Below the pieces are notes generated by a model, which saw only the letters and a program-made list of their open reading frames with translations, was not told the DNA's origin and did no database searches. From positions 124,001 through 188,000 of the forward strand of contig QQUE01000012.1 in assembly GCA_008501765.1 (NCBI GenBank): 64,000 bases of DNA, written 5' to 3'. How positions within the stretch are numbered: position 1 is the first letter of the stretch; each line of letters starts with the position of its first letter. The DNA comes from Calditrichota bacterium. Its GTDB lineage: Bacteria; Zhuqueibacterota; Zhuqueibacteria; Zhuqueibacterales; Geothermadaptataceae. A program made the translations under genes and the position numbers. Shown piece by piece: positions 1 to 64,000 of the stretch.

Positions 1-1
1 G

Positions 2-658
2 GTACCCCTGGAGTCAACAAAAGTAAACGGTATGACCGACATGGTTATCATCGAAAGCGGCCACAGCATGATGCGCTACAACGAAGACGTGGCCCGGCAA
101 ACAATTGCGTTTTTACGCCATGGAAAATTTTACAGCAAAGGAAATCCAATGGAATTTATAGAACACAGTATTCGTTGGTGCAAAGGCGAAATTTTTGAGG
201 GTCGGCTATTAGCGCTTTTCGGCCTGCTCGTGCTCATTATTTCGATTCTTCTCGGCAAAATGGGCAGCACGCCATTCAGCAAAGCGATGTTTATCCCCAT
301 GGTGCTGGTTGCACTTTTCTGCCTGAGCACCGGATTGACAATGAATTTCAGCAATCAAAAACGGATTGTGCAATTTCAGAAAGAGTACAAAACCGACGCA
401 CAAAATTTCATTGCCAGTGAGAAAAACCGAACCGACACATTCATAAAATGGTACCCGTACACCATGTACATTTTGTCAGCAATTATTATTGCCGGCATCC
501 TGTTTTTTATCTTATTTGGGCCATCTCCGATGTGGCGAGCCATCGGATTGGCGCTGATTTTACTTGGTTTTTCGGGATTGTTTTTAGATCATTTCTCTGA
601 AGAAAGAGCGGATGTTTATCACAAGCATATCGAGGAATATCTCGAAACAAAAAGATAA
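2..658 (+). CDS. Alpha/beta-hydrolase C-terminus in frame with a four-helix membrane protein (5' truncated)
   Basis: The frame is open from base 2. Its first ~40 codons look like the end of a lipase-type alpha/beta-hydrolase: GHSMMRYNEDVARQTIAFLRH carries the expected catalytic His in SGH followed by the last helix. The rest is a ~170-residue protein with four predicted membrane helices (roughly codons 60-78, 86-106, 142-165 and 170-187 counted from the ATG at 32) and a charged C-terminal tail. An ATG at 149 preceded by AAAGGAAA (137-144) could start the membrane protein on its own. So either this is a genuine fusion, or two genes have merged by loss of a stop codon. The hydrolase assignment rests on a short C-terminal piece, and the membrane part has no function I can name. 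Confidence 0.6.
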   Translation, partial: VPLESTKVNGMTDMVIIESGHSMMRYNEDVARQTIAFLRHGKFYSKGNPMEFIEHSIRWCKGEIFEGRLLALFGLLVLIISILLGKMGSTPFSKAMFIPMVLVALFCLSTGLTMNFSNQKRIVQFQKEYKTDAQNFIASEKNRTDTFIKWYPYTMYILSAIIIAGILFFILFGPSPMWRAIGLALILLGFSGLFLDHFSEERADVYHKHIEEYLETKR

Positions 659-987
659 TTTCACACTTTATTTGTATTAAATTTTTGGCCGCCGACTTGC
701 ACAGAATAAACACAGATAAATTTCTTAAGTTCCGGATATCAAGTTAACACTGTGGTGAGTTTACTTTTCAAACTGCGCACCAACCCACCTCCTTCGACTG
801 GCTCAGGAAGGCGCCTGACTTTTGCGAAGAATGATTCACAAAGATGATATGCGAAATAAGGCGCAACGTTTTTGAGCACATCAGAAGTGGGTTTCATGCT
901 GGCTGAGTCAACTTAAATACCGGATTCTTCAGTTTTGAAATGCGGTGAAAATCCATGATAATCCCTGGCTATAAGGAGAGTTGTTCT
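659..987. other. Intergenic, no gene seen
   Basis: About 330 bases without a credible ORF. A short imperfect palindrome lies near 802-823 (CCTTCG...AGGAAGG). The ribosome binding site AAGGAG of the next gene is at 974-979. Nothing else is recognisable. Confidence 0.5.
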
Positions 988-1263
988 ATGTGTCGAAATA
1001 TCAAAACGTTATTCAATTTTGATCCCCCTGCTACAAAGGATGAAATTTATGCATCATCATTGCAATATGTGCGCAAGGTGAGCGGATTTAGAAAGCCATC
1101 AAAACACAATGAAACAACTTTCGAAACTGCCATAAATGAGATTGCACAAATCACCCGACAATTATTAAATTCGCTGGAAACAGATTCTCCGTCAAAAAAT
1201 CGTGAAGAGGAAGCAGCAAAAGCCAAACTCAGGGCACAAAAACGATTTGGTTCCGAAACCTAA
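988..1263 (+). CDS. DUF2277 family protein
   Basis: The 91-residue protein begins MCRNIKTLFNFDPPAT, the hallmark N-terminus of DUF2277, followed by the family's SGFRKPSKHNE segment and a basic, Ala-rich C-terminal helix (EEEAAKAKLRAQKRFG). Length is normal for the family. I chose the ATG at 988 rather than the upstream in-frame ATG at 955 because AAGGAG sits 8 bases before 988 and the family starts at MCRNIK. Function is unknown in the family; the conserved Cys2 next to the start is notable. It stands as a single gene ahead of the Ntn-hydrolase. Confidence 0.85.
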   Translation: MCRNIKTLFNFDPPATKDEIYASSLQYVRKVSGFRKPSKHNETTFETAINEIAQITRQLLNSLETDSPSKNREEEAAKAKLRAQKRFGSET

Positions 1264-1304
1264 TTTTTACTACTTAATAGAATTTTTCGCAATTGGATTT
1301 GACT

Positions 1305-2123
1305 ATGAAGAAAATAATTCTTGCCCTCATTTTTACCTTCTATTTTCCCGGATACACGCCACTTCAGGCCTGTTCTGTCGTCTATTTCGTCGATAAAAAG
1401 AGCGGCAAAATTTATGTCGCCAACAACGAAGATTTTTGGTACGACACCAAAGCCATAATTCAAATCATGCCGAAATCAAAAAAGAAGCTGGCGCGTTTGT
1501 GGTACGGCTGGGACGATTTTGCCCAGGGCGGCGTCAATGAGGCCGGGCTTTTTTTTGATGGCGCTGTAACCCCCGAACAAAACATGCCTGACGGATTCCA
1601 TAAACCGAAAGGCAATTTGGGCGATGACCTGCTGGCGCACTGCGCGACGGTTCAACAGGCAATTGACTTTTTCGAAGAAAAGAAAGTCGCGCTCACGAAT
1701 GCCCACATCATGTTCGGCGACAGTTCAGGAAATTCAGCAATTGTTGAATGGATCGATGGCGAACGTAAAATAATTTACCAATCGGGCAATTATCAAATTA
1801 TGACCAATTTTCTTCTCTCCGACACCACCCGCGGAAATTACCCGTGTTACCGCTATAATTTAATCGAAAAAGCGATCGGCGATTTAAATAAATCAGCACC
1901 TGAAATTTCTCTGCGTGAAGTTGGCAACACGGTTGCCGGTGCCGTGCAAGTACCCCGGGAAGTTGAAAATGGCAAAATCGGTGGCACACTTTATTCGTCT
2001 TTTATAAATATTTCGGACATGGAATTCATATTGGTTTTCAAATTAGACAACACAAAAATTACCAAACTCGATCTAAACGAAGAGTTTGCCCGAAAAAAGA
2101 AACGAAAAATTAAACTGAGATAA
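1305..2123 (+). CDS. Secreted Ntn-hydrolase (choloylglycine hydrolase / acyl-transferase-like)
   Basis: The protein has a signal peptide (residues 1-22) followed directly by Cys23 in QACSVVYFVDKKSGKIYVANNEDF. This arrangement is typical of the N-terminal-nucleophile amidohydrolases of the C45/C59 type, in which Cys becomes residue 1 after processing, with the NED motif nearby. Later conserved-looking pieces are GGVNEAGLFFDG and GDSSGNSAIVEW. Such enzymes cleave linear amide (C-N) bonds; the substrate cannot be read from sequence. Export to the periplasm is predicted. An ATG at 1293 (MDLT) is in frame, but 1305 (MKKII) gives a clean signal peptide. A lipobox is unlikely because the residue two before Cys is Gln. 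Confidence 0.75.
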   Translation: MKKIILALIFTFYFPGYTPLQACSVVYFVDKKSGKIYVANNEDFWYDTKAIIQIMPKSKKKLARLWYGWDDFAQGGVNEAGLFFDGAVTPEQNMPDGFHKPKGNLGDDLLAHCATVQQAIDFFEEKKVALTNAHIMFGDSSGNSAIVEWIDGERKIIYQSGNYQIMTNFLLSDTTRGNYPCYRYNLIEKAIGDLNKSAPEISLREVGNTVAGAVQVPREVENGKIGGTLYSSFINISDMEFILVFKLDNTKITKLDLNEEFARKKKRKIKLR

Positions 2124-2159
2124 TTATCAGAAATTTATCCGAAAATAGGAGATGAGACC

Positions 2160-2522
2160 GTGCTGCGGCCAAAAGAAATTGTTCAAAAATGGGTGGAAGT
2201 ATTTAACAGCGCCGATGCCCGAATGATTACGGAATTTTATGCCGACGACGCTGTTAATCATCAGGTGACTGATTCGCCAGTCATTGGAAAAGCCGCTATC
2301 CGCGAAATGTTCGAACGCGAATTCGCGCAGGCCAAAATGGTGTGCATTATCGAAAATATTTTTGAAGATGGCGATTGGGCGATATTGGAATGGAAGGATC
2401 CTGTTGGTCTGCGTGGCTGCGGATTTTTTCACGTGAAAAATGGCAAAATAATTTTTCAGAGGGGCTATTGGGATAAGCTGTCTTTTCTGCGATTGCATAA
2501 CCTTCCTATGCCCCAAAATTAA
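2160..2522 (+). CDS. SnoaL/NTF2-like protein
   Basis: A 120-residue soluble protein with the alpha+beta pattern of the SnoaL-like/NTF2 fold: an N-terminal helix (VQKWVEVFNSADA), FYADDAVNHQV, IGKAAIREMFE, then strands ending in VKNGKIIFQRGYWDKLSFL. These small cones act as isomerases, hydrolases or ligand-binding domains, and no reaction can be assigned here. It starts with GTG at 2160; AGGAG at 2147-2151 gives an 8-base spacer. An out-of-frame ATG at 2153 soon meets a stop. It is 36 bases downstream of the Ntn-hydrolase, so cotranscription is plausible. Confidence 0.8.
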   Translation: MLRPKEIVQKWVEVFNSADARMITEFYADDAVNHQVTDSPVIGKAAIREMFEREFAQAKMVCIIENIFEDGDWAILEWKDPVGLRGCGFFHVKNGKIIFQRGYWDKLSFLRLHNLPMPQN

Positions 2523-3039
2523 TATCCTGTATTTCCTTTTTTAATGCCACTAAACTAAACAGAAAATTACCCAAAAAACTATCCGGATTTTTGCAGGCTT
2601 GCAGGTATCAATTGAGTAGAATCGACCGTAGATTTATCTGTACTAATTTTATTGCTATTGCAGAAATTAATTCTTATAGTTTTCAGTCTGAGAAAAAAGC
2701 AGGCCAGGCATCGGGCTGGCCAAGGCCTATTTTCACTTCCCATTCCGCCACACGCTCACTGCGCCCAACTTTCACTTGCGCCGGTTCCAGATCAGAGCCA
2801 CCTATTCTATCCTGACCGTTTCTCTAAAGTATTTATTTGTACCAATTATCATCTTTTGATGTATCAGAGAAAGTCCACGAATCTGAAGAGCCTGTTCGAG
2901 CTCAATTCGCTGTCCCCATCATCGAAAGGAGGTCATTGCAGTGGATTGTCCCATTATTCCCACTCGCCGGATGGGCACGAATTGAAATCATATTCTATTT
3001 TTCAAAAGCGTTTACGAACAAAATTTATAAGGAGAAGTC
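2523..3039. other. Long intergenic before the first T9SS cargo gene
   Basis: Roughly 515 bases. Open frames here (for example across 2652-3143) lack coding character and overlap a well-supported gene start. A small hairpin GGCCAG...CTGGCC lies near 2702-2722. The strong Shine-Dalgarno AAGGAG at 3029-3034 belongs to the next gene. No RNA family was recognised. Confidence 0.5.
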
Positions 3040-5598
3040 ATGAAGTATTCCCTGCCGTTTTTCGTTATGTTTTCGCTTGCATGTTTATTGGTAAATCCCT
3101 CGAATTCTTATTCACAATCCGCATCGTCCATTCTATCTTTTGAAATGATTTCAAATGGCAACGGTTTGATCAATGATGTCATCGGATTTGACATGACGAC
3201 CGCACCAACTGATTATGGCGCTTATTCCGCCGATTGGTACCGGGATGTCTTGTTGGGTTCGGGATCGGTTCTCGGCCTTCCAAATGGTATGCAGGCGTCG
3301 GGTGGCTGGTATTTTATAGTAGCCGGTTCTGCCGCAATACAAGACTATGAGAGCGCACTTAACCGATGGACCAGGAACGGTTCGCGAGATGATATTCTGG
3401 ATGGAAACACGTATGAAATTCGCTTTACGGAGAATGGAGCAAAAGCACAAATGGCGTTTACTACACAAACACTCGTCGATGTTCCTTTCGAAATTTGGCG
3501 GATTGCCGTACTGCCAACTGAAACAAACCGCGATATACGGATGATCCCATGGATTTATGATGACAATGGTGATGATACATTCAACTTTAAGCTGGACCAC
3601 CAGGCAGCGGATGGAGATGATGACCCGTATTCTGATTGGATATATTTTGTTCTTCCGGATGACGACAGCCCCGGGCAAAGCGGATACGATCAGTTTGTTC
3701 AGGACGTCATGAATGGAACATATAACTTCGGCGGCCAGGAACATTTAGCCCGCTTAATCCTGATGAACTGGAATCAACATCAGGGCGAGAGTTTTCCCGG
3801 GGCAGGTGATGGGCCCATCAATATCATGCCGGAAAAAGGGACTATATTCAGAATATCCTTTGAACCCCGTAATGCCAGGAATATTGTTATCGACATAAAA
3901 CCCGGCAGCGATCCGAACTCGATCAATTGTGATAATGATAAAGGAATTATTCCCGTTGCCATCCTGACGACAGATGATTTTAATGCAACCGAAGTTTATC
4001 CGCCCTCCGTTACTTTCGGACCAAACAAAGCTCAAGATATGCACGGTAACGGCCAACTTGAAGATGTCGACGACGATGGCGACCTGGATATGTTGTTTCA
4101 TTTCCGGCTTGCTGAGACCGGCATCCAGGCTAACAATGATTACCCTATATTAGAAGGGCAGAGTATTTATGGCAGGTATTTTTTCGGCTCCGATGCCATC
4201 CGTTGTGTTCCGATGTTAGCTGATTGCGAAAAAAAATTGGACGATCCCGGTGTGCATGACAGAAATAACGTAAGACTGCTTGTTGGCTCTGATGGGCGAA
4301 TTGCCCAAAACGATAGTATTGCAGCCCATGCCTATTTTCCTAAAAATACTTGTGACCAGTACATTTACTCTGCCGGACCTTCCATCGGGGGCAAGATCAA
4401 CGGCACACCCATCGTTGCCCATGCTCCATTTCGCAGTGAATTTGTTCCCAGCGAAATCGGTGATTCAGGTGAAATTTTCCGGGTATTTAACAGTACACTT
4501 CCCAAAGAAAAGAAAATCTGGCCGCCCGAATTTAGCCAGCTCGATGGCACCCCAATTATCGTTGGGCAAGCAGAAAATCTGGTGGTGCAATACAATGATC
4601 TTTATGGTCCGCAGCGTGGGGATCAACCCATCCCACTTGGAGTCGAGATCCGGCAACGCAGCCTCGCTTTCAACGATATTGGAATAGACAATGCGCTGAT
4701 TTTTATTTGGGAAATCACCAATATTTCGGGGCAGTTTATCGAAGATGCTGCTTTTGGCTTTTGGTGTGATGCGGATGTTGGCAATCTAACATCCGCAAGT
4801 GATGACCGCACAAGCGTTGTCAACGACATAGCCATTACGTGGGATCATGATTTCTCAGTCGGTAATTTTAAGGAAAAACCTTCGATTGTGGGTTTTCATT
4901 TCCTGGAAACACCTGGTAATCTTGGTGTTGCTAATTATGCAGCATTTGTAAATGGTGGACCAAATCAAGAATCTCGTGAGGACAGCGCACAGTATAATTT
5001 CCTCACTGGCGCCAATCAATTTGAAACAGACCTGACGAGGGACATTCGTATGTTGCTTTCAACCGGTACTTTCGATCTTTCTGATGGCGAAAGTGTCGTG
5101 GTCGCGGGCGCATTGATATTCGGGCAGGTCCCGGAAGGAACAACATTTCTGGCAACCGATCCCGATTATCCATTCCGTCCCGATCCCTCGGATCCAATAT
5201 TGGCTGATCTACTGAACACGCAGAGTTTAGTGCACCAGTTTTACGATCAAAATCTGCAGGGAACCGGTTTGCCGAAACGAACTGCAGCCGAAAAAACAAC
5301 GAGTCCGGATTTGGTTCCAAATCAATTTGCACTGCATCAAAACTATCCCAATCCTTTTAATCCAGAGACAGAAATCCGTTTCGAACTTCCTGAAGCAAGT
5401 CATGTTGTTCTAAAAATATTCAATCCGCTTGGTCAGGAAATCCGGACACTCGTAAGCAAATCGTATCCAGCAGGCTATCACAGCGTTCGCTGGGATGGCA
5501 AAGATAACTCCGGAAACATCCCCGCCAGTGGTGTGTACATCTATCAAATAAAAGCCGGTGAATTTGTTGCTGTGAAAAAGATGACACCATTGCGGTAA
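3040..5598 (+). CDS. Secreted T9SS cargo protein with C-terminal type A sorting domain
   Basis: An 852-residue protein with a signal peptide (about 1-25). The N-terminal half contains acidic Gly/Asp-rich segments, including DVDDDGDLDM, that resemble Ca-binding loops. A central Cys-containing module follows (MLADCEKKLDDPG). The C-terminal ~90 residues form a T9SS sorting domain: FALHQNYPNPFNPETEIRFELP, VVLKIFNPLGQEIRTL, RWDGKDNSGNIPASGVYIY and the basic end VKKMTPLR. Such domains send proteins through the type IX pore to the cell surface or medium. The catalytic or binding role of the body is unknown. The start is supported by AAGGAG 6 bases upstream, and a symmetric terminator follows the stop. 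Confidence 0.8.
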   Translation: MKYSLPFFVMFSLACLLVNPSNSYSQSASSILSFEMISNGNGLINDVIGFDMTTAPTDYGAYSADWYRDVLLGSGSVLGLPNGMQASGGWYFIVAGSAAIQDYESALNRWTRNGSRDDILDGNTYEIRFTENGAKAQMAFTTQTLVDVPFEIWRIAVLPTETNRDIRMIPWIYDDNGDDTFNFKLDHQAADGDDDPYSDWIYFVLPDDDSPGQSGYDQFVQDVMNGTYNFGGQEHLARLILMNWNQHQGESFPGAGDGPINIMPEKGTIFRISFEPRNARNIVIDIKPGSDPNSINCDNDKGIIPVAILTTDDFNATEVYPPSVTFGPNKAQDMHGNGQLEDVDDDGDLDMLFHFRLAETGIQANNDYPILEGQSIYGRYFFGSDAIRCVPMLADCEKKLDDPGVHDRNNVRLLVGSDGRIAQNDSIAAHAYFPKNTCDQYIYSAGPSIGGKINGTPIVAHAPFRSEFVPSEIGDSGEIFRVFNSTLPKEKKIWPPEFSQLDGTPIIVGQAENLVVQYNDLYGPQRGDQPIPLGVEIRQRSLAFNDIGIDNALIFIWEITNISGQFIEDAAFGFWCDADVGNLTSASDDRTSVVNDIAITWDHDFSVGNFKEKPSIVGFHFLETPGNLGVANYAAFVNGGPNQESREDSAQYNFLTGANQFETDLTRDIRMLLSTGTFDLSDGESVVVAGALIFGQVPEGTTFLATDPDYPFRPDPSDPILADLLNTQSLVHQFYDQNLQGTGLPKRTAAEKTTSPDLVPNQFALHQNYPNPFNPETEIRFELPEASHVVLKIFNPLGQEIRTLVSKSYPAGYHSVRWDGKDNSGNIPASGVYIYQIKAGEFVAVKKMTPLR

Positions 5599-5614
5599 AT
5601 CCGTAATTTATTTC

Positions 5615-5647
5615 AAAAGGCCACAGCCACAGTGGTCGTGGCCTTTT
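5615..5647. terminator. Bidirectional rho-independent terminator
   Basis: AAAAGGCCAC...GTGGCCTTTT forms a 10-bp perfect outer stem with A and T tracts on either side. It lies between the convergent T9SS gene (stop 5598) and the RND pump (stop 5664), so it can serve both strands. Confidence 0.8.
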
Positions 5648-5663
5648 GCTCAATTTTGTGCAA

Positions 5664-8600
5664 TTAATTTTTAATCCTGACACCCCACTTTTCAAAGAGC
5701 ACAGGGATAACAATCATATTTAACAATGTTGCAGTCAAGAGTCCACCAAGGATGACAATCGACATTGGTGCCTGAATTTCGCTGCCGGGTTGATCCATAG
5801 CCAGGGCCAACGGCAACAGGGCCAAACCGGTTGTCAAAGCTGTCATCATAATTGGATTAAGCCGCTCGGAAGAACCCTGCACAACGGCTTCCCGCAATGA
5901 TTTATCTTCGACTTCCATCAAATAGTTGTAGTGGGAAACCATAATAATTCCATTGCGCACCGCAATGCCGAACAGGGTTATAAAACCAACCATTGAGGCA
6001 ATGGTTATAATTCCTTCACTAAAAAACAAGGCAATAACGCCACCTATTAGAGCCAGTGGCAGGTTGACCATGACCAAAAACGATTGGCGGAAATTGCCAA
6101 ACTCTAAATATAAAGCCACAAAAATCGCAAGAATTGACAGAATACTGAGCAAGGTAATTGTTCTGGTTGCCTCCGCTGCACTTTCAAACTGACCACCGTA
6201 CTCCACATAATAGCCTTGCGGTAAAACGACATTTTCTCCAATTTTGTTTTTAATATCATCCACGACACTGAGCAGATCGCGATCCGCTACATTGGCCTGC
6301 ACGACAATCTTGCGCTGCACATTTTCACGGCTGATATAATTGGGGCCTTTATCCACCTGAATATCTGTAACCATTTTTAACGGTACTTGTGCTCCAGTTG
6401 GTGTATCGATGAGAGAATTGCGAACAGCATCCAAATCGCTTCGAAATTGAGGCGCATATCGCACTACCAGGTCATGCCGATTCTGGCCATCATAAACTTG
6501 TGAGACAGGCAGACCTAAAAATGCAATATCAATCATTTCATCCACATCGGCAGCAGTGAGACCAAACAGGGTGAGATTATCGCGATTGACTTTCAGGCGC
6601 ACCTGTGGCACGTCAGTTTGCTGATCTTTGGAAAGGTCAACAATGCCTTCAATATCTTTCATCTGCGTCTCGATCTGGTCAGCCAGACTACGGAGTTTGT
6701 ACAAATCGGGCCCGAATATTTTTATCGCGATATTCGCCCGTGTCCCGGATAGCATGTGATCAATACGATGGCTGATGGGCTGGCCGATAGCGATTATTGT
6801 ACCTGGTACTATGGAAAGATCCGTGCGCAGTTCTTCTAAAAGCTCCTTTTTTTTAATTTGAGATAAATCAATCTGCACTTCCATTTCATGTGCGTGGGAT
6901 CCCATAGAATGCTCATCTAATTCGGTGCGCCCGGTCCGGCGTGCGGTAGATTTTACGGCTGGGTGGGAAAGGAGTATAGTCTCAACCATTTGCCCGATTT
7001 TATCCGATTCTTCCAGTGAGGTACCAGGAACAGTTGCCATGCTGATATTAAACGTACCTTCATTAAATTCCGGCAAAAATGAACGGCCTAAAAAGGGCAG
7101 TGTAGCAAGCACAGCAAAGATCAGTAGCACCGCCATTACTATAATAAACCCACTTCGCTGTAATGCCCAATCCAAGCTTGGGCGATACACATTTTTTAAG
7201 GTCCGCACAATCCAGGGTTCGCGTTCTTCCCGCATTCCAGTTTTGCGCAGCAAAAATGAACTCAGCGCAGGGGTCACAGTTACAGCAACCAACAGCGAAG
7301 AAAAGATTGAAACTACGTAGGCCAATCCGAGTGGTCGCAACATCCGCCCTTCAACGCCACTTAAAAAAAACAAAGGCAGGAAAACGACGATGATAATAAA
7401 AGTGGCCATGACTATCGGCGTGCGAATTTCAGCTGAAGCGTCGCTCACCACGTCAAAAAAGGGCCGTTGCTCAGCCGTGGGTTTTATTGCATTTTGCCGC
7501 AGACGCCGGTGCACATTTTCTACGTAGATAATAGCATCATCAACAAGCACACCGATGGCGATGGCCAGCCCGCCAAGGGTCATGGTATTCACGGTCAAAT
7601 CGAGCATTTTAAGCACCAGCATAGTCATTATCAGTGATAATGGTATGGCCGTAATTGATATTATTACCGTGCGCGCGTTGGCTAAAAAGAGCATTAAAAT
7701 AATAATGACCAAAATAGCGCCATCACGCAACGCTGCCACCACATTTTCAATCGCCAGATTTATAAAATCTGATTGTTTGAAAATATCCGTGTGCAGGGTA
7801 ATATCGGAAGGTAAGGTTGTTTTTGATTCCGCAAGCACCAATTCAATCCGTCCGGTCAATTCCATCGTGTTTGCATCCGGCTGTTTGCTGATAACAAGCA
7901 TAATGCCGCGGTGATTATTAATGGAAGCTTCACCCAGCTTGGTTGCTGCTGTAATTTTAACTTTAGCAACTTCGCCCAGCAGCAATGGAACACCATCACG
8001 CATAGTAACGACTGTATTTTCAAGTTGGCTTATATTTTCGATGCGCCCCAGTCCACGGATCAAATACTCCTTGCCGGACTGCACAAAAATACCGCCAGCT
8101 GCATTAACATTCGTCCGCGCTACTGCCAGCAATATCTGGTCAAGGCTCAGGTGATAATTTTTCAATTGCCAGGGGTCGATCTGCACCTGATATTGTTTTG
8201 TCTCGCCGCCATAAACTAGCACCTGAGCCACGCCGGGCACAGCCAGAATTCGGCGGCGCAAGTTGAAATCGGCAATCGTTCGCAGGTCCATCGCTGAAGT
8301 GCTGTCACTGGTCAATCCAACCAGCATTATCTCGCCCATAATTGAGGTAACCGGAGCAAGAATAGGTTGATCGACGCCAACAGGCAATGCATTTTGCAAA
8401 CCTTGAATTTTTTCGTTAACTATTTGTCGGGCCTTGAAAATATCTGTTCCCCATTCAAATTCAACCCAAATTGTAGATAATCCTTGAATCGATGTCGATC
8501 GTACACGCCGAACACCGGAAGCTCCATTTACGGCTGTCTCTAATGGAAAAGTGACTAACATTTCTACTTCCTCGGGTGCAAAACCATGGGCTTCCGTTAA

Positions 8601-8747
8601 AAGAGTTACGGTGGGGGCGGTCAGGTCCGGAAACACATCTACCGGTAATTGAAACGTTATAATTGCTCCGGTAATAAAAAAAGACAGCGCCGCCAGCAAA
8701 ACGATCAGTCTGTTTTTGAGACTGATCTGCATTAATTTATCAAGCAT
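5664..8747 (-). CDS. Heavy-metal efflux RND pump, inner-membrane component (CusA/CzcA-like)
   Basis: 1027 residues, normal for the HME-RND family. The N-terminal helix is followed by FPDLTAPTVTLLTEAHG and the porter segments. Helix 4 carries the proton-relay acids Asp403, Asp404 and Glu410 in VLVDDAIIYVENVHRR. By eye alignment with CusA, Met570 and Met622 match the metal-site Met573 and Met623, while the Met672 position is His664, followed by Met665 (RIDHMLSG). A His-rich stretch HSMGSHAHEME precedes Met622. The pump would export a metal ion from periplasm or cytosol with the adaptor and channel encoded just upstream. Cu(I)/Ag(I) or a mixed-specificity ion is plausible; the exact metal is not proven. 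AAAAGG precedes the ATG. It is the last gene of the operon, ending at a terminator. Confidence 0.9.
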   Translation of the reverse strand: MLDKLMQISLKNRLIVLLAALSFFITGAIITFQLPVDVFPDLTAPTVTLLTEAHGFAPEEVEMLVTFPLETAVNGASGVRRVRSTSIQGLSTIWVEFEWGTDIFKARQIVNEKIQGLQNALPVGVDQPILAPVTSIMGEIMLVGLTSDSTSAMDLRTIADFNLRRRILAVPGVAQVLVYGGETKQYQVQIDPWQLKNYHLSLDQILLAVARTNVNAAGGIFVQSGKEYLIRGLGRIENISQLENTVVTMRDGVPLLLGEVAKVKITAATKLGEASINNHRGIMLVISKQPDANTMELTGRIELVLAESKTTLPSDITLHTDIFKQSDFINLAIENVVAALRDGAILVIIILMLFLANARTVIISITAIPLSLIMTMLVLKMLDLTVNTMTLGGLAIAIGVLVDDAIIYVENVHRRLRQNAIKPTAEQRPFFDVVSDASAEIRTPIVMATFIIIVVFLPLFFLSGVEGRMLRPLGLAYVVSIFSSLLVAVTVTPALSSFLLRKTGMREEREPWIVRTLKNVYRPSLDWALQRSGFIIVMAVLLIFAVLATLPFLGRSFLPEFNEGTFNISMATVPGTSLEESDKIGQMVETILLSHPAVKSTARRTGRTELDEHSMGSHAHEMEVQIDLSQIKKKELLEELRTDLSIVPGTIIAIGQPISHRIDHMLSGTRANIAIKIFGPDLYKLRSLADQIETQMKDIEGIVDLSKDQQTDVPQVRLKVNRDNLTLFGLTAADVDEMIDIAFLGLPVSQVYDGQNRHDLVVRYAPQFRSDLDAVRNSLIDTPTGAQVPLKMVTDIQVDKGPNYISRENVQRKIVVQANVADRDLLSVVDDIKNKIGENVVLPQGYYVEYGGQFESAAEATRTITLLSILSILAIFVALYLEFGNFRQSFLVMVNLPLALIGGVIALFFSEGIITIASMVGFITLFGIAVRNGIIMVSHYNYLMEVEDKSLREAVVQGSSERLNPIMMTALTTGLALLPLALAMDQPGSEIQAPMSIVILGGLLTATLLNMIVIPVLFEKWGVRIKN

Positions 8748-8774
8748 ATTTTTTCCTTTTTACAATTTTTCAAC

Positions 8775-10286
8775 TCAATGCGCGTGCGGGTGACCAATCT
8801 CTTCTGAACTCGAAGCAAGTTTCACTTGATAACCGCCGGTTTTAACGACACGCTCCCCGCTTTGAACACCGCCAGTAACCGGTATAAATCCCTGATAAAT
8901 CGGCCCGGTTTTTACCGCCCGTTTCTCAAACGATTCGCCACCAAGCTGGATATACACGGTTTTTTGGCCGTTGTCATCATAAACTGCCGAGGATGGAACG
9001 GTTAGTACATTTGTCGCTGGTGTGGTATAAATTTGTGCCTGAAAAGTCTGTCCAATCAGCAGTTGCCTGCCGGCATTGTCAGCTTCCATCAAAATTGTTA
9101 AGGTTTGTTTTTCCGGATCGAGAATTTCACCACGGTTTATCAATTTTAAATGGCTCTGCTCAAAAAGAATCATTTTTTCACTTCCGGGAACACTGACCGA
9201 TGCACCGGAAATCTGAGCCAGTTTTGCCGCCTGTTCTGCAAATACCTCGATGCTCAACCACACCTTCGATGGATCAACAATGCTAAACAAATTTTGATTG
9301 CGATCGATGTTTTGTCCCGGCAGCACGGTCACATCAGATACGATGCCGTTTATTGGCGCCGTGATAAGAAAATTCTGTGTTTGTGAATCGTAACGCATGC
9401 TGCTATTTTTGGAATCAAAATAGTTTGAGAATCCCGCTTTGCGCACATCGAAGTTTCGTTTTGCCTGCTCAAATTCGCGGGCAGAAATTGCCTTACGCAC
9501 CTGCAGACGTTTTGCACGCTGGAACTCCGTTTTTGCTTGTTCATATTTGAGATATATTTCAGCCCAACTATTGCCTGCAGCCAGTGGTGGTACCAGCACT
9601 GCAAGTGTTTCGCCTTTTTTGACCTTTTGACCGGGATTTACGAGTTGACCGGCTGCTGCAATGCTAATTATTCCTTCCACAGGTGAAACGATTTGCGCGA
9701 ATGACGCGGGGCGTGGCCGCACTTTTCCAATGCCATTCACGGTCGATTTTACATTGCGTACACGGGCTTCCTCGGTGGCAAATTCCATTTTCCACTGTTG
9801 CTCTTTCAGAAAAGAGATTTCATCGGTCGCTGGTTCTTCAACGCCAGCCGGAATATCCGCAGCCGATGAATATACTGCAAAAGTACCAATTAAGAATTCT
9901 TCCTTTGCCTTGGGTCCGGTATAACTCAGGCTGAAATTATATTTTCCTGAAGTTTCAAATGTATACGTCGGAGTGAAAATGCCCTCCCGCAATAATTCAT
10001 CTTTATCAAATTTTATCGCAGAGCCATCTGCTTTCTCGAAAAAAAGTGTCACCTTGCCGGCTCGAACAGGCTGGAAATCTGCCAGAGTTGTCAGGTGAAT
10101 GATGAACTTAATCTCTGCTGCAACGACCGCTGTTTCGTATTCCATAAATAGTTCCATCGACTCTGTCCACTGCGTGACTGCAATCGCTGGAACCTCATTT
10201 TCTGCCTCCGCATTTTCATGTTCGTGGGATTGGCAGCCATAAAAAATCAGCCCTGACAGGGCCAAAATAATGATTCGTTTAATCAT
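8775..10286 (-). CDS. RND efflux periplasmic adaptor (membrane fusion protein), lipoprotein
   Basis: A CusB/CzcB-type adaptor that links pump and outer-membrane channel. Features in order: signal with lipobox ending IFYGC (Cys18), a His/Glu-rich segment (SHEHENAEAE), an extra N-terminal beta domain of ~150 residues, then the barrel-sandwich halves (IVSPVEGIISIAAAGQLVNPGQKVKKGE and FLITAPINGIVSDVTVLPGQ) around an alpha-hairpin, a beta-barrel and a membrane-proximal domain. It ends GHPHAH, possibly metal-binding. I chose ATG 10286 over the in-frame TTG at 10298 because GAGGA lies at the right distance and overlaps that TTG. The gap from the TolC-like gene is 12 bases and to the pump 27, so the three are an operon. 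Confidence 0.88.
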   Translation of the reverse strand: MIKRIIILALSGLIFYGCQSHEHENAEAENEVPAIAVTQWTESMELFMEYETAVVAAEIKFIIHLTTLADFQPVRAGKVTLFFEKADGSAIKFDKDELLREGIFTPTYTFETSGKYNFSLSYTGPKAKEEFLIGTFAVYSSAADIPAGVEEPATDEISFLKEQQWKMEFATEEARVRNVKSTVNGIGKVRPRPASFAQIVSPVEGIISIAAAGQLVNPGQKVKKGETLAVLVPPLAAGNSWAEIYLKYEQAKTEFQRAKRLQVRKAISAREFEQAKRNFDVRKAGFSNYFDSKNSSMRYDSQTQNFLITAPINGIVSDVTVLPGQNIDRNQNLFSIVDPSKVWLSIEVFAEQAAKLAQISGASVSVPGSEKMILFEQSHLKLINRGEILDPEKQTLTILMEADNAGRQLLIGQTFQAQIYTTPATNVLTVPSSAVYDDNGQKTVYIQLGGESFEKRAVKTGPIYQGFIPVTGGVQSGERVVKTGGYQVKLASSSEEIGHPHAH

Positions 10287-10298
10287 GATTTTCCTCAA

Positions 10299-11519
10299 TT
10301 AAAATGTGACCAAATTCTGTCCGCTAATGGTTTCCAGTTCGAAAATGGCCTGGTAATATTCCGTCAATTGTATCGTGTACATTTTACTGCCGGCACGAAC
10401 CGATTGAATGGCGCTTAAAAACTCAGGCAGCGAAAGCGCTCCTTCTTCATAAGCAGCTCGCAAATCGTCTGCAATTTTATCGCTCTGTAGTTCGAAATTA
10501 TTCCTGCGCAACAGTTCTGAATTGGTCTGAATAATCGCAATCAGGTTGTCGAAATTGGCGAGTATTTGGCGTTTATAGGCCGCGTTTTCAGTTGATTGAA
10601 TGGCGCTTTCAACTTTTAGCTTTTCGATCTGCGGCCTGTTCCAGTTGAAAAAAGGCAGCGGGAGAGAAAAACCTAAAACATAGCCCTGCCAACCGGGATT
10701 TATTTTTTTATAACCGCCTTGCAGAGCTATCGCTGGCACGATGCCGCGTTTTTCAAGTTTTATCCGCTCGCCCAAATTCGCCAGTCTGGACTCTGCTGCC
10801 TGCAATCCCGGATGGTTTTGCAGGAATATTGGCTGAGCAGGCGCATTGAGCTGGACACTTTTGAACCCGATAGAATCCGTCAGCATTATTTTACTATCTG
10901 AGCTCATTCCGAGAAAGTATCTCAATCTATTCGCGGTCTCCCGGTGATTTTGCTCCGTTTGCAATAAATCAGCCTCCAGCTCAAAAAGACTCATCGAAAG
11001 TAACTTCGCTTCCAAGTTTGAGATGGCACCTTCTTCGTGCCTGGCCTGAATAGCTGCCGACAAATCACGCATCATTCCCTTTAATCCTGCAAGCTGCTGC
11101 TTTAGATTTTGCAGCAATTTCAGCTGAACATATTCGTTGCGGGCAGCGGCCAGCAATTGATTCACTTTATGTCGCTGCTCAAATTTCGCCGATTCAATTG
11201 CAGATTGCCATGTTTTCCGGTTTTGCCAATAGTACCATGGCATCGCGATTGTCTTGCCAATAAACAGCATCTGCTCGGTTTCTTCGACGCCGCTGTCTTT
11301 CACCTTTTCCAGGGCAAAATTCAGTTCCGGATTGGACCATTGCAAGGCGGCATCGCGTTCAAATTTTGTTAATTCTAAACGCGCGTTTATTGCTTTAAAT
11401 TGTGGGCTGGATTGCTCAATTAAACGGGGCAAATCTTCGAAGGCCACCGCTAATTGATTTTCCTGCGCGACCAGGCTGCCGGCCACGCATAAAAATATAA
11501 ATATACGCAGGATGGACAC
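10299..11519 (-). CDS. TolC/CusC-family outer-membrane efflux channel
   Basis: 406 residues with a signal peptide (about 1-18) and the two-fold OEP repeat: long amphipathic helices (HKVNQLLAAARNEYVQLKLL..., RQILANFDNLIAIIQTNSELL) around beta segments such as GYVLGFSLPLPFFNW. The family forms trimeric outer-membrane ducts. It begins with GTG at 11519, backed by a strong GGAGG 6 bases upstream. Together with the adaptor and pump it forms a complete tripartite exporter. It is shorter than E. coli TolC but typical for CzcC/CusC-like channels. Confidence 0.88.
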   Translation of the reverse strand: MSILRIFIFLCVAGSLVAQENQLAVAFEDLPRLIEQSSPQFKAINARLELTKFERDAALQWSNPELNFALEKVKDSGVEETEQMLFIGKTIAMPWYYWQNRKTWQSAIESAKFEQRHKVNQLLAAARNEYVQLKLLQNLKQQLAGLKGMMRDLSAAIQARHEEGAISNLEAKLLSMSLFELEADLLQTEQNHRETANRLRYFLGMSSDSKIMLTDSIGFKSVQLNAPAQPIFLQNHPGLQAAESRLANLGERIKLEKRGIVPAIALQGGYKKINPGWQGYVLGFSLPLPFFNWNRPQIEKLKVESAIQSTENAAYKRQILANFDNLIAIIQTNSELLRRNNFELQSDKIADDLRAAYEEGALSLPEFLSAIQSVRAGSKMYTIQLTEYYQAIFELETISGQNLVTF

Positions 11520-11614
11520 GAGTATCCTCCTTCTCTAAAATATAGTGAAATTTTTGGATGTACTGATTTCAGTTCCGCCGGGATAGTGCAACGGCGGATG
11601 ATGATGAAAAAATA

Positions 11615-12016
11615 TTAGCAGGGTTGTGGTGGAGCGCGTTCAGGAAGGATGCTCGGTAGAAAAGACTCGGGTAATTTTAGAGGGAAATCTCGTGGCATTC
11701 GAGTCAGAACCGGGGGTTCATCATCGATGATTTCATGAAATATAATAGAATTTACAATCAAAACAGGGCTGAAAGTCCGGGACTGAAAATTATACTCCCA
11801 GTCACCGACAAAATGCAAGTCTTCATGTTCGTGTTCAGTCGCATGATCGTGATGTTCATCATGGCCATGATGATTCTTCGAAAACTCGGGCGGATGCACA
11901 CTCAGCTCAATTTCAATCTTATCCTGATGCTCGTAAGCATGCAGATGCACAGATGTATAAACCTGAGTAAAGAGGATATATATAAAAATGTAGCCTATTT
12001 TGAGGAGACGCATCAT
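11615..12016 (-). CDS. Small His-rich secreted protein leading the metal-efflux operon
   Basis: 133 residues. A hydrophobic N-terminus (about 6-20) works as a signal or anchor; then residues 49-68 are extremely His/Asp/Glu-rich (NHHGHDEHHDHATEHEHED). The C-terminus has PSILPERAPPQPC, reminiscent of the 'RAPP' ending of small proteins found beside CzcCBA-type loci. It is likely a periplasmic metal-binding or sensing protein; this is inferred from composition and position. It is the first gene of the operon, 95 bases before the TolC-like gene, so the promoter should lie in 12017-12209. No strong Shine-Dalgarno is seen before the doubled ATG. Confidence 0.7.
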   Translation of the reverse strand: MMRLLKIGYIFIYILFTQVYTSVHLHAYEHQDKIEIELSVHPPEFSKNHHGHDEHHDHATEHEHEDLHFVGDWEYNFQSRTFSPVLIVNSIIFHEIIDDEPPVLTRMPRDFPLKLPESFLPSILPERAPPQPC

Positions 12017-12209
12017 GATAAGTTAAAACCAATTTCAGTTGAGACTTTACACTTCTGGACTGAATCTCGAATCTCATTCTTACTTCAAGAATGTGCAATA
12101 TAGGGTATTACATGGAAAAATGTAAACAAAAATTTAGGAAGATTATTTTTGAGTATCGAAGATTAAAATGCGGTGTTTTAAAAGAATAGCATGGCGAAAC
12201 AATTTTAAT

Positions 12210-12947
12210 TCAAATAGAAACAACTTTCACAGCAATCGCAGTCAAATTATCCATGGCGCCTTCGCTGTAGCATTTTTGGCGGATGGCTTTGAGCATTTTA
12301 TTGAGATCTTTGGGAAAACGACTGGATGCCGCTACCAAATCAGCCTCTGAATAGTAACGGGAGACCCCGTCCGAGCAAAGAAAAAACAGGTCTCCGGCCT
12401 TCAATTTGACATTCAAAATATCAGCATCAACAGCCTCTTTCACACCCAGGGCTTTGGTAATTATGTGGCTGCCTTTAAATCCGGCAGCATCGACTTTCTT
12501 TCCTTTAAATTTATCGAGCCAGCCTTGCAACTTGGAGTGGTCTTTGGTCAATTGGGTAATTTTGCCACCCCGAATTACGTACACGCGGCTGTCGCCCACG
12601 TGGCCAACGGCGGCCTGGTTTCCGGCAATCGCGATCATTGCAATTGTTGAAGCCATGTGTGTATTTTTTTTCTTGCCGGCTGCAAAAATCTCCCGGTTTG
12701 CTGCCGTAATCAGAGCTTCGACGGCGAGGGCGATATTATTTTCAGAGGGCGCTTCCCGGTTGATTATTTGTTCGATGGTTTTCACAGCAGTTTTGCTGGC
12801 AACATCGCCGGCATCAGCCCCGCCAACCCCATCCGCAACAACAAATACGCCCCTGTTTTCAGCCACGAGATAACTGTCCTCATTTACCGCAGTTTTGGGA
12901 TTGAGTCCCTTGTCGGTAAATGCCGCAGTCTGCGTGCTAATGCTCAA
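12210..12947 (-). CDS. PP2C-family Ser/Thr protein phosphatase (PstP-like)
   Basis: 245 residues containing all PP2C motifs: NED at 22-24, VADGVGG at 37-43, GHVGDSRVYVIRGG, LFFLCSDGVSRY and the final DNLTAIAV metal-binding Asp. It dephosphorylates Ser/Thr phosphoproteins in the cytosol with two Mn/Mg ions. It starts with TTG at 12947 behind GGGAGGAG and overlaps the end of the FtsW/RodA gene by 11 bases, suggesting translational coupling. Its place at the end of an FHA-FHA-PBP-FtsW run matches the actinobacterial pstP neighbourhood, so likely substrates are cell-wall regulators. No cognate kinase lies inside the window. Confidence 0.88.
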   Translation of the reverse strand: MSISTQTAAFTDKGLNPKTAVNEDSYLVAENRGVFVVADGVGGADAGDVASKTAVKTIEQIINREAPSENNIALAVEALITAANREIFAAGKKKNTHMASTIAMIAIAGNQAAVGHVGDSRVYVIRGGKITQLTKDHSKLQGWLDKFKGKKVDAAGFKGSHIITKALGVKEAVDADILNVKLKAGDLFFLCSDGVSRYYSEADLVAASSRFPKDLNKMLKAIRQKCYSEGAMDNLTAIAVKVVSI

Positions 12948-14478
12948 TTTGCTCCTCCCGCAAACCGTTCCTGTGAGAAATCCCCATGAGAAATCCTATG
13001 ATAATAAAAGAAATAAGAAATGAAAAACCTCCGCGACTGATAAAAGGCAGTGTGATCCCGGTCAACGGAATAAGTTTGATAACCCCACCGATATTGACAA
13101 AAACCTGAATTGCAATCATCGAGGCAAAACCGGTTGCGAGCAACTTTTCGAAATCGTTCTTTGCGCGCAGAGCAACGCGAATGCCGAGAAAAAAGAGCAG
13201 CAGATAAAGCAACACTATTAACGCGGCCCCGATAAAACCCATCTCTTCGGCAATCGCTGCATAGACAAAATCGGAAACGATGAGCGGAATGTTGGTCGGA
13301 TAGCCCAGCCCGAGCCCCGAACCGGCAAACCCGCCGGCATGCAGCGCAAAAAACGAGTTCATTATTTGGTAAACCTGATCCCACCAGGCTGAATCGTGGG
13401 GCAAAGCCCAGATATCCGCCCAGATTTGAAATCGTTTCAAAGCGTGTGAGGGCACCAATCCCTCCAGCAATAAAATTGCTTTTGAAGAAATGGCAATGAA
13501 CGCGATTCCACCAAACAAAAAACGGTATTTCCGGGTGACAACAAAAATCATCACAATCACTAAACCACCGTAAATTATCACCTGACCAAAATCTTTAAGC
13601 ACGATAAACAAAAATTGCGGGATGAGCCAGATTAGCAGAAATGGCCCCCAGGTGACGAGAAAACTTTGCAGTTTTTTCCCTTTGAGAACAACCTTCTTTT
13701 TGGTCAATTCCTCTTTAAAAAGCGCAAAATATCCTGAGAGAAATATGATTATCGTTATTTTAAATGCTTCCCACGGGGTCATTTGATAAACAAACCGGCC
13801 GCGGGTTTTTACTTCGCTCAATCCCACAAAAATGATCAGCAGCAAAACCGTTATCGCAACCCAGAAAAAGGGCCGCGATAGTAATTGCATGAATTTCTCT
13901 TTTTCACATTTTTTAATGATAAAAATGATGGAGAAAAGTGCAATTAAATAGGAAACGATCAAACGTGTCCAGCCGGGAACCCCGGCGAAGAACTGGCGCA
14001 TCATCGCGCTGAATTGCCACTCATCCAATTTTAAAAGCTGTTTTGCTTCTGTTTGAATCGACTCAAGGCTGCGTTCGTCGGCCCTTGTAACTGTGGAATC
14101 CTGATCGTGCGTCATCTGAGCCCCGGTCGAGTCTGTCGTTGCCTTTTTCAGCGCAGCCGCCGAATATTGTTTGATGAGCGCATCCTGAAAATTTGTATTT
14201 ATGGCGGAGCTGATGCGGTACTGCACCACAAACCCAATGCCCGTGAGCAACGCAACAACCACTAAAATAGTAAAATCCCCCTTGTAGCTCGATTTGAGAA
14301 TAAAATAAACTACAAAAAACATACTCATCATCAACGTATTGCGAATGAGTATGGTAGCGCTGGGATCGTAACCGCGCGCGTTACCTGCGACATACACCGC
14401 AAACATGCCGACCACGGTTATAAACAACGCCAGCAACAGGCCGAATGCGGGATTGATTTTATTGTTTTTTTGATTCAT
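12937..14478 (-). CDS. FtsW/RodA/SpoVE-family peptidoglycan glycosyltransferase
   Basis: A polytopic SEDS protein. Diagnostic C-terminal motifs are visible: QVYQIMNSFFALHAGGFAGSGLGLGYP, DFVYAAIAEEMGF and NIGGVIKLIPLTGITLPFISRGG. SEDS proteins polymerise lipid II together with a class B PBP, here the adjacent upstream gene. An unusual ~90-residue insertion after helix 4 (about residues 95-180, starting RISSAINTNFQDALIKQYS) is polar and should face the periplasm. The start is uncertain: ATG 14478 (MNQKNNK) or ATG 14490 (MTAPMNQ), both overlapping the PBP gene end and neither with a clear ribosome site. Longer extensions would read through the PBP gene. Confidence 0.87.
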   Translation of the reverse strand: MNQKNNKINPAFGLLLALFITVVGMFAVYVAGNARGYDPSATILIRNTLMMSMFFVVYFILKSSYKGDFTILVVVALLTGIGFVVQYRISSAINTNFQDALIKQYSAAALKKATTDSTGAQMTHDQDSTVTRADERSLESIQTEAKQLLKLDEWQFSAMMRQFFAGVPGWTRLIVSYLIALFSIIFIIKKCEKEKFMQLLSRPFFWVAITVLLLIIFVGLSEVKTRGRFVYQMTPWEAFKITIIIFLSGYFALFKEELTKKKVVLKGKKLQSFLVTWGPFLLIWLIPQFLFIVLKDFGQVIIYGGLVIVMIFVVTRKYRFLFGGIAFIAISSKAILLLEGLVPSHALKRFQIWADIWALPHDSAWWDQVYQIMNSFFALHAGGFAGSGLGLGYPTNIPLIVSDFVYAAIAEEMGFIGAALIVLLYLLLFFLGIRVALRAKNDFEKLLATGFASMIAIQVFVNIGGVIKLIPLTGITLPFISRGGFSFLISFIIIGFLMGISHRNGLREEQIEH

Positions 14479-16111
14479 CGGTGCTGTCATTAAAATAGCC
14501 CAATTCATGTGCTTTGAGATAAATCTGCTTGGCCACCGGTGCTGCGGCTGCTCCGCCATATCCGGCGCCTTCAGCGATTACCGCGATGGCAATTTTGGGA
14601 TTTTCAACCGGTGCAAATGAAATAAAAACAGCATTGTTGACGATTTCAACTGCACTGGTACCATCGTCCTGCTTCACCACCTGATTAATTTCCGCCGTGC
14701 CTGTTTTGCCGCCAACTTCCACTTCCTGCATACGCATTCGCCAGGCCGTTCCGCCCCGGGCCCAAACGACTTCACGCATCATTTTTCTGACTTTAGCAGC
14801 CGCTTCTGCAGAAACAACCCGGTTCCACTCTTCCGGCGGTTCATCCAATTCCAGCCGCGGTTTCATCAAAACACCATCGTTGGCAATCGCCGCAGCGATC
14901 ATTGCCAATTGCAGCGGTGTCGCTAAAACTTTTTCCTGGCCAATGGAAGACCAGGCCAGTTCATGGGCCGTCGGCGTTTCGGGAAATGAACTACGCATTG
15001 TGATTATGCTTTTTAAAAATTCCGGGCGCGAAGTATTCCATTGCACCGCCTGGTTAAAGCCAAACCGTCCGGCGACCGCATGCAACATCGAATCACCGAC
15101 AACCACACCGAGATGGGCAAAATAGGCGTTACTGGATTTTACCAAGGCCCGTGTCAAGTCAATTTGGCCTTGACCGCGCCAGCGTTGACCGCGCTCCGCA
15201 TAGCTGTGCCGTTCGTGATCGTGTACGCGTTTCCGCCGCACACCCGGGGGACGGTAGCCACGCCCGTCCAGAGTCCACACAGGGCTGATTCCCAATTCCG
15301 TGGCTGCCGCAGCAACAATGACTTTAAAAGTAGAACCCGGCGGATATCGGCCTTTTAAAGCCCGGTTATAAAGCCGTTTGCCATCTTCGTCAGCGACGAT
15401 TCGCGCCCAGGCGGCATCCACTGAAACCGAATCAGGGTGAAAACTGGGGGCACTCACCAAAACCAGGACGTCTCCCGTCGCAGGCGCGATGGCGACCACA
15501 GCGCCTTTGTTGGCTCCGAACGCTTCATAAGCGGTTTTTTGCAGTTCATAATCGATGGTTAACGCAATATCATTGCCTACGGACTGAACTCGAAAATATT
15601 TATTGTTGATAAAATTATCTTCTTCGGCTGCACTGGAGCGGGTGCGCCCCATCAAGCGGTCGAAATAATGCTTTTCCATGCCGGATTTATCACGTTCAAC
15701 ATCAGAATAACCAATGAGATGGGAAGTGGCTTCACCGAGTGGATAATACCGCCGCGGGAGCTCGCCTTTGGTGGCGTCAGTATAACCAGCCAACACTTTA
15801 GAATCGTCATGATTGCGGTCGTAAATTGTGCCTTTAATCGTTGTCGCTTCGATTATCCACGGCCGCGGATCGTGCAATTTCCTGGTGGCAAAAAAGTAGG
15901 CATTGCCGATAAAAAGCTGCCAATAGGCCTGGTAAAGCAGAAGTGAGCCAAAAGCGAAAATAAAAACCCATAAAACGACAGCCATTTCCTTGCGGTGTAA
16001 AAAAACGAACACCTCACTGAAATTTGAAATCGTTACATAAAAAAGGCGAAGCAGATAGGCCCCAATAACTAAAAATAATAAATATTTCAGGATGATTAAA
16101 ACAAGCAGCAT
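14459..16111 (-). CDS. Class B penicillin-binding protein (PBP2/PbpA-like transpeptidase)
   Basis: 550 residues. Two N-terminal membrane helices (about 5-25 and 44-62), then a short dimerisation region and the transpeptidase domain with its three active-site motifs: Ser260-Thr-Phe-Lys263, Ser326-Ser-Asn328 and Lys469-Thr-Gly-Thr472. It cross-links peptidoglycan stems in the periplasm as partner of the adjacent SEDS protein. It is shorter than E. coli PBP2 and resembles actinobacterial PbpA in size; having two N-terminal helices instead of one is less common. It starts 5 bases after the upstream FHA gene and overlaps the SEDS gene, so it is firmly operonic. Confidence 0.9.
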   Translation of the reverse strand: MLLVLIILKYLLFLVIGAYLLRLFYVTISNFSEVFVFLHRKEMAVVLWVFIFAFGSLLLYQAYWQLFIGNAYFFATRKLHDPRPWIIEATTIKGTIYDRNHDDSKVLAGYTDATKGELPRRYYPLGEATSHLIGYSDVERDKSGMEKHYFDRLMGRTRSSAAEEDNFINNKYFRVQSVGNDIALTIDYELQKTAYEAFGANKGAVVAIAPATGDVLVLVSAPSFHPDSVSVDAAWARIVADEDGKRLYNRALKGRYPPGSTFKVIVAAAATELGISPVWTLDGRGYRPPGVRRKRVHDHERHSYAERGQRWRGQGQIDLTRALVKSSNAYFAHLGVVVGDSMLHAVAGRFGFNQAVQWNTSRPEFLKSIITMRSSFPETPTAHELAWSSIGQEKVLATPLQLAMIAAAIANDGVLMKPRLELDEPPEEWNRVVSAEAAAKVRKMMREVVWARGGTAWRMRMQEVEVGGKTGTAEINQVVKQDDGTSAVEIVNNAVFISFAPVENPKIAIAVIAEGAGYGGAAAAPVAKQIYLKAHELGYFNDSTDESKKQ

Positions 16112-16116
16112 GAAAA

Positions 16117-16824
16117 TTACTCAATCGTTAAAGTCATGATGACCGGATCTTTTTTGCAGAATTTAATGAAATCGCCAGGCTGGAATTCCCGGCTGCCTTT
16201 CACCGGTTCAGTCTCGTCATTTATAAATGTCCCATTGGCGCTGCCTTCGTCGACAATTGTCATCCGGGTTTCTGAAATAAAATAGAGCGTGGCCTGATGT
16301 TTGGATATATTTTGATACGGCAGGCAAATATGTGCCGAGGAAATTCGACCAATTTTATAGGTCTCTCCGGGTGATAGATGCCATGTCGCCCCGGTTCCCT
16401 CACCCTGGATGATTTTAAAATAACACTGCGTTAAGTTTTGTGGTTCCTGCTCCTCAGGGGAGATTGTACTCTGGATATCAATTTTTTTGGCTGAAACGGT
16501 GGAAGATGAAGTTATTTGCAGGGCTATTTTAGCCGTATTTAGAACATAATCTTTTTCAACAATATATTTGTGAATACGATCGATTGTGTTTTGTTCTATT
16601 TTTTTTATATGCCGCGCATGTTTAATAAAAACATTGTTATTCACCGCAATATCAAAATGGTCGGGCGCGATGATGCGATCCGGGTCGGTAATATCCAAAT
16701 TTCTGTCGATGACGTCTTTTAGTTCACCAAAAAGACGCTCCTGATCCAGGGGATCGAGAAATCGCCAGAATATTCCATAGACAGATTTTTTAACGTTGCT
16801 ATCAATATTTTTCGAAACACTCAT
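16117..16824 (-). CDS. DUF3662-like + FHA-domain protein
   Basis: 235 residues. Residues ~20-110 resemble the DUF3662 domain found at the N-terminus of actinobacterial FhaA (APDHFDIAVNNNVF...). Residues ~140-235 form an FHA domain with the phosphothreonine-binding residues Gly159-Arg160, Ser174-Lys-His176 and the NGT of SANGTFIND (197-199). FHA domains bind pThr peptides, so this protein should read Ser/Thr phosphorylation. It lies immediately upstream of the PBP gene (5-base gap) and 71 bases after a second DUF3662-FHA gene. It has no signal or membrane segment, so it is cytosolic. Confidence 0.82.
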   Translation of the reverse strand: MSVSKNIDSNVKKSVYGIFWRFLDPLDQERLFGELKDVIDRNLDITDPDRIIAPDHFDIAVNNNVFIKHARHIKKIEQNTIDRIHKYIVEKDYVLNTAKIALQITSSSTVSAKKIDIQSTISPEEQEPQNLTQCYFKIIQGEGTGATWHLSPGETYKIGRISSAHICLPYQNISKHQATLYFISETRMTIVDEGSANGTFINDETEPVKGSREFQPGDFIKFCKKDPVIMTLTIE

Positions 16825-16895
16825 GGGTCAATCCGAAATGGTTCACTATTTTAATCCTGACCGGCAGCAGAATTCTGGAAGTTGGTTATTCTCAA

Positions 16896-17768
16896 TTAAT
16901 TTGGGATTATCATTAACGCATAATCGATGATTTTAAGTTCATCACCTGGCGATATCTGCACCTCTTTTTGCAGCTCCAATTCCTCGCCGTTCAGCATCGT
17001 GCCGTTAATGCCTGTCGGAAGGAGAAAAACGGCATTGTCGCGTAGATTAATCACAGCATGAGAGCGGGAGATGGAGAAATCTGCACTTTGCAAGACGATA
17101 TCATCCTTGCTGGAGCGCCCAATAGTTGTCGTTTCCTTGATCAGCGGAATTTCTTCTTTGTGATTTTCACTTTCAACTATCAGCGTGTATTTCGTATCCG
17201 GTTGCGGCATTTGCACGATGGTTTTTTGCTCGTCTTCGGGCAAAACAGTATCTTCGTCCTCTTCGATTACCGTTGGGCGAAAATCGTCATCATCGGCCAT
17301 TTCCGGCTGGACAGGCGTTGCAGGCGCTGGTGGTTGCTTAATCGGCGGTGACTGGACTGGCACCGGATCGCCCTCTTTTTTGGTGTGATGCGTAATTTTA
17401 AATTCACCCTTATCCAACGATTCATCTGTTTTGAATTCGATAATTATTACTTGTTTGCTCTGCTCGGGATTGATCTTGCGCATTTCATGATAAATTTCTT
17501 CCCGGAGTTCATTGATGATGACATCTTCAACTTCGATCCGTAACTTTCGATCGATCTCATTAAAAAATATCGTGTAAAAATTTGGGATGAGGATTTTCCG
17601 GCCAACCACATCAACGTTTTGTTTCATCAATGCTTTCAGTTTTTTCGAAATCTCCTTATAGGGTATGCGCTCGTTGCCTGCCACCTGGTCCTGTTCTGAG
17701 GTTGCGTCATCATCTTCCAGGCTGGCTACCCTTTTCCAGGCTTTGCCAAATTTACCTTTTATACCCAT
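16896..17768 (-). CDS. DUF3662-like + FHA-domain protein (FhaA-like)
   Basis: 290 residues. The DUF3662-like region spans ~35-115 (ILIPNFYTIFFNEIDRKLRIE). An acidic/proline linker at ~130-185 contains Thr residues next to acids (RPTVIEEDEDT, EQKTIVQ) that could be kinase targets. A C-terminal FHA domain at ~193-290 has GRSSKDD, SISRSHAVI and NGTMLNGEEL. This mirrors FhaA of actinobacteria. I chose ATG 17768 (MGIKGKF), preceded by GGAAGG; the GTG at 17783 is less likely. It is the first gene of the peptidoglycan part of the run, 44 bases after the LPP20-like gene. Confidence 0.83.
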   Translation of the reverse strand: MGIKGKFGKAWKRVASLEDDDATSEQDQVAGNERIPYKEISKKLKALMKQNVDVVGRKILIPNFYTIFFNEIDRKLRIEVEDVIINELREEIYHEMRKINPEQSKQVIIIEFKTDESLDKGEFKITHHTKKEGDPVPVQSPPIKQPPAPATPVQPEMADDDDFRPTVIEEDEDTVLPEDEQKTIVQMPQPDTKYTLIVESENHKEEIPLIKETTTIGRSSKDDIVLQSADFSISRSHAVINLRDNAVFLLPTGINGTMLNGEELELQKEVQISPGDELKIIDYALMIIPN

Positions 17769-17812
17769 AGTTGCCTTCCACAATTCACTTAATCGTACTC
17801 AAAAATATAAAA

Positions 17813-18622
17813 TTATTTCTTCATTTTTACCAGGACGTGACAAATTTCATCTTTTGGATCAAACCACCGTGATACCACTCGAGAATTGATATTGGTGATT
17901 CCCAAATCTTCATAACGTTTGTCTTGCCCTTCCACGTCCGATTGTTGCACCGAATTGACATTCAGTAAAATAGTCCGGGCCAGATTGTGCCGTGCCCGCT
18001 GCTCGGCTTGCAGCCAACTGCTTTTTTCATGAAAATAGAGAGGCGCCAGCCCGGTTGCATAAATAAACTCAGAATTTTCCGGCAATTCCTTTATCCAATC
18101 TGGCGAGGATTTGCTGCGGGTTTTTCGGAGTTTAAACAGCGAAGCGTCATCGGACGGCGGTTCATTGGTTGCCAAAACCATGACTATTTTATCCGTTACA
18201 AAAGTATCCGCTGCAACGAGAACATTTTTAGCCAATGCAGTTGCGGATGAATCGAAAACTTCCTGCACATCGTTCCCGATCCAAAAAACGCCGATTTCCG
18301 TGCTCCAGTAAAACTGACCGCCGCTGTACTGGCAGGTTGTTTCTTTGGCAAAAGTCTCACAGCCATTTAAGTAAGCCTGAGTCACAGCCGAATCTGCATA
18401 AAAAGCCGGATCGGCATAGCCGGCGACGGCGTGGGAAACATGAAGTTTTTCCGGGTTCAAAAACCATTCTGGATAGACCTGGCCGTAGCCAGAATTAACG
18501 GAAACCAGCAGACTAAAAAACAGAAAAAACGGGATGAAATACCCGCTCTTTCTTTGATTTAAAAATATTAAACCCGGGGTTCTCACTTTAAAAAAATCGA
18601 GCATTTTTAATGCCTTTTCCAT
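17813..18622 (-). CDS. Secreted LPP20/FlgP-like protein
   Basis: 269 residues with a basic N-terminus, a hydrophobic segment (~28-45) and cleavage near SGYGQ. The mature part starts VYPEWFLNPEKL, the 'P-x-W' opening typical of LPP20-like domains, and contains alternating Ala-rich helices (SWLQAEQRARHNLARTILLNVNSVQQ). This suggests a tandem of two LPP20-like alpha/beta units. LPP20 proteins are outer-membrane-associated; FlgP of Vibrio is a known member. It has no lipobox Cys, unlike the downstream-named neighbour at 18667. An alternative ATG at 18604 has AAAAGG at good spacing. Specific function is unknown. Confidence 0.6.
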   Translation of the reverse strand: MEKALKMLDFFKVRTPGLIFLNQRKSGYFIPFFLFFSLLVSVNSGYGQVYPEWFLNPEKLHVSHAVAGYADPAFYADSAVTQAYLNGCETFAKETTCQYSGGQFYWSTEIGVFWIGNDVQEVFDSSATALAKNVLVAADTFVTDKIVMVLATNEPPSDDASLFKLRKTRSKSSPDWIKELPENSEFIYATGLAPLYFHEKSSWLQAEQRARHNLARTILLNVNSVQQSDVEGQDKRYEDLGITNINSRVVSRWFDPKDEICHVLVKMKK

Positions 18623-18666
18623 GAATTAATACAACCCCGGGGTTCAACAAACGTCCCGGACAATCA

Positions 18667-19236
18667 TTAATTGGATTGATCCTTTTTCCAGTTCTCGAAA
18701 TTTTTCACTTCATCTTCAAGTTCTTTAAAAGTTTCAGAAGCTCTAAAGCGGGTGTACAGTCTTTTATTGCTCTTGAGTTGTTCCATCAATGCCTGGTTTG
18801 CAGCGCCGATCGGGTACTCGATTAAAATATAAGCCCGCCAGAATTGCCCATCTTTTTTAACCGTTTTTTTCGCAATTCTGCTGCCGCTGAGAGATGTTGA
18901 TACGACGGTTTTACTCGCCTGTGTAAACATTTGCAGCAATTCTGCATCGTCATTCACACCGACTTCTTCGTCGAATCGTTTTTGCAGGCCGGAAATTCTT
19001 ACTTCTGCCTGGCGACCAATCTCGGCACGAGCGCCGGTTGATGCTTTATCAATGGCCATTTGCATATCCCGTGATACAGCTGTGTTGGTTGCCAAAAGAT
19101 AATTCGGGTCTGATTTTGATTCCAGGAACCACTCTGGCACATCGCCACCAACATCTGTCATTGCTTTTGGCCCACCGCATCCAATCAGTAATGCTGCAGC
19201 GATGACAATTAAAAAAAGTGAATAAAAACGACGCAT
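18667..19236 (-). CDS. LPP20-family lipoprotein
   Basis: 189 residues. A lipobox ends ALLIGC at about Cys19-20, then GGPKAMTDVGGDVPEWFLES opens the LPP20-type domain; an Ala-rich helix (DKASTGARAEIGRQAEVRISGLQKRF) and strands ending FWRAYILIEYP follow. A charged C-terminal helix contains a Lys/Glu-rich end. Outer-membrane-anchored lipoprotein is the likely location. I chose ATG 19236 because TTGGAGAG lies directly upstream; the longer frame from 19248 lacks this support. It is 44-46 bases from both neighbours in the same operon. Confidence 0.72.
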   Translation of the reverse strand: MRRFYSLFLIVIAAALLIGCGGPKAMTDVGGDVPEWFLESKSDPNYLLATNTAVSRDMQMAIDKASTGARAEIGRQAEVRISGLQKRFDEEVGVNDDAELLQMFTQASKTVVSTSLSGSRIAKKTVKKDGQFWRAYILIEYPIGAANQALMEQLKSNKRLYTRFRASETFKELEDEVKNFENWKKDQSN

Positions 19237-19282
19237 GATTCTCTCCAAAGATAAGTTATTAGTTTATAAGCTGTGCATTTAA

Positions 19283-20746
19283 TCAAGCACGAATTTTCAA
19301 TATTTTTGGTTTTACGTTTTGCAATTTGGGCAGCGTCCGCCCATAGGGTGCATTGACGTAAGTTGGATCGCAAATTATATATTTTTTCCTCTCAAACTCG
19401 ACAAAAGCGCCTTCTGCCGGATCGCTAAAATTGACCGCCGTTGCGATGTGTCCCGGATAGTCGAGGCCAACCACATCCAGTTTTAACAAATTTCGCACAA
19501 GATAGGCAAATAAAATTGAGCGGTCTTCGCAATCGGAAAAGGGGTAGTGCAGCGTCTCGATGGGGAAAAAATATTTCTCACGGGTAAATTGAGCCTGATC
19601 TGTTTTGTAATCAAAGGCCGTTTGCACGAATCGCAGCAAAATGTTTACAGCTTCTTTTTCAGATTTATCCTTTACCACGGGTCGTAAATTATTCAACAGA
19701 GCCTGATGCAGGCTCAACGGTGGTTGGGCGCTAAAATAAACGTCCAGGTCTGTTTGGGGGTAAAAGTGTAAAAAATCGACCAAATTTTTATTAAAATGCA
19801 ATGTAAGGCTATATGCCTGACTACCGTATTCAAATCGCAGTTTTCTTTGGCTGTTGACATAATTCAACTTCGGCAATTTATCCAGATGCAAGTCGATTGC
19901 CCTGGTGGCGCCACGGTAGGTGCCGTCATAGGTAGTCAAAGACATCGGGCGGGCAGGAATTGCATCGAATGGAATTACGTAATAGCGTTTGTTCTCAATG
20001 GTAAAATAAGGAACCGAAAACACGGAGTTCACCGTAGGCAGTAAAACATAAATATCGCTGCTGTACCCGACTCTCGCGTCGTAGCCGGATTTGATCAGAA
20101 CAAACCAGATAAACAAATTTTGTTGCGATTCCGAGCGTGGAAAAACACCGGCAGCCAGTTTTTTGAGAAAAACACAATAGCCCCAATCGTTAAGTCCAAG
20201 CCGGGTTTTATATTGTAAGGCATTTTCGATATAAGGTTCGTAATCACTTTTACTCATGTCCTGCCAGAATTGAGCAATACCCTGCTTGTCGTAGCGTGCC
20301 GAAGAGGCGGCTCGAAATTTTTCGCCGTGAGGGAATACAACAGGTGTGTGAAAAAAATGAAATTTAAGCGCCCGGACCTCGGCCGGCAAATCGGGCAGGT
20401 CTGGTTTTGGGTCAATATTCGGAGCTGGAACGTCCTTAATTATTTTAACAGGTGGTTTGGGCTTTCCGGCAGGTAATTTTTCCGGAACCGGATCAGCCAC
20501 CGGTTTCGTGACGGGCTTTGGCGTTTTGTCGACCTTGATGCCGCGCATCAATTGCATTTCCCGCCACTCACGCTGGAGAAATTGGCCAAATTCCCGGTCG
20601 CGTTCATCTTTATAATCCTGCAGTTTTTGCTGCTCTTTCTTCAGCCAATCGTCAAACTTTTCCTGTGCCAATGCAGATGGTATAACTATTAAAATGCATA
20701 AAAACAGGAACACAAAATTTTTAACCAAATTTCTGTAGTATTTCAT
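19283..20746 (-). CDS. Secreted transglutaminase-like cysteine protease-fold protein
   Basis: 487 residues. Signal peptide (about 1-27, cleaving at ALAQ), a charged coiled-coil-like stretch (~30-65), a Pro/Lys-rich linker (~73-120), a ~250-residue body of unknown fold, and a C-terminal transglutaminase-like core. In that core the triad candidates are Cys406 (SDCEDRS), His433 (YPGHIATAV) and Asp460 (CDPTYVNAPYG). Such domains act as peptidases, amidases or cross-linkers; here the periplasmic site and gene company suggest a role on envelope proteins or peptidoglycan peptides. The ATG at 20746 gives the natural signal peptide; the frame extends further upstream without need. Confidence 0.75.
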   Translation of the reverse strand: MKYYRNLVKNFVFLFLCILIVIPSALAQEKFDDWLKKEQQKLQDYKDERDREFGQFLQREWREMQLMRGIKVDKTPKPVTKPVADPVPEKLPAGKPKPPVKIIKDVPAPNIDPKPDLPDLPAEVRALKFHFFHTPVVFPHGEKFRAASSARYDKQGIAQFWQDMSKSDYEPYIENALQYKTRLGLNDWGYCVFLKKLAAGVFPRSESQQNLFIWFVLIKSGYDARVGYSSDIYVLLPTVNSVFSVPYFTIENKRYYVIPFDAIPARPMSLTTYDGTYRGATRAIDLHLDKLPKLNYVNSQRKLRFEYGSQAYSLTLHFNKNLVDFLHFYPQTDLDVYFSAQPPLSLHQALLNNLRPVVKDKSEKEAVNILLRFVQTAFDYKTDQAQFTREKYFFPIETLHYPFSDCEDRSILFAYLVRNLLKLDVVGLDYPGHIATAVNFSDPAEGAFVEFERKKYIICDPTYVNAPYGRTLPKLQNVKPKILKIRA

Positions 20747-20855
20747 AATACGCCCCGAATAAAGTGCCTGAAATGGCTGGCGTGGGAAATAAGAATTGAT
20801 TATCCCGGGCAACGAACCCGGGATAATATTTTGGAATTAATTCATGAATCGAAAA

Positions 20856-21461
20856 TTAAAAAGCAAGACCACCGGTAACTCCAACAAATGAGGTATTTTC
20901 TTCTTCGGTGAAAATGAAGCGAACAAGGCCTTGCAGAATGATGTTAAGCCTGTCGCCTGCAGGAAATTCCAATCCGGCACCGGCAGCCAGACCCCATTTT
21001 TTATCTTCAAATTCAAACTCTGAAGTGCTGAAAAAATCTTCAAATTTAGTTTTCTCATTAATCACATTGTAAGTTCCCATCCCAAAGAGAAAAAGTTGCG
21101 TATTCGATTCGGCGGATGTTAAATAGGGTCGAATACCGATGCCGTATTCAACGATTGTCGCTTCCGATTCGATGGTAACATCGTCAGGGGTCAAACCAGA
21201 TTCTTCGTAAAAAGCATCTTCATCGACCGTGAATCCTTCGAATGCAAAACCAAAACTTATACCCACCGTTGGAGATGGAAACATAACATATTGACCGTGA
21301 AAGCTGCCACCGACTTTGTAAAAATCTTTAAATGAATCGGGGGAGAGTGGAAATGCAGCACCACCAAAAATTTCCCACTGGCTACTTCTTCCTTGTGCAA
21401 AAACCTGCGTTGCGGACAACAATACGATGATTATCAAAAAGAGAGCGTTTCTCAGTTTCAT
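20856..21461 (-). CDS. Outer-membrane beta-barrel protein
   Basis: 201 residues. A signal peptide ends at QVFAQ, then eight or so amphipathic strands rich in Gly and aromatics (WEIFGGAAFPL, VGISFGFAFEGF, YGIGIRPYL, LFLFGMGTYNV, WGLAAGAGLEF, IILQGLVRFIF, SFVGVTGGLAF). The C-terminal Phe is typical for BAM-inserted barrels. It resembles OmpA/OmpW-like small barrels of FCB bacteria. A strong GAGGAGG lies before ATG 21461. It sits 40 bases after the CsgG/FlgT-like gene. Confidence 0.8.
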   Translation of the reverse strand: MKLRNALFLIIIVLLSATQVFAQGRSSQWEIFGGAAFPLSPDSFKDFYKVGGSFHGQYVMFPSPTVGISFGFAFEGFTVDEDAFYEESGLTPDDVTIESEATIVEYGIGIRPYLTSAESNTQLFLFGMGTYNVINEKTKFEDFFSTSEFEFEDKKWGLAAGAGLEFPAGDRLNIILQGLVRFIFTEEENTSFVGVTGGLAF

Positions 21462-21501
21462 TCCTACCTCCTCATACCTTCATAATGAATGCACAATTAA
21501 C

Positions 21502-22701
21502 CTATTTTGTAATAACCCGATCCAGCACCTGCGGAACACCATTTTTCGATTGTGTAATCGATGCAATAGAATAACCATCAAATACTTCAACCAGCCGGAC
21601 CTCACAAATTTGATTGAAAATTTTACCGATGACTTCTTTTGTTTTGGGGTGAATTATCGAGTCCCCTTCGCGAAAAACGTAACACTTCATCCCTTTTTGG
21701 GCGCCCTGACTTATGCCCAGATCAAGGGTGAGCCGTGTATTTTGCAGGCTGACAACAACACCACTGATGACTGGAATATCCTGTTTAATTTTCCCCGCAA
21801 CATCCTGTATCATATCACTTAAAGCCAGAAGACTAATTTTCGTAGCAAATGCATCTTGTGCCGATAAAATTTCAGCAGACTCGGTATCGACGAGCCGCGC
21901 GTCGATGCTCACCGAATTTCTCGAGCGCACAATGCTACCGCAAACTACGGTTTCCACCCCCACGGCTGCTCCGATTCGAACAGCCGTTGATACATCGACT
22001 ATTCCGGAGAGGCCAAGTTTTTGTTCCGATAAAATGCGCTCCAGTTGGGCTCTTTCCACAACTTTGAAGCGGTTCAAATTAACGAAAGCGGTCGTCAGTT
22101 TATCCAAAAGGTCGATATCGCCAAATTCATTGCCAACACCCTTCGTTTCAAACGGCAGGATGGCAACACTGAGTCGTTCACCAACATTAATTTCTTCGCC
22201 CGCATCCGGGCGTGGCGTAACCGTTGGCTGGGATTTGCTGGTATAATCTGATTTATCAGGTTCAGGGGGTGCTTCCTCTTTTGCTGGTGGGATATAAGTT
22301 GGCTCCGGCGTTACATGAGAGGAAGAAACTTTCATATTCTGCACATTACGGAGAAATCTTCGCGCCCGATTAGAGCGTGATTGATTTTGTGAACGCAGCA
22401 AGTATTCACTTGCCCGGGTATAGTCACCCAAATGGTAATAGCAAATGCCCATTTCCCTGTTTGGATAATAGGAAATAAACACTGCACCATAAGCCCTTGT
22501 TTTTTCTTTATCTTTGCCTTTTTTATTCAAAGCCGAGGAAAAATGCTGGATGGCTCCGCGCCAATCCTGAATTTTCATAGCTTTAAGTCCCATTGAATAG
22601 GATTGATGCCACTTCGGCTGAGCAGTGAGATTAGAATTTATCGTAAAAAAGAAAAGGCTGACGACCAATGCCATTGACAAGCGCTGAAGCACTCGGTGCA
22701 T
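21502..22701 (-). CDS. TPR + CsgG/TolB-N (FlgO/FlgT-like) periplasmic protein
   Basis: 399 residues. A signal peptide (~1-27) is followed by TPR-like helices (MGLKAMKIQDWRGAIQHFSSAL, EMGICYYHLGDYTRASEYLLRSQ) and a Pro/Glu-rich linker. The CsgG/TolB-N-like domain starts at about 175 (SVAILPFETKG...LTTAFVNLNRFKVVERAQLERIL) and includes AVGVETVVCGSIV. The last ~85 residues (LTLDLGISQGAQKGMKCYVFREGD...) look like the FlgT C-terminal beta domain. It has no lipobox. CsgG/FlgO/FlgT proteins build outer-membrane or flagellar-basal rings; no flagellar gene is nearby. I chose ATG 22701 for its GGAGG. It is first gene of the ten-gene leftward run. Confidence 0.75.
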   Translation of the reverse strand: MHRVLQRLSMALVVSLFFFTINSNLTAQPKWHQSYSMGLKAMKIQDWRGAIQHFSSALNKKGKDKEKTRAYGAVFISYYPNREMGICYYHLGDYTRASEYLLRSQNQSRSNRARRFLRNVQNMKVSSSHVTPEPTYIPPAKEEAPPEPDKSDYTSKSQPTVTPRPDAGEEINVGERLSVAILPFETKGVGNEFGDIDLLDKLTTAFVNLNRFKVVERAQLERILSEQKLGLSGIVDVSTAVRIGAAVGVETVVCGSIVRSRNSVSIDARLVDTESAEILSAQDAFATKISLLALSDMIQDVAGKIKQDIPVISGVVVSLQNTRLTLDLGISQGAQKGMKCYVFREGDSIIHPKTKEVIGKIFNQICEVRLVEVFDGYSIASITQSKNGVPQVLDRVITK

Positions 22702-23340
22702 AGCTTCCTCCAAAAAAATCAGCATGTTCAAATATTTGAGAATCGTTTATTTTTATATTAAAACGATAAAAATCAAATTTTTATGATTTGGTCTATCGAT
22801 GAGTTCTGTGTTTGATAATTTTGTGCTGCGTACCAGTTTAAAAATACGTGTAATATTTAAAATTGCAAGCACTATCTATTTCGAACCGTGAATATTGTGA
22901 CTTTTAAGCAAAAAAATGAATCCGGCCCATGGCATAACACTAAAATAGGCTGTGCTAATTTAGACTTTTACCGAAATTTTCAAACTTAAATTTTACACAA
23001 TCTGGTTTAATATTCAAATCGTTCCTATTTTACTCTAAAAATGATTATTCCGGTGTGGCAGCACATGATCGCCTGCTGACTTTGTTTTTATAATTCCGAG
23101 TTCAGAATTCGTAGTGGTTTGTGATTTCCAATATTCGAGATATAAAAATTTTTCCCTATTTTTCAATCGTGACATACCAATCAAAAATGCGGTTGAATCC
23201 CCTGACTTTGATGCAAATCAAGAAAAAAAAGTAAGGTTCTAAAAAGTTGAAAATAAAATTCTATTGCATTTTCTCTCAAAATAGCGCTCATTATACAATT
23301 AAATGAATAATACAAATCAATCGATAAATGGAGGGGTATA
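22702..23340. promoter_or_regulatory. Divergent intergenic region between two LPP20/CsgG-type genes
   Basis: About 640 AT-rich bases separating the leftward CsgG/FlgT-like gene from the rightward LPP20-like lipoprotein, so it should hold both promoters. An inverted repeat ATCGTTT-N12-AAACGAT is at 22742-22767, 40 bases before the leftward start. TGGAGGGG at 23328-23336 is the ribosome site of the rightward gene. No reading frame looks coding. Confidence 0.45.
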
Positions 23341-24729
23341 ATGAAGTTAAAAACCCTGTTTATAACCACCATTCTCTCCCTGGTCGTGTTAAATTGCGCA
23401 CAATCAACTTTAGGTGGGGAGAAAAAACCGAAGTGGGTGAAAAAGCGACCGGTGACCCGTCTTTTCTATATTGGCATTGCTGCAGTTGAAAAACAAGTCG
23501 GCAGCCAGGATCATATTCAGGCAGCGAAAAGTCAGGCGCTGAACGATCTGGTTTCCGAGATTGAAGTGAAGATTTCAGGCGAGTTTATCAACCAGGTGAG
23601 CGAACGGGCCGGCATGGTTGAAGACGAGGTAAAATCAATTGTGCGGGCGCAAACAAAAACCGCAATTGAAGGCTATGAACTGGTTGATACCTGGGATGAT
23701 AAAAAAACATATTGGGTTTATTATCGCCTCTCCAAAGGCCTTTGGGAAGAGATTCAACGGGAAAAACGCGAAAAGGCCATGCGGCTGTCGCTCAGCATGT
23801 ATTCCACGGGCATGAGCAAATTGGCAGCGAGGGATTACGGCAGTGCCCTCACATTTTTCAGCCGCGCACTGCAACCTATTCAGCCCTACCCTGCTGAACC
23901 TTTAGAGACGACATATAACGGCAACAAAATATATTTGCAGGAATCAATTACGCTCGCAATCCAGGATTTGGTTAGCCGAATTGAGCTCATTCCCCCTGCC
24001 GGAAACAACGATGTAAAAATGGGGCAAACCATCCGCCGGCCATATACCGTGAAAACAGTTTACAACGACGATTCTGGCCAACAGATTCCGGTCAGCCATC
24101 TCTCATTGAAATTTTCGTTTGTCAAAGGTGCGGGAAAATTAATTTCCACGGGCAGGTCAAATGCGCAGGGTGTTGCACTTTGTCGTTTGTCCAAAGTGAC
24201 AGCACAGGACAAAATCCAAATCGTGAAGGCTGAAATGGATGTGGACGCCTTTGTGCAACAAGACAGTGTCGGCACAATTACGAAAAACACTATTTCAAAT
24301 ATGCCCTTTCCCAGCGCAAATATCGTACTTTCAGTCACGGGATTAACGGCTTTTATTGAAGCAAAAGAGCTCAATCTCGGCCGGCAGATAAAATTACCGC
24401 AAATTGAACCCGCCATCAAAAACAGCTTGCTGGAAAATGGATTCACACTGACAGATAATTTGTCGAAAGCCGAAGTGATGATAAAAGTTGATGCGCAGTC
24501 GCGGCAAGGCGGACGTTCCCACGGCATTTCAGTTTCCTATGTTGATTTGAACTTGTCTGCCATCGATATGCGCAGTGGTGAAGAAGTGTACAAAAACTCG
24601 CTCAATGGCGCCAAAGGCTTTGATTTGAGCTCCTTTGACAAAGCCGGAATCAACGCTTTTCAGGAAGCGGCGAAAAAAATTACCCGTGAAATGATGCCGC
24701 AGTTTGTGGCAAAAATGCAGGGGAAGTAA
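23341..24729 (+). CDS. LPP20/FlgT-N-like lipoprotein with LptE-like C-terminus
   Basis: 462 residues. A lipobox ends VVLNC (Cys19). Residues ~30-140 form an LPP20-like domain (PKWVKKRPVTRLFYIGIAA..., AAKSQALNDLVSEIEVKIS) that ends YWVYYRLSKGLW. A short TPR-like helix pair follows (MRLSLSMYSTGMSKLAARDYGSALTFFSRAL). A beta-sandwich lies at ~220-310. The C-terminal ~110 residues (LPQIEPAIKNSLLENGFTLTDNLSKAEVMIKVDAQS...) recall assembly-factor domains such as LptE/DUF4384 types. It is probably an outer-membrane lipoprotein that works with the divergent CsgG/FlgT-like operon, with which it shares domain types. Confidence 0.7.
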   Translation: MKLKTLFITTILSLVVLNCAQSTLGGEKKPKWVKKRPVTRLFYIGIAAVEKQVGSQDHIQAAKSQALNDLVSEIEVKISGEFINQVSERAGMVEDEVKSIVRAQTKTAIEGYELVDTWDDKKTYWVYYRLSKGLWEEIQREKREKAMRLSLSMYSTGMSKLAARDYGSALTFFSRALQPIQPYPAEPLETTYNGNKIYLQESITLAIQDLVSRIELIPPAGNNDVKMGQTIRRPYTVKTVYNDDSGQQIPVSHLSLKFSFVKGAGKLISTGRSNAQGVALCRLSKVTAQDKIQIVKAEMDVDAFVQQDSVGTITKNTISNMPFPSANIVLSVTGLTAFIEAKELNLGRQIKLPQIEPAIKNSLLENGFTLTDNLSKAEVMIKVDAQSRQGGRSHGISVSYVDLNLSAIDMRSGEEVYKNSLNGAKGFDLSSFDKAGINAFQEAAKKITREMMPQFVAKMQGK

Positions 24730-24804
24730 ATACGTTTGAACGTGTGAAGGTTAGAACGTTAGAAAGTTTAAAACTTATCTGTTTAGTCTGCTTTACTTTT
24801 GAAC

Positions 24805-24861
24805 ATAGAGCGAATGCGTCCTCGCCGAGCGGTCCCGTTCAGCGGGATGCTTTCGCTCTAT
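24805..24861. repeat. Palindromic repeat related to the MITE core
   Basis: ATAGAGCGAA at 24805 pairs with TTCGCTCTAT ending 24861, extended by GCGTCC/GGGATGC. The arm ATAGAGCGAAnGCGTCnnnGCCGAGCG matches the central hairpin of the larger elements at 51855, 55994 and 61616 but lacks their terminal repeats. It is probably a degenerate relative. Confidence 0.6.
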
Positions 24862-24899
24862 AAAATCAGGAATGAGTGTAACCAGATATCTTAAAAAAA

Positions 24900-24943
24900 T
24901 TGCTGCCCGCTTTCCTCAAAATCAGAGGGAAAATGGGCAGCAA
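24900..24943. terminator. Hairpin terminator between convergent genes
   Basis: TTGCTGCCC (24900-24908) pairs with GGGCAGCAA (24935-24943), with an inner TTTCCTC/GAGGGAAA stem. A-rich flank on the left and AT-rich flank on the right allow use from both sides, between the stops at 24729 (+) and 24984 (-). Confidence 0.7.
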
Positions 24944-24983
24944 ATTAAAAATTACTCATCCCCGAAATTTAAAAATAATCCCC

Positions 24984-27900
24984 TTATTGCAGCAATAGCA
25001 TTTTTTGCGAGGCCGTGAAATCTCCCGCAACCATGCGATACACATACACGCCCGAAGGCACAAGCACACCGCGGCTGTTCCGACCATTCCACTGAACAAC
25101 ATGACTTCCGGCATTGCGCTGTCCATCCACCAGTGTCAATATCTCTTTACCCAACAAGTCGAAAATACGAATCGTCACCGGCCCCGCTATCGGCAAACTG
25201 AAAGAAATCGACGTCTCCGGGTTGAACGGGTTGGGGTGGTTTTGGGCTAAGGTGTATTCTTTTGGAATTTTATCTTGATTTGAAACTGCAGTTACAACCA
25301 GAGTGACCTCTGCAGAAGGGCTCGTTTCATTTCCAGAAAAATCCATGGCTGTGACTTTGTAAAAATAATTCCCGCCGGTCTCGATCGATGAATCCACAAA
25401 AAATGGATCAATCGACTGCGCGAAGGGCTCATTCATCGCAAAATCTGCCTCACTGCCACGATAGATGGAGAAATAATCAAAATCATCATCCTCGTTAGCA
25501 TCCCAAAAAAGTTCGACGCCTGCATCTGTTTCAGAGACAATTAATCCGGACGGTATCGCAGGTGCCAGATTATCTACAGAATAACCACTATCTGCTTGAG
25601 AAACAAACCATACATCAGGGTCTGCTGTGTGTGCAGAAACAAAGAAGACCGACCAAACGATGCTGTCCGTAGCGGTAGAGTCAAACAACGTTGGGGCAAC
25701 AAGTGAGTACCGCATTGCCTGCATAGCCGGTGACGAAGCAATGAATGTCCATAAATCTTCGCCCTGTGTCGATCGAGCCGGTAACTGAATATCGCTTCCT
25801 GCCGTTAAACTAGAAAGTGAAACCGGCATTTCGGAGGCTATTTGACCTTTGCTTTTGGCTGTGCTGGTACCGGATAAATGATCCACCCGCCGCCAGAGAC
25901 CGTATTCGGTGATTGGTTGCTCGCTGTCTTTTTGATCTAATTGTGAACTGGTCCAAGCGACCAGCACCTGCTTGCCCTGGTCGTTTGGGATGTCAGTGAT
26001 GTTGGCTAAATATGGCTTGTCGCTGGGGTTGGGCATCGCCTGCCCCAACAAAATGATAGGCACATCGCCACCATCGCTGGATATTTCAAGCTTTGCATGA
26101 TAATCCCGCGGTGCATCGGGCTTAAAAGTTACTATGAGTGTATCTCTCGCACCTGGAACAAGGATATCCGCGATTTCAGATGCTGTGAAAAATGCTGCAT
26201 CTTCCCCACCGATTTCCACGGCTGAAATATGCAAATCCGCATCACCACCATTGGAAACAAAAAGCGAATCAACTGCTTCCGTATTTACGATTATCTCTGG
26301 AAAAGTCAGTGTATCCGGTTCAACCACTAACACCGGCGCAATGCCTGTGCCTGAGAGTGGGACTTCTTTTGTGCCGGCATCACTTTCGATTATAAGAGTG
26401 TTGGTAAAACCGTCTCGTGCATCAGGTGTAAATTTTACTGTGATATTACGGCTGCTATCAGGGGCAAGATAAAAAACTGCATTCTCCAAAGAATAGGGCG
26501 TATCGTCGGTGTTCTTAAGATGTACAGATGTGAATTGAATTGAATCGGTTCCTGTGTTCTTTATGGTAAACGCTGCTGAAGTAGTATCGCCTACTAAAAC
26601 ATCGCCAAAATTGTGTGTGTTCGGCGTGATAGTCCATATTTCTTCACAATCCATTCCTATAATTTTTATATCATCAATATACCAGCCAGTACTGACATCG
26701 GGATTGGGCCACACTTCCTGGGAATGAAAATAGAAGGCTATCTGGACAGTGGAATCAGCATAAGCCGAAAGAGGATAATATGTGGGTGTCCAAACATCAG
26801 CGCTTGTATTTGTAAAGATATCCGAAATAGTTTTCCAATCGCTGTGTTTAGTTCTAAGCTGAACTCTTCCATTATCAGAGCTCGAAAAACTAAACCAATG
26901 CCAAAATGTTAACGCTGGATTTTTGTCTGCCGGCGGAACTGTAAACCAAGGGCTGATTAATCGCGTATCTCTTGGTTCACAATAATTTCCTTCTAAAACT
27001 GTAGCTGCGCAACTTGGACTAAGATAACCAGAACCAGGGCCGCTGGTTGGAGTTCCGACCTGCCACATACTAAAGTCCACATACCAATCGCCAATTCCAG
27101 TCTCCCAATTTTCGAATTCACAAAAATTCATTGCCCCCGTCTCAATTTCCAATTCATCTATATACCAGCCCGAACTTACATCTGGATTTGGCCATACTTC
27201 TTCAGAATGGAAATAAAAAGCAATTTCAACGGTGAGGCCGGCCCATTCGGAAAGATCGATGAAAGCACGCGTCCAAAAACCACAACTCGTTCTTTTATAA
27301 AATTCTGAAATTGTGGTCCATTCACCATCTTCCACCTTGATTTGAACGGCACCATAATCAGCAGACGATAAGCTATACCAGTGCCAAAATCGCAAACGAG
27401 GGTTGCTTGATCCTGCTGGAACATCGAACGGCTGGCTGATTAACCTTGCATCTCTTGGTTCGCAATAATTATCATCAAGTACTGTCGCAGCACAATTCAG
27501 GCTCTGATACCCGCCTAACGGCCCAGTTGTTGGTTCGCCCACCTGCCATAATCCGGGTTCAGCATACCAATCACCAATTCCGGTTTCCCAATTTTCAGGA
27601 AAATCAACCTTTACCGGCCCAACTATCAAGGATATTTCATCGATATACCAGCCTGAACTTACGTCAGGATTAGGCCATACCTCTCTGGTATGAAAGTAAA
27701 ATGCAATCTCAACGGTTGAGTCTGCATACGCAGAAATATCCAAATAAGCATTCGTCCAAAGATCGCAGGATGTCCTTATATACTTGGGCGAAACCTCTTC
27801 CCATTCACCATTTTTAACACGGAGTAGTACTTGACCGTAGTCGCCTGAACTAATGCTATACCAATGCCAAAAACGCAATCGAGGATTCTCTGATGCTGCC

Positions 27901-28184
27901 GGTACGACAAATGTGGTATGCCGAATTAAACGAGAATCTACCGGCTCACTATAATTCCCTGCAAGTACAGTTGCTGCACATTTTTCATCTTTGAACGCGC
28001 TATCCGGGCCGCTGGTTGGCATTCCAACCTCCCATGTTCCACCGTCAACATGCCAGTCCTGCGTCCAGTCACCTTCCCAGTTTTCTGTCCACAGGGTATC
28101 CTGTACTTGCGCCAGCAACCCACCTGTGTAAAAGGTCAGAAAATAACAAATCAGTACTACAATTCGGTTTGTGAATTTAGACAT
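24984..28184 (-). CDS. Secreted T9SS protein with three jelly-roll repeats and two ASH-like domains
   Basis: 1066 residues. Signal peptide (~1-26, LLAQ). Three repeats of ~165 residues follow, each with ENWE-GIGDWY, TSGP/CAATVL-NYxEPxDxRLIS, RLRFWHWYS and YFHxxEVWPNPDVSSGWYIDEI; they look like MAM/concanavalin-type jelly-rolls for glycan or cell binding. Next come two choice-of-anchor/ASH-like Ig domains (NFGDVLVGDTTSAAFTIKNTG..., LTFPEIIVNTEAVDSLFVSNGG), a region with an FN3-like domain (IPSGLIVSETDAGVELFWD), and a T9SS type A sorting domain (YTLAQNHPNPFNPETSISF ... SGVYVYRM). I chose ATG 28184 because TAGGAG precedes it; the TTG at 28211 is rejected. An upstream terminator isolates it from the two-component genes. 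Confidence 0.82.
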   Translation of the reverse strand: MSKFTNRIVVLICYFLTFYTGGLLAQVQDTLWTENWEGDWTQDWHVDGGTWEVGMPTSGPDSAFKDEKCAATVLAGNYSEPVDSRLIRHTTFVVPAASENPRLRFWHWYSISSGDYGQVLLRVKNGEWEEVSPKYIRTSCDLWTNAYLDISAYADSTVEIAFYFHTREVWPNPDVSSGWYIDEISLIVGPVKVDFPENWETGIGDWYAEPGLWQVGEPTTGPLGGYQSLNCAATVLDDNYCEPRDARLISQPFDVPAGSSNPRLRFWHWYSLSSADYGAVQIKVEDGEWTTISEFYKRTSCGFWTRAFIDLSEWAGLTVEIAFYFHSEEVWPNPDVSSGWYIDELEIETGAMNFCEFENWETGIGDWYVDFSMWQVGTPTSGPGSGYLSPSCAATVLEGNYCEPRDTRLISPWFTVPPADKNPALTFWHWFSFSSSDNGRVQLRTKHSDWKTISDIFTNTSADVWTPTYYPLSAYADSTVQIAFYFHSQEVWPNPDVSTGWYIDDIKIIGMDCEEIWTITPNTHNFGDVLVGDTTSAAFTIKNTGTDSIQFTSVHLKNTDDTPYSLENAVFYLAPDSSRNITVKFTPDARDGFTNTLIIESDAGTKEVPLSGTGIAPVLVVEPDTLTFPEIIVNTEAVDSLFVSNGGDADLHISAVEIGGEDAAFFTASEIADILVPGARDTLIVTFKPDAPRDYHAKLEISSDGGDVPIILLGQAMPNPSDKPYLANITDIPNDQGKQVLVAWTSSQLDQKDSEQPITEYGLWRRVDHLSGTSTAKSKGQIASEMPVSLSSLTAGSDIQLPARSTQGEDLWTFIASSPAMQAMRYSLVAPTLFDSTATDSIVWSVFFVSAHTADPDVWFVSQADSGYSVDNLAPAIPSGLIVSETDAGVELFWDANEDDDFDYFSIYRGSEADFAMNEPFAQSIDPFFVDSSIETGGNYFYKVTAMDFSGNETSPSAEVTLVVTAVSNQDKIPKEYTLAQNHPNPFNPETSISFSLPIAGPVTIRIFDLLGKEILTLVDGQRNAGSHVVQWNGRNSRGVLVPSGVYVYRMVAGDFTASQKMLLLQ

Positions 28185-28221
28185 AGCTTTTCTCCTATTG
28201 TTTTTTTTCAAGTTTCAATAA

Positions 28222-28260
28222 TCGAAAAATACAAAAACGAGCCTCACCCCAGGGCTCGTT
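28222..28260 (-). terminator. Rho-independent terminator for the two-component operon
   Basis: Read leftwards, AACGAGCC...GGCTCGTT (8-bp stem, 9-base loop) is followed by TTTTTGTATTTTT. It would stop transcripts coming from the response-regulator gene before the T9SS gene start at 28184. Confidence 0.72.
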
Positions 28261-28321
28261 CAGTGAAACGGTTGAGAGAAAAATCAGAGATGTCGTGAGG
28301 CTGAAGAAAGCGAGAAGAGCT

Positions 28322-28361
28322 ACCACCCTTTCGAAGGTTCCGGAGCCTTCGAAAGGGTGGT
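28322..28361. repeat. Perfect 16-bp palindromic hairpin element
   Basis: ACCACCCTTTCGAAGG (28322-28337), an 8-base loop, then its exact complement (28346-28361). It has no T tract and lies away from gene ends, so it looks like a REP-type dispersed palindrome rather than a terminator. Confidence 0.6.
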
Positions 28362-28438
28362 CCCGCTGCAAAATAAGCATCGATTAATGATTGGTCAATA
28401 GTCCTAAAGGATGGTTTTTTAGTGGAATCTAATGCACA

Positions 28439-28608
28439 AATTCCCATCCTTGGAGGGGACAGCTTTAAATTCGTTTAGAATTTAAAGCAGGGGTGGGTTC
28501 ATGGTTATGCGCACGTATTTTGAATATTAAAGCTACCCGACGAACCCACCCCTGATATGAAAAAAAACTGCGTTTTTTTTCATATCGTCCCCTCCAAGGA
28601 TGGGAATT
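28439..28608. mobile_element. Gene-less nested inverted-repeat element (DUF559-element relative)
   Basis: A 170-bp element. The outer inverted repeat is 22 bp and perfect (28439-28460 and 28587-28608; core CCCATCCTTGGAGGGGAC). Inside each end is a different perfect hairpin: an 11-bp stem at 28462-28488 and a 15-bp stem at 28554-28586. Inside those is a second inverted repeat, AGGGGTGGGTTC (28489-28500) and GAACCCACCCCT (28542-28553). The centre (41 bases) has no ORF. The same plan encloses the DUF559 gene at 53285-53837, so this is probably a non-autonomous copy. It ends 6 bases from the response-regulator stop codon. Confidence 0.75.
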
Positions 28609-28614
28609 TTCATC

Positions 28615-29235
28615 TCACACCAGCTTGTGGTCTTTCGCTTTGGCTATGGCCTGGGCTTTATTGCAAACCTGCAGCGCCTGATAGAGCCCTTTGATATGAA
28701 AACGCACAGTGGGTTTGGCGATGAAAAGTTCTTTGGCAATCTGGTTGTAGTTTTTGCCTTCACAAAGTTTTTGCAGCACTTCGAATTGCCGTTCGGTCAG
28801 CGGGGTTTCCGGTGGCGATTTGCGGAAAGATTCTGCCACCATGCGGGCGATTTTCATGCTCATTGGCGCACCACCTTGCATAACTTCTTTAATAAATCTG
28901 AGTAGGTCGGCAGGTTCAAAATTTTTATCGAGATACCCGGATGCTCCGTTACGCAGGGCATCGAAAACATTTTTATCATCGCTGTGAATTGTCAGCATAA
29001 TGATTTCGACTTCGGGTAATAAATCGTGAAATTTTTCGATCGCTTCTGTGCCGTTCATACCGGGCAATTCGATATCGAGCAAGATCACATCGGGTTGGTT
29101 GGCTACGATGTGTTCCAGTGCTGTTTCACAATCGGCATAAGCCCCTACGCAGGAAAATCCCTTGCTACCATCAATTAAAATTCGCAGACTTTCCCGTTGG
29201 CCTGGATCGTCTTCAATAATTACAACGTCAATCAT
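28615..29235 (-). CDS. NarL/LuxR-family response regulator
   Basis: 206 residues. Receiver domain 1-120 with acidic pair Asp9/Asp10, phosphoacceptor Asp54 (ILLDIELPGMNG), Thr82 and Lys104; then a LuxR-type helix-turn-helix at ~143-200 (LTERQFEVLQKLCEGKNYNQIAKELFIAKPTVRFHIKGLYQAL). It binds DNA on phosphorylation. Its kinase is the adjacent upstream gene (88-base gap, same strand). GGAGG lies before the ATG. The target genes are unknown; the nearby T9SS protein is a candidate but is separated by a terminator. Confidence 0.9.
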   Translation of the reverse strand: MIDVVIIEDDPGQRESLRILIDGSKGFSCVGAYADCETALEHIVANQPDVILLDIELPGMNGTEAIEKFHDLLPEVEIIMLTIHSDDKNVFDALRNGASGYLDKNFEPADLLRFIKEVMQGGAPMSMKIARMVAESFRKSPPETPLTERQFEVLQKLCEGKNYNQIAKELFIAKPTVRFHIKGLYQALQVCNKAQAIAKAKDHKLV

Positions 29236-29323
29236 GCGCCCACCTCCGCATTGAGTTACACAATTTTATCCTGAAAAAATAGCGTTACAAGTTAACCTAT
29301 CAAGCACAAATATCAATCATCCC

Positions 29324-32300
29324 TCAGGATAGTTTTCCTCGAACAAAAATTGTGGTTCCCATATTATCATTTTGTAAAATCTCGAAAATAGCGCCAATTT
29401 CTGCTGCTCGTGAGGCCATACTTTTCAATCCATTCCCTTTTGAACCTGTCGCCGCATTAAATCCCGGTCCATCGTCTTCAAGCTTAATTTCGAGATGAGC
29501 GTCTTTGCAACGAATATCAAGAACGACATTTTCACAGTTCCGGGCATGTTTAAAAATATTATGCATGCCCTCCTTAAAAATGCGAAAAAGATGCTGCCGC
29601 CATTCTGAGGTGAGTTGCACTGCCATCCACGCATCAAAATTACCTGTCAGCTGAAATGCAATATTCGTGCTGTCAAAAAGCTCCTCACTATAGGATTTTA
29701 ATTGATCGATGAGTTCACTGAGTGAGTTATTTTCAGGATTCAGCTCCCAAAGCAACTCCCGCTGTTCTTTATAGAGCCGATCTGCGTTTTTGGCAATTTT
29801 CTGCAATGTTTTGGCCCGGTCCAGTTTATTGGATTCAAGCCCACTGCTGGCAATTTTGCTGAGTCGGGAGATGTTACTAATGCGACCACCGAACTCATCG
29901 TGAAAATCTTGCATTATCTTTTTCTGGATGCGTTCTTTCTCCTCCGCAAAAGACACGGCACGGCGGACATTTATGCGTAGCCGGGTCCAATGCAGGCCAT
30001 ACAATATTGAAGTAAACAATACTATTGTTAATATAAAAAACAACGGGGTTTGCCAGAAGGATGGCAGAATCCGCACTTCAATTGAGGCCCCCTTTTCATT
30101 CCAGATACAATCCCGGTTTGCCGCTTTTACCCGAAAAGTATACTCACCGGGATCAAGGTTGGTATAATTCGCTTGCCGTTTGTTGCCGATGTGCACCCAG
30201 TCTTTATCGAAACCCTCAAGTTTATAAGCATACTCATTGCGCTTCGGATCTTTAAAATGGAGAGCGACGAATTCAAATCCAAAAAAGTTTTCTCGCGAAT
30301 TCAGCCTGATTTCCTTAAGTTCATGCAGGGGCTTCTCCAATTCGACTACACGGCCAAATTTTCTGAATTTGGTCAGCATCACCTGTGGCGGCCTGTAATC
30401 CGTAAAATCGCTTGGAACAAAACTGTTGAAGCCATGATTACCACCGAAAAACAAGCTGCCGCGCGAATCTTTAAAAAAAGCACCTAAATTAAATTCATTG
30501 CTCTGCAAGCCGTCATCTGTGTTGTAGTTCTTAAACTTCATAGATCGAGGATTAAATCGCGACAGACCACGGTCGGTGCTCAACCAAATTATCCCGGACT
30601 CATCTTGCAAAATGCCGTAAATGACATTGTCAGGCAGGCCGTCTTTTACGCTAAATTGGGTGAAACGAGCACGACCATTTTCCTGTTCATCCATCCGTAC
30701 CAGTCCAAATCCGCGGGTGCCAATCCACAATGAACCGTCGGTGCTTTCTGACAGTGACAAAATACCATTGGTTGGAATGCTTGCAGGATCATCCGGATCG
30801 TTTTGAAAATAGACGCTTGTTTCTTCAACGGGGTCGAATTTTACCAATCCATGATGGTATGTTCCAAGCCAGAATATATTTTGCCCTTCCTCCGTAGCAG
30901 CGAGCATTGTCGTAACCCAGTGATTGCCTTTGGTAGCCCCCCGCGTATTAAATAAATATTGCCGGATATCGCGCCTGTTACTATCAATTTTAACCAAACC
31001 CGTTCCGTTTGTTCCCAACCAGATTTGCCGGTATTCATCGATATGCATGCAGTAAATACTGCCGGTATGCGGATACTGCAAAGGAAAAGTGACCTCACGT
31101 TTTTCAACATCAAAACGCGCCAGCAGGCGGTCCAATTTGTCCTGCCAGGGGTTTGTCAGTGCAAGCCATAAAACACCCGGGCGCTCCTCAGCAATAGCAC
31201 GGATTTGCGAGCCATGCATTTCTGCTTTTTGGTTGTTAAAATCGAGTACGGGAATAAACCGTGTTTTTCCAAGGTTGTCAACCGACATCTGCACTAAACT
31301 GCTTTTTGTTCCAATCCACAGCATGCCATGCGAATCTTCAAAAAAACTCCAAATTTCGTCATATTTATGTGATACACTGTCTGCTGGCAGGTTACGGTGC
31401 ATCTCGAAGGAAAGCTCCGGTGGTTTAAGTTTGTTGACACCGCCCCCGTTGGTGCCGATCCAGAGAATACCATCGCGGTCGCGGTAGATGCAGGAAATTT
31501 TATTGCTACTCAGGCTGTATTTATTGGATATCGAATTTTTATATCTGTGGGATTCTCCACCATCAGCGGGAAAAAAATACAATCCGTTTCTGTATGAACC
31601 CATCCACAAATCTCCGTTGTAATCCTGCCAAAGTGCGGCGATATATTGATGCTGTCCATCTGATGATAATAAGCTGTTTTCTTTAAGATTGGAAAAATAT
31701 TTTTTTGCTTTATCAAATTGTAACCAGGATGATCTTGCAGGAGGCCAGGTAATATGTGTTTGCAGCCAAAGTTTATTCGGATCGGCAAGCGGAGAGGTAA
31801 TTTCTTCAAAAAAACTGTATTTTGCTCGCATTTTCTCCGGCAGCTGAAAACGCTCGAAACGCAAATTTTTAATGTCGGTAGCTGAATCCGGTGCAAAACG
31901 ATACAGCGACTTTGTTGTTGTCAGCCAAAAAACACCCGCCTGATCCATAAAAAGCCAGCGCAAGTTGCTATCTGCCTGTGTGGATCCATTTACAACCGGT
32001 GTAAAAACCTGGCTTTCCTTATCAAATTTTAAAATATTTGTTTTATCGTGCGTCCAAATTGTCTGGTTGCCGGTTTCAAACAGGTTTCCGAGAAATTCGT
32101 GGTAGTAATTCTGAAATCGTCCGATTTGCCGGTTTGCAAAATCAAGGCGGCTGAGTCCCGTTTCGCTGCTCACCCACAGTGTTCCGCTGCTATCGGCTAA
32201 AATATCAGCTATCCTGCTATTCAAAATAGCCGTGCTGTCGTTTTTTTGCCAGCGCCAAAATTTTATTTCGTAACCATCGTAGCAGTTCAGCCCGTTTTCA

Positions 32301-32503
32301 GTGCCAAACCACATGTAACCGAATCTGTCTTTTGTAATACTGAGAATTCTATTGTCAGAAAGCCCTTCGTCAATAGTTATTCTTTCAAATTTAACCTGCT
32401 TATTTTGTGCATAAATGTTTGATATAAAAATTATTACAATGAAGGAGAGCGTAGAAATGGTTTTGTGGAGCAGACTGCGTAAAAACGTTTGAGTAGAACT
32501 CAT
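29324..32503 (-). CDS. Two-component 'propeller' sensor histidine kinase
   Basis: 1059 residues. Signal peptide/N-terminal hydrophobic segment (~13-33), then ~650 residues of two-component-regulator propeller repeats (ITKDRFGYMWFGTENGLNCYDG, DSSGTLWVSSETGLSRLD, DESGIIWLSTDRGLSRF) and a Y_Y_Y domain (YKLEGFDKDWVHIG...). One transmembrane helix (FFILTIVLFTSILYGL) leads to a HisKA_3 dimerisation helix with His868 in DFHDEFGGRIS and an HATPase with N-box KEGMHNIFKHA and G-boxes DDGPGF and GNGLKSM. It senses a periplasmic ligand, often an oligosaccharide in FCB bacteria. Kinase and regulator are separate here, unlike fused HTCS proteins. I chose ATG 32503. Confidence 0.9.
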   Translation of the reverse strand: MSSTQTFLRSLLHKTISTLSFIVIIFISNIYAQNKQVKFERITIDEGLSDNRILSITKDRFGYMWFGTENGLNCYDGYEIKFWRWQKNDSTAILNSRIADILADSSGTLWVSSETGLSRLDFANRQIGRFQNYYHEFLGNLFETGNQTIWTHDKTNILKFDKESQVFTPVVNGSTQADSNLRWLFMDQAGVFWLTTTKSLYRFAPDSATDIKNLRFERFQLPEKMRAKYSFFEEITSPLADPNKLWLQTHITWPPARSSWLQFDKAKKYFSNLKENSLLSSDGQHQYIAALWQDYNGDLWMGSYRNGLYFFPADGGESHRYKNSISNKYSLSSNKISCIYRDRDGILWIGTNGGGVNKLKPPELSFEMHRNLPADSVSHKYDEIWSFFEDSHGMLWIGTKSSLVQMSVDNLGKTRFIPVLDFNNQKAEMHGSQIRAIAEERPGVLWLALTNPWQDKLDRLLARFDVEKREVTFPLQYPHTGSIYCMHIDEYRQIWLGTNGTGLVKIDSNRRDIRQYLFNTRGATKGNHWVTTMLAATEEGQNIFWLGTYHHGLVKFDPVEETSVYFQNDPDDPASIPTNGILSLSESTDGSLWIGTRGFGLVRMDEQENGRARFTQFSVKDGLPDNVIYGILQDESGIIWLSTDRGLSRFNPRSMKFKNYNTDDGLQSNEFNLGAFFKDSRGSLFFGGNHGFNSFVPSDFTDYRPPQVMLTKFRKFGRVVELEKPLHELKEIRLNSRENFFGFEFVALHFKDPKRNEYAYKLEGFDKDWVHIGNKRQANYTNLDPGEYTFRVKAANRDCIWNEKGASIEVRILPSFWQTPLFFILTIVLFTSILYGLHWTRLRINVRRAVSFAEEKERIQKKIMQDFHDEFGGRISNISRLSKIASSGLESNKLDRAKTLQKIAKNADRLYKEQRELLWELNPENNSLSELIDQLKSYSEELFDSTNIAFQLTGNFDAWMAVQLTSEWRQHLFRIFKEGMHNIFKHARNCENVVLDIRCKDAHLEIKLEDDGPGFNAATGSKGNGLKSMASRAAEIGAIFEILQNDNMGTTIFVRGKLS

Positions 32504-32762
32504 TATCAGTATTCCGGGTTGAAAAACTGTCAAGAGTGCATGAAATTGCTGCCTGTATGCTCAAATCTGTTTCAATATCCAGGGAGATCGTTGGTGAACA
32601 AAACTAAGTTTGTGAGAGAAATTCCCAGTCCAGGCACACATAAATGAAACTGAATGCTGATATTATAGAGGATAATAATTTGGGACGCAAGTAAAATAAA
32701 AGGGCACAATCAATCGAGAATTAAATCGGCAAAATCAAAGCTGAAGCAGTATGCATGACAGT

Positions 32763-33227
32763 CTAAATCCCCTTCTTTCCGTCCTTTAGCATTTGTATTG
32801 CTTTGGCCAGGCGGCGTGCGCGGGTTTCCTGGCGTTTTGCTTCTTCGATCCAGTTGACGTATTCTTTTTGGTGGGTGTATGATTGCTTTTCAAAGTTGGC
32901 TTTTGCGGCAGGATTTTCAGTCAGCAACTTTTGCAAATCCTCAGGTATGGTAACAACTCGTGGAGCCGTGTCTTCCTCAATAGTCACTTCTATTTGATCC
33001 CCCGGCTGCTTGTCAATTTGTGCACGAATGTCTTTACGAATGATGAGAATATGCTCCGGCGACCCCATGCGCACCAGTGTTCCCCGATATTTAACACCAT
33101 TAAATGTGGCTTTTATGGGCACACGTTTTTTGCCAAATACTTTTTCGACGTCGAATGGAATTTTTACGAATGCGCCACCTTTTTCAGCCCCCAATATTTC
33201 AGCCCTAAATTCTTTTTTCAGCGCCAT
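32763..33227 (-). CDS. DUF1905 + YdeI/OmpD-associated domain protein
   Basis: 154 residues. The N-terminal ~85 residues are a DUF1905-type beta-barrel (FRAEILGAEKGGAFVKIPFDVEKVFGKKRVPIKATFNGVKYRGTLVRMG). The C-terminal helices (TIPEDLQKLLTENPAAKANFEKQSYTHQKEYVNWIEEAKRQETRARRLAKAIQML) are the YdeI-type 'bacteriocin-protection' region. It is a cytosolic protein of unclear biochemistry. It lies 11 bases after the amidase gene on the same strand, so the two may be cotranscribed. Confidence 0.85.
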   Translation of the reverse strand: MALKKEFRAEILGAEKGGAFVKIPFDVEKVFGKKRVPIKATFNGVKYRGTLVRMGSPEHILIIRKDIRAQIDKQPGDQIEVTIEEDTAPRVVTIPEDLQKLLTENPAAKANFEKQSYTHQKEYVNWIEEAKRQETRARRLAKAIQMLKDGKKGI

Positions 33228-33238
33228 TATTTCTCACA

Positions 33239-33859
33239 TCACTCCTGTTTTTTCAGCAACCGATTGACTTCGTATGGGATTGTGCCGTCTTCGAGATAGC
33301 GGTACAAATCCTTGCCCGGGCACAGTGTTTCCGTATAATCCTTGTGCCCACCAATATCACGAATAGTCAGATTGTAGCTTTGCGCCAGATAGGCCGTGAG
33401 ATCAACGACAGCTTGTAATTGCACTTCGCTCAAGGTTTGCACTTCGTAATTTCCCATCACACAAATTAACGCGTGGCCGGTAGGGTCGTAGCTTGTATTA
33501 GTGTCACCCGGATAGGCCAGCGGCCGGGCTTCATAAATTTTACCCTGCAAATCGATCATGAAATGATAGGGAATATCGACCCATTTTTTTTCATTGCGGC
33601 TCCAATTCTGCAAATTGAGCAAGTATTGCACCGGGTCTTTTTCCGGGCTGAATTCCTCACCCCCGTGGTGAATTGTAATTTTTTTTATTTCCTGCGGGAT
33701 GGGCACATCGCCCTTGATTTTTTTCCATTTCCACGCTTTTCGTGTTACAACTTCGAGTTCGGCTGGAAATTGCGTTTCCGGGAAATTACCTTTGAACGGG
33801 CCGATACAACTGAAAAATAAAAGGCTGTAAATAATGCTGATCACTATTGAATTTTTCAT
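33239..33859 (-). CDS. N-acetylmuramoyl-L-alanine amidase (PGRP/Amidase_2), lipoprotein
   Basis: 206 residues. Lipobox ends LLFFSC (Cys18). The amidase_2 fold shows the Zn ligands His64 (ITIHHGG), His172 (IGGHKDYTET) and Cys180 (LCPG), plus Tyr98 in IPYHF. It cleaves the amide between N-acetylmuramic acid and L-Ala in peptidoglycan, anchored in the periplasm. The frame is open up to 34057, but the ATG at 33859 gives a proper signal and lipobox; only a weak purine-rich ribosome site (AAGAAAAAC) is present. Size is typical for short PGRP-type enzymes. Confidence 0.88.
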   Translation of the reverse strand: MKNSIVISIIYSLLFFSCIGPFKGNFPETQFPAELEVVTRKAWKWKKIKGDVPIPQEIKKITIHHGGEEFSPEKDPVQYLLNLQNWSRNEKKWVDIPYHFMIDLQGKIYEARPLAYPGDTNTSYDPTGHALICVMGNYEVQTLSEVQLQAVVDLTAYLAQSYNLTIRDIGGHKDYTETLCPGKDLYRYLEDGTIPYEVNRLLKKQE

Positions 33860-34603
33860 CGTTTTTCTTTTTTCTGATTGGGGGCACATGATTTTAAAGG
33901 ATTCGTGTTTCACGAACGATAGTGGAGCTTCAAGCTTAATTTTGTGAGTTGCACTTAATGATGCATTCACTTTATTAAATGGGCGAAAAAGTTTGTAGCT
34001 CAGAGCGTGCTCTGGACTATGCGCATATAAAGTAAATTGTTTAAAGTATGATCGCAAGAAGATTTAAAATTCCACTGAACCCTTACACATTTTTTCCGCT
34101 AACAATTTACATTGTACAAAATACGAGCTGCAGATGCGAATAAAACAGCCGTCCTAAAAAGTTCTGGCAAGCGGAGTTATTTTTTTTAAATTAATTGAAA
34201 CCGCTTCCAGAAATTTGACTTCATTCCACCCTGGTTGCATGTACTGTTAAAATATCAACGCGGCAGCAATGGACCTGCTGTCCCAACAAAAGCCAGGGCT
34301 GGTAAAAGTCGCAGGTGAAAACCCACATCTGCTGATTGCTGATTTTTAAGTGTTAACTCGTTGTGCAAAATTGATTTTAACTACCTTTTTCGTCTCATCG
34401 ACCTGTCATTCCCGCAAGCATTTAGCGGGAATCCATAATTGTACATGCACTGGATCCCCGATTAACGCATTCGGAGCCAGAGGCCGGCGTCAGCAAGATG
34501 ATTAAATTTGGAAATTTTAGGTAGATTTCTTTAATTTTGCACATCGGGTAAGTGTTTATGATTTTTTATATTTTTAGACGCCCAGCAAATAAGGGAGAAA
34601 ACA
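33860..34603. other. Long intergenic with hairpins and a possible structured RNA
   Basis: About 740 bases between divergent genes. It holds a long imperfect hairpin (TTCTGG-c-AAGCGG at 34162-34174 with CCGCTTCCAGAA at 34201-34212), a multi-helix-capable stretch at 34264-34341 followed by TTTTT, and a REP-like repeat at 34408-34432. The ribosome site GGGAG lies just before 34604. No gene is seen. Confidence 0.45.
34408..34432. repeat. REP-like palindrome
   Basis: ATTCCCGC (34408-34415), 9-base loop, GCGGGAAT (34425-34432), within the context TGTCATTCCCGC...GCGGGAATCCA that is widespread as a dispersed bacterial intergenic repeat. The sequence TGGATCCCCGATTAACGC downstream (near 34452-34468) looks like another fragment of such a repeat. 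Confidence 0.55.
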
Positions 34604-37600
34604 ATGCGTGGCTTTTGTTTTAAATCATTTTTGACCCTGTTTCTTTTATTTTTTCTTACTTCCCTAATTTTTCCAACAACATTTTCATCCCCCACGATTG
34701 ATGGCATTATTTCCGGCGACTGGTCCGGCGATGAATGGATTCTCGATGACAGTGAAACGGATTCTCCCTGGCAGGGCAACGAGCTTGATGATGTCTATTT
34801 AACCTGGAATTCCGATTCGCTTTTTATCGGGCTGCAGCATACGCTGGATAACAATGGATTCATCGTTTATCTCGATGCTGCATCGCCGGCGGTCAGTGGC
34901 GCAACCGATGTTTCCAATCTCAATACCTGGAAACGCAATATTCAGTTTTCCGGATTCACGGCTGAATTTCAATATGCAAAATGGCACAATGAGCCGGGTG
35001 CATTTTATCAAATAAACAGTACAACGACTGCTGTTGATATTTCGTCACAGGCACAAATTGCCACTGCGGGACCGAACGGCGCCTCGGAAATCGCCATCCC
35101 CTGGGATGCGCTTTATGGTTTGGGTGCCGGGATCGTGCCCAACGGTGCCACAGTACGACTTGTCGTGGCTCTGGTTGGGGGCGATGATACCAGCGCACAT
35201 GATACAGCCCCGGATAATAATTCCGTTCCTCCGGCCACCGTTTTCGATGCAACATTGCTCGATAATTTTTATGCTATCCAAATCGATCCCAATAACGACG
35301 GCCTGCCTGATTCTGGCATCTCACCGGGAATGGGATCCGGAGTTTCCTGGAATCCACTAAACCCCAATCCCAATGATTTTGTTACAATTACCATCAATAA
35401 TGCCACCCAGGAAGGGAAACTACACTGGGGCATCAACGGCATCGATGGCAAGGGCTGGCGGCAACCGTTGACTGCATATCAGCCCGCCGGCACGGTCGTG
35501 ATTAACGACGTTGCAGTGGAGACGCCACTCAACGGACCGAATGCAAACAACATTGCAACAATCACACTCGGCCCTTTCACCGAGGCCAGCCAAGTTGTGC
35601 GCAGCCTGGATTTTGTTATTCATTGGAATGACGACACCTGGGATAATAACAACGGCGCCGACTACCGAATCGAGCCTGATTTAACACCCGGACCGGGGGA
35701 CGCAACACTTTCATTTATTGAACCTGCCGATGGCGCGCAAGTCACAGGCTCAACTACAGTAACTGTGACCGCAAGTGGTGAAACTTCAGTGGATATTTTT
35801 GCAGATGATTTAAACCTGCTAAATTCATCGATACCGCCCTACTCGACTAACTGGGATCCCACGGGTAATAGTTACGGCACGGTGTGGCTGCAATCCCGTG
35901 CGCTAGCGCCAAACGGCCGCTACACTATGGCTTCGCGCAAAGTGACGTTCGAGCCGGTTGTTTCGCACCAGTCCGCGCCAGTAGGCACAAAACGCGGCGC
36001 CAACGATAATGGCGACGGCACGGTTACCTTCGCGCTCTTTGCCCCGGGTTTAAATTTTATCACCATCAAAGGAGATTGGAATGGCTGGGATCCCGATGCG
36101 GAGGTGATGCACTACGACGATGCATTAAATCTGTGGTGGAAAACCGTCAATACCGGCAACGGCGTACAGCACTACCAATACGTCATCGAAGGCGAAAAAT
36201 CATTGGCCGATCCCTACGCAGTGGATGTGGAATGGAAAGTCAACGGCGTCGAAAACGGCATTTACAGCAACGCTAAAACTGTCATCGACGTCGGTGCTCC
36301 GCCCTATTCCTGGACAGATGGCAGCTACACAGCGCCTTCACACAACAAATGGATTATCTACGAAACCCACGTTGAAGATTTCACCGCTGCAGGAACGTTT
36401 GCCGGTATGCAGGCCCAACTCGATTATTTAGCCGAACTCGGAATAAACGCCATCGAACTGATGCCGCCTTATGAATTTCCCGGCGCGCGCAGTTGGGGTT
36501 ACAACCCGGCTTTTCACATGGCCGTTGAGACGGTTTATGGCACGCCCACCGATTTCAAAAACCTGGTAAACGCTGCACATAACAAAGGCATCGCAATCAT
36601 AATTGATATCGTTTTTAATCATTTGGACGCCAGCGCGCCGCTGTACCAGCTTTATGGCAACGACTACGCCGCCAGCCCGTGGTTTCACGATTTGACCAAT
36701 CCCTGGGGCTTCCCCGATATGGATCACTGGAGCACTGACACCCACGATTACACCGCAGACGTGCTCGAATTCTGGATCGACGAATACCACGTCGATGGAT
36801 TTCGCTACGATGCAACTGCGTTTATCGGCTGGGATTTGGCAGGCAATGGCGTGACTTCTTTCGTGCAGGCCGCGCGCAACACCAAGCCCGATATCTACAA
36901 CATTGCCGAGCATCTGCCACAGGAAACAGCCCTGGTGCAGCAAACCGAAACCGACGCCGAATGGCACGATACTTTTCATGATCAAATGAAAGCCAACCTG
37001 CGCGAAGGCCAGTTTGAAGGCAGTTTTTATCCGGATTTGGATAAAACCGCACAGGCCATCCACTACAACGGCGACGGCTTTTCCGACCCGGCAGATGTGA
37101 TCAATTATACCGAGAGCCATGACGAACAGCGCATCATTTTCGAAGCGCAAACCAATCCGTCGATCACGTACAGCGATGCGGTGAAAAAATCCAAACTCGG
37201 CGCCACCGTACTTTTCACCAGCGCCGGGGTGCCGATGATTTACCACGGTCAGGAATTTGGTGAAGACACCGAACGCACAATCGACGCCAACCCGCTGCAC
37301 TGGGAATATCTCAATCAGCCGGTGGGAGCGGAAATCAAAAACCATTACGACCGCATGATCTGGTTGTTTAACAACCACGCAGCGCTCACTTCCACTTTTT
37401 TGAGCACAGATTTAAAAGATCCCGGTAAAAATCTGATCGTTTATCGCCGGGAATTTGGGGCTGATAAAATTGTCATTGCGGCCAATTTATCAAATCAAAA
37501 CCAAACGCTTTCTATTCCGGTGCCGGAAAATGGAACGTGGTTTGAGTACATAAATGATACCCAACATACCAGCTCCGGGGGCTCAATCGCCAATATCACA

Positions 37601-39679
37601 ATTCCTGCAAGTGTGGCACTTGTTTTTGTCAACAACCGCGATTGGGGCGGCAACCAGTTGCCCACCGCGATAGCCGAAGCGACACCGATCAGCGGACAAG
37701 CCCCATTAAACGTGCAATTCACCGGCTCCAATTCTAGCGATCCGGACGGCACCATCGATACATTTTCCTGGGATTTCGGCGATGGCGGCAGCTCCACAGA
37801 AGCTGATCCATCACACACTTACAATACCGCGGGCACATACGCAGCCATTTTAACCGTGACCGATGATCAGGGCGCCACAGCATCCGACACCGTCGATATT
37901 ACGGTGAATGCTTCCGGTCCGCAAGCGCCGATGGCAACGATAATTTCACCACAGGCTGGTTCAATTTTGGCACTGAACGGCACAATCAACATCGCTGGCG
38001 ACGCCACCGACTTTGAAGATGGAATTATTCCAGCCGCCAATTTCACCTGGACAGCCGATCTTCCCAATGGTCAGACGAATTATCCTGCAGGATCGGGGAC
38101 GAAGACTATCACGACGACAACACCGCTTCCCGGGGCCTACACATTGCGTCTGCGCGTCACCGATAGCGGTGGTTTGGAGGGTGTGCAGGAAATCGTTTTT
38201 AATGTGCAGGCTGGAGCGGGAAATGCCAATCCTGCGGCTTATTTCACCGCTTCCGATACCGTCGGTACGGCACCGTTGACCGTAAATTTTAATAGCGCAC
38301 TCTCCACCGATCCCGACGGCAATATCAATTCCCGTAACTGGAATTTCGGTGATGGTGGCAGCGGCTCGACGACCAGTCCGTCGCACACTTTTACCAATTC
38401 CGGAATTTATACCGTGCAGCTCACCGTTACTGACAACGATGGTGCAACGGGTGCATTTTCAAAAACAATTACAGTGACCAGCAGTGGCAACCAACCCCCG
38501 ACTGCAATCGCTTCGGCCAACCCGACTACGGGAACCGTGCCATTGCAGGTTCAATTCACCGGGTCGAATTCCAGTGATTCCGATGGCAGTATTTCCACAT
38601 TCGATTGGACATTCGGTGATGGCGGCAGCAGCGCACAGGCCGATCCGTTGCACACTTACAACAGCGTTGGAAATTACCAGGCGCGATTGATCGTCACCGA
38701 TGACGGCGGCGCCAGCGACACGGCTTACGTTTCGATCACCGTAAATCAGGCAGGAAATCAACCGCCAACAGCTGTTGCTTCGGCGAATCCGACCACGGGA
38801 ACCGTGCCATTGCAAGTCCAGTTCACAGGATCAAATTCATCTGATTCTGATGGCACAATTACAAGTTTTGACTGGATTTTTGGCGACGGCGGCAGCAGTG
38901 CTGTAGCTGACCCGCAGCACACCTACAACAGCCAAGGAAATTATCAGGCAAGATTGATAGTGACCGATAATGGCGGCGGGCGGGACACGGCTTTCGTTTC
39001 CATAACAATCAATGCCCCGGCCAACCAACCACCGACGGCAACAATCACGGCGCCGGCAAATGGAGCCAATTTTCCCGTCGGTCAATCACTTAATTTTTCA
39101 GGTACCGGCACCGATCCTGAAGACGGTGATCTCGCGGCAAGTGCATTCACCTGGACGTCCATCGCGCCGGACGGTATTGAAAGACCATTGGCGTCCGGAG
39201 TAAAATCCGGCTCCGGCGTACCACCATTCCCGGGAACCTATATAATCAAATTAAAAGTGGAAGACAGCGGTGGTTTGACTGATAGCGACGAAGTGCAATT
39301 TACCGTTTCAGGGGCAGGGAAAATTTCATCTTCGATTGCAAACGAAAACCTGGGTTTCGCATTGACGGAAATTCCCTCAGGTTATCAATTATTTGACACA
39401 TACCCCAATCCGTTTTCTCCGACACGGGCAATTGGTGCAACCGGTACAAAAATCCGCTTCGGTCTCGCCGCCCCCCAGCGTGTGACGCTAAAAATCTACG
39501 ACATCCGTGGCCGCACCGTGGCCACGTTAATCAACTCAGCTCAACTTGGGGCAGGTTTTCACACCTTCCGCTGGAACGGTCGTGATGATCTGGAGCAATC
39601 TGTGGTTTCAGGCTTGTATTTATTGAAGATTGCGGCAGGACCACTGCAGCAGGTGAAGAAGATGGTGGTGCGGCAATAG
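34604..39679 (+). CDS. Secreted GH13 alpha-glucan enzyme with CBM48, PKD repeats and T9SS sorting domain
   Basis: 1691 residues. Signal peptide; an N-terminal DOMON/CBM-like domain (~30-230); an X25-like module (~250-360); a CBM48 region (GTVTFALFAPGLNFITIKGDWNGW); and a GH13 barrel resembling branching enzyme/alpha-amylase with nucleophile Asp736 (GFRYDAT), acid/base Glu769 (NIAEHLP) and Asp840 (ESHDEQR). Four PKD domains (each with FGDGGS and HTYN or similar) alternate with two Ig-like domains (AGDATDFEDG, GTGTDPEDG). The end is a T9SS domain (YQLFDTYPNPFSPTR ... MVVRQ). It probably attacks alpha-1,4/1,6-glucans outside the cell. The last two PKD domains are almost identical, indicating recent duplication. 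Confidence 0.88.
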   Translation: MRGFCFKSFLTLFLLFFLTSLIFPTTFSSPTIDGIISGDWSGDEWILDDSETDSPWQGNELDDVYLTWNSDSLFIGLQHTLDNNGFIVYLDAASPAVSGATDVSNLNTWKRNIQFSGFTAEFQYAKWHNEPGAFYQINSTTTAVDISSQAQIATAGPNGASEIAIPWDALYGLGAGIVPNGATVRLVVALVGGDDTSAHDTAPDNNSVPPATVFDATLLDNFYAIQIDPNNDGLPDSGISPGMGSGVSWNPLNPNPNDFVTITINNATQEGKLHWGINGIDGKGWRQPLTAYQPAGTVVINDVAVETPLNGPNANNIATITLGPFTEASQVVRSLDFVIHWNDDTWDNNNGADYRIEPDLTPGPGDATLSFIEPADGAQVTGSTTVTVTASGETSVDIFADDLNLLNSSIPPYSTNWDPTGNSYGTVWLQSRALAPNGRYTMASRKVTFEPVVSHQSAPVGTKRGANDNGDGTVTFALFAPGLNFITIKGDWNGWDPDAEVMHYDDALNLWWKTVNTGNGVQHYQYVIEGEKSLADPYAVDVEWKVNGVENGIYSNAKTVIDVGAPPYSWTDGSYTAPSHNKWIIYETHVEDFTAAGTFAGMQAQLDYLAELGINAIELMPPYEFPGARSWGYNPAFHMAVETVYGTPTDFKNLVNAAHNKGIAIIIDIVFNHLDASAPLYQLYGNDYAASPWFHDLTNPWGFPDMDHWSTDTHDYTADVLEFWIDEYHVDGFRYDATAFIGWDLAGNGVTSFVQAARNTKPDIYNIAEHLPQETALVQQTETDAEWHDTFHDQMKANLREGQFEGSFYPDLDKTAQAIHYNGDGFSDPADVINYTESHDEQRIIFEAQTNPSITYSDAVKKSKLGATVLFTSAGVPMIYHGQEFGEDTERTIDANPLHWEYLNQPVGAEIKNHYDRMIWLFNNHAALTSTFLSTDLKDPGKNLIVYRREFGADKIVIAANLSNQNQTLSIPVPENGTWFEYINDTQHTSSGGSIANITIPASVALVFVNNRDWGGNQLPTAIAEATPISGQAPLNVQFTGSNSSDPDGTIDTFSWDFGDGGSSTEADPSHTYNTAGTYAAILTVTDDQGATASDTVDITVNASGPQAPMATIISPQAGSILALNGTINIAGDATDFEDGIIPAANFTWTADLPNGQTNYPAGSGTKTITTTTPLPGAYTLRLRVTDSGGLEGVQEIVFNVQAGAGNANPAAYFTASDTVGTAPLTVNFNSALSTDPDGNINSRNWNFGDGGSGSTTSPSHTFTNSGIYTVQLTVTDNDGATGAFSKTITVTSSGNQPPTAIASANPTTGTVPLQVQFTGSNSSDSDGSISTFDWTFGDGGSSAQADPLHTYNSVGNYQARLIVTDDGGASDTAYVSITVNQAGNQPPTAVASANPTTGTVPLQVQFTGSNSSDSDGTITSFDWIFGDGGSSAVADPQHTYNSQGNYQARLIVTDNGGGRDTAFVSITINAPANQPPTATITAPANGANFPVGQSLNFSGTGTDPEDGDLAASAFTWTSIAPDGIERPLASGVKSGSGVPPFPGTYIIKLKVEDSGGLTDSDEVQFTVSGAGKISSSIANENLGFALTEIPSGYQLFDTYPNPFSPTRAIGATGTKIRFGLAAPQRVTLKIYDIRGRTVATLINSAQLGAGFHTFRWNGRDDLEQSVVSGLYLLKIAAGPLQQVKKMVVRQ

Positions 39680-39687
39680 TTTAACAC

Positions 39688-39717
39688 GATCGCTCAGGGG
39701 ATATTTCCTGAGCGATC
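39688..39717. terminator. Hairpin terminator after the GH13 gene
   Basis: GATCGCTCAGG (39688-39698), 8-base loop, perfect complement CCTGAGCGATC (39707-39717), starting 8 bases after the stop codon. There is no clear T tract, so it may act as an mRNA 3'-end stabiliser as well. Confidence 0.65.
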
Positions 39718-39873
39718 GATCTCATAATTATCACTCCCAAATTTTCATCGGTGTTTCTTCAACGTCAACCTGATTTAAATCCCGACGAAAAAATATTTGC
39801 ATCCCACATCTCACACCTGTAAATTTATGTACTTAATTTTCAGCAAATCGAGCATTTAAGGAAAAACGATCCC

Positions 39874-40932
39874 ATGACTACCAGTCGAAGACAGTTTTTA
39901 CAGCAAAGTTCTCTCGCCGCGTTTGCCACGCTTGCTCCGTCCTTTTCGATGGGAAAAAAAATAAAATCACAAAAATTAATTAAACCACCAGCGCTGCAGC
40001 CCGGTGATACCATCGGTTTGGTTGCACCGGCATCGGTTTTGTTCGAAGCCAACCGAACAATTATCGAAGCCGAAGAAAAAATGCACGAGCTGGGTTTTAA
40101 AACCAAAGTGGGTAAAAATATTCGCAAGCGGCGGGGCTATCTCGCCGGAAACATCGAAGAAAGAATTGCCGACCTGCACGATATGTTTCGCGATGACGAG
40201 ATCAAAGCGATCGTTGCGGTACGCGGGGGCTATGGCAGCGCCCAGCTTTTGCCGCACCTGGATTATGAGCTCATCCGCAAGCACCCTAAAATTCTGGTTG
40301 GTTACAGCGATATTACTGCGCTGGCATTGGGGATTTATGTGAAAACAGGCCTGGTCACATTTCATGGTCCGGTCGCCATTTCTACATTTACCGATTACAC
40401 AAAGAAATACTTTTTAAGCACGCTCGGCAGCACCGAACCGATTGGCGAAATTGACGATGCGCCGTATTCTGACAATTTACAGACCACCAATCGTGTCTGG
40501 ACAGTGCGCGAAGGTATTGCCGAAGGCCGCTTGATCGGCGGCAATTTGACGCTCTTTCAGACATTGATCGGCACTCCCTGCGAACCGGACACGCGCGATG
40601 CGATCCTGTTTTTCGAGGAAGTGGGCGAAGAGCCCTACGATTTAGATCGCATGCTCAATCATTTAAAACAGGTAGGAAAATTTGAGGGTGTGCGCGGCGT
40701 TTTCTTTGACAAACTTCCCTCCGTTAAACCTGCATCTTTGCAACCGGGATTCTACGCTTCGCTTAGCACAGAACAGGTCATTGAAGACGTTTTCAGAGAA
40801 TACAGTTTTCCCGTTTGTTTCGGCCTTTCCATCGGTCATATCAAAAATAAGCCGACGCTGCCCCTGGGCATCAAAGCGCGGCTCGATGCAACAAAGGGGA
40901 GATTAAGCCTGCTCGAAGCGGCGGTAAAATGA
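39874..40932 (+). CDS. LD-carboxypeptidase (peptidase family S66), Tat-exported
   Basis: 352 residues. The N-terminus MTTSRRQFLQQSSLAAFA is a twin-arginine signal. The S66 fold follows: PALQPGDTIGLVAPAS, RGGYGSAQLLPHLD, nucleophile Ser145 in GYSDITAL, Glu248/249 in FFEEVGEEPYD and His322 in IGHIKNKPTLPLG. S66 enzymes remove D-Ala from the L-centre of muropeptides; some act on microcin or other LD peptides. Export by Tat is unusual for the cytosolic LdcA type but common for FCB homologues. It lies 55 bases upstream of the hydrolase gene and may be cotranscribed with it. Confidence 0.88.
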   Translation: MTTSRRQFLQQSSLAAFATLAPSFSMGKKIKSQKLIKPPALQPGDTIGLVAPASVLFEANRTIIEAEEKMHELGFKTKVGKNIRKRRGYLAGNIEERIADLHDMFRDDEIKAIVAVRGGYGSAQLLPHLDYELIRKHPKILVGYSDITALALGIYVKTGLVTFHGPVAISTFTDYTKKYFLSTLGSTEPIGEIDDAPYSDNLQTTNRVWTVREGIAEGRLIGGNLTLFQTLIGTPCEPDTRDAILFFEEVGEEPYDLDRMLNHLKQVGKFEGVRGVFFDKLPSVKPASLQPGFYASLSTEQVIEDVFREYSFPVCFGLSIGHIKNKPTLPLGIKARLDATKGRLSLLEAAVK

Positions 40933-40986
40933 GCGATTGATAAATGTCCGAATTTGAAAGAACCGATTTGCCAGAGGAGGTGTACG

Positions 40987-43218
40987 GTGAACCAGAGTCG
41001 AAGTAGATATCGATACAAAATCCAGAAGAAAACCGTTCTTTCAGCGCTCATCTTTTGTTTATTTACCTCCCTCCCGCACAATAAAATTCATGCCCAAAAA
41101 GAAGATCTATCGGTAGCCGATAAATGGATGGCTTACACTGATAATGAAAACGCGCTCTACCACCATTTTGCAGCACAAGCACACCAATTTCTGGAAAATC
41201 GAAATCAGCAAATCTCCAGCCTGGCAACCAGAGATGATTGGCTGCAAAGGCAAAAACACGTTCGCAAAACACTGCGAAAAATTATCGGCCAATTTCCGGA
41301 GCGCAGCCCTTTAAACCCGCAGGTCGTTGGAATTATAAAAAAACCAGGTTTCCGGGTCGAAAAACTGATCTATGAATCCATGCCCAACTTTTACGTTACC
41401 GCAGCTTTATTTGTGCCTGATAATTTAACCGGAAAAGCGCCAGCAATAATTTACTGCAGCGGCCACACCAAAGATGGCTTTCGCGCAGCGGCCTACCAGC
41501 GCGTCATTCTCAATTTGGTGAAAAAAGGTTTTATCGTCCTCGCCTTCGATCCTTTTGGCCAGGGTGAACGCGGCCAATATTATGATCCCGAAACCGGGGA
41601 ATCCCGCATTGGTGGCCCGACATTGGAACATTCTTATCCGGGTGCACAATGCTTTATTTCCGGACATTCGGCGGCGTATTATATGATTTGGGATGGTATT
41701 CGCGCTGTCGATTATCTTTTGAGCCGCGCAGAAGTCGATGCCAACAGAATCGGCATTACCGGCCGTTCCGGAGGCGGCACTCAATCCGCATACATCGCTG
41801 CTTTTGACAGCCGGATTTACGCAGCAGCACCGGAATGTTACATCACAAATTTTAGCCGTCTGCTGCAATCCATCGGTCCACAGGATGCGGAACAGAACTT
41901 TTTTCAGGGCTTGGCCCATGGCATCGATCACGCTGATTTATTGGAAGTCCGCGCTCCAAAACCAACCCTGATGATCACCACGACCCGTGATTTTTTTAGC
42001 ATTCAAGGTGCCCGTGAAACCGCCGCGGAAGTCGGAAAGGCTTTCGCAGCCTTCGGGGAAAAACACAATTTTTCGATGGTGGAAGACGATGACCGTCACA
42101 CTTCAACCCAGAAAAACAGAGAAGCGATGTACGCCTTTTTCCAGCGCCATCTCAATGTGCCGGGTGATTCTGCGGACTATGAAATTGAAATATTGCACCC
42201 GGATGAGCTGCAAATTACCCGGACTGGCCAAATATCTACTTCATTGAACGGCGAGACCGTTTTCAGTTTAAATCGAAAAAAGAGTATAGCTGCGATTAAT
42301 GAGCAAAAAAAGTCGAAGCAGAAATCATTGCAAAACACGGAAATAATTGCGGAGCGGGCACGGCAATTATCAGGTTTCATCGAGCCAAAAAATGAACCGG
42401 AGGCGGTTTTTACCGGTCGATACAAACGCCCCGGTTATTTTGTAGAAAAGTATTTTATTCCGGGAGAAGGCGACTACATCATTCCTTTTTTGCTGATGAA
42501 ACCTGAAAAAATAAAGAATCCGGCTGTTGTAATCTATCTGCATCCGGCAGGAAAAAGTGCCGCCGCAGCGCCTGGCAGAGAAATGGAATGGTTCGTAAAA
42601 AAAGGCTTCGCGGTGCTGGCGCCTGATTTGATTGGCCTCGGTGAAATGGGGCCGGGAAAGTTTAAAGGAGACGCTTACAATTTTAAGGTTGGCCGTGCCT
42701 CTTTTAATATCTGGTTCGCCGGCATGCAAATCGGCCGTAGCATCGTTGCAGTGCGCGCTGGCGATGTCGTTCGTATCGTAAATTTTTTGCAAAAAAAACG
42801 AACAGTTGACGGCAGCCAAATCTTTGCCGTTGCCCGCGGGAATCTATGCCCGGTTCTGCAACATGCTGCGGTGTTCGAAAAATCGATTAAAAAAATTGCC
42901 CTGATCGAGCCACTCATTTCTTACAAATCGCTGGTGCTGAACCAATATTACAAACCGGAATTCATCCACGCGAGCGTTGCCGGCTCCCTGCCCCATTACG
43001 ATCTCGCTGAACTCACATCGTGCCTGGCGCCGAGAAATTTATTGATGATTAATGCCACAGACCAGATGGGAGAGCCAGCGAATAGTGACATGCATAAAAA
43101 GGAGTTCTCCCCACTATTCTCTGCCTACGCGGCCACTGGAAGCACTGATAAATTTAATTTTTTTGAAAACATCCCGGACGAGGAGTTGAAACAGGCACTT
43201 TCACAATGGCTGGATTAA
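40987..43218 (+). CDS. Secreted tandem alpha/beta-hydrolase, second domain degenerate
   Basis: 743 residues with a signal peptide (cleaving near KIHAQ). Domain 1 (~80-400) resembles acetyl-xylan esterase/dipeptidyl-peptidase-like hydrolases, with oxyanion region AIIYCSGHTKDG, nucleophile motif GRSGGG, Asp in TTTRDFF and His in DDRHTS. Domain 2 (~455-743) repeats the fold (VVIYLHPAGKSA, VLAPDLIGLGEMG), but the expected G-x-S-x-G reads VARGNLC, so the nucleophile is lost. It is an ester or peptide hydrolase of unknown substrate. It starts with GTG at 40987; GAGGAGG is 6 bases upstream. The GH106-like gene starts 24 bases downstream, indicating an operon for carbohydrate or cell-wall breakdown. 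Confidence 0.8.
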   Translation: MNQSRSRYRYKIQKKTVLSALIFCLFTSLPHNKIHAQKEDLSVADKWMAYTDNENALYHHFAAQAHQFLENRNQQISSLATRDDWLQRQKHVRKTLRKIIGQFPERSPLNPQVVGIIKKPGFRVEKLIYESMPNFYVTAALFVPDNLTGKAPAIIYCSGHTKDGFRAAAYQRVILNLVKKGFIVLAFDPFGQGERGQYYDPETGESRIGGPTLEHSYPGAQCFISGHSAAYYMIWDGIRAVDYLLSRAEVDANRIGITGRSGGGTQSAYIAAFDSRIYAAAPECYITNFSRLLQSIGPQDAEQNFFQGLAHGIDHADLLEVRAPKPTLMITTTRDFFSIQGARETAAEVGKAFAAFGEKHNFSMVEDDDRHTSTQKNREAMYAFFQRHLNVPGDSADYEIEILHPDELQITRTGQISTSLNGETVFSLNRKKSIAAINEQKKSKQKSLQNTEIIAERARQLSGFIEPKNEPEAVFTGRYKRPGYFVEKYFIPGEGDYIIPFLLMKPEKIKNPAVVIYLHPAGKSAAAAPGREMEWFVKKGFAVLAPDLIGLGEMGPGKFKGDAYNFKVGRASFNIWFAGMQIGRSIVAVRAGDVVRIVNFLQKKRTVDGSQIFAVARGNLCPVLQHAAVFEKSIKKIALIEPLISYKSLVLNQYYKPEFIHASVAGSLPHYDLAELTSCLAPRNLLMINATDQMGEPANSDMHKKEFSPLFSAYAATGSTDKFNFFENIPDEELKQALSQWLD

Positions 43219-43242
43219 ATTTAAAAGATTTGGATTAAAACA

Positions 43243-45789
43243 ATGCGGAAACCAATTTTATTGTTCATCGCTATTTTCTTGATTTTTACTGGCTTGTGCA
43301 ATCCTGTATTTGGAAGTGAAAATGAAAAATCTGACATCGGGCCTCTGGATTGGCCGGAGCCACAAATTGAAAATAGACCCGGAACTTACTGGTGGTGGAT
43401 GGGCAGCGCGGTGGACGAAAAGAACATCACCTGGAATCTTGAGACGATGCACAAAGCAGGTATGGGCGGCGCTACGATAGTGCCAATCTATGGAGTCAAA
43501 GGATACGAAGACAGGTATATCCAGCATCTTTCGCCAAAGTGGGTTGAGATGCTGCAGCACGCCGTGAAAGAGGCGCAGCGACTTGACATGTGGGTGGATA
43601 TGACAACGGGAACCGGCTGGCCGTTTGGCGGCCCGATGATTTCCGAATCAAATTGCGATCTCACTGTATTTTTAAACGACGGGACATTGGCGACAAAATT
43701 TTCCGGAAGAAATGTCAAACGCGCAGCCCCGGGCGGCGAAGGAATGGCGATCAATCCTTACTCAAGCAGCGCTATGGCCACCTACCTCAGGCATTTCGAC
43801 GAGGCCTTTGCTAAACAAAATCTCGTGCTGCCGCGCGCCATGTACCACGATTCCTTTGAATTCAAAGGCAACTGGCGTGTCGAATTTCCCGAGGAATTTA
43901 AAAGGCGCCGCGGTTACGATCTGCTAAGCCATGTGCCGGCACTTTTTGGCGATGGCAATCCGGAAACCGTCGCACGCATTAAAAGTGATTATCGGGAAAC
44001 TCTGTCTGATTTGCATCTGGAATATATGCAAACCTGGGTGAAATGGGCTGAGAGATGGGGCTGCACAACGCGCAATCAGGCGCACGGGGCGCCGGCCAAT
44101 CTGCTGGATCTTTATGCGGCCAGCGGCATTCCAGAGACCGAAACTTTTGGCGCCACACCCTTTAAAATTCCCGGTATTCGCCGGGACAGCACCAATATTC
44201 GCAGCGATTTTCCGCAGCCTCTGATAAACAGTATGGCCTCTTCTGCCGCCCACGTGGCAGGCAAAAACCTGATCGCGGCGGAAACCTGCACCTGGGTGCG
44301 CAATCACTTCCACAGCACCCTATCACAGATCAAACCGGAAATCGACCAGCTTTTTCTCAACGGTATCAATCATATTTTTTTTCACGGCACCGCGTACAGC
44401 CCGGCTGACGCACCGTGGCCGGGGTGGCTGTTTTACGCCTCACTGGAATACAATCCGCGGAATGCAATCTGGCACGACGCCCCATTTTTGAATGATTATA
44501 TCACCCGTTGTCAATCCATTCTTCAGTCCGGAAAGCCCGACAATCAGGTTGCTCTTTACTGGCCAATTTATGATTTGTGGCACGCCGTTGATGGCATGCA
44601 ACAACAACTCACAGTCCACCATCCCGAATGGCTCACAGAATCCGCCTGTGGAAAAACAGCAGCCGATTTTAAAAAAAATGGTATCGCATTTGATTTCATT
44701 TCCGACCGCCAGTTAATCGCTGGCATGGCAAAATCATATCCAGCAATCGTTGTTCCGAGCACAAAATATATTCCTTTGGCGACCATTGAAAAGTTACTGG
44801 CCATCGCCGATACCAGGCAAATTGTGATTTTTCTCGACAGCTTGCTTGCGGATGTACCAGGATATTTTAAAGCCAAACAATGCCGGGCTGAGCTAAAAAA
44901 ACTATATTTCGAGCGAAAACCAACCGTGGTCGAATCCAAAAATTTGCACAAATACCTTGCGGCAGCTGACGTGATAATCGAACCGATGAAAATGGCGGGA
45001 TTGGATTTCATTCGCCGGAAGCACGAAGAGGGATACCATTATTTTATCGCGAATATGAGTGCGGAAGCGGTGGACGGCTGGATTACACTTGGCGTGCAAC
45101 TCAAAAACGCAGTTATCCTGAATCCGTTATCGGCGGAAACAGGTATCGCCAGCCAGCGCGGCGCTAATGAGATTTACCTGCAACTCCTGCCCGGGGAAAC
45201 GCGAGTCATTCGTACTTTTACAAATCAACAAGTTGACGGCAAACCGTGGCCATCACTTTCAAAAAGCACAGATACTTCCATTGAGATTACAGGAAATTGG
45301 CAGGTTGATTTTCTCGAGGGTGGTCCCAAAATTCCGGCTCCCTTCAAAACGAATGAGCTAAAATCCTGGACTGAACTGGGTGATACTAAAGCACAGCGAT
45401 TTGCCGGCACCGCTCGCTATGCGATTGATTTTGATATGCCTGCAACAAAAAACGATGACTGGATTATCGATCTCGGTGAGGTGCGGGAAAGTGCGCGGGT
45501 AATTCTCAATGGTAAAAATGTAGCTGCGTTGTGGAGTATTCCGTACCGCGCGCCATTGCGCGGTCATCTCAAACTGGGGAAAAACCGGTTGGAAATTGAA
45601 GTGACAAATTTGTCGGCCAATCGTATACGTGACCTGGATATCCGGGGTGTGGATTGGAAAATTTTTCGAGACATAAATTTCGTCGATCACAATTATCAAA
45701 AATTTGATGCCTCGAAATGGCCGCTTACGCCCTCCGGGCTTTTGGGTCCTGTTCGGTTGATTCCAATGAAAAAAGTTAAGCCGCTATAA
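43243..45789 (+). CDS. GH106-like alpha-L-rhamnosidase family glycoside hydrolase
   Basis: 848 residues. Signal peptide, then the signature opening PGTYWWWMGSAVDEKNITWNLETMHKAGMGGATIVPIYG of GH106-type (GH2/GH42-like TIM barrel) enzymes, followed by WVDMTTGTGWPFGGP, YHDSFEF, AHGAPANLLDLYAA and ETFGATPF. C-terminal beta domains include IDLGEVRESARVILNGKNVAALWSIPYRAPL, a galactose-binding-like sugar module. GH106 enzymes release alpha-L-rhamnose from plant or bacterial polysaccharides. No T9SS domain is present, so it is likely periplasmic. It is in an operon with the tandem hydrolase. Confidence 0.8.
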   Translation: MRKPILLFIAIFLIFTGLCNPVFGSENEKSDIGPLDWPEPQIENRPGTYWWWMGSAVDEKNITWNLETMHKAGMGGATIVPIYGVKGYEDRYIQHLSPKWVEMLQHAVKEAQRLDMWVDMTTGTGWPFGGPMISESNCDLTVFLNDGTLATKFSGRNVKRAAPGGEGMAINPYSSSAMATYLRHFDEAFAKQNLVLPRAMYHDSFEFKGNWRVEFPEEFKRRRGYDLLSHVPALFGDGNPETVARIKSDYRETLSDLHLEYMQTWVKWAERWGCTTRNQAHGAPANLLDLYAASGIPETETFGATPFKIPGIRRDSTNIRSDFPQPLINSMASSAAHVAGKNLIAAETCTWVRNHFHSTLSQIKPEIDQLFLNGINHIFFHGTAYSPADAPWPGWLFYASLEYNPRNAIWHDAPFLNDYITRCQSILQSGKPDNQVALYWPIYDLWHAVDGMQQQLTVHHPEWLTESACGKTAADFKKNGIAFDFISDRQLIAGMAKSYPAIVVPSTKYIPLATIEKLLAIADTRQIVIFLDSLLADVPGYFKAKQCRAELKKLYFERKPTVVESKNLHKYLAAADVIIEPMKMAGLDFIRRKHEEGYHYFIANMSAEAVDGWITLGVQLKNAVILNPLSAETGIASQRGANEIYLQLLPGETRVIRTFTNQQVDGKPWPSLSKSTDTSIEITGNWQVDFLEGGPKIPAPFKTNELKSWTELGDTKAQRFAGTARYAIDFDMPATKNDDWIIDLGEVRESARVILNGKNVAALWSIPYRAPLRGHLKLGKNRLEIEVTNLSANRIRDLDIRGVDWKIFRDINFVDHNYQKFDASKWPLTPSGLLGPVRLIPMKKVKPL

Positions 45790-45994
45790 AACTATAACGA
45801 TCGAAAACAGGCGCAGATTTTAACAGGTTAACTGAATTTGCGCATATTTTTCCGACCGATATCCTTTCAGCGAATTAACAGGCCCGGTGGATTTTGTGCC
45901 CGAATAAAATTTGACGAAATTATAGTATGAATGACAAACGATCTTAAACAAAAATTTATGTACTAAATCATATTTCAGGATTTATTACATAAAA

Positions 45995-46447
45995 TTACTC
46001 AAAAGTATTTCCGTACAATGTGAGAAGTTCGGTTATTTCTTTATGAGTTTTATGTGCATGGTCGAGCTCAACCCCTTCTTTTAAAGCCGCTATCTTAGGA
46101 ATAAAATCTGCTAAAAAAGCATGCAACTGATCGTGAGCTTCTCCCTGCATCGTACAGCCTTTGATCAGGCCATTGAGTTCAGTATCAAGCGATTTTCCCA
46201 GCTTCTGAAAATCTGCGATGGCTTTTAATTCATTATTTTCTGCGACAAGTTGATTAATATTTTGAATTGACTGGCGCGTGTGGTCATCCATTTGCCACTT
46301 TTTGCCGTTGTTCAATTTTAATTCTGCAGCTCCGTGATTCTCATGATTTTCTCCTGCCTGGTCATGAGATTTTCCGTGATCGTGGCTATCACAGGAAAAT
46401 GATATTCCTGCGAAAATGAGCAAAATTCCGATGGACTTCATTCGCAT
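45995..46447 (-). CDS. Small His-rich lipoprotein divergent from an ArsR gene
   Basis: 150 residues. A lipobox ends GISFSC, immediately followed by a His-rich segment (DSHDHGKSHDQAGENHENHG). The rest is helical with a second Cys in LIKGCTMQGEAHDQLHAFL and a His-containing end (LDHAHKTHKEI). It is likely periplasmic and metal-binding. TAGGAG stands 9 bases before ATG 46447. It shares a divergent promoter region with an ArsR-family regulator, whose operator at 46598-46613 is well placed to control both. No closer family is recognised. Confidence 0.65.
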   Translation of the reverse strand: MRMKSIGILLIFAGISFSCDSHDHGKSHDQAGENHENHGAAELKLNNGKKWQMDDHTRQSIQNINQLVAENNELKAIADFQKLGKSLDTELNGLIKGCTMQGEAHDQLHAFLADFIPKIAALKEGVELDHAHKTHKEITELLTLYGNTFE

Positions 46448-46592
46448 TTTCTGATTCTCCTATTGGTTTTTTTTATTAAAATTATCACTCACGATTTGCA
46501 AAGAATGATACTCAACCAATGTATTAATATCAAGTTTAATTACGGGGAAAGTTTTCATAAATCCATAAAATACAAAATGTCCAAAATTTTAA

Positions 46593-46628
46593 TTGACAAA
46601 TATGCGCATATTTGCATATATTCAGGCC
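46593..46628 (+). promoter_or_regulatory. ArsR promoter with overlapping palindromic operator
   Basis: TTGACA (46593-46598), 18-base spacer, TATATT (46617-46622) give a sigma70-like promoter. The spacer contains the perfect 16-bp palindrome AAATATGCGCATATTT (46598-46613), typical in symmetry and position for ArsR/SmtB repressors. The predicted transcription start falls at or next to ATG 46629, so a leaderless message is possible. Confidence 0.65.
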
Positions 46629-46955
46629 ATGCTTCCAACTTACAACGAAATTAAATGCACTTTTGCCGAATGTTGCGACACTAAATTGATGAAAATTCTC
46701 AGTGAACCCATCCGCGTTGAATTGTATGCATTTCTTGTTTTCCACGGACAATCGGACATCAAAACTATTGCTGAGCATTTTGCCATCGACCGCTCCAATG
46801 TTTCCCGCCATTTGCAGATGATGGCCGATGCTGAAATACTGGAAAAATCAAAACAATCGCGGCACATTTACTACAAAGTCAACCTGGAATCGTTGGAGAG
46901 CCGTGTTCAAATTATGCTCGAAATGATACGCATGATCAAAGAACGCCGCGGATAA
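46629..46955 (+). CDS. ArsR/SmtB-family winged-helix repressor
   Basis: 108 residues from ATG 46629. Cys10, Cys15 and Cys16 (IKCTFAECC) precede the wHTH (MKILSEPIRVELYAFLVFHGQSDIKTIAEHFAIDRSNVSRHLQMMADAEILEKSKQSRHIYYKVN). N-terminal cysteines of this kind bind soft metals in CadC-like sensors, so a metal(loid) is a plausible inducer. The frame opens at 46593 with TTG, but that codon lies inside the promoter's -35 box, so it is not the start. Palindromic operators lie before this gene and before the downstream methyltransferase gene, which supports autoregulation. Confidence 0.85.
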   Translation: MLPTYNEIKCTFAECCDTKLMKILSEPIRVELYAFLVFHGQSDIKTIAEHFAIDRSNVSRHLQMMADAEILEKSKQSRHIYYKVNLESLESRVQIMLEMIRMIKERRG

Positions 46956-46980
46956 CTATTTTTTTGTCATCATCTGTGCG

Positions 46981-46994
46981 AATGTGCGCACATT
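46981..46994 (+). promoter_or_regulatory. Second ArsR-type operator
   Basis: AATGTGCGCACATT is a perfect 14-bp palindrome that differs only at symmetric positions from the core of the first site (AATATGCGCATATT). It lies 27 bases before the methyltransferase start, just after the arsR stop. Confidence 0.6.
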
Positions 46995-47020
46995 AACTCA
47001 TTAACTAAAAAGGAAAGAAA

Positions 47021-47683
47021 ATGCAATCAACGACAGCTACACTACATGCGCAAGTACCACAACATGAAATCATAAAATTATACAATTCCCTTGCCGGGAT
47101 TTATGATATCTGGGCATATCTCACGGAATTGAAAGCGAGGAAACGGGCGCTGGAGTTGGCCCACCTCAAAAATGGCGAGACCATTCTCGAGGTCGCTGTG
47201 GGCACCGGTGTCGCTTTCGCAGAAATGGTGAGGCAAAATCCGGACGGTTTTACGACAGGAATTGATATTTCAGAGGGCATGCTCGCAAAAGCTGAAAAAC
47301 GGATGGCAAGTTCAAAAACCACCAATTATAAACTGCAATTGGGCAGCGCCTTCGCACTGCCAGCGGCAGACAAATCCGTAGATATTTTGATGAACAATTA
47401 TATGTTTGACCTGCTGGAATTTGAGCAAATGGATCAGGCGCTGACTGAATTTAAACGCGTACTTAAACCCGGAGGTAAGCTCATTTTAATAAACATGACC
47501 ATCGGTGAAAAAACGGGGAGCGGCATATATCATCGGATTTATCAACTTTCCCCCAGACTCATGGGTGGTTGTCGCGGTGTGCGGTTATCGGATAAATTGG
47601 CCGAGCACGGATTTATAATTAAATCACGGGAATATTATCAACAGATGTTGTTTCCATCGGAGGTTATTTTAGCACAGATTTAA
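47021..47683 (+). CDS. Class I SAM-dependent methyltransferase (UbiE-like)
   Basis: 220 residues. A helix (IIKLYNSLAGIYDIWAYL) is followed by SAM motif I LEVAVGTGVAFAEM, motif II GIDISEGMLAKAEKRM, LGSAFALPAADKSVDIL and KPGGKLILINMTIGEK. These match the UbiE/ menaquinone methyltransferase-like class. It lacks the conserved Cys set of arsenite methyltransferase ArsM (only one Cys, in GGCRG), so ArsM is unlikely. AAAGGAAAG precedes the ATG. Its operator and position suggest control by the upstream ArsR repressor. The substrate is unknown. Confidence 0.82.
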   Translation: MQSTTATLHAQVPQHEIIKLYNSLAGIYDIWAYLTELKARKRALELAHLKNGETILEVAVGTGVAFAEMVRQNPDGFTTGIDISEGMLAKAEKRMASSKTTNYKLQLGSAFALPAADKSVDILMNNYMFDLLEFEQMDQALTEFKRVLKPGGKLILINMTIGEKTGSGIYHRIYQLSPRLMGGCRGVRLSDKLAEHGFIIKSREYYQQMLFPSEVILAQI

Positions 47684-47782
47684 TATTGATCGAATTTTTA
47701 ATACGAAAGTCTTGTTCTCAAAGAGTAAATTGTATATTTTCAAATAGTAAGTAAATATTGAACAAAATACAGGTGAACTTGA

Positions 47783-48421
47783 ATGCGGATTAAAAATTCT
47801 TTTTTACTATTTTGTAGCTTCATCATCCTGAATTTAGGAATCGACACCCCGGTACACGCACAATTCTTCGATGGAGGCGAAGCAACGCCGCGCTTGATGT
47901 TGGGTGGAGCCATTGGTAATTTTCGCGTATCTTACGAGGATTTTAAAAAAGTATATGGCGAGCGTTCCGGCAGTTCAAACGGTGGATTTGCCTCATTTTT
48001 AGTGAAAGTTCCCTACAATGTCATCATAAAATACCGGGAATTCCAGAAAACCGGGACCTACACTCCCGACGATATTACCTATAACTTGGACTGGAACCAG
48101 CGTATTATCAATGTTGGTTTGCGCTATTTTCGACCGGGGAAAAAAGGCTTCTCCAACCATTTCGGCTTTGGATTTGCAATTATCAAAATTGAAGAAAAAG
48201 GGGAATTCAGCCTTTTCGATAGTGAAAACCGCGCCCCGAAAACAAATGACGCCGGCGGTTTTTTCCTCGATTTTGGTGTCCACTACACATTCAACCGCTT
48301 TGTGGAAATATTTACCGAAATGGAAATTACCTCTGCGGGAATTGAAGGCAAAAGCGGTTTTGAGGGAAGCAGCGTCGGCGGCTATTATTTTTCGTTCGGT
48401 GTAGCGGTCATGCCGTTTTAA
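47783..48421 (+). CDS. Outer-membrane beta-barrel protein
   Basis: 212 residues with a signal peptide cleaving near PVHAQ and repeated amphipathic strands (LMLGGAIGNFRVSYEDF, FLVKVPYNVIIKYREF, IINVGLRYF, FSNHFGFGFAIIKI, GFFLDFGVHYTF, GGYYFSFGVAVMPF) that end with Phe. It is an OmpW/OmpA-like small barrel. It starts 100 bases after the methyltransferase gene and ends at a strong hairpin, so it may close the ArsR-controlled unit. Confidence 0.72.
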   Translation: MRIKNSFLLFCSFIILNLGIDTPVHAQFFDGGEATPRLMLGGAIGNFRVSYEDFKKVYGERSGSSNGGFASFLVKVPYNVIIKYREFQKTGTYTPDDITYNLDWNQRIINVGLRYFRPGKKGFSNHFGFGFAIIKIEEKGEFSLFDSENRAPKTNDAGGFFLDFGVHYTFNRFVEIFTEMEITSAGIEGKSGFEGSSVGGYYFSFGVAVMPF

Positions 48422-48443
48422 ATTCATTGTTTTTCAAATTTAA

Positions 48444-48466
48444 AAAGGCCTCGACTTGAGGCCTTT
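48444..48466. terminator. Bidirectional rho-independent terminator
   Basis: AAAGGCCTC (48444-48452), loop GACTT, GAGGCCTTT (48458-48466); A and T tracts flank it. It separates the barrel gene (+, stop 48421) from the acyl-CoA dehydrogenase gene (-, stop 48515). Confidence 0.82.
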
Positions 48467-48514
48467 ATTTGACTTAAATTTATATTGAAAAACGGTTGCG
48501 ACAGGCTGTACTAC

Positions 48515-50320
48515 TTAAATCAACAAGTCATCATCCTTTAAAACTGTAAGATTTTCCCCACTGGTAATGGCAGCGGCAAGGGCTTCTGTTTTTGGCAACT
48601 CGTAAACATAGAAAAATTTCAGCGTGTGCAATTTGCTCTGATAGAATTTCAGATCATCGCCCTGTTTTTCCTGGGCTTGTAAAACTTTGTTGGCAGTGAT
48701 CCCCTGCTTCAACCACTGCCACGCAATGGCAACCAGGCTGAACATTTGCTGATATGGCGTCGCATCAGCGAGGAACAATTCGATATCGCCAGTCGCGGCA
48801 ATTTTGCCAAGATGTTTGGTGACACCAACCAATTTTTCCACTTCAGATTTTAGTTGGCCGGCATATTTTTGCAGCTCAGGCATGTCGGCCGCTTCGGCCA
48901 TCGTTTGTTGCATCTCACCCAAAAATAATTTAAATGCCAAACCTTTGTTTAACTGTACTTTCCTGCCCAGCAAATCCAGAGATTGCATGCCGGTTGTACC
49001 CTCATAAATTGACATGATGCGGATATCGCGGTAATATTGCTCCAGCGGATAATCCTCACAAAATCCGGAGCCGCCGAGAACTTGCAGTCCATGGGAAACG
49101 GACTGGATTCCGGCATCGGCGGGGAAAGTTTTCACCAGCGGAGTGAGCAATTCCAGCAGCAGGTAATATTTTTCTTTTTCTTCGCCGTCAGACACGGCGT
49201 GCAAATCTTCGTAGCGTGTGCACTGCAAAACCAGGCTCAATCCACCCTCTGCAATCGCTTTTTGCATGAAAAGCATGCGCCGGATATCAGGGTGATTGAC
49301 AATTTCTGTTTGCGGCAAAGTCAGGTCGCGGTCATTCCAGCGTCGTCCTTGTGTGCGTTCGCGGGCAAATTCCAAAGATGCATGATACGCAGCCGATGCG
49401 ATCCCGGCTCCGTGGCTGCCGACACTGATGCGTGAGGCGTTCATCATTTGAAACATGTACGCCAAACCGTGGTGCGGCTCCCCGACGAGATAACCGTGGC
49501 AATTGTCGTCATCGCCCAATGCCAATTGCGTTGTGACATATCCCCGCTGCCCCAGTTTATGAAATATTCCGGCTGTTGCTACACCGTTTGGTTGCAATTT
49601 TCCGTCTGCTCCAACACGGCTTTTGGGTACGACAAAAAGCGATATGCCTTTTGCCCCCGCAGGTGCGCCTTCAATTTTGGCCAATGTCAGATGCACGACA
49701 TTTTCGATCCCTTCATAATCACCAGCCGAAATAAACGTTTTGGTGCCTTTGATTTGGTAATGCCCCGCATAAGTTGGAACCGCAATGGTTGTGATATCTG
49801 AAAGCGAACTGCCTGCCTGAGGTTCGGTGAGGGCCATTGTGCCCTGCCATTTTCCGGTGAGCATTTTTTCCAAATAAGTTTCTATTAACTCTTCATTCCC
49901 GAAGGAAATAATTAAACCGGCGGCGCCCATTGTCAAGCTCGGATAACCATTGAGGTTATTGTTAGCTGCCGCGAAAATATATTCATTTAAAATGGCGACC
50001 ATATGCGGTAGCTGCATGCCACCCACCTCCACAGGATACGGCGCGCCAATCCAGCCATTTTCACCCATCATTTGCATTACTTTGAGAATTTGCGGATGCA
50101 CCTTGACTTTGCCGTTTTCGTATTGCACCTCAAAGCGATCGCATTCTTCGAGATAGGGAAATAAGTATTCATCAGCCAGCTCCTTGAGCGTATCGATAAT
50201 CATATCGATGGAATCACCATCGTAATCAGCATAAAGCGGGTATTGCATCAAATCTTCAACGCGATGCACATCGTGCAGCAAGAATTTGATATTTTGCAGA
50301 CTTACATATTCGGATGCCAT
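48515..50320 (-). CDS. Long acyl-CoA dehydrogenase (about 600 residues)
   Basis: 601 residues, matching the large ACAD subgroup (FadE5/AidB/DmdC-like). The FAD/substrate region includes MALTEPQAGSSLSDI and TKTFISAGDYEG; the catalytic Glu lies in IMSIYEGTTGMQSLDLLGRK; a helical C-terminal extension (~470-601) is typical of this subgroup. It oxidises acyl-CoA to enoyl-CoA with electron transfer to ETF. GAAAGG precedes the ATG. Two palindromes with the half-site TGAAT lie upstream (50404-50451), suggesting control by a TetR-type regulator that is not in the window. A FadH-like reductase lies further right. Confidence 0.9.
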   Translation of the reverse strand: MASEYVSLQNIKFLLHDVHRVEDLMQYPLYADYDGDSIDMIIDTLKELADEYLFPYLEECDRFEVQYENGKVKVHPQILKVMQMMGENGWIGAPYPVEVGGMQLPHMVAILNEYIFAAANNNLNGYPSLTMGAAGLIISFGNEELIETYLEKMLTGKWQGTMALTEPQAGSSLSDITTIAVPTYAGHYQIKGTKTFISAGDYEGIENVVHLTLAKIEGAPAGAKGISLFVVPKSRVGADGKLQPNGVATAGIFHKLGQRGYVTTQLALGDDDNCHGYLVGEPHHGLAYMFQMMNASRISVGSHGAGIASAAYHASLEFARERTQGRRWNDRDLTLPQTEIVNHPDIRRMLFMQKAIAEGGLSLVLQCTRYEDLHAVSDGEEKEKYYLLLELLTPLVKTFPADAGIQSVSHGLQVLGGSGFCEDYPLEQYYRDIRIMSIYEGTTGMQSLDLLGRKVQLNKGLAFKLFLGEMQQTMAEAADMPELQKYAGQLKSEVEKLVGVTKHLGKIAATGDIELFLADATPYQQMFSLVAIAWQWLKQGITANKVLQAQEKQGDDLKFYQSKLHTLKFFYVYELPKTEALAAAITSGENLTVLKDDDLLI

Positions 50321-50804
50321 GTGTTAACCTTTCTGTTGGTAGGTTTAGAAAAGTTTGATTTTTTATTGCGAAAATATGCCGGATTTAATATCGAAAACAA
50401 AAGATGAATTCTTATTCATAATTTTTAAAATAAAAAATGAATAGCCATTCACAACAAAAAATATTCCCCACGGTTTAATTCAAAAAAATGAGTTAAATTC
50501 ATTCTCTTTGACAGCCTAAAAAATCGGCCAAAAACGGATATTCTATTCAACAAATTTAACAATTGCAAGCGCTCATTTCCCGCAAGGCAACGGGGCTTGC
50601 TATTTTTCGACATCCGGATTTGCAGCATTAGTACGGCAAAAATACCAACCGCATCGATTTCACCGGAAATTCTCCAAATGCCGAACACTTATGTTGAATT
50701 TCTTCAGATTTTATTTGCAAATTCACCAAACTTTTCTTATTCCTGCAAAAGGATTGATTGCGCTTTAATCCCAATAAAAACCAATAACCCAATATCCTTT
50801 GGCT
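50321..50804. promoter_or_regulatory. Divergent intergenic between acyl-CoA dehydrogenase and ABC permease
   Basis: About 480 AT-rich bases holding the operator pair described separately. A further palindrome-like segment GCAAGCGCTCATTTCCCGC...GGGGCTTGC is near 50565-50600. It should carry promoters in both directions. No gene is seen. Confidence 0.5.
50404..50451 (-). promoter_or_regulatory. Pair of TGAAT-N4-ATTCA operators upstream of the acyl-CoA dehydrogenase
   Basis: ATGAATTCTTATTCAT (50404-50419) and TGAATAGCCATTCA (50438-50451) share an identical half-site, the same N4 spacer, and are centred 33 bp apart (about three helical turns). A weaker site AATGA-N7-TCATT is at 50487-50503. They lie 84-183 bases upstream of the ATG. 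This fits a TetR-type fatty-acid repressor site by pattern only. Confidence 0.55.
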
Positions 50805-51794
50805 ATGAAAAAATCAGACCTGTCCCATATTTTTAAGTCGCGAATATTCGGTATTTTCCTCGCGTTCCTCTTGCTGTGCGCGGTAATCGGGATAACTGAA
50901 TATTTTATTAAAGACCTCCCTGTTTTTTTTAAAACTGCCAATTTAATGAACATTCTGCTGCAGGTTTCAATCAACGCCATTATGGCTGTGGGAATGACTT
51001 TTATAATTATAACTGCCGGAATCGATTTGTCTGTTGGTTCGGTGCTGGCCCTTTGCAATGTTGTCCTGGGTATCACAATGCTGCAATTCGCACCGGAAAG
51101 TGGCATTTTACAGCTCGGATTCGGAATTTTAGCTGCTCTCATTGCCGGGGGCGGGATCGGATATTTAAACGGCGCTGTTTCGGTAAAATGGCAAATCCCA
51201 CCATTTATCGTCACTTTGGGCACTCTCGGGGTTGCACGCGGCCTCGGCCTTTGGCTCATCGACAGCCAGACGAAAAACCTCATCGGGCAGGTAACGCCGG
51301 CCTTTTCATTTATCGGAAATGGGGTGGTTTTGGGAATACCATTCCCGGTTATCATAGCTCTGCTAACGATTATTCTCGGACATATTGTGCTCACGTATAC
51401 CCTTTTTGGCAAACACATCACAGCCATCGGCAGCAATGAAAACGCAGCCCGGCTCTGCGGGATTCGTGTTGGCTATAATAAAATTTGGGTGTATATTTTA
51501 GGGGGGCTGTTGGTCGCGGTTGCAGCCGTGATCCAAACCAGCCGGCTGGGTTCTGCCAATCCGACTATCGGCCAGGGATTTGAGCTTTACGCCATTGCTG
51601 CGGTAATAATCGGCGGCACCAATCTCATGGGCGGCGAGGGCAGCATTCTCGGTACACTTGTCGGCGCACTAATTATTGGCGTACTAAACAATGGCCTGAC
51701 TTTGATGAATATCCCCGATGAAATCAAGCAGATTATCATCGGATTGGTTATCATTTTTGCTGTAATGATCGACCGGATGCGGCAGAAAAAATAA
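50805..51794 (+). CDS. Sugar-type ABC transporter permease (RbsC-like)
   Basis: 329 residues with 8-10 membrane helices and the BPD_transp_2 family features: AVGMTFIIITAGIDLSVGS near the N-terminus and ELYAIAAVIIGGTNLMGGEGSILGTLVGALIIGVLNNGLTLM near the C-terminus. It would form a homodimeric channel for a monosaccharide or related solute. I chose ATG 50805 over TTG 50799. No ATP-binding (RbsA-like) gene lies next to it; the next gene is a matching substrate-binding lipoprotein, but a repeat-rich 540-bp gap separates them. The ATPase must be encoded elsewhere or be lost. Confidence 0.88.
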   Translation: MKKSDLSHIFKSRIFGIFLAFLLLCAVIGITEYFIKDLPVFFKTANLMNILLQVSINAIMAVGMTFIIITAGIDLSVGSVLALCNVVLGITMLQFAPESGILQLGFGILAALIAGGGIGYLNGAVSVKWQIPPFIVTLGTLGVARGLGLWLIDSQTKNLIGQVTPAFSFIGNGVVLGIPFPVIIALLTIILGHIVLTYTLFGKHITAIGSNENAARLCGIRVGYNKIWVYILGGLLVAVAAVIQTSRLGSANPTIGQGFELYAIAAVIIGGTNLMGGEGSILGTLVGALIIGVLNNGLTLMNIPDEIKQIIIGLVIIFAVMIDRMRQKK

Positions 51795-51854
51795 GAAAAA
51801 ACATGCACAATTGGTCGGCCTTTGAAATTGGATTTATGGGCATTGTTTCATAAA

Positions 51855-52022
51855 TTAACGTGAGTTCGATGTAAGCTGTAACATTCTTTACCAGGCATAA
51901 CTAAAATAGAGCGAAGGCGTCTCGCCGAGCGTTTCGTGCGTATCCTCGGCGGGACGCCTTCGGACTATATTCTAAAATTAATTCGTTTTGTCCCATTTCT
52001 TCTTATATCGAACTCACGTTAA
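51855..52022. mobile_element. Palindromic MITE-like element, copy A
   Basis: 168 bp with perfect 16-bp terminal inverted repeats TTAACGTGAGTTCGAT (51855-51870) and its complement (52007-52022). The ends carry TTAA, suggestive of a TTAA or TA target duplication. The centre is a large hairpin (AAGGCGTCTCGCCGAG... CTCGGCGGGACGCCTT). There is no ORF. Near-identical copies: 55994-56162 and 61616-61765, in the opposite orientation. Confidence 0.8.
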
Positions 52023-52079
52023 ATTAGGATAAAAATGAATACCCAGATGGAATGGTCAATTTAGTAAAAATTTTACTAA

Positions 52080-52278
52080 TCCTGAATAATTCGCACACAA
52101 GGGTACTAAGTCCACAAAAAATATTTAAATAATTATAAAACATAACTTTGTGTAACCCGTGGCTTTGTGAGAGCTAATTTTAATAGAGAACTTAGTTTTT
52201 CTTCTCGTCTTATCTCAAATATCTAATTATCAACAGGTTAAAAATATTTTAAAAAATATTTATGAAGAAAGCAGGCTA
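52080..52278. repeat. ~200-bp repeat tail (direct arm of long inverted repeat)
   Basis: Roughly nine in ten bases match the reverse complement of 61415-61612. It includes the phrase CTTTGTG...GTGGCTTTGTGAGAGC and ends at GCAGGCTA. It follows MITE copy A after 57 bases (which contain the palindrome at 52061-52079). It ends 55 bases before the sugar-binding gene. Confidence 0.75.
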
Positions 52279-52332
52279 ATTAAACTTTCCCTTTAACAAA
52301 TAAGGACAACAATTTTTGCAAAGGATATCATT

Positions 52333-53271
52333 ATGAAATTCCAAAAACTCGGATTCCTGGTTTCAATTCTTGCCTTCACAATCCTGTTGGGTTGCGATAA
52401 ATCAGATTCAAGCCACTTTACACATAAAATGGCGCTGGTGATGAAAGCCAGCAGCAATCCTTTTTTCGCCCGTATGGAAAAAGGCGCCCGGCAGGCGGCA
52501 GATTCATTTCGCGTGCAATTGCTCATCGGCACAATTACTCGCGAAACAGATATCAACCAGCAGGTTTCAATCATCGAAAATATGATCGTTCAAGGTGTTG
52601 CGGCCATTCTCATCGCACCGGCGGATTCAAAAGCCATCGTCAATGTCCTGAAAAAAGCACAGGCTGCGGGAATCCGGATAATAAATATCGACAATCGCAT
52701 TGATGCGGCAACTGCCGAAGCTGTTGGTTTGACGATTGATTGTTATGTCGGTGTTGACAATGCAACGGGCGGCAAAATGGCGGGAGACTATTTGGCCACG
52801 CTGATGGAAAAAAAAGGCAAAGCGGCCATGCTGGAAGGTATTCGCGGCGTCGACAATGCCGAGGCGCGAAAACGTGGTTTTTTGCAGGCCATTGAATCCA
52901 CAAAAATCGAAGTCGTTGCGTCGCAGTCTGCCAACTGGGCGCAGGATCAGGGACTGGATGTTTTCGCCAATATTTTACAAGCTAATCCTGACATCACCGG
53001 GCTTTTCTGTGCCAACGATATGATGGCGCTGGGTGCGATTCAAGCCATCGAACAGGCTGGCAAAACCGGAAAAATCTATGTTGCATCCTACGATAATCTT
53101 GAAGCAGCACAAGAGGCCATTTCACAGGGACGCTTGCACGCCACGATCGAACAACACCCCGAACGCATGGGTTTTGAGGGAGTTGCTGTTGCAAACGCTC
53201 TGCTAAATGGCGAGCAGATTGACTCTGAAATGATGATTGAATTGGATTTGATTACGAAAGAAAATTTGTGA
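52333..53271 (+). CDS. Periplasmic sugar-binding lipoprotein (RbsB-like)
   Basis: 312 residues. A lipobox ends TILLGC. The Peripla_BP_4 fold shows MALVMKASSNPFFARMEKGARQAADSF, the hinge segments IAPADSKAIVNVLKKAQAAGIRIINIDNRID, FCANDMMALGAIQAIEQAG and ASYDNLEAAQEAISQGRLHATIEQHP. It captures a sugar or sugar-like solute for an ABC importer; the RbsC-like permease lies upstream. The gene for the ATPase is absent. The next element (DUF559 unit) begins 13 bases after the stop. Confidence 0.87.
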   Translation: MKFQKLGFLVSILAFTILLGCDKSDSSHFTHKMALVMKASSNPFFARMEKGARQAADSFRVQLLIGTITRETDINQQVSIIENMIVQGVAAILIAPADSKAIVNVLKKAQAAGIRIINIDNRIDAATAEAVGLTIDCYVGVDNATGGKMAGDYLATLMEKKGKAAMLEGIRGVDNAEARKRGFLQAIESTKIEVVASQSANWAQDQGLDVFANILQANPDITGLFCANDMMALGAIQAIEQAGKTGKIYVASYDNLEAAQEAISQGRLHATIEQHPERMGFEGVAVANALLNGEQIDSEMMIELDLITKENL

Positions 53272-53284
53272 GAATATTTATAAA

Positions 53285-53837
53285 TCCCATCCTTAAAAAG
53301 GAGGGGACAGCAGCTGAAGCGTCCAGCGAAAGCTGCAGGGGTGGTTAAAAAGAAGATTCAATATTTATGATTAAACGACTGCACAACCTCAAATACCTGG
53401 AAGCAAAAAGAAAAGAACTTCGCAATCAGGCGACTGCTGCTGAAATTCGCCTTTGGAAAGCATTGCAAAAGAGGCAGCTTGCTGGTCGAAAGTTTCGCAG
53501 GCAACATAGCGTGGGTAAATATATCCTTGATTTCTACTGCCCGGCTGAACGGCTGTGTATTGAATTGGATGGAGCACATTACGGTGAGTCAATTCGACTT
53601 GAATATGATGAAAAGCGTACGGCATTTCTTCAATCCATTGGTATTCGTGCGCTACGATTTGAGAATAAGCTCGTGTTTGAAGATATTGAATCTGTATTAA
53701 ATGAAATTCAATTACACTTTAAATAAAGCTGAATTGGAGCGGTAATCTTTTCCGAGAGCGCTTAAGCGATCGTCAACCACCCCTGATTTTTTCGCTTGAC
53801 GCTCCAAAATCTGTCCCCTCCTTTTTTAAGGATGGGA
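53285..53837. mobile_element. DUF559 nuclease element with nested inverted repeats
   Basis: 553 bp. The outer inverted repeat is 26-27 bp with one extra base on the right (53285-53310 and 53811-53837; core GGAGGGGACAG / CTGTCCCCTCC, and CCCATCCTT at the tip). Next inward are different hairpin-capable segments: GCAGCT...AGCTGC at 53310-53336 and GATTTT...AAAATC at 53785-53811. Then the inner repeat AGGGGTGGTT (53337-53346) and AACCACCCCT (53775-53784). The enclosed gene encodes a DUF559 protein. The gene-less element at 28439-28608 has the same plan. Confidence 0.78.
53367..53726 (+). CDS. DUF559 (Vsr-like PD-(D/E)XK nuclease) protein
   Basis: 119 residues, the full normal length of DUF559. 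Visible family motifs are ATAAEIRLWKALQKRQLAGRKFRRQHSVGKYILDFYCPAERLCIELDGAHY, with likely metal-binding Asp55 (LDFYC) and Glu66/Asp68 (IELDG), then DEKRTAFLQSIGIRALRF. The fold is related to the very-short-patch endonuclease Vsr. No signal is present. It is the only gene in the surrounding nested-repeat element, 20 bases inside the left inner repeat. The biological role in such elements is unknown; a nicking role in mobility is an inference. The start is ATG 53367; no strong Shine-Dalgarno is visible. Confidence 0.85.
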   Translation: MIKRLHNLKYLEAKRKELRNQATAAEIRLWKALQKRQLAGRKFRRQHSVGKYILDFYCPAERLCIELDGAHYGESIRLEYDEKRTAFLQSIGIRALRFENKLVFEDIESVLNEIQLHFK

Positions 53838-53943
53838 GTGCAAGCTATTGCCATACCATGGTCGAACAACGAAATGATCAATTTAGTCAGGTGATAATAA
53901 AAGAGATACTCATTTACATTAATTTTTTCGATCTATTGCATGA

Positions 53944-55992
<2,049 letters not shown>

Positions 55993-55993
55993 T

Positions 55994-56162
55994 TTAACGC
56001 GAGTTCGATATAAGAAGAATTGGGACAAAACGAATTAATTATAGGATATAGTCCGAAGGCGTCCCGCCGAGGATAACACACGAAACGCTCGGCGAGACGC
56101 CTTCGCTCTATTTTAATTATGCTTGGTAAAGAATGTTACAGCATACATCGAACTCACGTTAA
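55994..56162. mobile_element. Palindromic MITE-like element, copy B
   Basis: 169 bp, terminal repeats TTAACGCGAGTTCGAT (55994-56009) and ATCGAACTCACGTTAA (56147-56162), one mismatch between them. It is inverted relative to copy A and has the same central hairpin with AAGGCGTCCCGCCGAG. It lies between fadH and a membrane-protein gene. Confidence 0.8.
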
Positions 56163-56235
56163 TTTAGTTACACCAGAGCAGAGCAACGCCAGAGCAGAAT
56201 TCAAAATTTAATAAACCTGAAGAGGCTGAACACTG

Positions 56236-57789
56236 ATGATGCCAATAGCAGATGTACAAAATTATCAGCGACACCGTGCTTTTCGAAATCCGGAAAATTC
56301 TTCAATCTCTCACGAATTATTGCTGCCTATTTTGCTCTTCGGTAGCATGGGCGCCATCACCTGGGCGATCCGCGGCACTTCCGGCTGGGGCGGTGTTGAT
56401 GGCACCGTTGTGCCCGGATTAATGTGGGGATTGCTCTGGTTTTACCTGTGTCATCGAAAAGGAATTGAGGCTCGTGGACTCGTTTTATGGCTTGGGCTTG
56501 GCCTCGCTCTTGGCGGCGAACTTGGATATGGCCAGTACACCGGCTGGATTCTCGGAAAGTTTTACGCAGGAGACCAAATTTTGCCCATATCACCCTGGAT
56601 TGGCTATTTATGGTTCATGATTTGTGGAATTGGCTGGGCGGCACCCGGTGGAATAATGTTAGGTTGGGCGTTGGGCGGCCGTCGATCAAAATCTGTGTGG
56701 ATCAGTCGCACACTCCTGGTGCTTGTATTGCTCGTTTTCATATTCGGCTGGTCGATTGTTGAATGGCTCGGTGCGCAATTTGTTCAGATATGGCCGGGAA
56801 TGTTATTCCCACACGCTGATTCTGGATTGTACGCAGGCGTACTCGGCAACCACCTGGAAAGAACAGTTTACACCAACACACAGAATTTCGCAGTGCTGAT
56901 TTGGTGGCTGGCTTCGCTCCTGATTGCTTTTTTTCAACGCGACCGCACGACGCTGTTCACCGGGCTGTTTCTCGGTTTGGGATTTGGGATCGGTTTCATG
57001 CAAAGCGCCATCTGGTGTCTCGGATATGGTGGCAATGCTGCGTACATCGATTGGTGGAAAATGTGGGAATTAAACGCCGGATTTAATTTGGGTTTGCTCT
57101 ATGCCGTTGCATATTATTGGGCGGTACGGCAGGTGGATCGACAGCATTCACCGCAGGGAGTTCGCCTGGAAACGACTGAAAAACAAGCCCCCGAATCGAT
57201 ATCAGATTTGCGATTGGAAATCTTCTTTTTGGCGCTCAGCGGATCTGTTCTGATATACTTTATGGGATTTGAATACTTTTTCTGGGCAGGTATATTTTTA
57301 AGTACACTCTATTTTGTTGCCATGAACCTGACAGTGACAGGCGTTGCTAAAATTTCTGATCTCAAAATTATTATTGAGCGACGAAAAAATATGCTTTTGA
57401 CCTACAGCGCCTTCCTCTTGCTCTTTTTGATGTTCCACGGCGGTACCTCGCGCGCCGGGATCGTTTTTGGGCTTTATACAGCCGATGCGGTGGAACAATA
57501 TGCCTGGCCGGCTGCACGCATTGTTATGTTCTTGCCTGTAGCTCTCATCTTGGTCGCGCTGACAGTTGTAAAAATGTGGCGCATCATTCGGTGGGACAAC
57601 GCATCGCCAATGCCGGATAGGTTCATTAAATACCTGCCCGAGCGAATGGTTGACCTGATGACAGCCATAGGCTTTATTGGCGCTTTGTCCATTTGGCCGG
57701 CAAAAATTGGTGTGTTTTACGCGCTGTTTATTTTTCTCGCACTCTTTGCATTTACGCGTATCAATCGACGGTTAAATTCCATAGATTAA
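56236..57789 (+). CDS. Polytopic membrane protein of unknown function
   Basis: 517 residues with about 12 membrane helices. The first contains GAITWAIRGTSGWGGVDGTVVPGLMWGLLW; further Gly-rich helices are LGLGLALGGELGYGQYTGW, WIGYLWFMICGIGWAAPGGIMLGWALGG and LGLGFGIGFMQSAIWCLGYGGNAAYIDWWKMWELNAGFNLGL. The Trp/Gly-rich loops are conserved-looking but match no transporter family I can name. It lies 52 bases upstream of a CotH-type T9SS protein on the same strand, so the two may be linked. Confidence 0.7.
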   Translation: MMPIADVQNYQRHRAFRNPENSSISHELLLPILLFGSMGAITWAIRGTSGWGGVDGTVVPGLMWGLLWFYLCHRKGIEARGLVLWLGLGLALGGELGYGQYTGWILGKFYAGDQILPISPWIGYLWFMICGIGWAAPGGIMLGWALGGRRSKSVWISRTLLVLVLLVFIFGWSIVEWLGAQFVQIWPGMLFPHADSGLYAGVLGNHLERTVYTNTQNFAVLIWWLASLLIAFFQRDRTTLFTGLFLGLGFGIGFMQSAIWCLGYGGNAAYIDWWKMWELNAGFNLGLLYAVAYYWAVRQVDRQHSPQGVRLETTEKQAPESISDLRLEIFFLALSGSVLIYFMGFEYFFWAGIFLSTLYFVAMNLTVTGVAKISDLKIIIERRKNMLLTYSAFLLLFLMFHGGTSRAGIVFGLYTADAVEQYAWPAARIVMFLPVALILVALTVVKMWRIIRWDNASPMPDRFIKYLPERMVDLMTAIGFIGALSIWPAKIGVFYALFIFLALFAFTRINRRLNSID

Positions 57790-57841
57790 ACACTGAAATC
57801 ATTGGAAAAAATCATTTAAATCCAACTGTGTTGGAGAAAAC

Positions 57842-60800
57842 ATGAGTTTAAACTGGTTCCGTAATTGGGACTCAAATAAACAATTATTTTCAAACAGAGT
57901 TACCGTTACAATTTTTTGGTTAATTTTAGTGCCGAACCGGGAGGCTGCAGGATACAATTTCCAAAATGGAGCGGTGGATTTTGAATCATCTAACTTGCCA
58001 ATTGTGACGCTTGATACGGGTGGTGAAATCATCCCGGTCGATAGCCGCATCCCGGCAAATATGAGAATAATCTGGAATGGGGACGACGAAAGAAATTTCG
58101 TGACAGATCCGCCAAATGACTTTGAAGGCCGGATTGAAATTGGGCTGCATGGGCAGGGTTCGCTGGGCTTCGCAAAGAATTCTTTTCGCATCGAAACACA
58201 GGATTCCCTAGGTGAAAACCGCAACGTTTCTTTGCTCGGCATGCCTAAAGAAAATGACTGGATTTTATATGCCCCCTATTCCGACAAAACACTGATGCGA
58301 AATATGCTTTCGTATACTTTAGCCAGTGAAATAAATCCCTATGCCCCACGTGTAAAGTTTTGCGAAGTTATTTTGAACGGGGAATACCAGGGTGTTTTTG
58401 TCCTCACAGAAAAAATCAAACGCGACAACAACCGTGTTGATATTACAAAAATTCTGCCGGATGATTTATCAGAACCGGAAATCACGGGCGGCTATATTTT
58501 CAAAAAGGACAAAACAAATTCCTGGGATAACATAATTCAGCTCGATCGTGGCCTTGATTTAATTATAATTGAGCCGGACAAAGATGAAATTCTCGCTGGA
58601 CAAACGGACTGGTTAAAAAGGCATTTGAATGAATTCGACAGGGCATTGTTTACGACGGGAGAATTTGAAAATTACATTGACGTGCAATCCTTCATCGATA
58701 ATTTTTTGATCGTCGAGTTCACCAAAAATATCGACGGTCTGCGGTTGAGCACTTATTTTCACAAAGACCGCAACGATAAAATTGTCGCCGGGCCGGTGTG
58801 GGATTATAATTTATCACTGGGAAATGCCGATTACAGCGAAGGGTGGACGCCAATTGGTTGGTATCACACACATATCGAGTGGGATAAAAACTGGTGGAAT
58901 GAGCTCATCAAAATACCCGCGTTTTACGATTTGATTGGAGAACGCTGGCGGGAACTGCGGCAAAATCAATTTAACAGTACCCGTATACTCGGTATGATCG
59001 AGGAGTGGAAAACCGTGCTGCAGGAAGCTCAAGTAAGGAATTTTACAAAATACCCGGTTCTCGGCACTTACCTGTGGCCGAACCCTGGCTATCCCCAATC
59101 CGGCAGTTTTGGTTTTGATGCGCCCAAAAGCGGTGCCCCGGCGAGCTGGGAAGAAGAAATTTTGGTATTAAAAGATTTTGTCAAGCGAAGAATACAGTGG
59201 ATTGATGCACAATACAACCTGAGTTTTGTTGATCTATCCATCGAGTTGGCCCAAACAGGCCAGGGGCACATTCTGTACAACAATAGCATTCTATCAAACA
59301 ATGCTTTTTTAGGTTCTTTTGCACGCGATGAACCTGTCACATTACGGGCTGAACCACGGCCCGGCTACGAATTCGTGCGCTGGGAAGAAACGATCTTTGG
59401 CGAAATCAAAAGCACCTGGGTGGAAAAAGGATCTAATTGGAAATATCTCGACAACGGATCGAATTTGGGGGATGCCTGGGTAGCAATCACCTATAATGAC
59501 ACGGGCTGGCGGGAAGGAAACGCCGAATTTGGTTATGGAGATAATGACGAAACTACGGTTGTGAGTTATGGCTCTGATTCGAGAAACAAGTTTATAACTA
59601 CTTATTTCCGCAAGAGTTTTAATGTCACAAATCCCGGGGCATACGATGCGCTGACGATCCGATTATTGCGAGACGATGGGGCTGTTATTTATTTAAATGG
59701 CAATGAAATTATCCGTTCGAACATGCCGGGCACAACTATTAATTTTAATACACTCGCCGAGGAATATGTAGATGGCGTTGCAGAAAAAATCTTTCATACT
59801 TTCACGGTCAATCAACGCGAGCTGAGAACGCGAAGGAATATTTTAGCCGTCGAAATCCACCAGCAAAATATTTATAGTTCTGATCTCAGTTTTGACCTTG
59901 AATTCACCGGAACAGGAAATAGCCAACAAAACACCAGTACCATAATCGGCAACGATGAGTATTTGATTTACCGCCCGACCGCCAGCGCAACGATCAAAGC
60001 TGTCTTTCGCCCTCTTCCGGGGTATTCTGCGGATTTGGTGATTAATGAAATTCATTACAATCCAACCGGCGGGGAAAATTATGAATTTATAGAACTGTAT
60101 AATAATTCCGACTCCAGCCTGAACCTGTCAAACTACTCTTTTGCTGCAGGAATTGAGTTCACTTTTCCGGCTGGGTATGGCGTAGAACCGGGCGAATTTA
60201 TAATTCTTGCCAAAGACAAAACTACCTTCAACAACCTGAACTCTCCGGTTTTTCAATGGATCGGTGGCAATTTATCGAATGAAGGCGAACATCTGATTTT
60301 GGTAAATTCTATAGGTCAGGTCGTAGATTCTGTAAATTATGGCAATGCCGCGCCGTGGCCCGAATCCCAAAATAACGGTGGATTTTCAATAGAATTAAAG
60401 AACCCGCATTCTGACAATGCGCTCGCTGAAAATTGGCAGGCAAGTTTCGCCCCGGGCGGATCACCTGGGCAACCATCTGTGAAAATGATACAGAATTTAT
60501 TTATCAACGAATTTTTAGCCAGCAATACCCGCACAAACCAGGATGAATTCATGGAATTTGATGACTGGATTGAGTTGTACAATGCCGGTGATGATCCCAT
60601 TGATATCGGTGGTTTGTATTTTTCCGACGATGAAAACAACCGGAAATTGTGGCAAATACCGCAACTATCGCCGTACACAACAACGATTGAGCCCGATAAT
60701 TTCTTGCTTCTCTGGGCTGATGATGATCCCGATCAAGGGATATTGCATCTCGGATTCCAGCTCAATAAATCGGGTGAGTCCATCAGTGTGAGCCAGGTTG

Positions 60801-61234
60801 TTAATAGCGAAATCATTGTGATTGACTCGATAAAATATACGCAACAGGCAGCAGACGTATCGATGGGCCGCTTTCCTGAGGGTGGTGATTTTTGGAATAC
60901 CTCACCCCACCCCACACCCGGGACGAAAAATACAGTGACTCACGTTGATGGCAGCCAGAGCACCCTTGTTCATTCGTACAAGTTACAACAAAATTACCCA
61001 AACCCGTTTAATCCGCAAACAACGATCAATTACGCACTGGCCAAACCGGGTAAAGTTCGGCTGACAGTATTTGACGTGCTCGGTCGAAAAATTCAGACGT
61101 TAGTTAATGCAAATCAAGCGGCCGGCTCCTATCTGGTTTCTTTTGACGCTTCTCGATTGCCCAGCGGAATTTATATATACCGGCTGGAAGCAGAATCCTT
61201 TGTAAAAAGTCAGAAGATGATATTATTGCGCTAG
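57842..61234 (+). CDS. CotH-kinase-family secreted protein with lamin-tail domains and T9SS sorting domain
   Basis: 1130 residues. N-terminal hydrophobic segment (~18-37). CotH domain ~60-470 with FAKNSFRIETQDSLGEN, DWILYAPYSDKTLMRNMLSYTLASEI, NGEYQGVFVLTEKIKRDNNRVDI and GPVWDYNLSLGNADY (Asp of the metal-binding DYN). A beta-sandwich follows (~520-700). Two lamin-tail domains are INEIHYNPTGGENYEFIELYN and INEFLASNTRTNQDEFMEFDDWIELYN. The end is a T9SS type A domain (YKLQQNYPNPFNPQTTINYALA ... MILLR). CotH proteins are atypical protein or glycan kinases in spores. TTGGAGAAAAC supports ATG 57842. Confidence 0.85.
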   Translation: MSLNWFRNWDSNKQLFSNRVTVTIFWLILVPNREAAGYNFQNGAVDFESSNLPIVTLDTGGEIIPVDSRIPANMRIIWNGDDERNFVTDPPNDFEGRIEIGLHGQGSLGFAKNSFRIETQDSLGENRNVSLLGMPKENDWILYAPYSDKTLMRNMLSYTLASEINPYAPRVKFCEVILNGEYQGVFVLTEKIKRDNNRVDITKILPDDLSEPEITGGYIFKKDKTNSWDNIIQLDRGLDLIIIEPDKDEILAGQTDWLKRHLNEFDRALFTTGEFENYIDVQSFIDNFLIVEFTKNIDGLRLSTYFHKDRNDKIVAGPVWDYNLSLGNADYSEGWTPIGWYHTHIEWDKNWWNELIKIPAFYDLIGERWRELRQNQFNSTRILGMIEEWKTVLQEAQVRNFTKYPVLGTYLWPNPGYPQSGSFGFDAPKSGAPASWEEEILVLKDFVKRRIQWIDAQYNLSFVDLSIELAQTGQGHILYNNSILSNNAFLGSFARDEPVTLRAEPRPGYEFVRWEETIFGEIKSTWVEKGSNWKYLDNGSNLGDAWVAITYNDTGWREGNAEFGYGDNDETTVVSYGSDSRNKFITTYFRKSFNVTNPGAYDALTIRLLRDDGAVIYLNGNEIIRSNMPGTTINFNTLAEEYVDGVAEKIFHTFTVNQRELRTRRNILAVEIHQQNIYSSDLSFDLEFTGTGNSQQNTSTIIGNDEYLIYRPTASATIKAVFRPLPGYSADLVINEIHYNPTGGENYEFIELYNNSDSSLNLSNYSFAAGIEFTFPAGYGVEPGEFIILAKDKTTFNNLNSPVFQWIGGNLSNEGEHLILVNSIGQVVDSVNYGNAAPWPESQNNGGFSIELKNPHSDNALAENWQASFAPGGSPGQPSVKMIQNLFINEFLASNTRTNQDEFMEFDDWIELYNAGDDPIDIGGLYFSDDENNRKLWQIPQLSPYTTTIEPDNFLLLWADDDPDQGILHLGFQLNKSGESISVSQVVNSEIIVIDSIKYTQQAADVSMGRFPEGGDFWNTSPHPTPGTKNTVTHVDGSQSTLVHSYKLQQNYPNPFNPQTTINYALAKPGKVRLTVFDVLGRKIQTLVNANQAAGSYLVSFDASRLPSGIYIYRLEAESFVKSQKMILLR

Positions 61235-61414
61235 TGTCAAATGACCACATGATAACTAAATACCTGTTCTGTCAATCTATTGCAAGGCAATCACACAAAT
61301 AAAAATGTTTTATAACGCCCTTTTTCAGCGGCCATCAAAAATAATTCTTCGGGGATAAGGATTTAATCAAAAAAGCAATGCGAACAAAAATACTTAAAAA
61401 CAGGTGAATGCGAT

Positions 61415-61612
61415 ATAGCCTGCTTTATTCATAAATATTTTTAAAATATACTTAATCTGTTGATAATTAAATATTTGAGACAAGACGAAAATAAAAACTA
61501 AGTTATCTATTAAAATTAGCTCTCACAAAGCCACGGGGTACACAAAGTTTTATTTTATAAGTATTTAAATATTTTTTGTGGACTTAGTGCCTTTGTGTGC
61601 GAATTATTCAGG
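61415..61612. repeat. ~200-bp repeat tail (inverted arm)
   Basis: Reverse-complement partner of 52080-52278, with about nine in ten bases identical by eye and one or two small indels. Together with MITE copy C it forms the right arm of a compound inverted repeat around 52279-61414. Confidence 0.75.
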
Positions 61613-61615
61613 ATA

Positions 61616-61765
61616 GGAAGAATTGGGACAAAACGAATTAATTGTAGGATATGGTCCGAAGGCGTCCCGCCGAGGATAACGCACGAAACGCTCGGCGAGA
61701 CGCCTTCGCTTTATTTTAAATATGCTTGGTAAAGAATGTTAAAGCTTACATCAAACTCACGTTAA
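61616..61765. mobile_element. Truncated palindromic MITE-like element, copy C
   Basis: About 150 bp. The right end ATCAAACTCACGTTAA (61750-61765) and the central hairpin match copies A and B. The left ~19 bp terminal repeat is missing; the element is joined directly to the 200-bp repeat. Confidence 0.72.
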
Positions 61766-61785
61766 AAACAGGTGGTAATCACAAC

Positions 61786-62811
61786 ATGGCTTTATTTGAT
61801 AATTTTAAAGAAAAAGTGAAGATTTTAGGGATAAAATCTCATCATTTGCCAGCTTTAGCCGCACCATTTTTAATCGCAACAAGCTTATTTTCCTGCCAAC
61901 CACGCTACGACACTGTGAAAATCGGCATGTGTTCCGACGTCCATTTGCCCACAATGCACGATTCCGAATATCGTATCCAAACTTTCATCGACAGCATGAA
62001 AACTGCACAGCCCGACTTTATTATCGAATTGGGTGATTTTGGAACACCTGCCGAAAAATATGCGCATCTTTTCGATATTTGGAACTCATTCTCCGGCGAT
62101 AAATTCCATGTCATCGGCAATCATGAAATGGATGGCGGCTATTCGAAACAGGAAGCTATTGCCTACCGGAAAATGAAAAACTCGTTTTATTCATTTGACA
62201 AAAACCGGTTTCATTTCATCGTTTTGGATGGCAATGATCCGAGGAATAATTCTGACAAGGGCTACAAACAATTTATCGGAGAAAAACAGATCGATTGGCT
62301 GAAGCAGGATTTAGCGGGTGCAAAACATCCCGTTGTGATCTTTTCTCATCAGGGTCTTACAACATATCCCGGTGGCGAAGGCGACGATTACGGCCTGGAA
62401 AATGGTAGCGAGATAAGAGATATTCTGGAGCAATACAATTTACAAAATCCAAAAACCAGGGTGGTTGCCTGCTTCAACGGACACACACACTATGATTTCG
62501 CCGAAAACATCAATGGTATCTGGTTCATCACAATCAATTCCATGGCCTATCAATGGATGGGTGAAGAATTTACCCACATTCGCTACAGCACCGAAGTTGA
62601 TAAAAATTTCAAGTGGATAAAATATACGGCACCGCACAAAGAGCCGCTATTTACGATCGTCGAAATTTCAACAGCCGGCTTCATTAAAATCCATGGTAAA
62701 CAGACAGAATGGGAAGGGCCATCGCCATGGGAGCTCGGCTATCCGGAGGCATTAAAAAAGTACGTCAGACCACAGATATCAGAAAGAAATTTATCTTTTA
62801 AGTTGGATTAA
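61786..62811 (+). CDS. Metallophosphoesterase lipoprotein (calcineurin-like)
   Basis: 341 residues from ATG 61786. A lipobox ends TSLFSC. The calcineurin motifs are all present: SDVHLP (D-x-H), ELGDFG (GD), IGNHEMDGG (GNHE), FSHQGL and NGHTHYDF (GHxH), giving a two-metal phosphoesterase site. It acts in the periplasm on an unknown phosphate ester or nucleotide. The frame is open from 61726, but that ATG lies in MITE copy C; the chosen ATG has AGGTGG upstream and gives the proper lipobox. Confidence 0.85.
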   Translation: MALFDNFKEKVKILGIKSHHLPALAAPFLIATSLFSCQPRYDTVKIGMCSDVHLPTMHDSEYRIQTFIDSMKTAQPDFIIELGDFGTPAEKYAHLFDIWNSFSGDKFHVIGNHEMDGGYSKQEAIAYRKMKNSFYSFDKNRFHFIVLDGNDPRNNSDKGYKQFIGEKQIDWLKQDLAGAKHPVVIFSHQGLTTYPGGEGDDYGLENGSEIRDILEQYNLQNPKTRVVACFNGHTHYDFAENINGIWFITINSMAYQWMGEEFTHIRYSTEVDKNFKWIKYTAPHKEPLFTIVEISTAGFIKIHGKQTEWEGPSPWELGYPEALKKYVRPQISERNLSFKLD

Positions 62812-62842
62812 AAAAATTAACTCCCAATTATAGCGAGGCGAT

Positions 62843-63283
62843 ATGAGAAAAGATGATCCTCCAGTCGTAGTCGAACAAACTTTTAACACTTCAGCAGAGG
62901 TCGTTTGGAAAGCCATAACAGAAGTCGACCAGATGCGGCAGTGGTTTTTCGAAAATATTCCGGAATTTGAACCCAAAGTCGGCTTCGAAACTCAATTTAA
63001 CGTCAACAGCGGGGAAAGAAATTTTCTTCATCTATGGAAAATAACCGCAGTTGAGCCCCAAAAATTGGTAACCTATAACTGGAAATATCAGGACTATGCC
63101 GGCGATTCATTTGTTATTTTTGAAATTATGGAAGTGAATAATCAGGCAAAACTGAAATTGACAACACAAATTATCGAAAGCTTCTCTCAAGATATCCCGG
63201 AATTTAAACGGGAAAGCTGTGTTGCAGGTTGGACTTATTTTATCAATAAAAATCTAAAAGAATATATAGAGAATCTGGCTTAG
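62843..63283 (+). CDS. SRPBCC/AHSA1-family protein
   Basis: 146 residues. The START-like pattern starts VVVEQTFNTSAEVVWKAITEVDQMRQWFF, then FHLWKITAVEPQKLVTYNWKYQDY-like strands and the last helix CVAGWTYFINKNLKEYIE. AHSA1-type proteins bind a hydrophobic ligand or an Hsp90-like partner; no specific role is assigned. Thirty-one bases separate it from the metallophosphoesterase. Its TAG stop overlaps the stop of the opposite-strand RCK gene. Confidence 0.83.
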   Translation: MRKDDPPVVVEQTFNTSAEVVWKAITEVDQMRQWFFENIPEFEPKVGFETQFNVNSGERNFLHLWKITAVEPQKLVTYNWKYQDYAGDSFVIFEIMEVNNQAKLKLTTQIIESFSQDIPEFKRESCVAGWTYFINKNLKEYIENLA

Positions 63284-64000
63284 CCCGGATGCACCAGGTG
63301 GGCATTCAATCGTTCTACTTTTTCCCGATTTCCGAGCACGATGAGTACATTGCCCTGTTGGATTTTCGTGCCTGACTGCGGGTTGTAATTGTATTGTTCT
63401 TTGCCATCAACTGTCTGTTTTATAGCAATCACAATAAGCCCGGTGCGCTGGGGAATTTCTATTTCACGCAGAGTTTTCCCCTCAAAGCTGGTATTTTCCG
63501 GAACCGTCACTTCTTCGAGACGAAACTGCAGTTCATCATCGTGCATCATGACGTCAAGGAAACCAACAAGGTTTGGCCGCAGGATTGTCGCAGCCATGCG
63601 CAAACCTTCAGTGAGATTGGGAGAAATCACATGGCTGGCGCCGGCTTTGTACATTTTCCCCGTTGTATGCTGATCGACTGAGCGTGAAATAATATTTAGA
63701 CCAGGATTTAAATTGCGAGCGGAAATCACTACAAAAAGGTTATCGCGATCTTCAGAGAGTGTACAGATCAGGCCACTTGCTTGTTCCACGCCAGCCTCGA
63801 TAAGCACTTCATCTTTAGTGCCATCGCCCGCAATGAAGAGAATTTGTGGATATTGTTCGTGTAAAGCAGCGATTACCTCTTCATCCTGATCGAGCACTAC
63901 AAGTGGTTTTCGAGCTATATGGAATTCATTGATGACTGTTTTTCCTGTGTCCCCGGCCCCACACAAAATTACGTGATTTTTCTGTCTTTGAATATTCTTT
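63280..64000 (-). CDS. RCK/TrkA-N protein, likely C-terminal part of a potassium channel (5' truncated)
   Basis: The frame stays open to the window edge. The visible 240 residues start KNIQRQKNHVILCGAGDTGK, the NAD-binding GxGxxG of an RCK-N domain with the usual acid after strand 2 (VVLDQDE). This is followed by GDGTKDEVLIEAG, then a TrkA-C-type beta domain (~ 155-225, ending NVLIVLGNREKVERLNAHL). This gene probably continues upstream with a two-helix pore. It regulates K+ flux in response to nucleotides or cations. The TAA at 63280-63282 overlaps the TAG of the convergent SRPBCC gene. Confidence 0.82.
   Translation of the reverse strand, partial: KNIQRQKNHVILCGAGDTGKTVINEFHIARKPLVVLDQDEEVIAALHEQYPQILFIAGDGTKDEVLIEAGVEQASGLICTLSEDRDNLFVVISARNLNPGLNIISRSVDQHTTGKMYKAGASHVISPNLTEGLRMAATILRPNLVGFLDVMMHDDELQFRLEEVTVPENTSFEGKTLREIEIPQRTGLIVIAIKQTVDGKEQYNYNPQSGTKIQQGNVLIVLGNREKVERLNAHLVHPG

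Follow-up and report, generated by a model that had tools for sequence, protein, structure and literature searches.

The ten genes at positions 12210-22701 of the window, the 64,000-nucleotide stretch of contig QQUE01000012.1 (Calditrichota bacterium) that we analysed, are two modules, not one. Positions 12210-17783 probably hold a mobile, phosphothreonine-regulated peptidoglycan synthase cassette, a relative in candidate phylum KSB1 of the actinobacterial fhaA-fhaB-pstP-rodA-pbpA-pknAB genes; the envelope block (17813-22701) is independent and adjoins the cassette only in this genome. This is the best explanation of the genes, active sites, phylogeny, kinases and threonine motifs that we describe, from which we infer phosphorylation, FHA ligands and synthase activity.

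The run itself is real. A first-pass annotation, made from the letters alone, had listed ten genes on one strand with gaps of 5-110 bases or overlaps, and we recovered ten minus-strand open reading frames in the same order (Table 1). The gaps were measured from likely starts: ATG 22701 for the CsgG gene, which is preceded by GGAGG, ATG 20746 for the transglutaminase-like gene, ATG 17768 for FHAa and, probably, a site near 14490 for the SEDS gene. From the end of the CsgG gene onward they amount to 40, 109, 46, 44, 44, 71 and 5 bases (range 5-109), after which overlaps of 32 and then 11 bases close the run, the PP2C gene overlapping the SEDS gene. Scans for promoters and terminators turned up about as many matches as expected by chance. 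PP2C_2, FTSW_RODA_SPOVE, Transpeptidase, FHA (twice), FhaA_N (twice), CsgG and OMP_b-brl all scored above their Pfam cut-offs, which secures the co-occurrence of two DUF3662-FHA proteins, a class B PBP, a SEDS protein and a PP2C phosphatase that had been read from the sequence. Among the envelope calls, the CsgG assignment stood; the LPP20 and transglutaminase assignments are weak in Pfam, lying below the cut-offs, yet plausible. The suspected FCB-type genome is borne out by the source lineage, since candidate phylum KSB1 belongs to the FCB superphylum.

Table 1. Genes of the run, in order of transcription. Pfam cut-offs (bits): CsgG PF03783, 20.8; PF04473, 20.5; LPP20, 25.9; FhaA_N, 25.
Feature	Coordinates	Strand	Match
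TPR-CsgG protein	21502..22731	-	PF03783, 50 bits
Outer-membrane beta-barrel protein	20856..21461	-	PF13505, 31.3 bits
Transglutaminase-like secreted protein	19283..20812	-	PF04473, 11.8 (under cut-off)
LPP20-like lipoprotein	18667..19248	-	PF02169, 19.2 bits (under cut-off)
LPPb, secreted protein, outside cassette	17813..18622	-	no Pfam match
FHAa, FhaA_N + acidic linker + FHA domain	16896..17783	-	PF12401, 33.6 bits; PF00498, 52.7 bits
FHAb, FhaA_N + FHA domain	16117..16824	-	PF12401, 27.9 bits; PF00498, 53.4 bits
Class B PBP, PbpA-like	14459..16111	-	PF00905, 179 bits
SEDS glycosyltransferase, RodA/FtsW type	12937..14559	-	PF01098, 186 bits
PP2C Ser/Thr phosphatase, 245 aa	12210..12947	-	PF13672, 67.3 bits

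The catalytic and ligand-binding residues of the cassette proteins are largely conserved. The metal-site aspartates of the PP2C protein (D39-G40, D193 and D233) are invariant among ten aligned sequences; the protein has no C-terminal membrane extension, and its nearest PDB match is PppA, followed by PstP. The SDF motif of the SEDS protein (D430) is invariant in 12 aligned sequences, and its topology, as predicted from sequence, features two additional N-terminal membrane helices and an insert of ~70 aa in the first canonical periplasmic loop. The SxxK (S260/K263), SxN (S326/N328) and KTG (K469) motifs of the PBP are likewise invariant. In FHAb, the residues predicted to form the phosphothreonine site (G159-R160, S174 and N197-G198) are conserved, and the FHA-domain histidine is not kept in every member. 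The FHA fold of FHAb finds matches in the PDB; its structure model (pLDDT 62) is too weak to judge the FhaA_N domain. The predicted phosphothreonine-site residues of FHAa are also conserved, and its linker carries two threonine motifs, T171-V-I-E and T188-I-V-Q, in 13 of 13 homologues. The mean share of the top residue is 0.47 in the linker and 0.76 in the domains.

The genome also encodes the canonical FtsW-FtsI and RodA-PBP2 proteins, to which the cassette, by sequence, adds a third pair of SEDS protein and class B PBP. In the SEDS tree the cassette protein groups with RodA of the actinobacterial fha cluster (support 100/99) and not with the canonical proteins. Model scores agree: the cassette SEDS model gives 145-158 bits to RodA of the actinobacterial fha operons, against 84 to the genome's own FtsW and 78 to its own RodA. 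The cassette PBP similarly groups with the PBP of the actinobacterial fha operon rather than with the canonical proteins, with support (94/93) slightly below our strong threshold and with the KSB1 sequences on long branches.

The cassette, FHAa-FHAb-PBP-SEDS-PP2C, was found in 13 of 82 genomes of the KSB1 phylum. Its order is identical at every complete KSB1 locus, spanning several families, and a five-gene order shared this widely is far beyond chance. FHAb was called present from full-length matches (E <= 1e-36), separated by a clear gap from chance FHA hits (>= 1e-9), and one FhaA_N match (genome G017) was left out of the set on account of its unrelated FHA neighbourhood. The distribution of the cassette is patchy, and its tree conflicts with that of RpoB: the f4 genomes form a single clade in the RpoB tree (100/100), whereas their cassettes fall in separate places in the cassette tree (99/98). 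Together, patchiness and conflict suggest that the cassette moved horizontally within KSB1; a deep vertical origin followed by many losses may be the alternative. When genome contigs were scanned with the PBP alignment, the matches were limited to ten close relatives on KSB1 contigs that had already been identified; the scan is uninformative about other phyla.

The first-pass annotation had remarked that the run holds no kinase, which is literally true and nonetheless misleading. A Ser/Thr kinase gene, of the CHASE2, PEGA or another type, adjoins the same five genes at six loci in relatives (L036, L038, L040, L043, L045 and L046), and CHASE2 kinase orthologues occur in four genomes. In this genome a transmembrane protein with two kinase domains lies ~15-20 kb downstream of the cassette together with an SLT-LysM lytic transglycosylase, and in a genome of the same genus both genes adjoin the cassette. 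VAIK, HRD and DFG are kept in both kinase domains of the protein encoded here. In seven genomes the SLT-LysM gene adjoins the cassette or lies in its vicinity. A search of the 13 cassette genomes for a PASTA kinase, which the annotation had suggested looking for elsewhere, tied no PASTA domain to a kinase at the positions listed; here, PASTA domains occur only in FtsI and a 279-aa protein, and the kinases of the module bear other domains. Because no kinase adjoins the cassette at three loci (L035, L041 and L044) and kinases are numerous in KSB1 (10-34 matches in 12 of the 13 cassette genomes), the linked kinases are candidate partners of the cassette.

In the mechanism that we favour, the SEDS protein and PBP would act as a polymerase and transpeptidase working in addition to FtsW-FtsI and RodA-PBP2. 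A Ser/Thr kinase that sits in the membrane and senses the periplasm may phosphorylate threonines of the module, T171 and T188 in the FHAa linker being the candidate sites. By analogy with the actinobacterial system, binding of phosphothreonine by the FHA domains would serve to recruit, sequester or switch either the synthase or the supply of lipid II to it, until the soluble PP2C resets the phosphorylation state. The kinase itself would be an exchangeable part: CHASE2 in some families, PEGA in one, and the two-kinase protein in this genus. It is unlikely that the pair is instead a vertically inherited alternative for elongation or division, with the FHA and PP2C genes merely retained as neighbours and regulation unrelated to phosphothreonine. 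The presence of the canonical pairs means that a third pair may be specialised, and the loci lacking an adjacent kinase would also fit such a reading, but the phosphothreonine-site and metal-site residues are conserved, FHA and PP2C genes are never missing from complete cassettes, and kinase genes recur beside them.

The envelope block is a separate unit. Its CsgG protein matches the orthologue in G069, a genome of the same genus, at 3.9e-207. C428, H455 and D482 are kept in all eight members of the transglutaminase-like family, and the LPP20-like protein carries a lipobox-like IGCG close to its N-terminus. A low-confidence model of LPPb (pLDDT 54) is nearest to Helicobacter pylori Tip-alpha and Lpp20 (E 0.006-0.015), so LPPb probably has an LPP20/Tip-alpha-like fold; its orthologues sit within the envelope block in other genomes. 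The annotation had joined all ten genes in one phospho-controlled machine for outer envelope and wall, and had proposed to check whether the order is conserved across FCB phyla. Among KSB1 genomes the order holds for FHA-FHA-PBP-SEDS-PP2C and fails at the junction with the block, which is the unlinking that the annotation had named as refuting its model. The two lie on separate contigs in G027 (block on C71, cassette deep within C38) and G028 (C202 and C62), G048 has the block and no cassette, and in G069 type III CRISPR genes, not FHAa, come after the block. Neither the transglutaminase-like protein nor LPPb was detectable in most cassette genomes. As the junction is not conserved, we reject the envelope-wall machine as a conserved unit. 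That the ten genes here nevertheless form one transcription unit, with Ser/Thr phosphorylation coordinating outer-envelope lipoproteins with peptidoglycan synthesis, is quite unlikely given this unlinking, although the short gaps and the 44 bases between LPPb and FHAa, which would allow co-transcription, speak for it. So do the PEGA kinase, three CsgG-TPR genes and OMP-like gene beside the G025 cassette, a kinase gene within the block of G027 and G028, and weak matches of the CsgG protein to LpoB models, below their cut-offs (PF13036, 16.9 against 22.3; TIGR02722, 20.8 against 110.55).

The LPPb-FHAa junction was seen in no other genome compared, as would be expected if it were an assembly chimera and the ten-gene run did not exist as written. 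We consider this highly improbable: the junction is internal to a contig of 565 kb, in an assembly of 21 contigs, and no clear step in G+C marks it. A bolder form of the cassette reading seems rather unlikely, namely that a phosphothreonine-gated third SEDS/PBP synthase of a diderm phylum passes between families with its sensor kinase swapped like a cartridge, uses a GarA-like switch in which T171/T188 are bound by the FHA domains, and was captured here behind the CsgG/LPP20 block, which would couple the making of the two layers.

Known systems resemble both modules in part. The envelope block shares a CsgG domain, LPP20-like proteins and secretion or lipoprotein signals with outer-membrane lipoproteins of the CsgG/LPP20/LpoB type; in contrast to these, it adds a transglutaminase-like enzyme and a barrel protein, and its LpoB match is far below cut-off. 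GarA and OdhI, like FHAa, have a conserved threonine in a flexible segment that precedes the FHA domain, and the fold of that domain is shared, whereas FHAa differs in sequence context (TVIE, TIVQ), in its extra FhaA_N domain and in belonging to a wall-enzyme cassette, and its self-binding is putative. A clostridial cluster in Monoglobus pectinilyticus (L123) places an FHA gene directly before SEDS and PBP genes of the same broad clade, but its single FHA protein (<=148 aa) is too short for FhaA_N plus FHA, PP2C is missing, and SEDS precedes PBP.

Published work presents the fha-pstP-rodA-pbpA locus as a trait of actinobacteria (PMC6554272, PMC11898655), and our literature search found no paper on such a cluster outside Actinobacteria, which is weak evidence from a limited library. 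Examples of the actinobacterial operon are those of Actinomyces oris (L129), Tsukamurella (L128) and M. tuberculosis (Rv0020c-Rv0014c); the reference operons that we compared carry FHA, FHA, PP2C, SEDS and PBP genes and two kinases. As in the KSB1 cassette, an FhaA_N-FHA gene comes first in the actinobacterial operon, with a second FHA gene and a PP2C gene; the SEDS and PBP proteins belong to the same clades, and a Ser/Thr kinase is linked at many cassette loci. After FHA-FHA, however, complete KSB1 loci read PBP-SEDS-PP2C, the reverse of the actinobacterial PP2C-SEDS-PBP. The second KSB1 FHA protein also bears FhaA_N, and the PP2C is short (244-285 aa) without a membrane extension, compared with frames of 324-514 aa in four reference operons. 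Further differences are the kinases (CHASE2, PEGA or two-domain, without PASTA), the often adjacent SLT-LysM enzyme, and a host that also has FtsW-FtsI and RodA-PBP2. The presence of the complete set in a presumably Gram-negative lineage, with an extra pair, exchangeable kinases and evidence of transfer, suggests that this wall-control module is portable. The KSB1 cassette offers concrete candidate phosphosites and a natural comparison of what kinase, FHA proteins and phosphatase contribute alongside canonical divisome and elongasome pairs.

The first-pass annotation described ten minus-strand genes as one run, and their spacing (5-109 bases or overlapping) bears this out. The source genome, G000, comprises 5.9 Mb in 21 contigs, with the window at C3:124001-188000; its relatives are MAGs labelled 'candidate division KSB1', a lineage with LPS genes that is assigned to the FCB superphylum (PMC9012183). 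Every enzyme and FHA domain call in the run was above cut-off, those for LPP20 and transglutaminase were below it, and both FHA proteins, FHAa and FHAb, contain an FhaA_N domain. FhaA_N matches occur in 14 of 82 phylum genomes and, among 14 control genomes, in Corynebacterium glutamicum only; a full-length FHAb profile finds 13 of the 82, clearly separated from FHA-only matches. The order FHAa-FHAb-PBP-SEDS-PP2C is identical across all complete loci of this cassette, and truncated loci are consistent with it. FHAb and PBP mostly lie 3-6 bases apart; overlaps are usual among PBP, SEDS and PP2C. We conclude that the wall half of the run is a real phospho-type module.

To account for where the cassette occurs, the RpoB tree requires six gain or loss events, of which strongly supported branches force at least five. 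The cassette tree (PBP plus SEDS) disagrees with RpoB in two places: family f4, intact by RpoB, is broken up, and G034 is paired with G063. Transfer between KSB1 families would explain this conflict; many losses combined with hidden paralogy would also do so, but less simply.

A joint envelope and wall machine had been proposed from the run. Its wall half stands as a conserved module; the envelope link is specific to G000 and unproven. In the other genomes the five envelope genes (CsgG-OMP-TG-LPP20-LPPb) never adjoin the cassette. LPPb occurs in 5 genomes, and 9 have the transglutaminase-like protein (TG). Block and cassette occupy different contigs in G027 and G028 (C202 and C62 in the latter), and G048 has envelope genes without a cassette; envelope and wall genes are thus unlinked outside the genus, the finding that the first-pass annotation had itself named as evidence against its model. 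In the congeneric G069 the block is intact and runs into Card1-, Cas10- and RAMP-like genes, so the ten-gene transcription unit is not conserved within the genus. Because FHAa sits at a contig end in G069, block and cassette may be distantly linked there across the CRISPR genes.

In G027 and G028 the envelope block contains a kinase gene, whose G027 copy combines Pkinase with FGE-sulfatase domains. The CsgG position in both is occupied by a caspase (C14)-CARDB protein, sharing only an N-terminal TPR part with the window CsgG protein. G025 offers a separate, dissimilar case of CsgG-type genes close to the cassette. The hairpin between the window's OMP and transglutaminase-like genes may act as an attenuator or as a weak terminator.

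Features of the cassette, the envelope block and their surroundings
Feature	Location	Remarks
Two-kinase protein	G000:C3:116303-119116 (L048 10303-13116)	937 aa; tandem Ser/Thr kinase domains; VAIK, HRD, DFG in both
SLT-LysM lytic transglycosylase	G000:C3:119708-121189	beside two-kinase gene
RND efflux operon	window 5664-11519	AcrB-family pump, adaptor, OEP; within stretch parting cassette from kinase/transglycosylase
Cassette SEDS	window 12937-14559	apparently two extra N-terminal helices and ~70 aa periplasmic loop insert, conserved in cassette family
Cassette PBP	window 14459-16111	apparently two N-terminal hydrophobic segments, conserved in cassette family
Hairpin	window 20827-20799	12 pairs (6 G-C), poor T tail
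Divergent LPP20-domain protein	window 23341-24729	37.1 bits, above cut-off; beside envelope block in G069 too
Secreted protein	window 24984-28211	1075 aa; C-terminal region predicted type IX-like sorting/FlgD-type
Cas10-like homologue	G000:C3:388909-390615	40% identity, one in-frame stop; away from envelope block
FtsW + FtsI	G000:C6:76-81 kb
RodA + PBP2	G000:C6:304-307 kb
PASTA domains	G000:C6:79536-79865	on canonical FtsI-type PBP
Envelope block, G027	C71, near 14-22 kb
Cassette, G027	C38 (122 kb contig), about 63-69 kb
Block-internal kinase	G027 L077 9463-11718; G028 L078 7905-10283
Type III CRISPR genes	L076 12790-20000 (G069:C82)	Card1-like CARF, Cas10, RAMP; directly after envelope block
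PEGA kinase, three CsgG-TPR genes, OMP-like gene	G025 L036 117-5285	few kb from cassette

The run had been noted to lack a kinase, but kinases do exist: a search of G000 gave 12 protein-kinase domain matches, two of them in one protein (the two-kinase protein) with a predicted membrane helix and periplasmic-type C-terminal part. Its orthologue in G069, paired with the SLT-LysM gene, directly follows PP2C; in G000, PP2C and this pair stand about 15 kb apart, with Na/Pi cotransporter, hydrolase and RND efflux genes in between. The same position holds a PEGA kinase in G025 and a TPR kinase in G030. Directly upstream of FHAa, three genomes (G067, G063, G051) carry a CHASE2-type kinase and, ahead of the kinase, a member of one gene family. 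The CHASE2 domain was scanned in the G067 kinase, to which the other copies are 61-65% identical over its full length; the preceding gene has a predicted LysM-type start and, in G067, a FecR domain. G034 has a fourth such kinase, whose end coincides with a contig edge, which fits a position ahead of FHAa in that genome. None of the matches listed places PASTA on a kinase; apart from the FtsI-type PBP, PASTA matches in G000 comprise a 279 aa PASTA protein.

PBP, SEDS and PP2C carry their catalytic motifs, the FHA domains of FHAa and FHAb retain pThr-site residues, and competent kinases lie near the cassette. Conservation in the FHAa linker (residues 132-205) is low save for KK at 135-136 and two threonine motifs, D-x(3-4)-T-[IVL]-[IV]-E and T-[IV]-[IV](M)-Q, found in 13/13 sequences. 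These threonines may be kinase targets that, as in GarA/OdhI, are read by the FHA domains. In this model the FHA proteins would govern either the synthase or the supply of lipid II, as has been proposed for mycobacterial FhaA acting through MviN (PMC11898655). PP2C would reset the switch, and openings in the wall for new material would be made by the lytic transglycosylase.

The cassette PBP and SEDS form the third SEDS/PBP pair of G000. Reference loci were actinobacterial fha operons of Actinomyces oris, Tsukamurella, Nonomuraea and Nocardia, together with the clostridial FHA-SEDS-PBP cluster of Monoglobus. With a KSB1 SEDS profile, actinobacterial fha-operon RodA scores about twice as high as G000's own SEDS proteins. 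In trees both cassette proteins group with fha-operon proteins and stand apart from the G000 and E. coli K-12 copies of FtsI, PBP2, FtsW and RodA, although, given long branches, the support values overstate how surely their exact position is known.

Follow-up and report, generated by a model that had tools for sequence, protein, structure and literature searches.

The window analysed here, a 64,000-nucleotide stretch of a Calditrichota contig, contains a 553-bp unit in which one DUF559 open reading frame (53367–53726, + strand) is enclosed by two repeat arms (53285–53346 and 53775–53837), which raises the question of whether a small nuclease gene and the repeats around it belong together and, if so, what the one would do with the other. 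The DUF559 family occurs very widely and a structure has been solved for it, but to our knowledge it has no established role, and we know of no enzyme that acts on or spreads intrastrand-triplex repeats of the kind discussed below. The preliminary description of this locus had read the unit as nested inverted repeats around a DUF559 gene. Local alignment of the 300-nt flanks of this gene gave an inverted match scoring 68 at best, whereas the highest score among 2,000 shuffled versions of these flanks that preserve dinucleotides was 29, so that this observation proved right in both place and kind. The two arms are inverted repeats of each other with 83% identity over 63 columns.

Three parts make up each arm: a palindrome on the outside, a hairpin further in, and a tail. 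The left outer palindrome (53285–53307, + strand; TCCCATCCTTAAAAAGGAGGGGA) reads TCCCATCCTT-AAA-AAGGAGGGGA, has a predicted fold of –10.1 kcal/mol and has its inverted-repeat partner in the right arm (53814–53837, reading TCCCATCCTTAAAAAAGGAGGGGA on the – strand). What had been described as an outer inverted repeat is therefore on each side itself a palindrome, which would form the hairpin stem of a triplex motif. The inner hairpin has a stem of at most 11 bp that closes on five loop bases (GTCCA, GTCAA or the like), and is located at 53307–53337 in the left arm (+ strand, GTCCA loop) and at 53784–53814 in the right arm (– strand, GTCAA loop). Among 13 copies from the window's genome and related genomes, 10 of the 11 stem pairs have changed on both sides and 90% of the cells pair, with a covariation of 0.775 versus 0.207 after shuffling and at most 0.207 for slid versions of the stem. 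Because of these compensatory changes, the segments that were earlier called hairpin-capable can be considered genuine hairpins.

The tail of the left arm (53338–53346, + strand) reads GGGGTGGTT, which is the purine arm of the palindrome (AAGGAGGGG) in mirror image (GGGGAGGAA) with A replaced by T. Its counterpart in the right arm (53775–53783, – strand; AACCACCCC on the + strand) was recovered with the mirror-tail search described below, and both tails point at the gene. Mirroring with A-to-T replacement is the base rule of the antiparallel purine-motif triplex. The arm is therefore a potential intrastrand triplex, and the inner inverted repeat of the preliminary description, while borne out, can be reinterpreted as the putative third strand of such a structure. 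Judging from the sequence, the inner hairpin appears to be an optional component that sits ahead of this third strand, in the loop between the second and third triplex strands. Over 9 nt, both window arms display the hairpin with a purine 3′ arm, followed by a mirror third strand, that characterises PIT/TM repeats, and the A-to-T mirror rule, as judged by eye, also fits the other repeat dialects.

The window's genome carries five DUF559 genes, and each of the other four is also bracketed by inverted repeats that share this plan and differ in sequence. A genome-wide scan yielded 80 loci (in Bacteroidota, Cyanobacteriota, Calditrichota, Spirochaetota and other groups), at which 45% of the DUF559 genes had an inverted-repeat flank score of at least 35, versus 1% of control ORFs in the same loci (Mann-Whitney p = 6e-17). 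A second set, combining the scan loci with loci of the window's phylum and plasmid-collection records of Pseudomonadota, Deinococcota and Cyanobacteriota, was searched for a hairpin plus mirror tail within 300 nt of the gene, with other ORFs of the same loci as controls. Drawn from many phyla, the 114 standalone DUF559 genes had this triplex-type motif in 113 cases, versus 15 of 196 control ORFs, and it was present in both flanks for 64/114 versus 0/196 (Fisher 3e-35), while dinucleotide-shuffled flanks yielded it in 22 of 339 cases. In the arm nearest the gene, the tail pointed towards the gene on 142 flank sides and away from it on 35 by our tally, so that the layout in the window is the canonical one. 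The preliminary description had reasoned that DUF559 genes without such repeats in relatives would reveal a coincidence; the standalone genes argue against this, and only the DUF559 domains inside longer ORFs mostly lack the motif (9 of 12). The search for repeat-flanked DUF559 genes that it had proposed thus revealed a pairing that is general across phyla, with a repeat sequence that varies by dialect. In Winogradskyella and other Flavobacteriaceae (L098, L101, L107, L119), DUF559 is found in open frames of about 440–470 codons, mostly without flanking triplex repeats, and represents a separate architecture.

Loci of Y1 transposases contained the motif in 1 of 16 cases. In related genomes, RAYT-like genes at such loci (L271, L275, L261) have strong inverted-repeat flanks of their own that are unlike the DUF559 arms and serve as a natural positive control. 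RAYT as the mobiliser of DUF559-type arms was rejected, since the Y1 loci in five genomes lack these arms, with one exception. These counts lend good support to a pairing between DUF559 and triplex-type repeats and, because the same gene-plus-repeat combination recurs in many phyla, the widespread repeats probably have in the DUF559 family the partner that has long been missing.

Across 81 labelled loci, the tails sort into classes that parallel the protein. FDRQ proteins occur with GGGGTGGGTT or GGGAGGGGTTT tails, FHRQ proteins (with one exception) with GGGGGATG or AGGGGTGT tails, and the tails next to FRRQ/FRCQ proteins are for the most part GGGTGAGG-type, GGGGTGGTT or TAGGGGG(C/T); in terms of dialects, the variable FxRQ residue is D with B/M, H with C/F and R with mostly P/A/Y. 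On the (poorly resolved) DUF559 protein tree, dialect requires 11 changes versus a mean of 47.4 with shuffled labels, and the B dialect (GGGGTGGGTT), which spans Bacteroidota, Cyanobacteriota, Spirochaetota and the window's genome, requires two. As repeats and gene lie on one piece of DNA, co-inheritance accounts for part of this match, and the match shows that it is the arms, rather than the surrounding host DNA, that stayed with each nuclease lineage. In 82 genomes of the window's phylum, repeats and DUF559 are only modestly associated at the whole-genome level (Fisher p = 0.055 with the C dialect and 0.029 with the B dialect), with p = 0.009 when at least four copies of the C dialect are present. 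In a Neisseria record (L155, about 1997–2591), triplex-type arms follow one another about every 281 bp downstream of a DUF559 gene, as in a possible tandem array.

The protein encoded in the window (119 aa) is a full-length member of PF04480, with 109.6 bits at a curated cut-off of 20.6, and searches of PADLOC, PHROGs and NCBIfam returned weak or sub-cut-off matches only. YcjD/DUF559 proteins have been treated as Vsr-related PD-(D/E)XK nucleases since 2005 (PMC1189080). The solved structures nearest to the AlphaFold2 model of the window protein (mean pLDDT 89) are the DUF559 protein 3hrl and the homing endonuclease I-Bth0305I (3r3p; target-normalised TM-score 0.78), with Vsr weaker at rank 7, and a sequence profile search likewise relates the protein to this EDxHD homing endonuclease. 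Its invariant residues include E26, D55, D68 and D81, which is consistent with an EDxHD/Vsr-type site; profile match and predicted fold mark the gene as that of a putative EDxHD/Vsr-like nuclease. By count, 111 of the 114 family members sampled have the motif D-G-x-x-H, with one of the three exceptions (L112, DGSHH) fitting the motif too. The window protein does not match and reads D-G-A-H-Y at residues 68–72, i.e. one residue short before the predicted catalytic His, suggesting that this copy of the nuclease may be impaired or perhaps inactive. The paralogue L001 reads D-G-D-S-H. The ORF that had been called intact is thus an open frame, but intact may not mean active. At L255, L160/L161 and L158, the DUF559 frames extend into the repeat, so that peptides encoded by the repeat, such as LLPSPVGEGPGV or SPSPQPSP, form the C-terminus of the protein.

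Comparison of orthologous sites revealed the element to be present in some and absent from others. A same-genus relative (G001) has the same two genes on either side but no copy of the window element in the intergenic region between them, and the DUF559 content of this genome amounts to a weak match in a 276-aa frame. One methyltransferase gene carries, at the same site in three plasmids, a repeat pair plus DUF559 (L256, Synechocystis sp. B12), the pair only (L259, Pseudanabaena galeata) or nothing (L260, Planktothrix), and in P. galeata the bare pair is translated in frame within the methyltransferase (PHPLAPSPKGRGG). In plasmids of Synechocystis sp. B12 (L256, 2168–5575; L255, 2313–4837), methyltransferase genes (PglX-like, DUF1156-like) are split by DUF559 elements. 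The search for empty sites in relatives that had been suggested at the outset therefore delivered presence/absence at the G001 and methyltransferase sites, but no clean site with a target duplication: no exact junction or target-site duplication emerged from the sites compared (E. coli nrdA-nrdB, G001 and the methyltransferase gene), whose empty counterparts are too distant. On the Azospirillum plasmids, the element is kept in all close strains, which makes them uninformative on gain or loss, and Picosynechococcus pAQ6 offered no clear empty site.

Copies of the repeats without a gene occur as well. C-dialect arms reach counts of 30 and above in several genomes that belong to the window's class, and the listed neighbours among these arms include inverted pairs 20–30 nt apart. 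The window's own genome (G000) has gene-less DUF559-type repeat pairs at eight sites (L009, L012–L018), all within MITE elements of about 306 bp. This MITE family (L009, L012–L018; L035–L048) has the ends GCTCTGTTAAAGGAACGG...CTTAAACAGAGCC, and one of its subfamilies captured the gene-less pair. With all eight pairs inside one MITE family, their number was not counted as evidence of DUF559 activity and the idea of DUF559-driven copies was dropped for them; it was probably the MITE that did the copying.

The E. coli form of the arm is the intrastrand triplex motif TM_ECO (earlier PIT), described in 2015 by Holder et al. (PMC4666352) and reported there with 23 copies in K-12, an occurrence in >260 genomes and a link to genome instability; that study presents a triplex stable in vitro, limited to the E. 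coli form, and no in vivo support. In E. coli H240, GGGAGAGGGTTAGGGTGAGGG was found 33 times with no more than 3 mismatches, as singles and inverted pairs, versus 0 in the backwards control. A repeat of this type lies 3′ of ycjD, and in K-12 the triplex motif is present on one side of this gene only. Where present in E. coli, ycjD stays at one place, with 3,327 of 5,372 matching genomes keeping both flanks close together; one strain from those without close flanks has other genes beside sapF. Neither at the sampled sites nor in a scan of 5,426 E. coli genomes was a clean repeat gain or empty site seen, the variation corresponding to decay or replacement. An apparent empty site between yhfS and frlR in strain 1190 was in fact a deletion inside the repeat, and one between nrdA and nrdB a replacement involving other repeats. 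The nrdA-nrdB spacer (L193, L201–L203) varies greatly, with one 40-bp triplex repeat in H240-like strains and other repeats of various lengths elsewhere.

With a confidence somewhat above even, we favour a REPtron-like unit in which the EDxHD nuclease would act on its own triplex or hairpin ends, cleavage and transposition being steps that we infer. The 553-bp unit of the window would then, as part of this explanation and held with similar confidence, be a complete copy of a nuclease/repeat system whose two parts were previously unlinked. An arm that becomes single-stranded or extruded through replication, transcription or cruciform formation would present a hairpin or triplex that the nuclease recognises; the nuclease would then nick or cut the arm at its foot or close by, and repair or recombination would copy or re-insert the arm or the pair. 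One long-lived nuclease gene per family might in this way serve itself as well as the dispersed gene-less copies, as RAYT does with REPINs. A putative action of the nuclease on the repeats, by which the element would be moved or maintained, is to us the most economical reading. By analogy to RAYT, the preliminary description had already proposed a nuclease acting on its own ends, which fits the anatomy of the arms, the fold, the gene-less pairs and the presence/absence pattern, but sits less well with the shortened motif in the window and the fact that no target-site duplication could be established. Also counting against our preferred explanation are the sampled E. coli sites, which vary by decay or replacement, the fixed place of ycjD with its one-sided motif in K-12, the modest association across genomes, and certain genomes with up to 30 repeats in which no DUF559 gene was detected. 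We consider it evenly balanced whether, more broadly, DUF559/YcjD nucleases are the dedicated enzymes of intrastrand-triplex repeats, with both together constituting mobile elements of one class that spans phyla, whose Vsr-like nuclease would recognise triplex/hairpin ends and read clade dialects via the residues around FxRQ.

Alternatively, the repeats might spread by other means (replication slippage, recombination or another transposase), and DUF559 might be a structure-specific nuclease that resolves or repairs their hairpins or triplexes, an explanation that we deem rather unlikely. It would suit the Vsr-like repair fold of the model, the single conserved locus of ycjD in E. coli, and the persistence of repeats in certain genomes in which no DUF559 gene was detected. 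Moreover, the Caulobacter DUF559 protein VsrA, a predicted mismatch-repair endonuclease, is reported to cause an SOS response in methylase-less cells (PMC12907096). A housekeeping enzyme, however, would have no need to lie between two of its own substrates, matched in orientation and dialect, in one phylum after another, and the presence or absence of the element at orthologous sites likewise argues against such a role.

It is more doubtful still that the nuclease behaves like a homing endonuclease, cutting allelic or paralogous empty sites (e.g. gene-less repeats) so that the gene is copied in by recombination between the flanking arms, with the repeats being the target instead of transposon ends. 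I-Bth0305I is the closest characterised structural relative, and DUF559 in Synechocystis sp. B12 sits exactly where P. galeata has the bare pair, both of which speak for homing; yet the 119 aa of the window protein form one domain only, lacking the extended DNA-binding region of the EDxHD homing enzymes described in PMC3943268, and homing by itself leaves the arrival of the arms at new sites unexplained. That G+C-rich hairpins flank a DUF559 gene by accident of composition is highly improbable, for although a single locus might give that impression and G-rich arms at short lengths (L=7) match the direct rule as well as the mirror rule, chance is refuted by the shuffles, the same-locus controls and the longer mirror matches (109 loci versus 75 with direct matching at 8 nt, and 36 versus 9 at 10 nt).

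The REPtron-like unit that we prefer shares features with several described systems. PIT/TM repeats (PMC4666352) have in common with the DUF559 arms the hairpin and mirror third strand, a TTA-type second loop, and their occurrence as singles and inverted pairs; that study reports that no mobility activities were found around the repeat sites and, in its accessible part, mentions neither ycjD nor a DUF or nuclease. What the present analysis adds to that description is a partner gene, the division into dialects and the inner hairpin. A link between DUF559 and the repeats did not surface in the titles and abstracts of the 14 open-access papers that mention DUF559, a scope that leaves priority uncertain. 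With I-Bth0305I and Vsr, the window protein shares an EDxHD fold as modelled, but the window element is without NUMOD-like extension, intron or intein and is bracketed by repeats. A classical IS or MITE would combine terminal inverted repeats with a target-site duplication; the window unit has inverted repeats, and none of the empty sites compared lay near enough to it in sequence to define a duplication. We call the unit new because neither its enzyme class nor its repeat class belongs to a described mobile-element family.

The working principle, finally, would resemble that of REP/REPIN and RAYT systems (REPtrons; PMC3733652, PMC3116915), in which a single nuclease gene likewise lies between inverted palindromic repeats, gene-less singles and pairs are dispersed, and the dialect is specific to each nuclease clade. 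The DUF559 nuclease is, however, of the PD-(D/E)XK EDxHD type and RAYT of the HUH/Y1 type, the DUF559 arms are triplex-type and the RAYT arms GTAG-tagged, and the Y1 transposases of the same genomes have other repeats. By reading, no GTAG (or CGTC) tag is present at the foot of the window palindromes, and the unit, having neither an HUH nuclease nor this tag, is not a REPtron by membership. An identity with CGTC REPs, which lack a dedicated transposase according to the paper that defines them, was dropped, as the DUF559 flanks are not CGTC repeats. The pairing described here provides the repeats with a candidate enzyme and the nuclease with a candidate substrate, both of which are testable at once in E. 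coli K-12 with ycjD and its 3′ repeat. If the proposed mechanism is true, this would be a nuclease-repeat system like RAYT/REPIN that is built from unrelated parts, with DNA triplex ends instead of simple hairpin ends.
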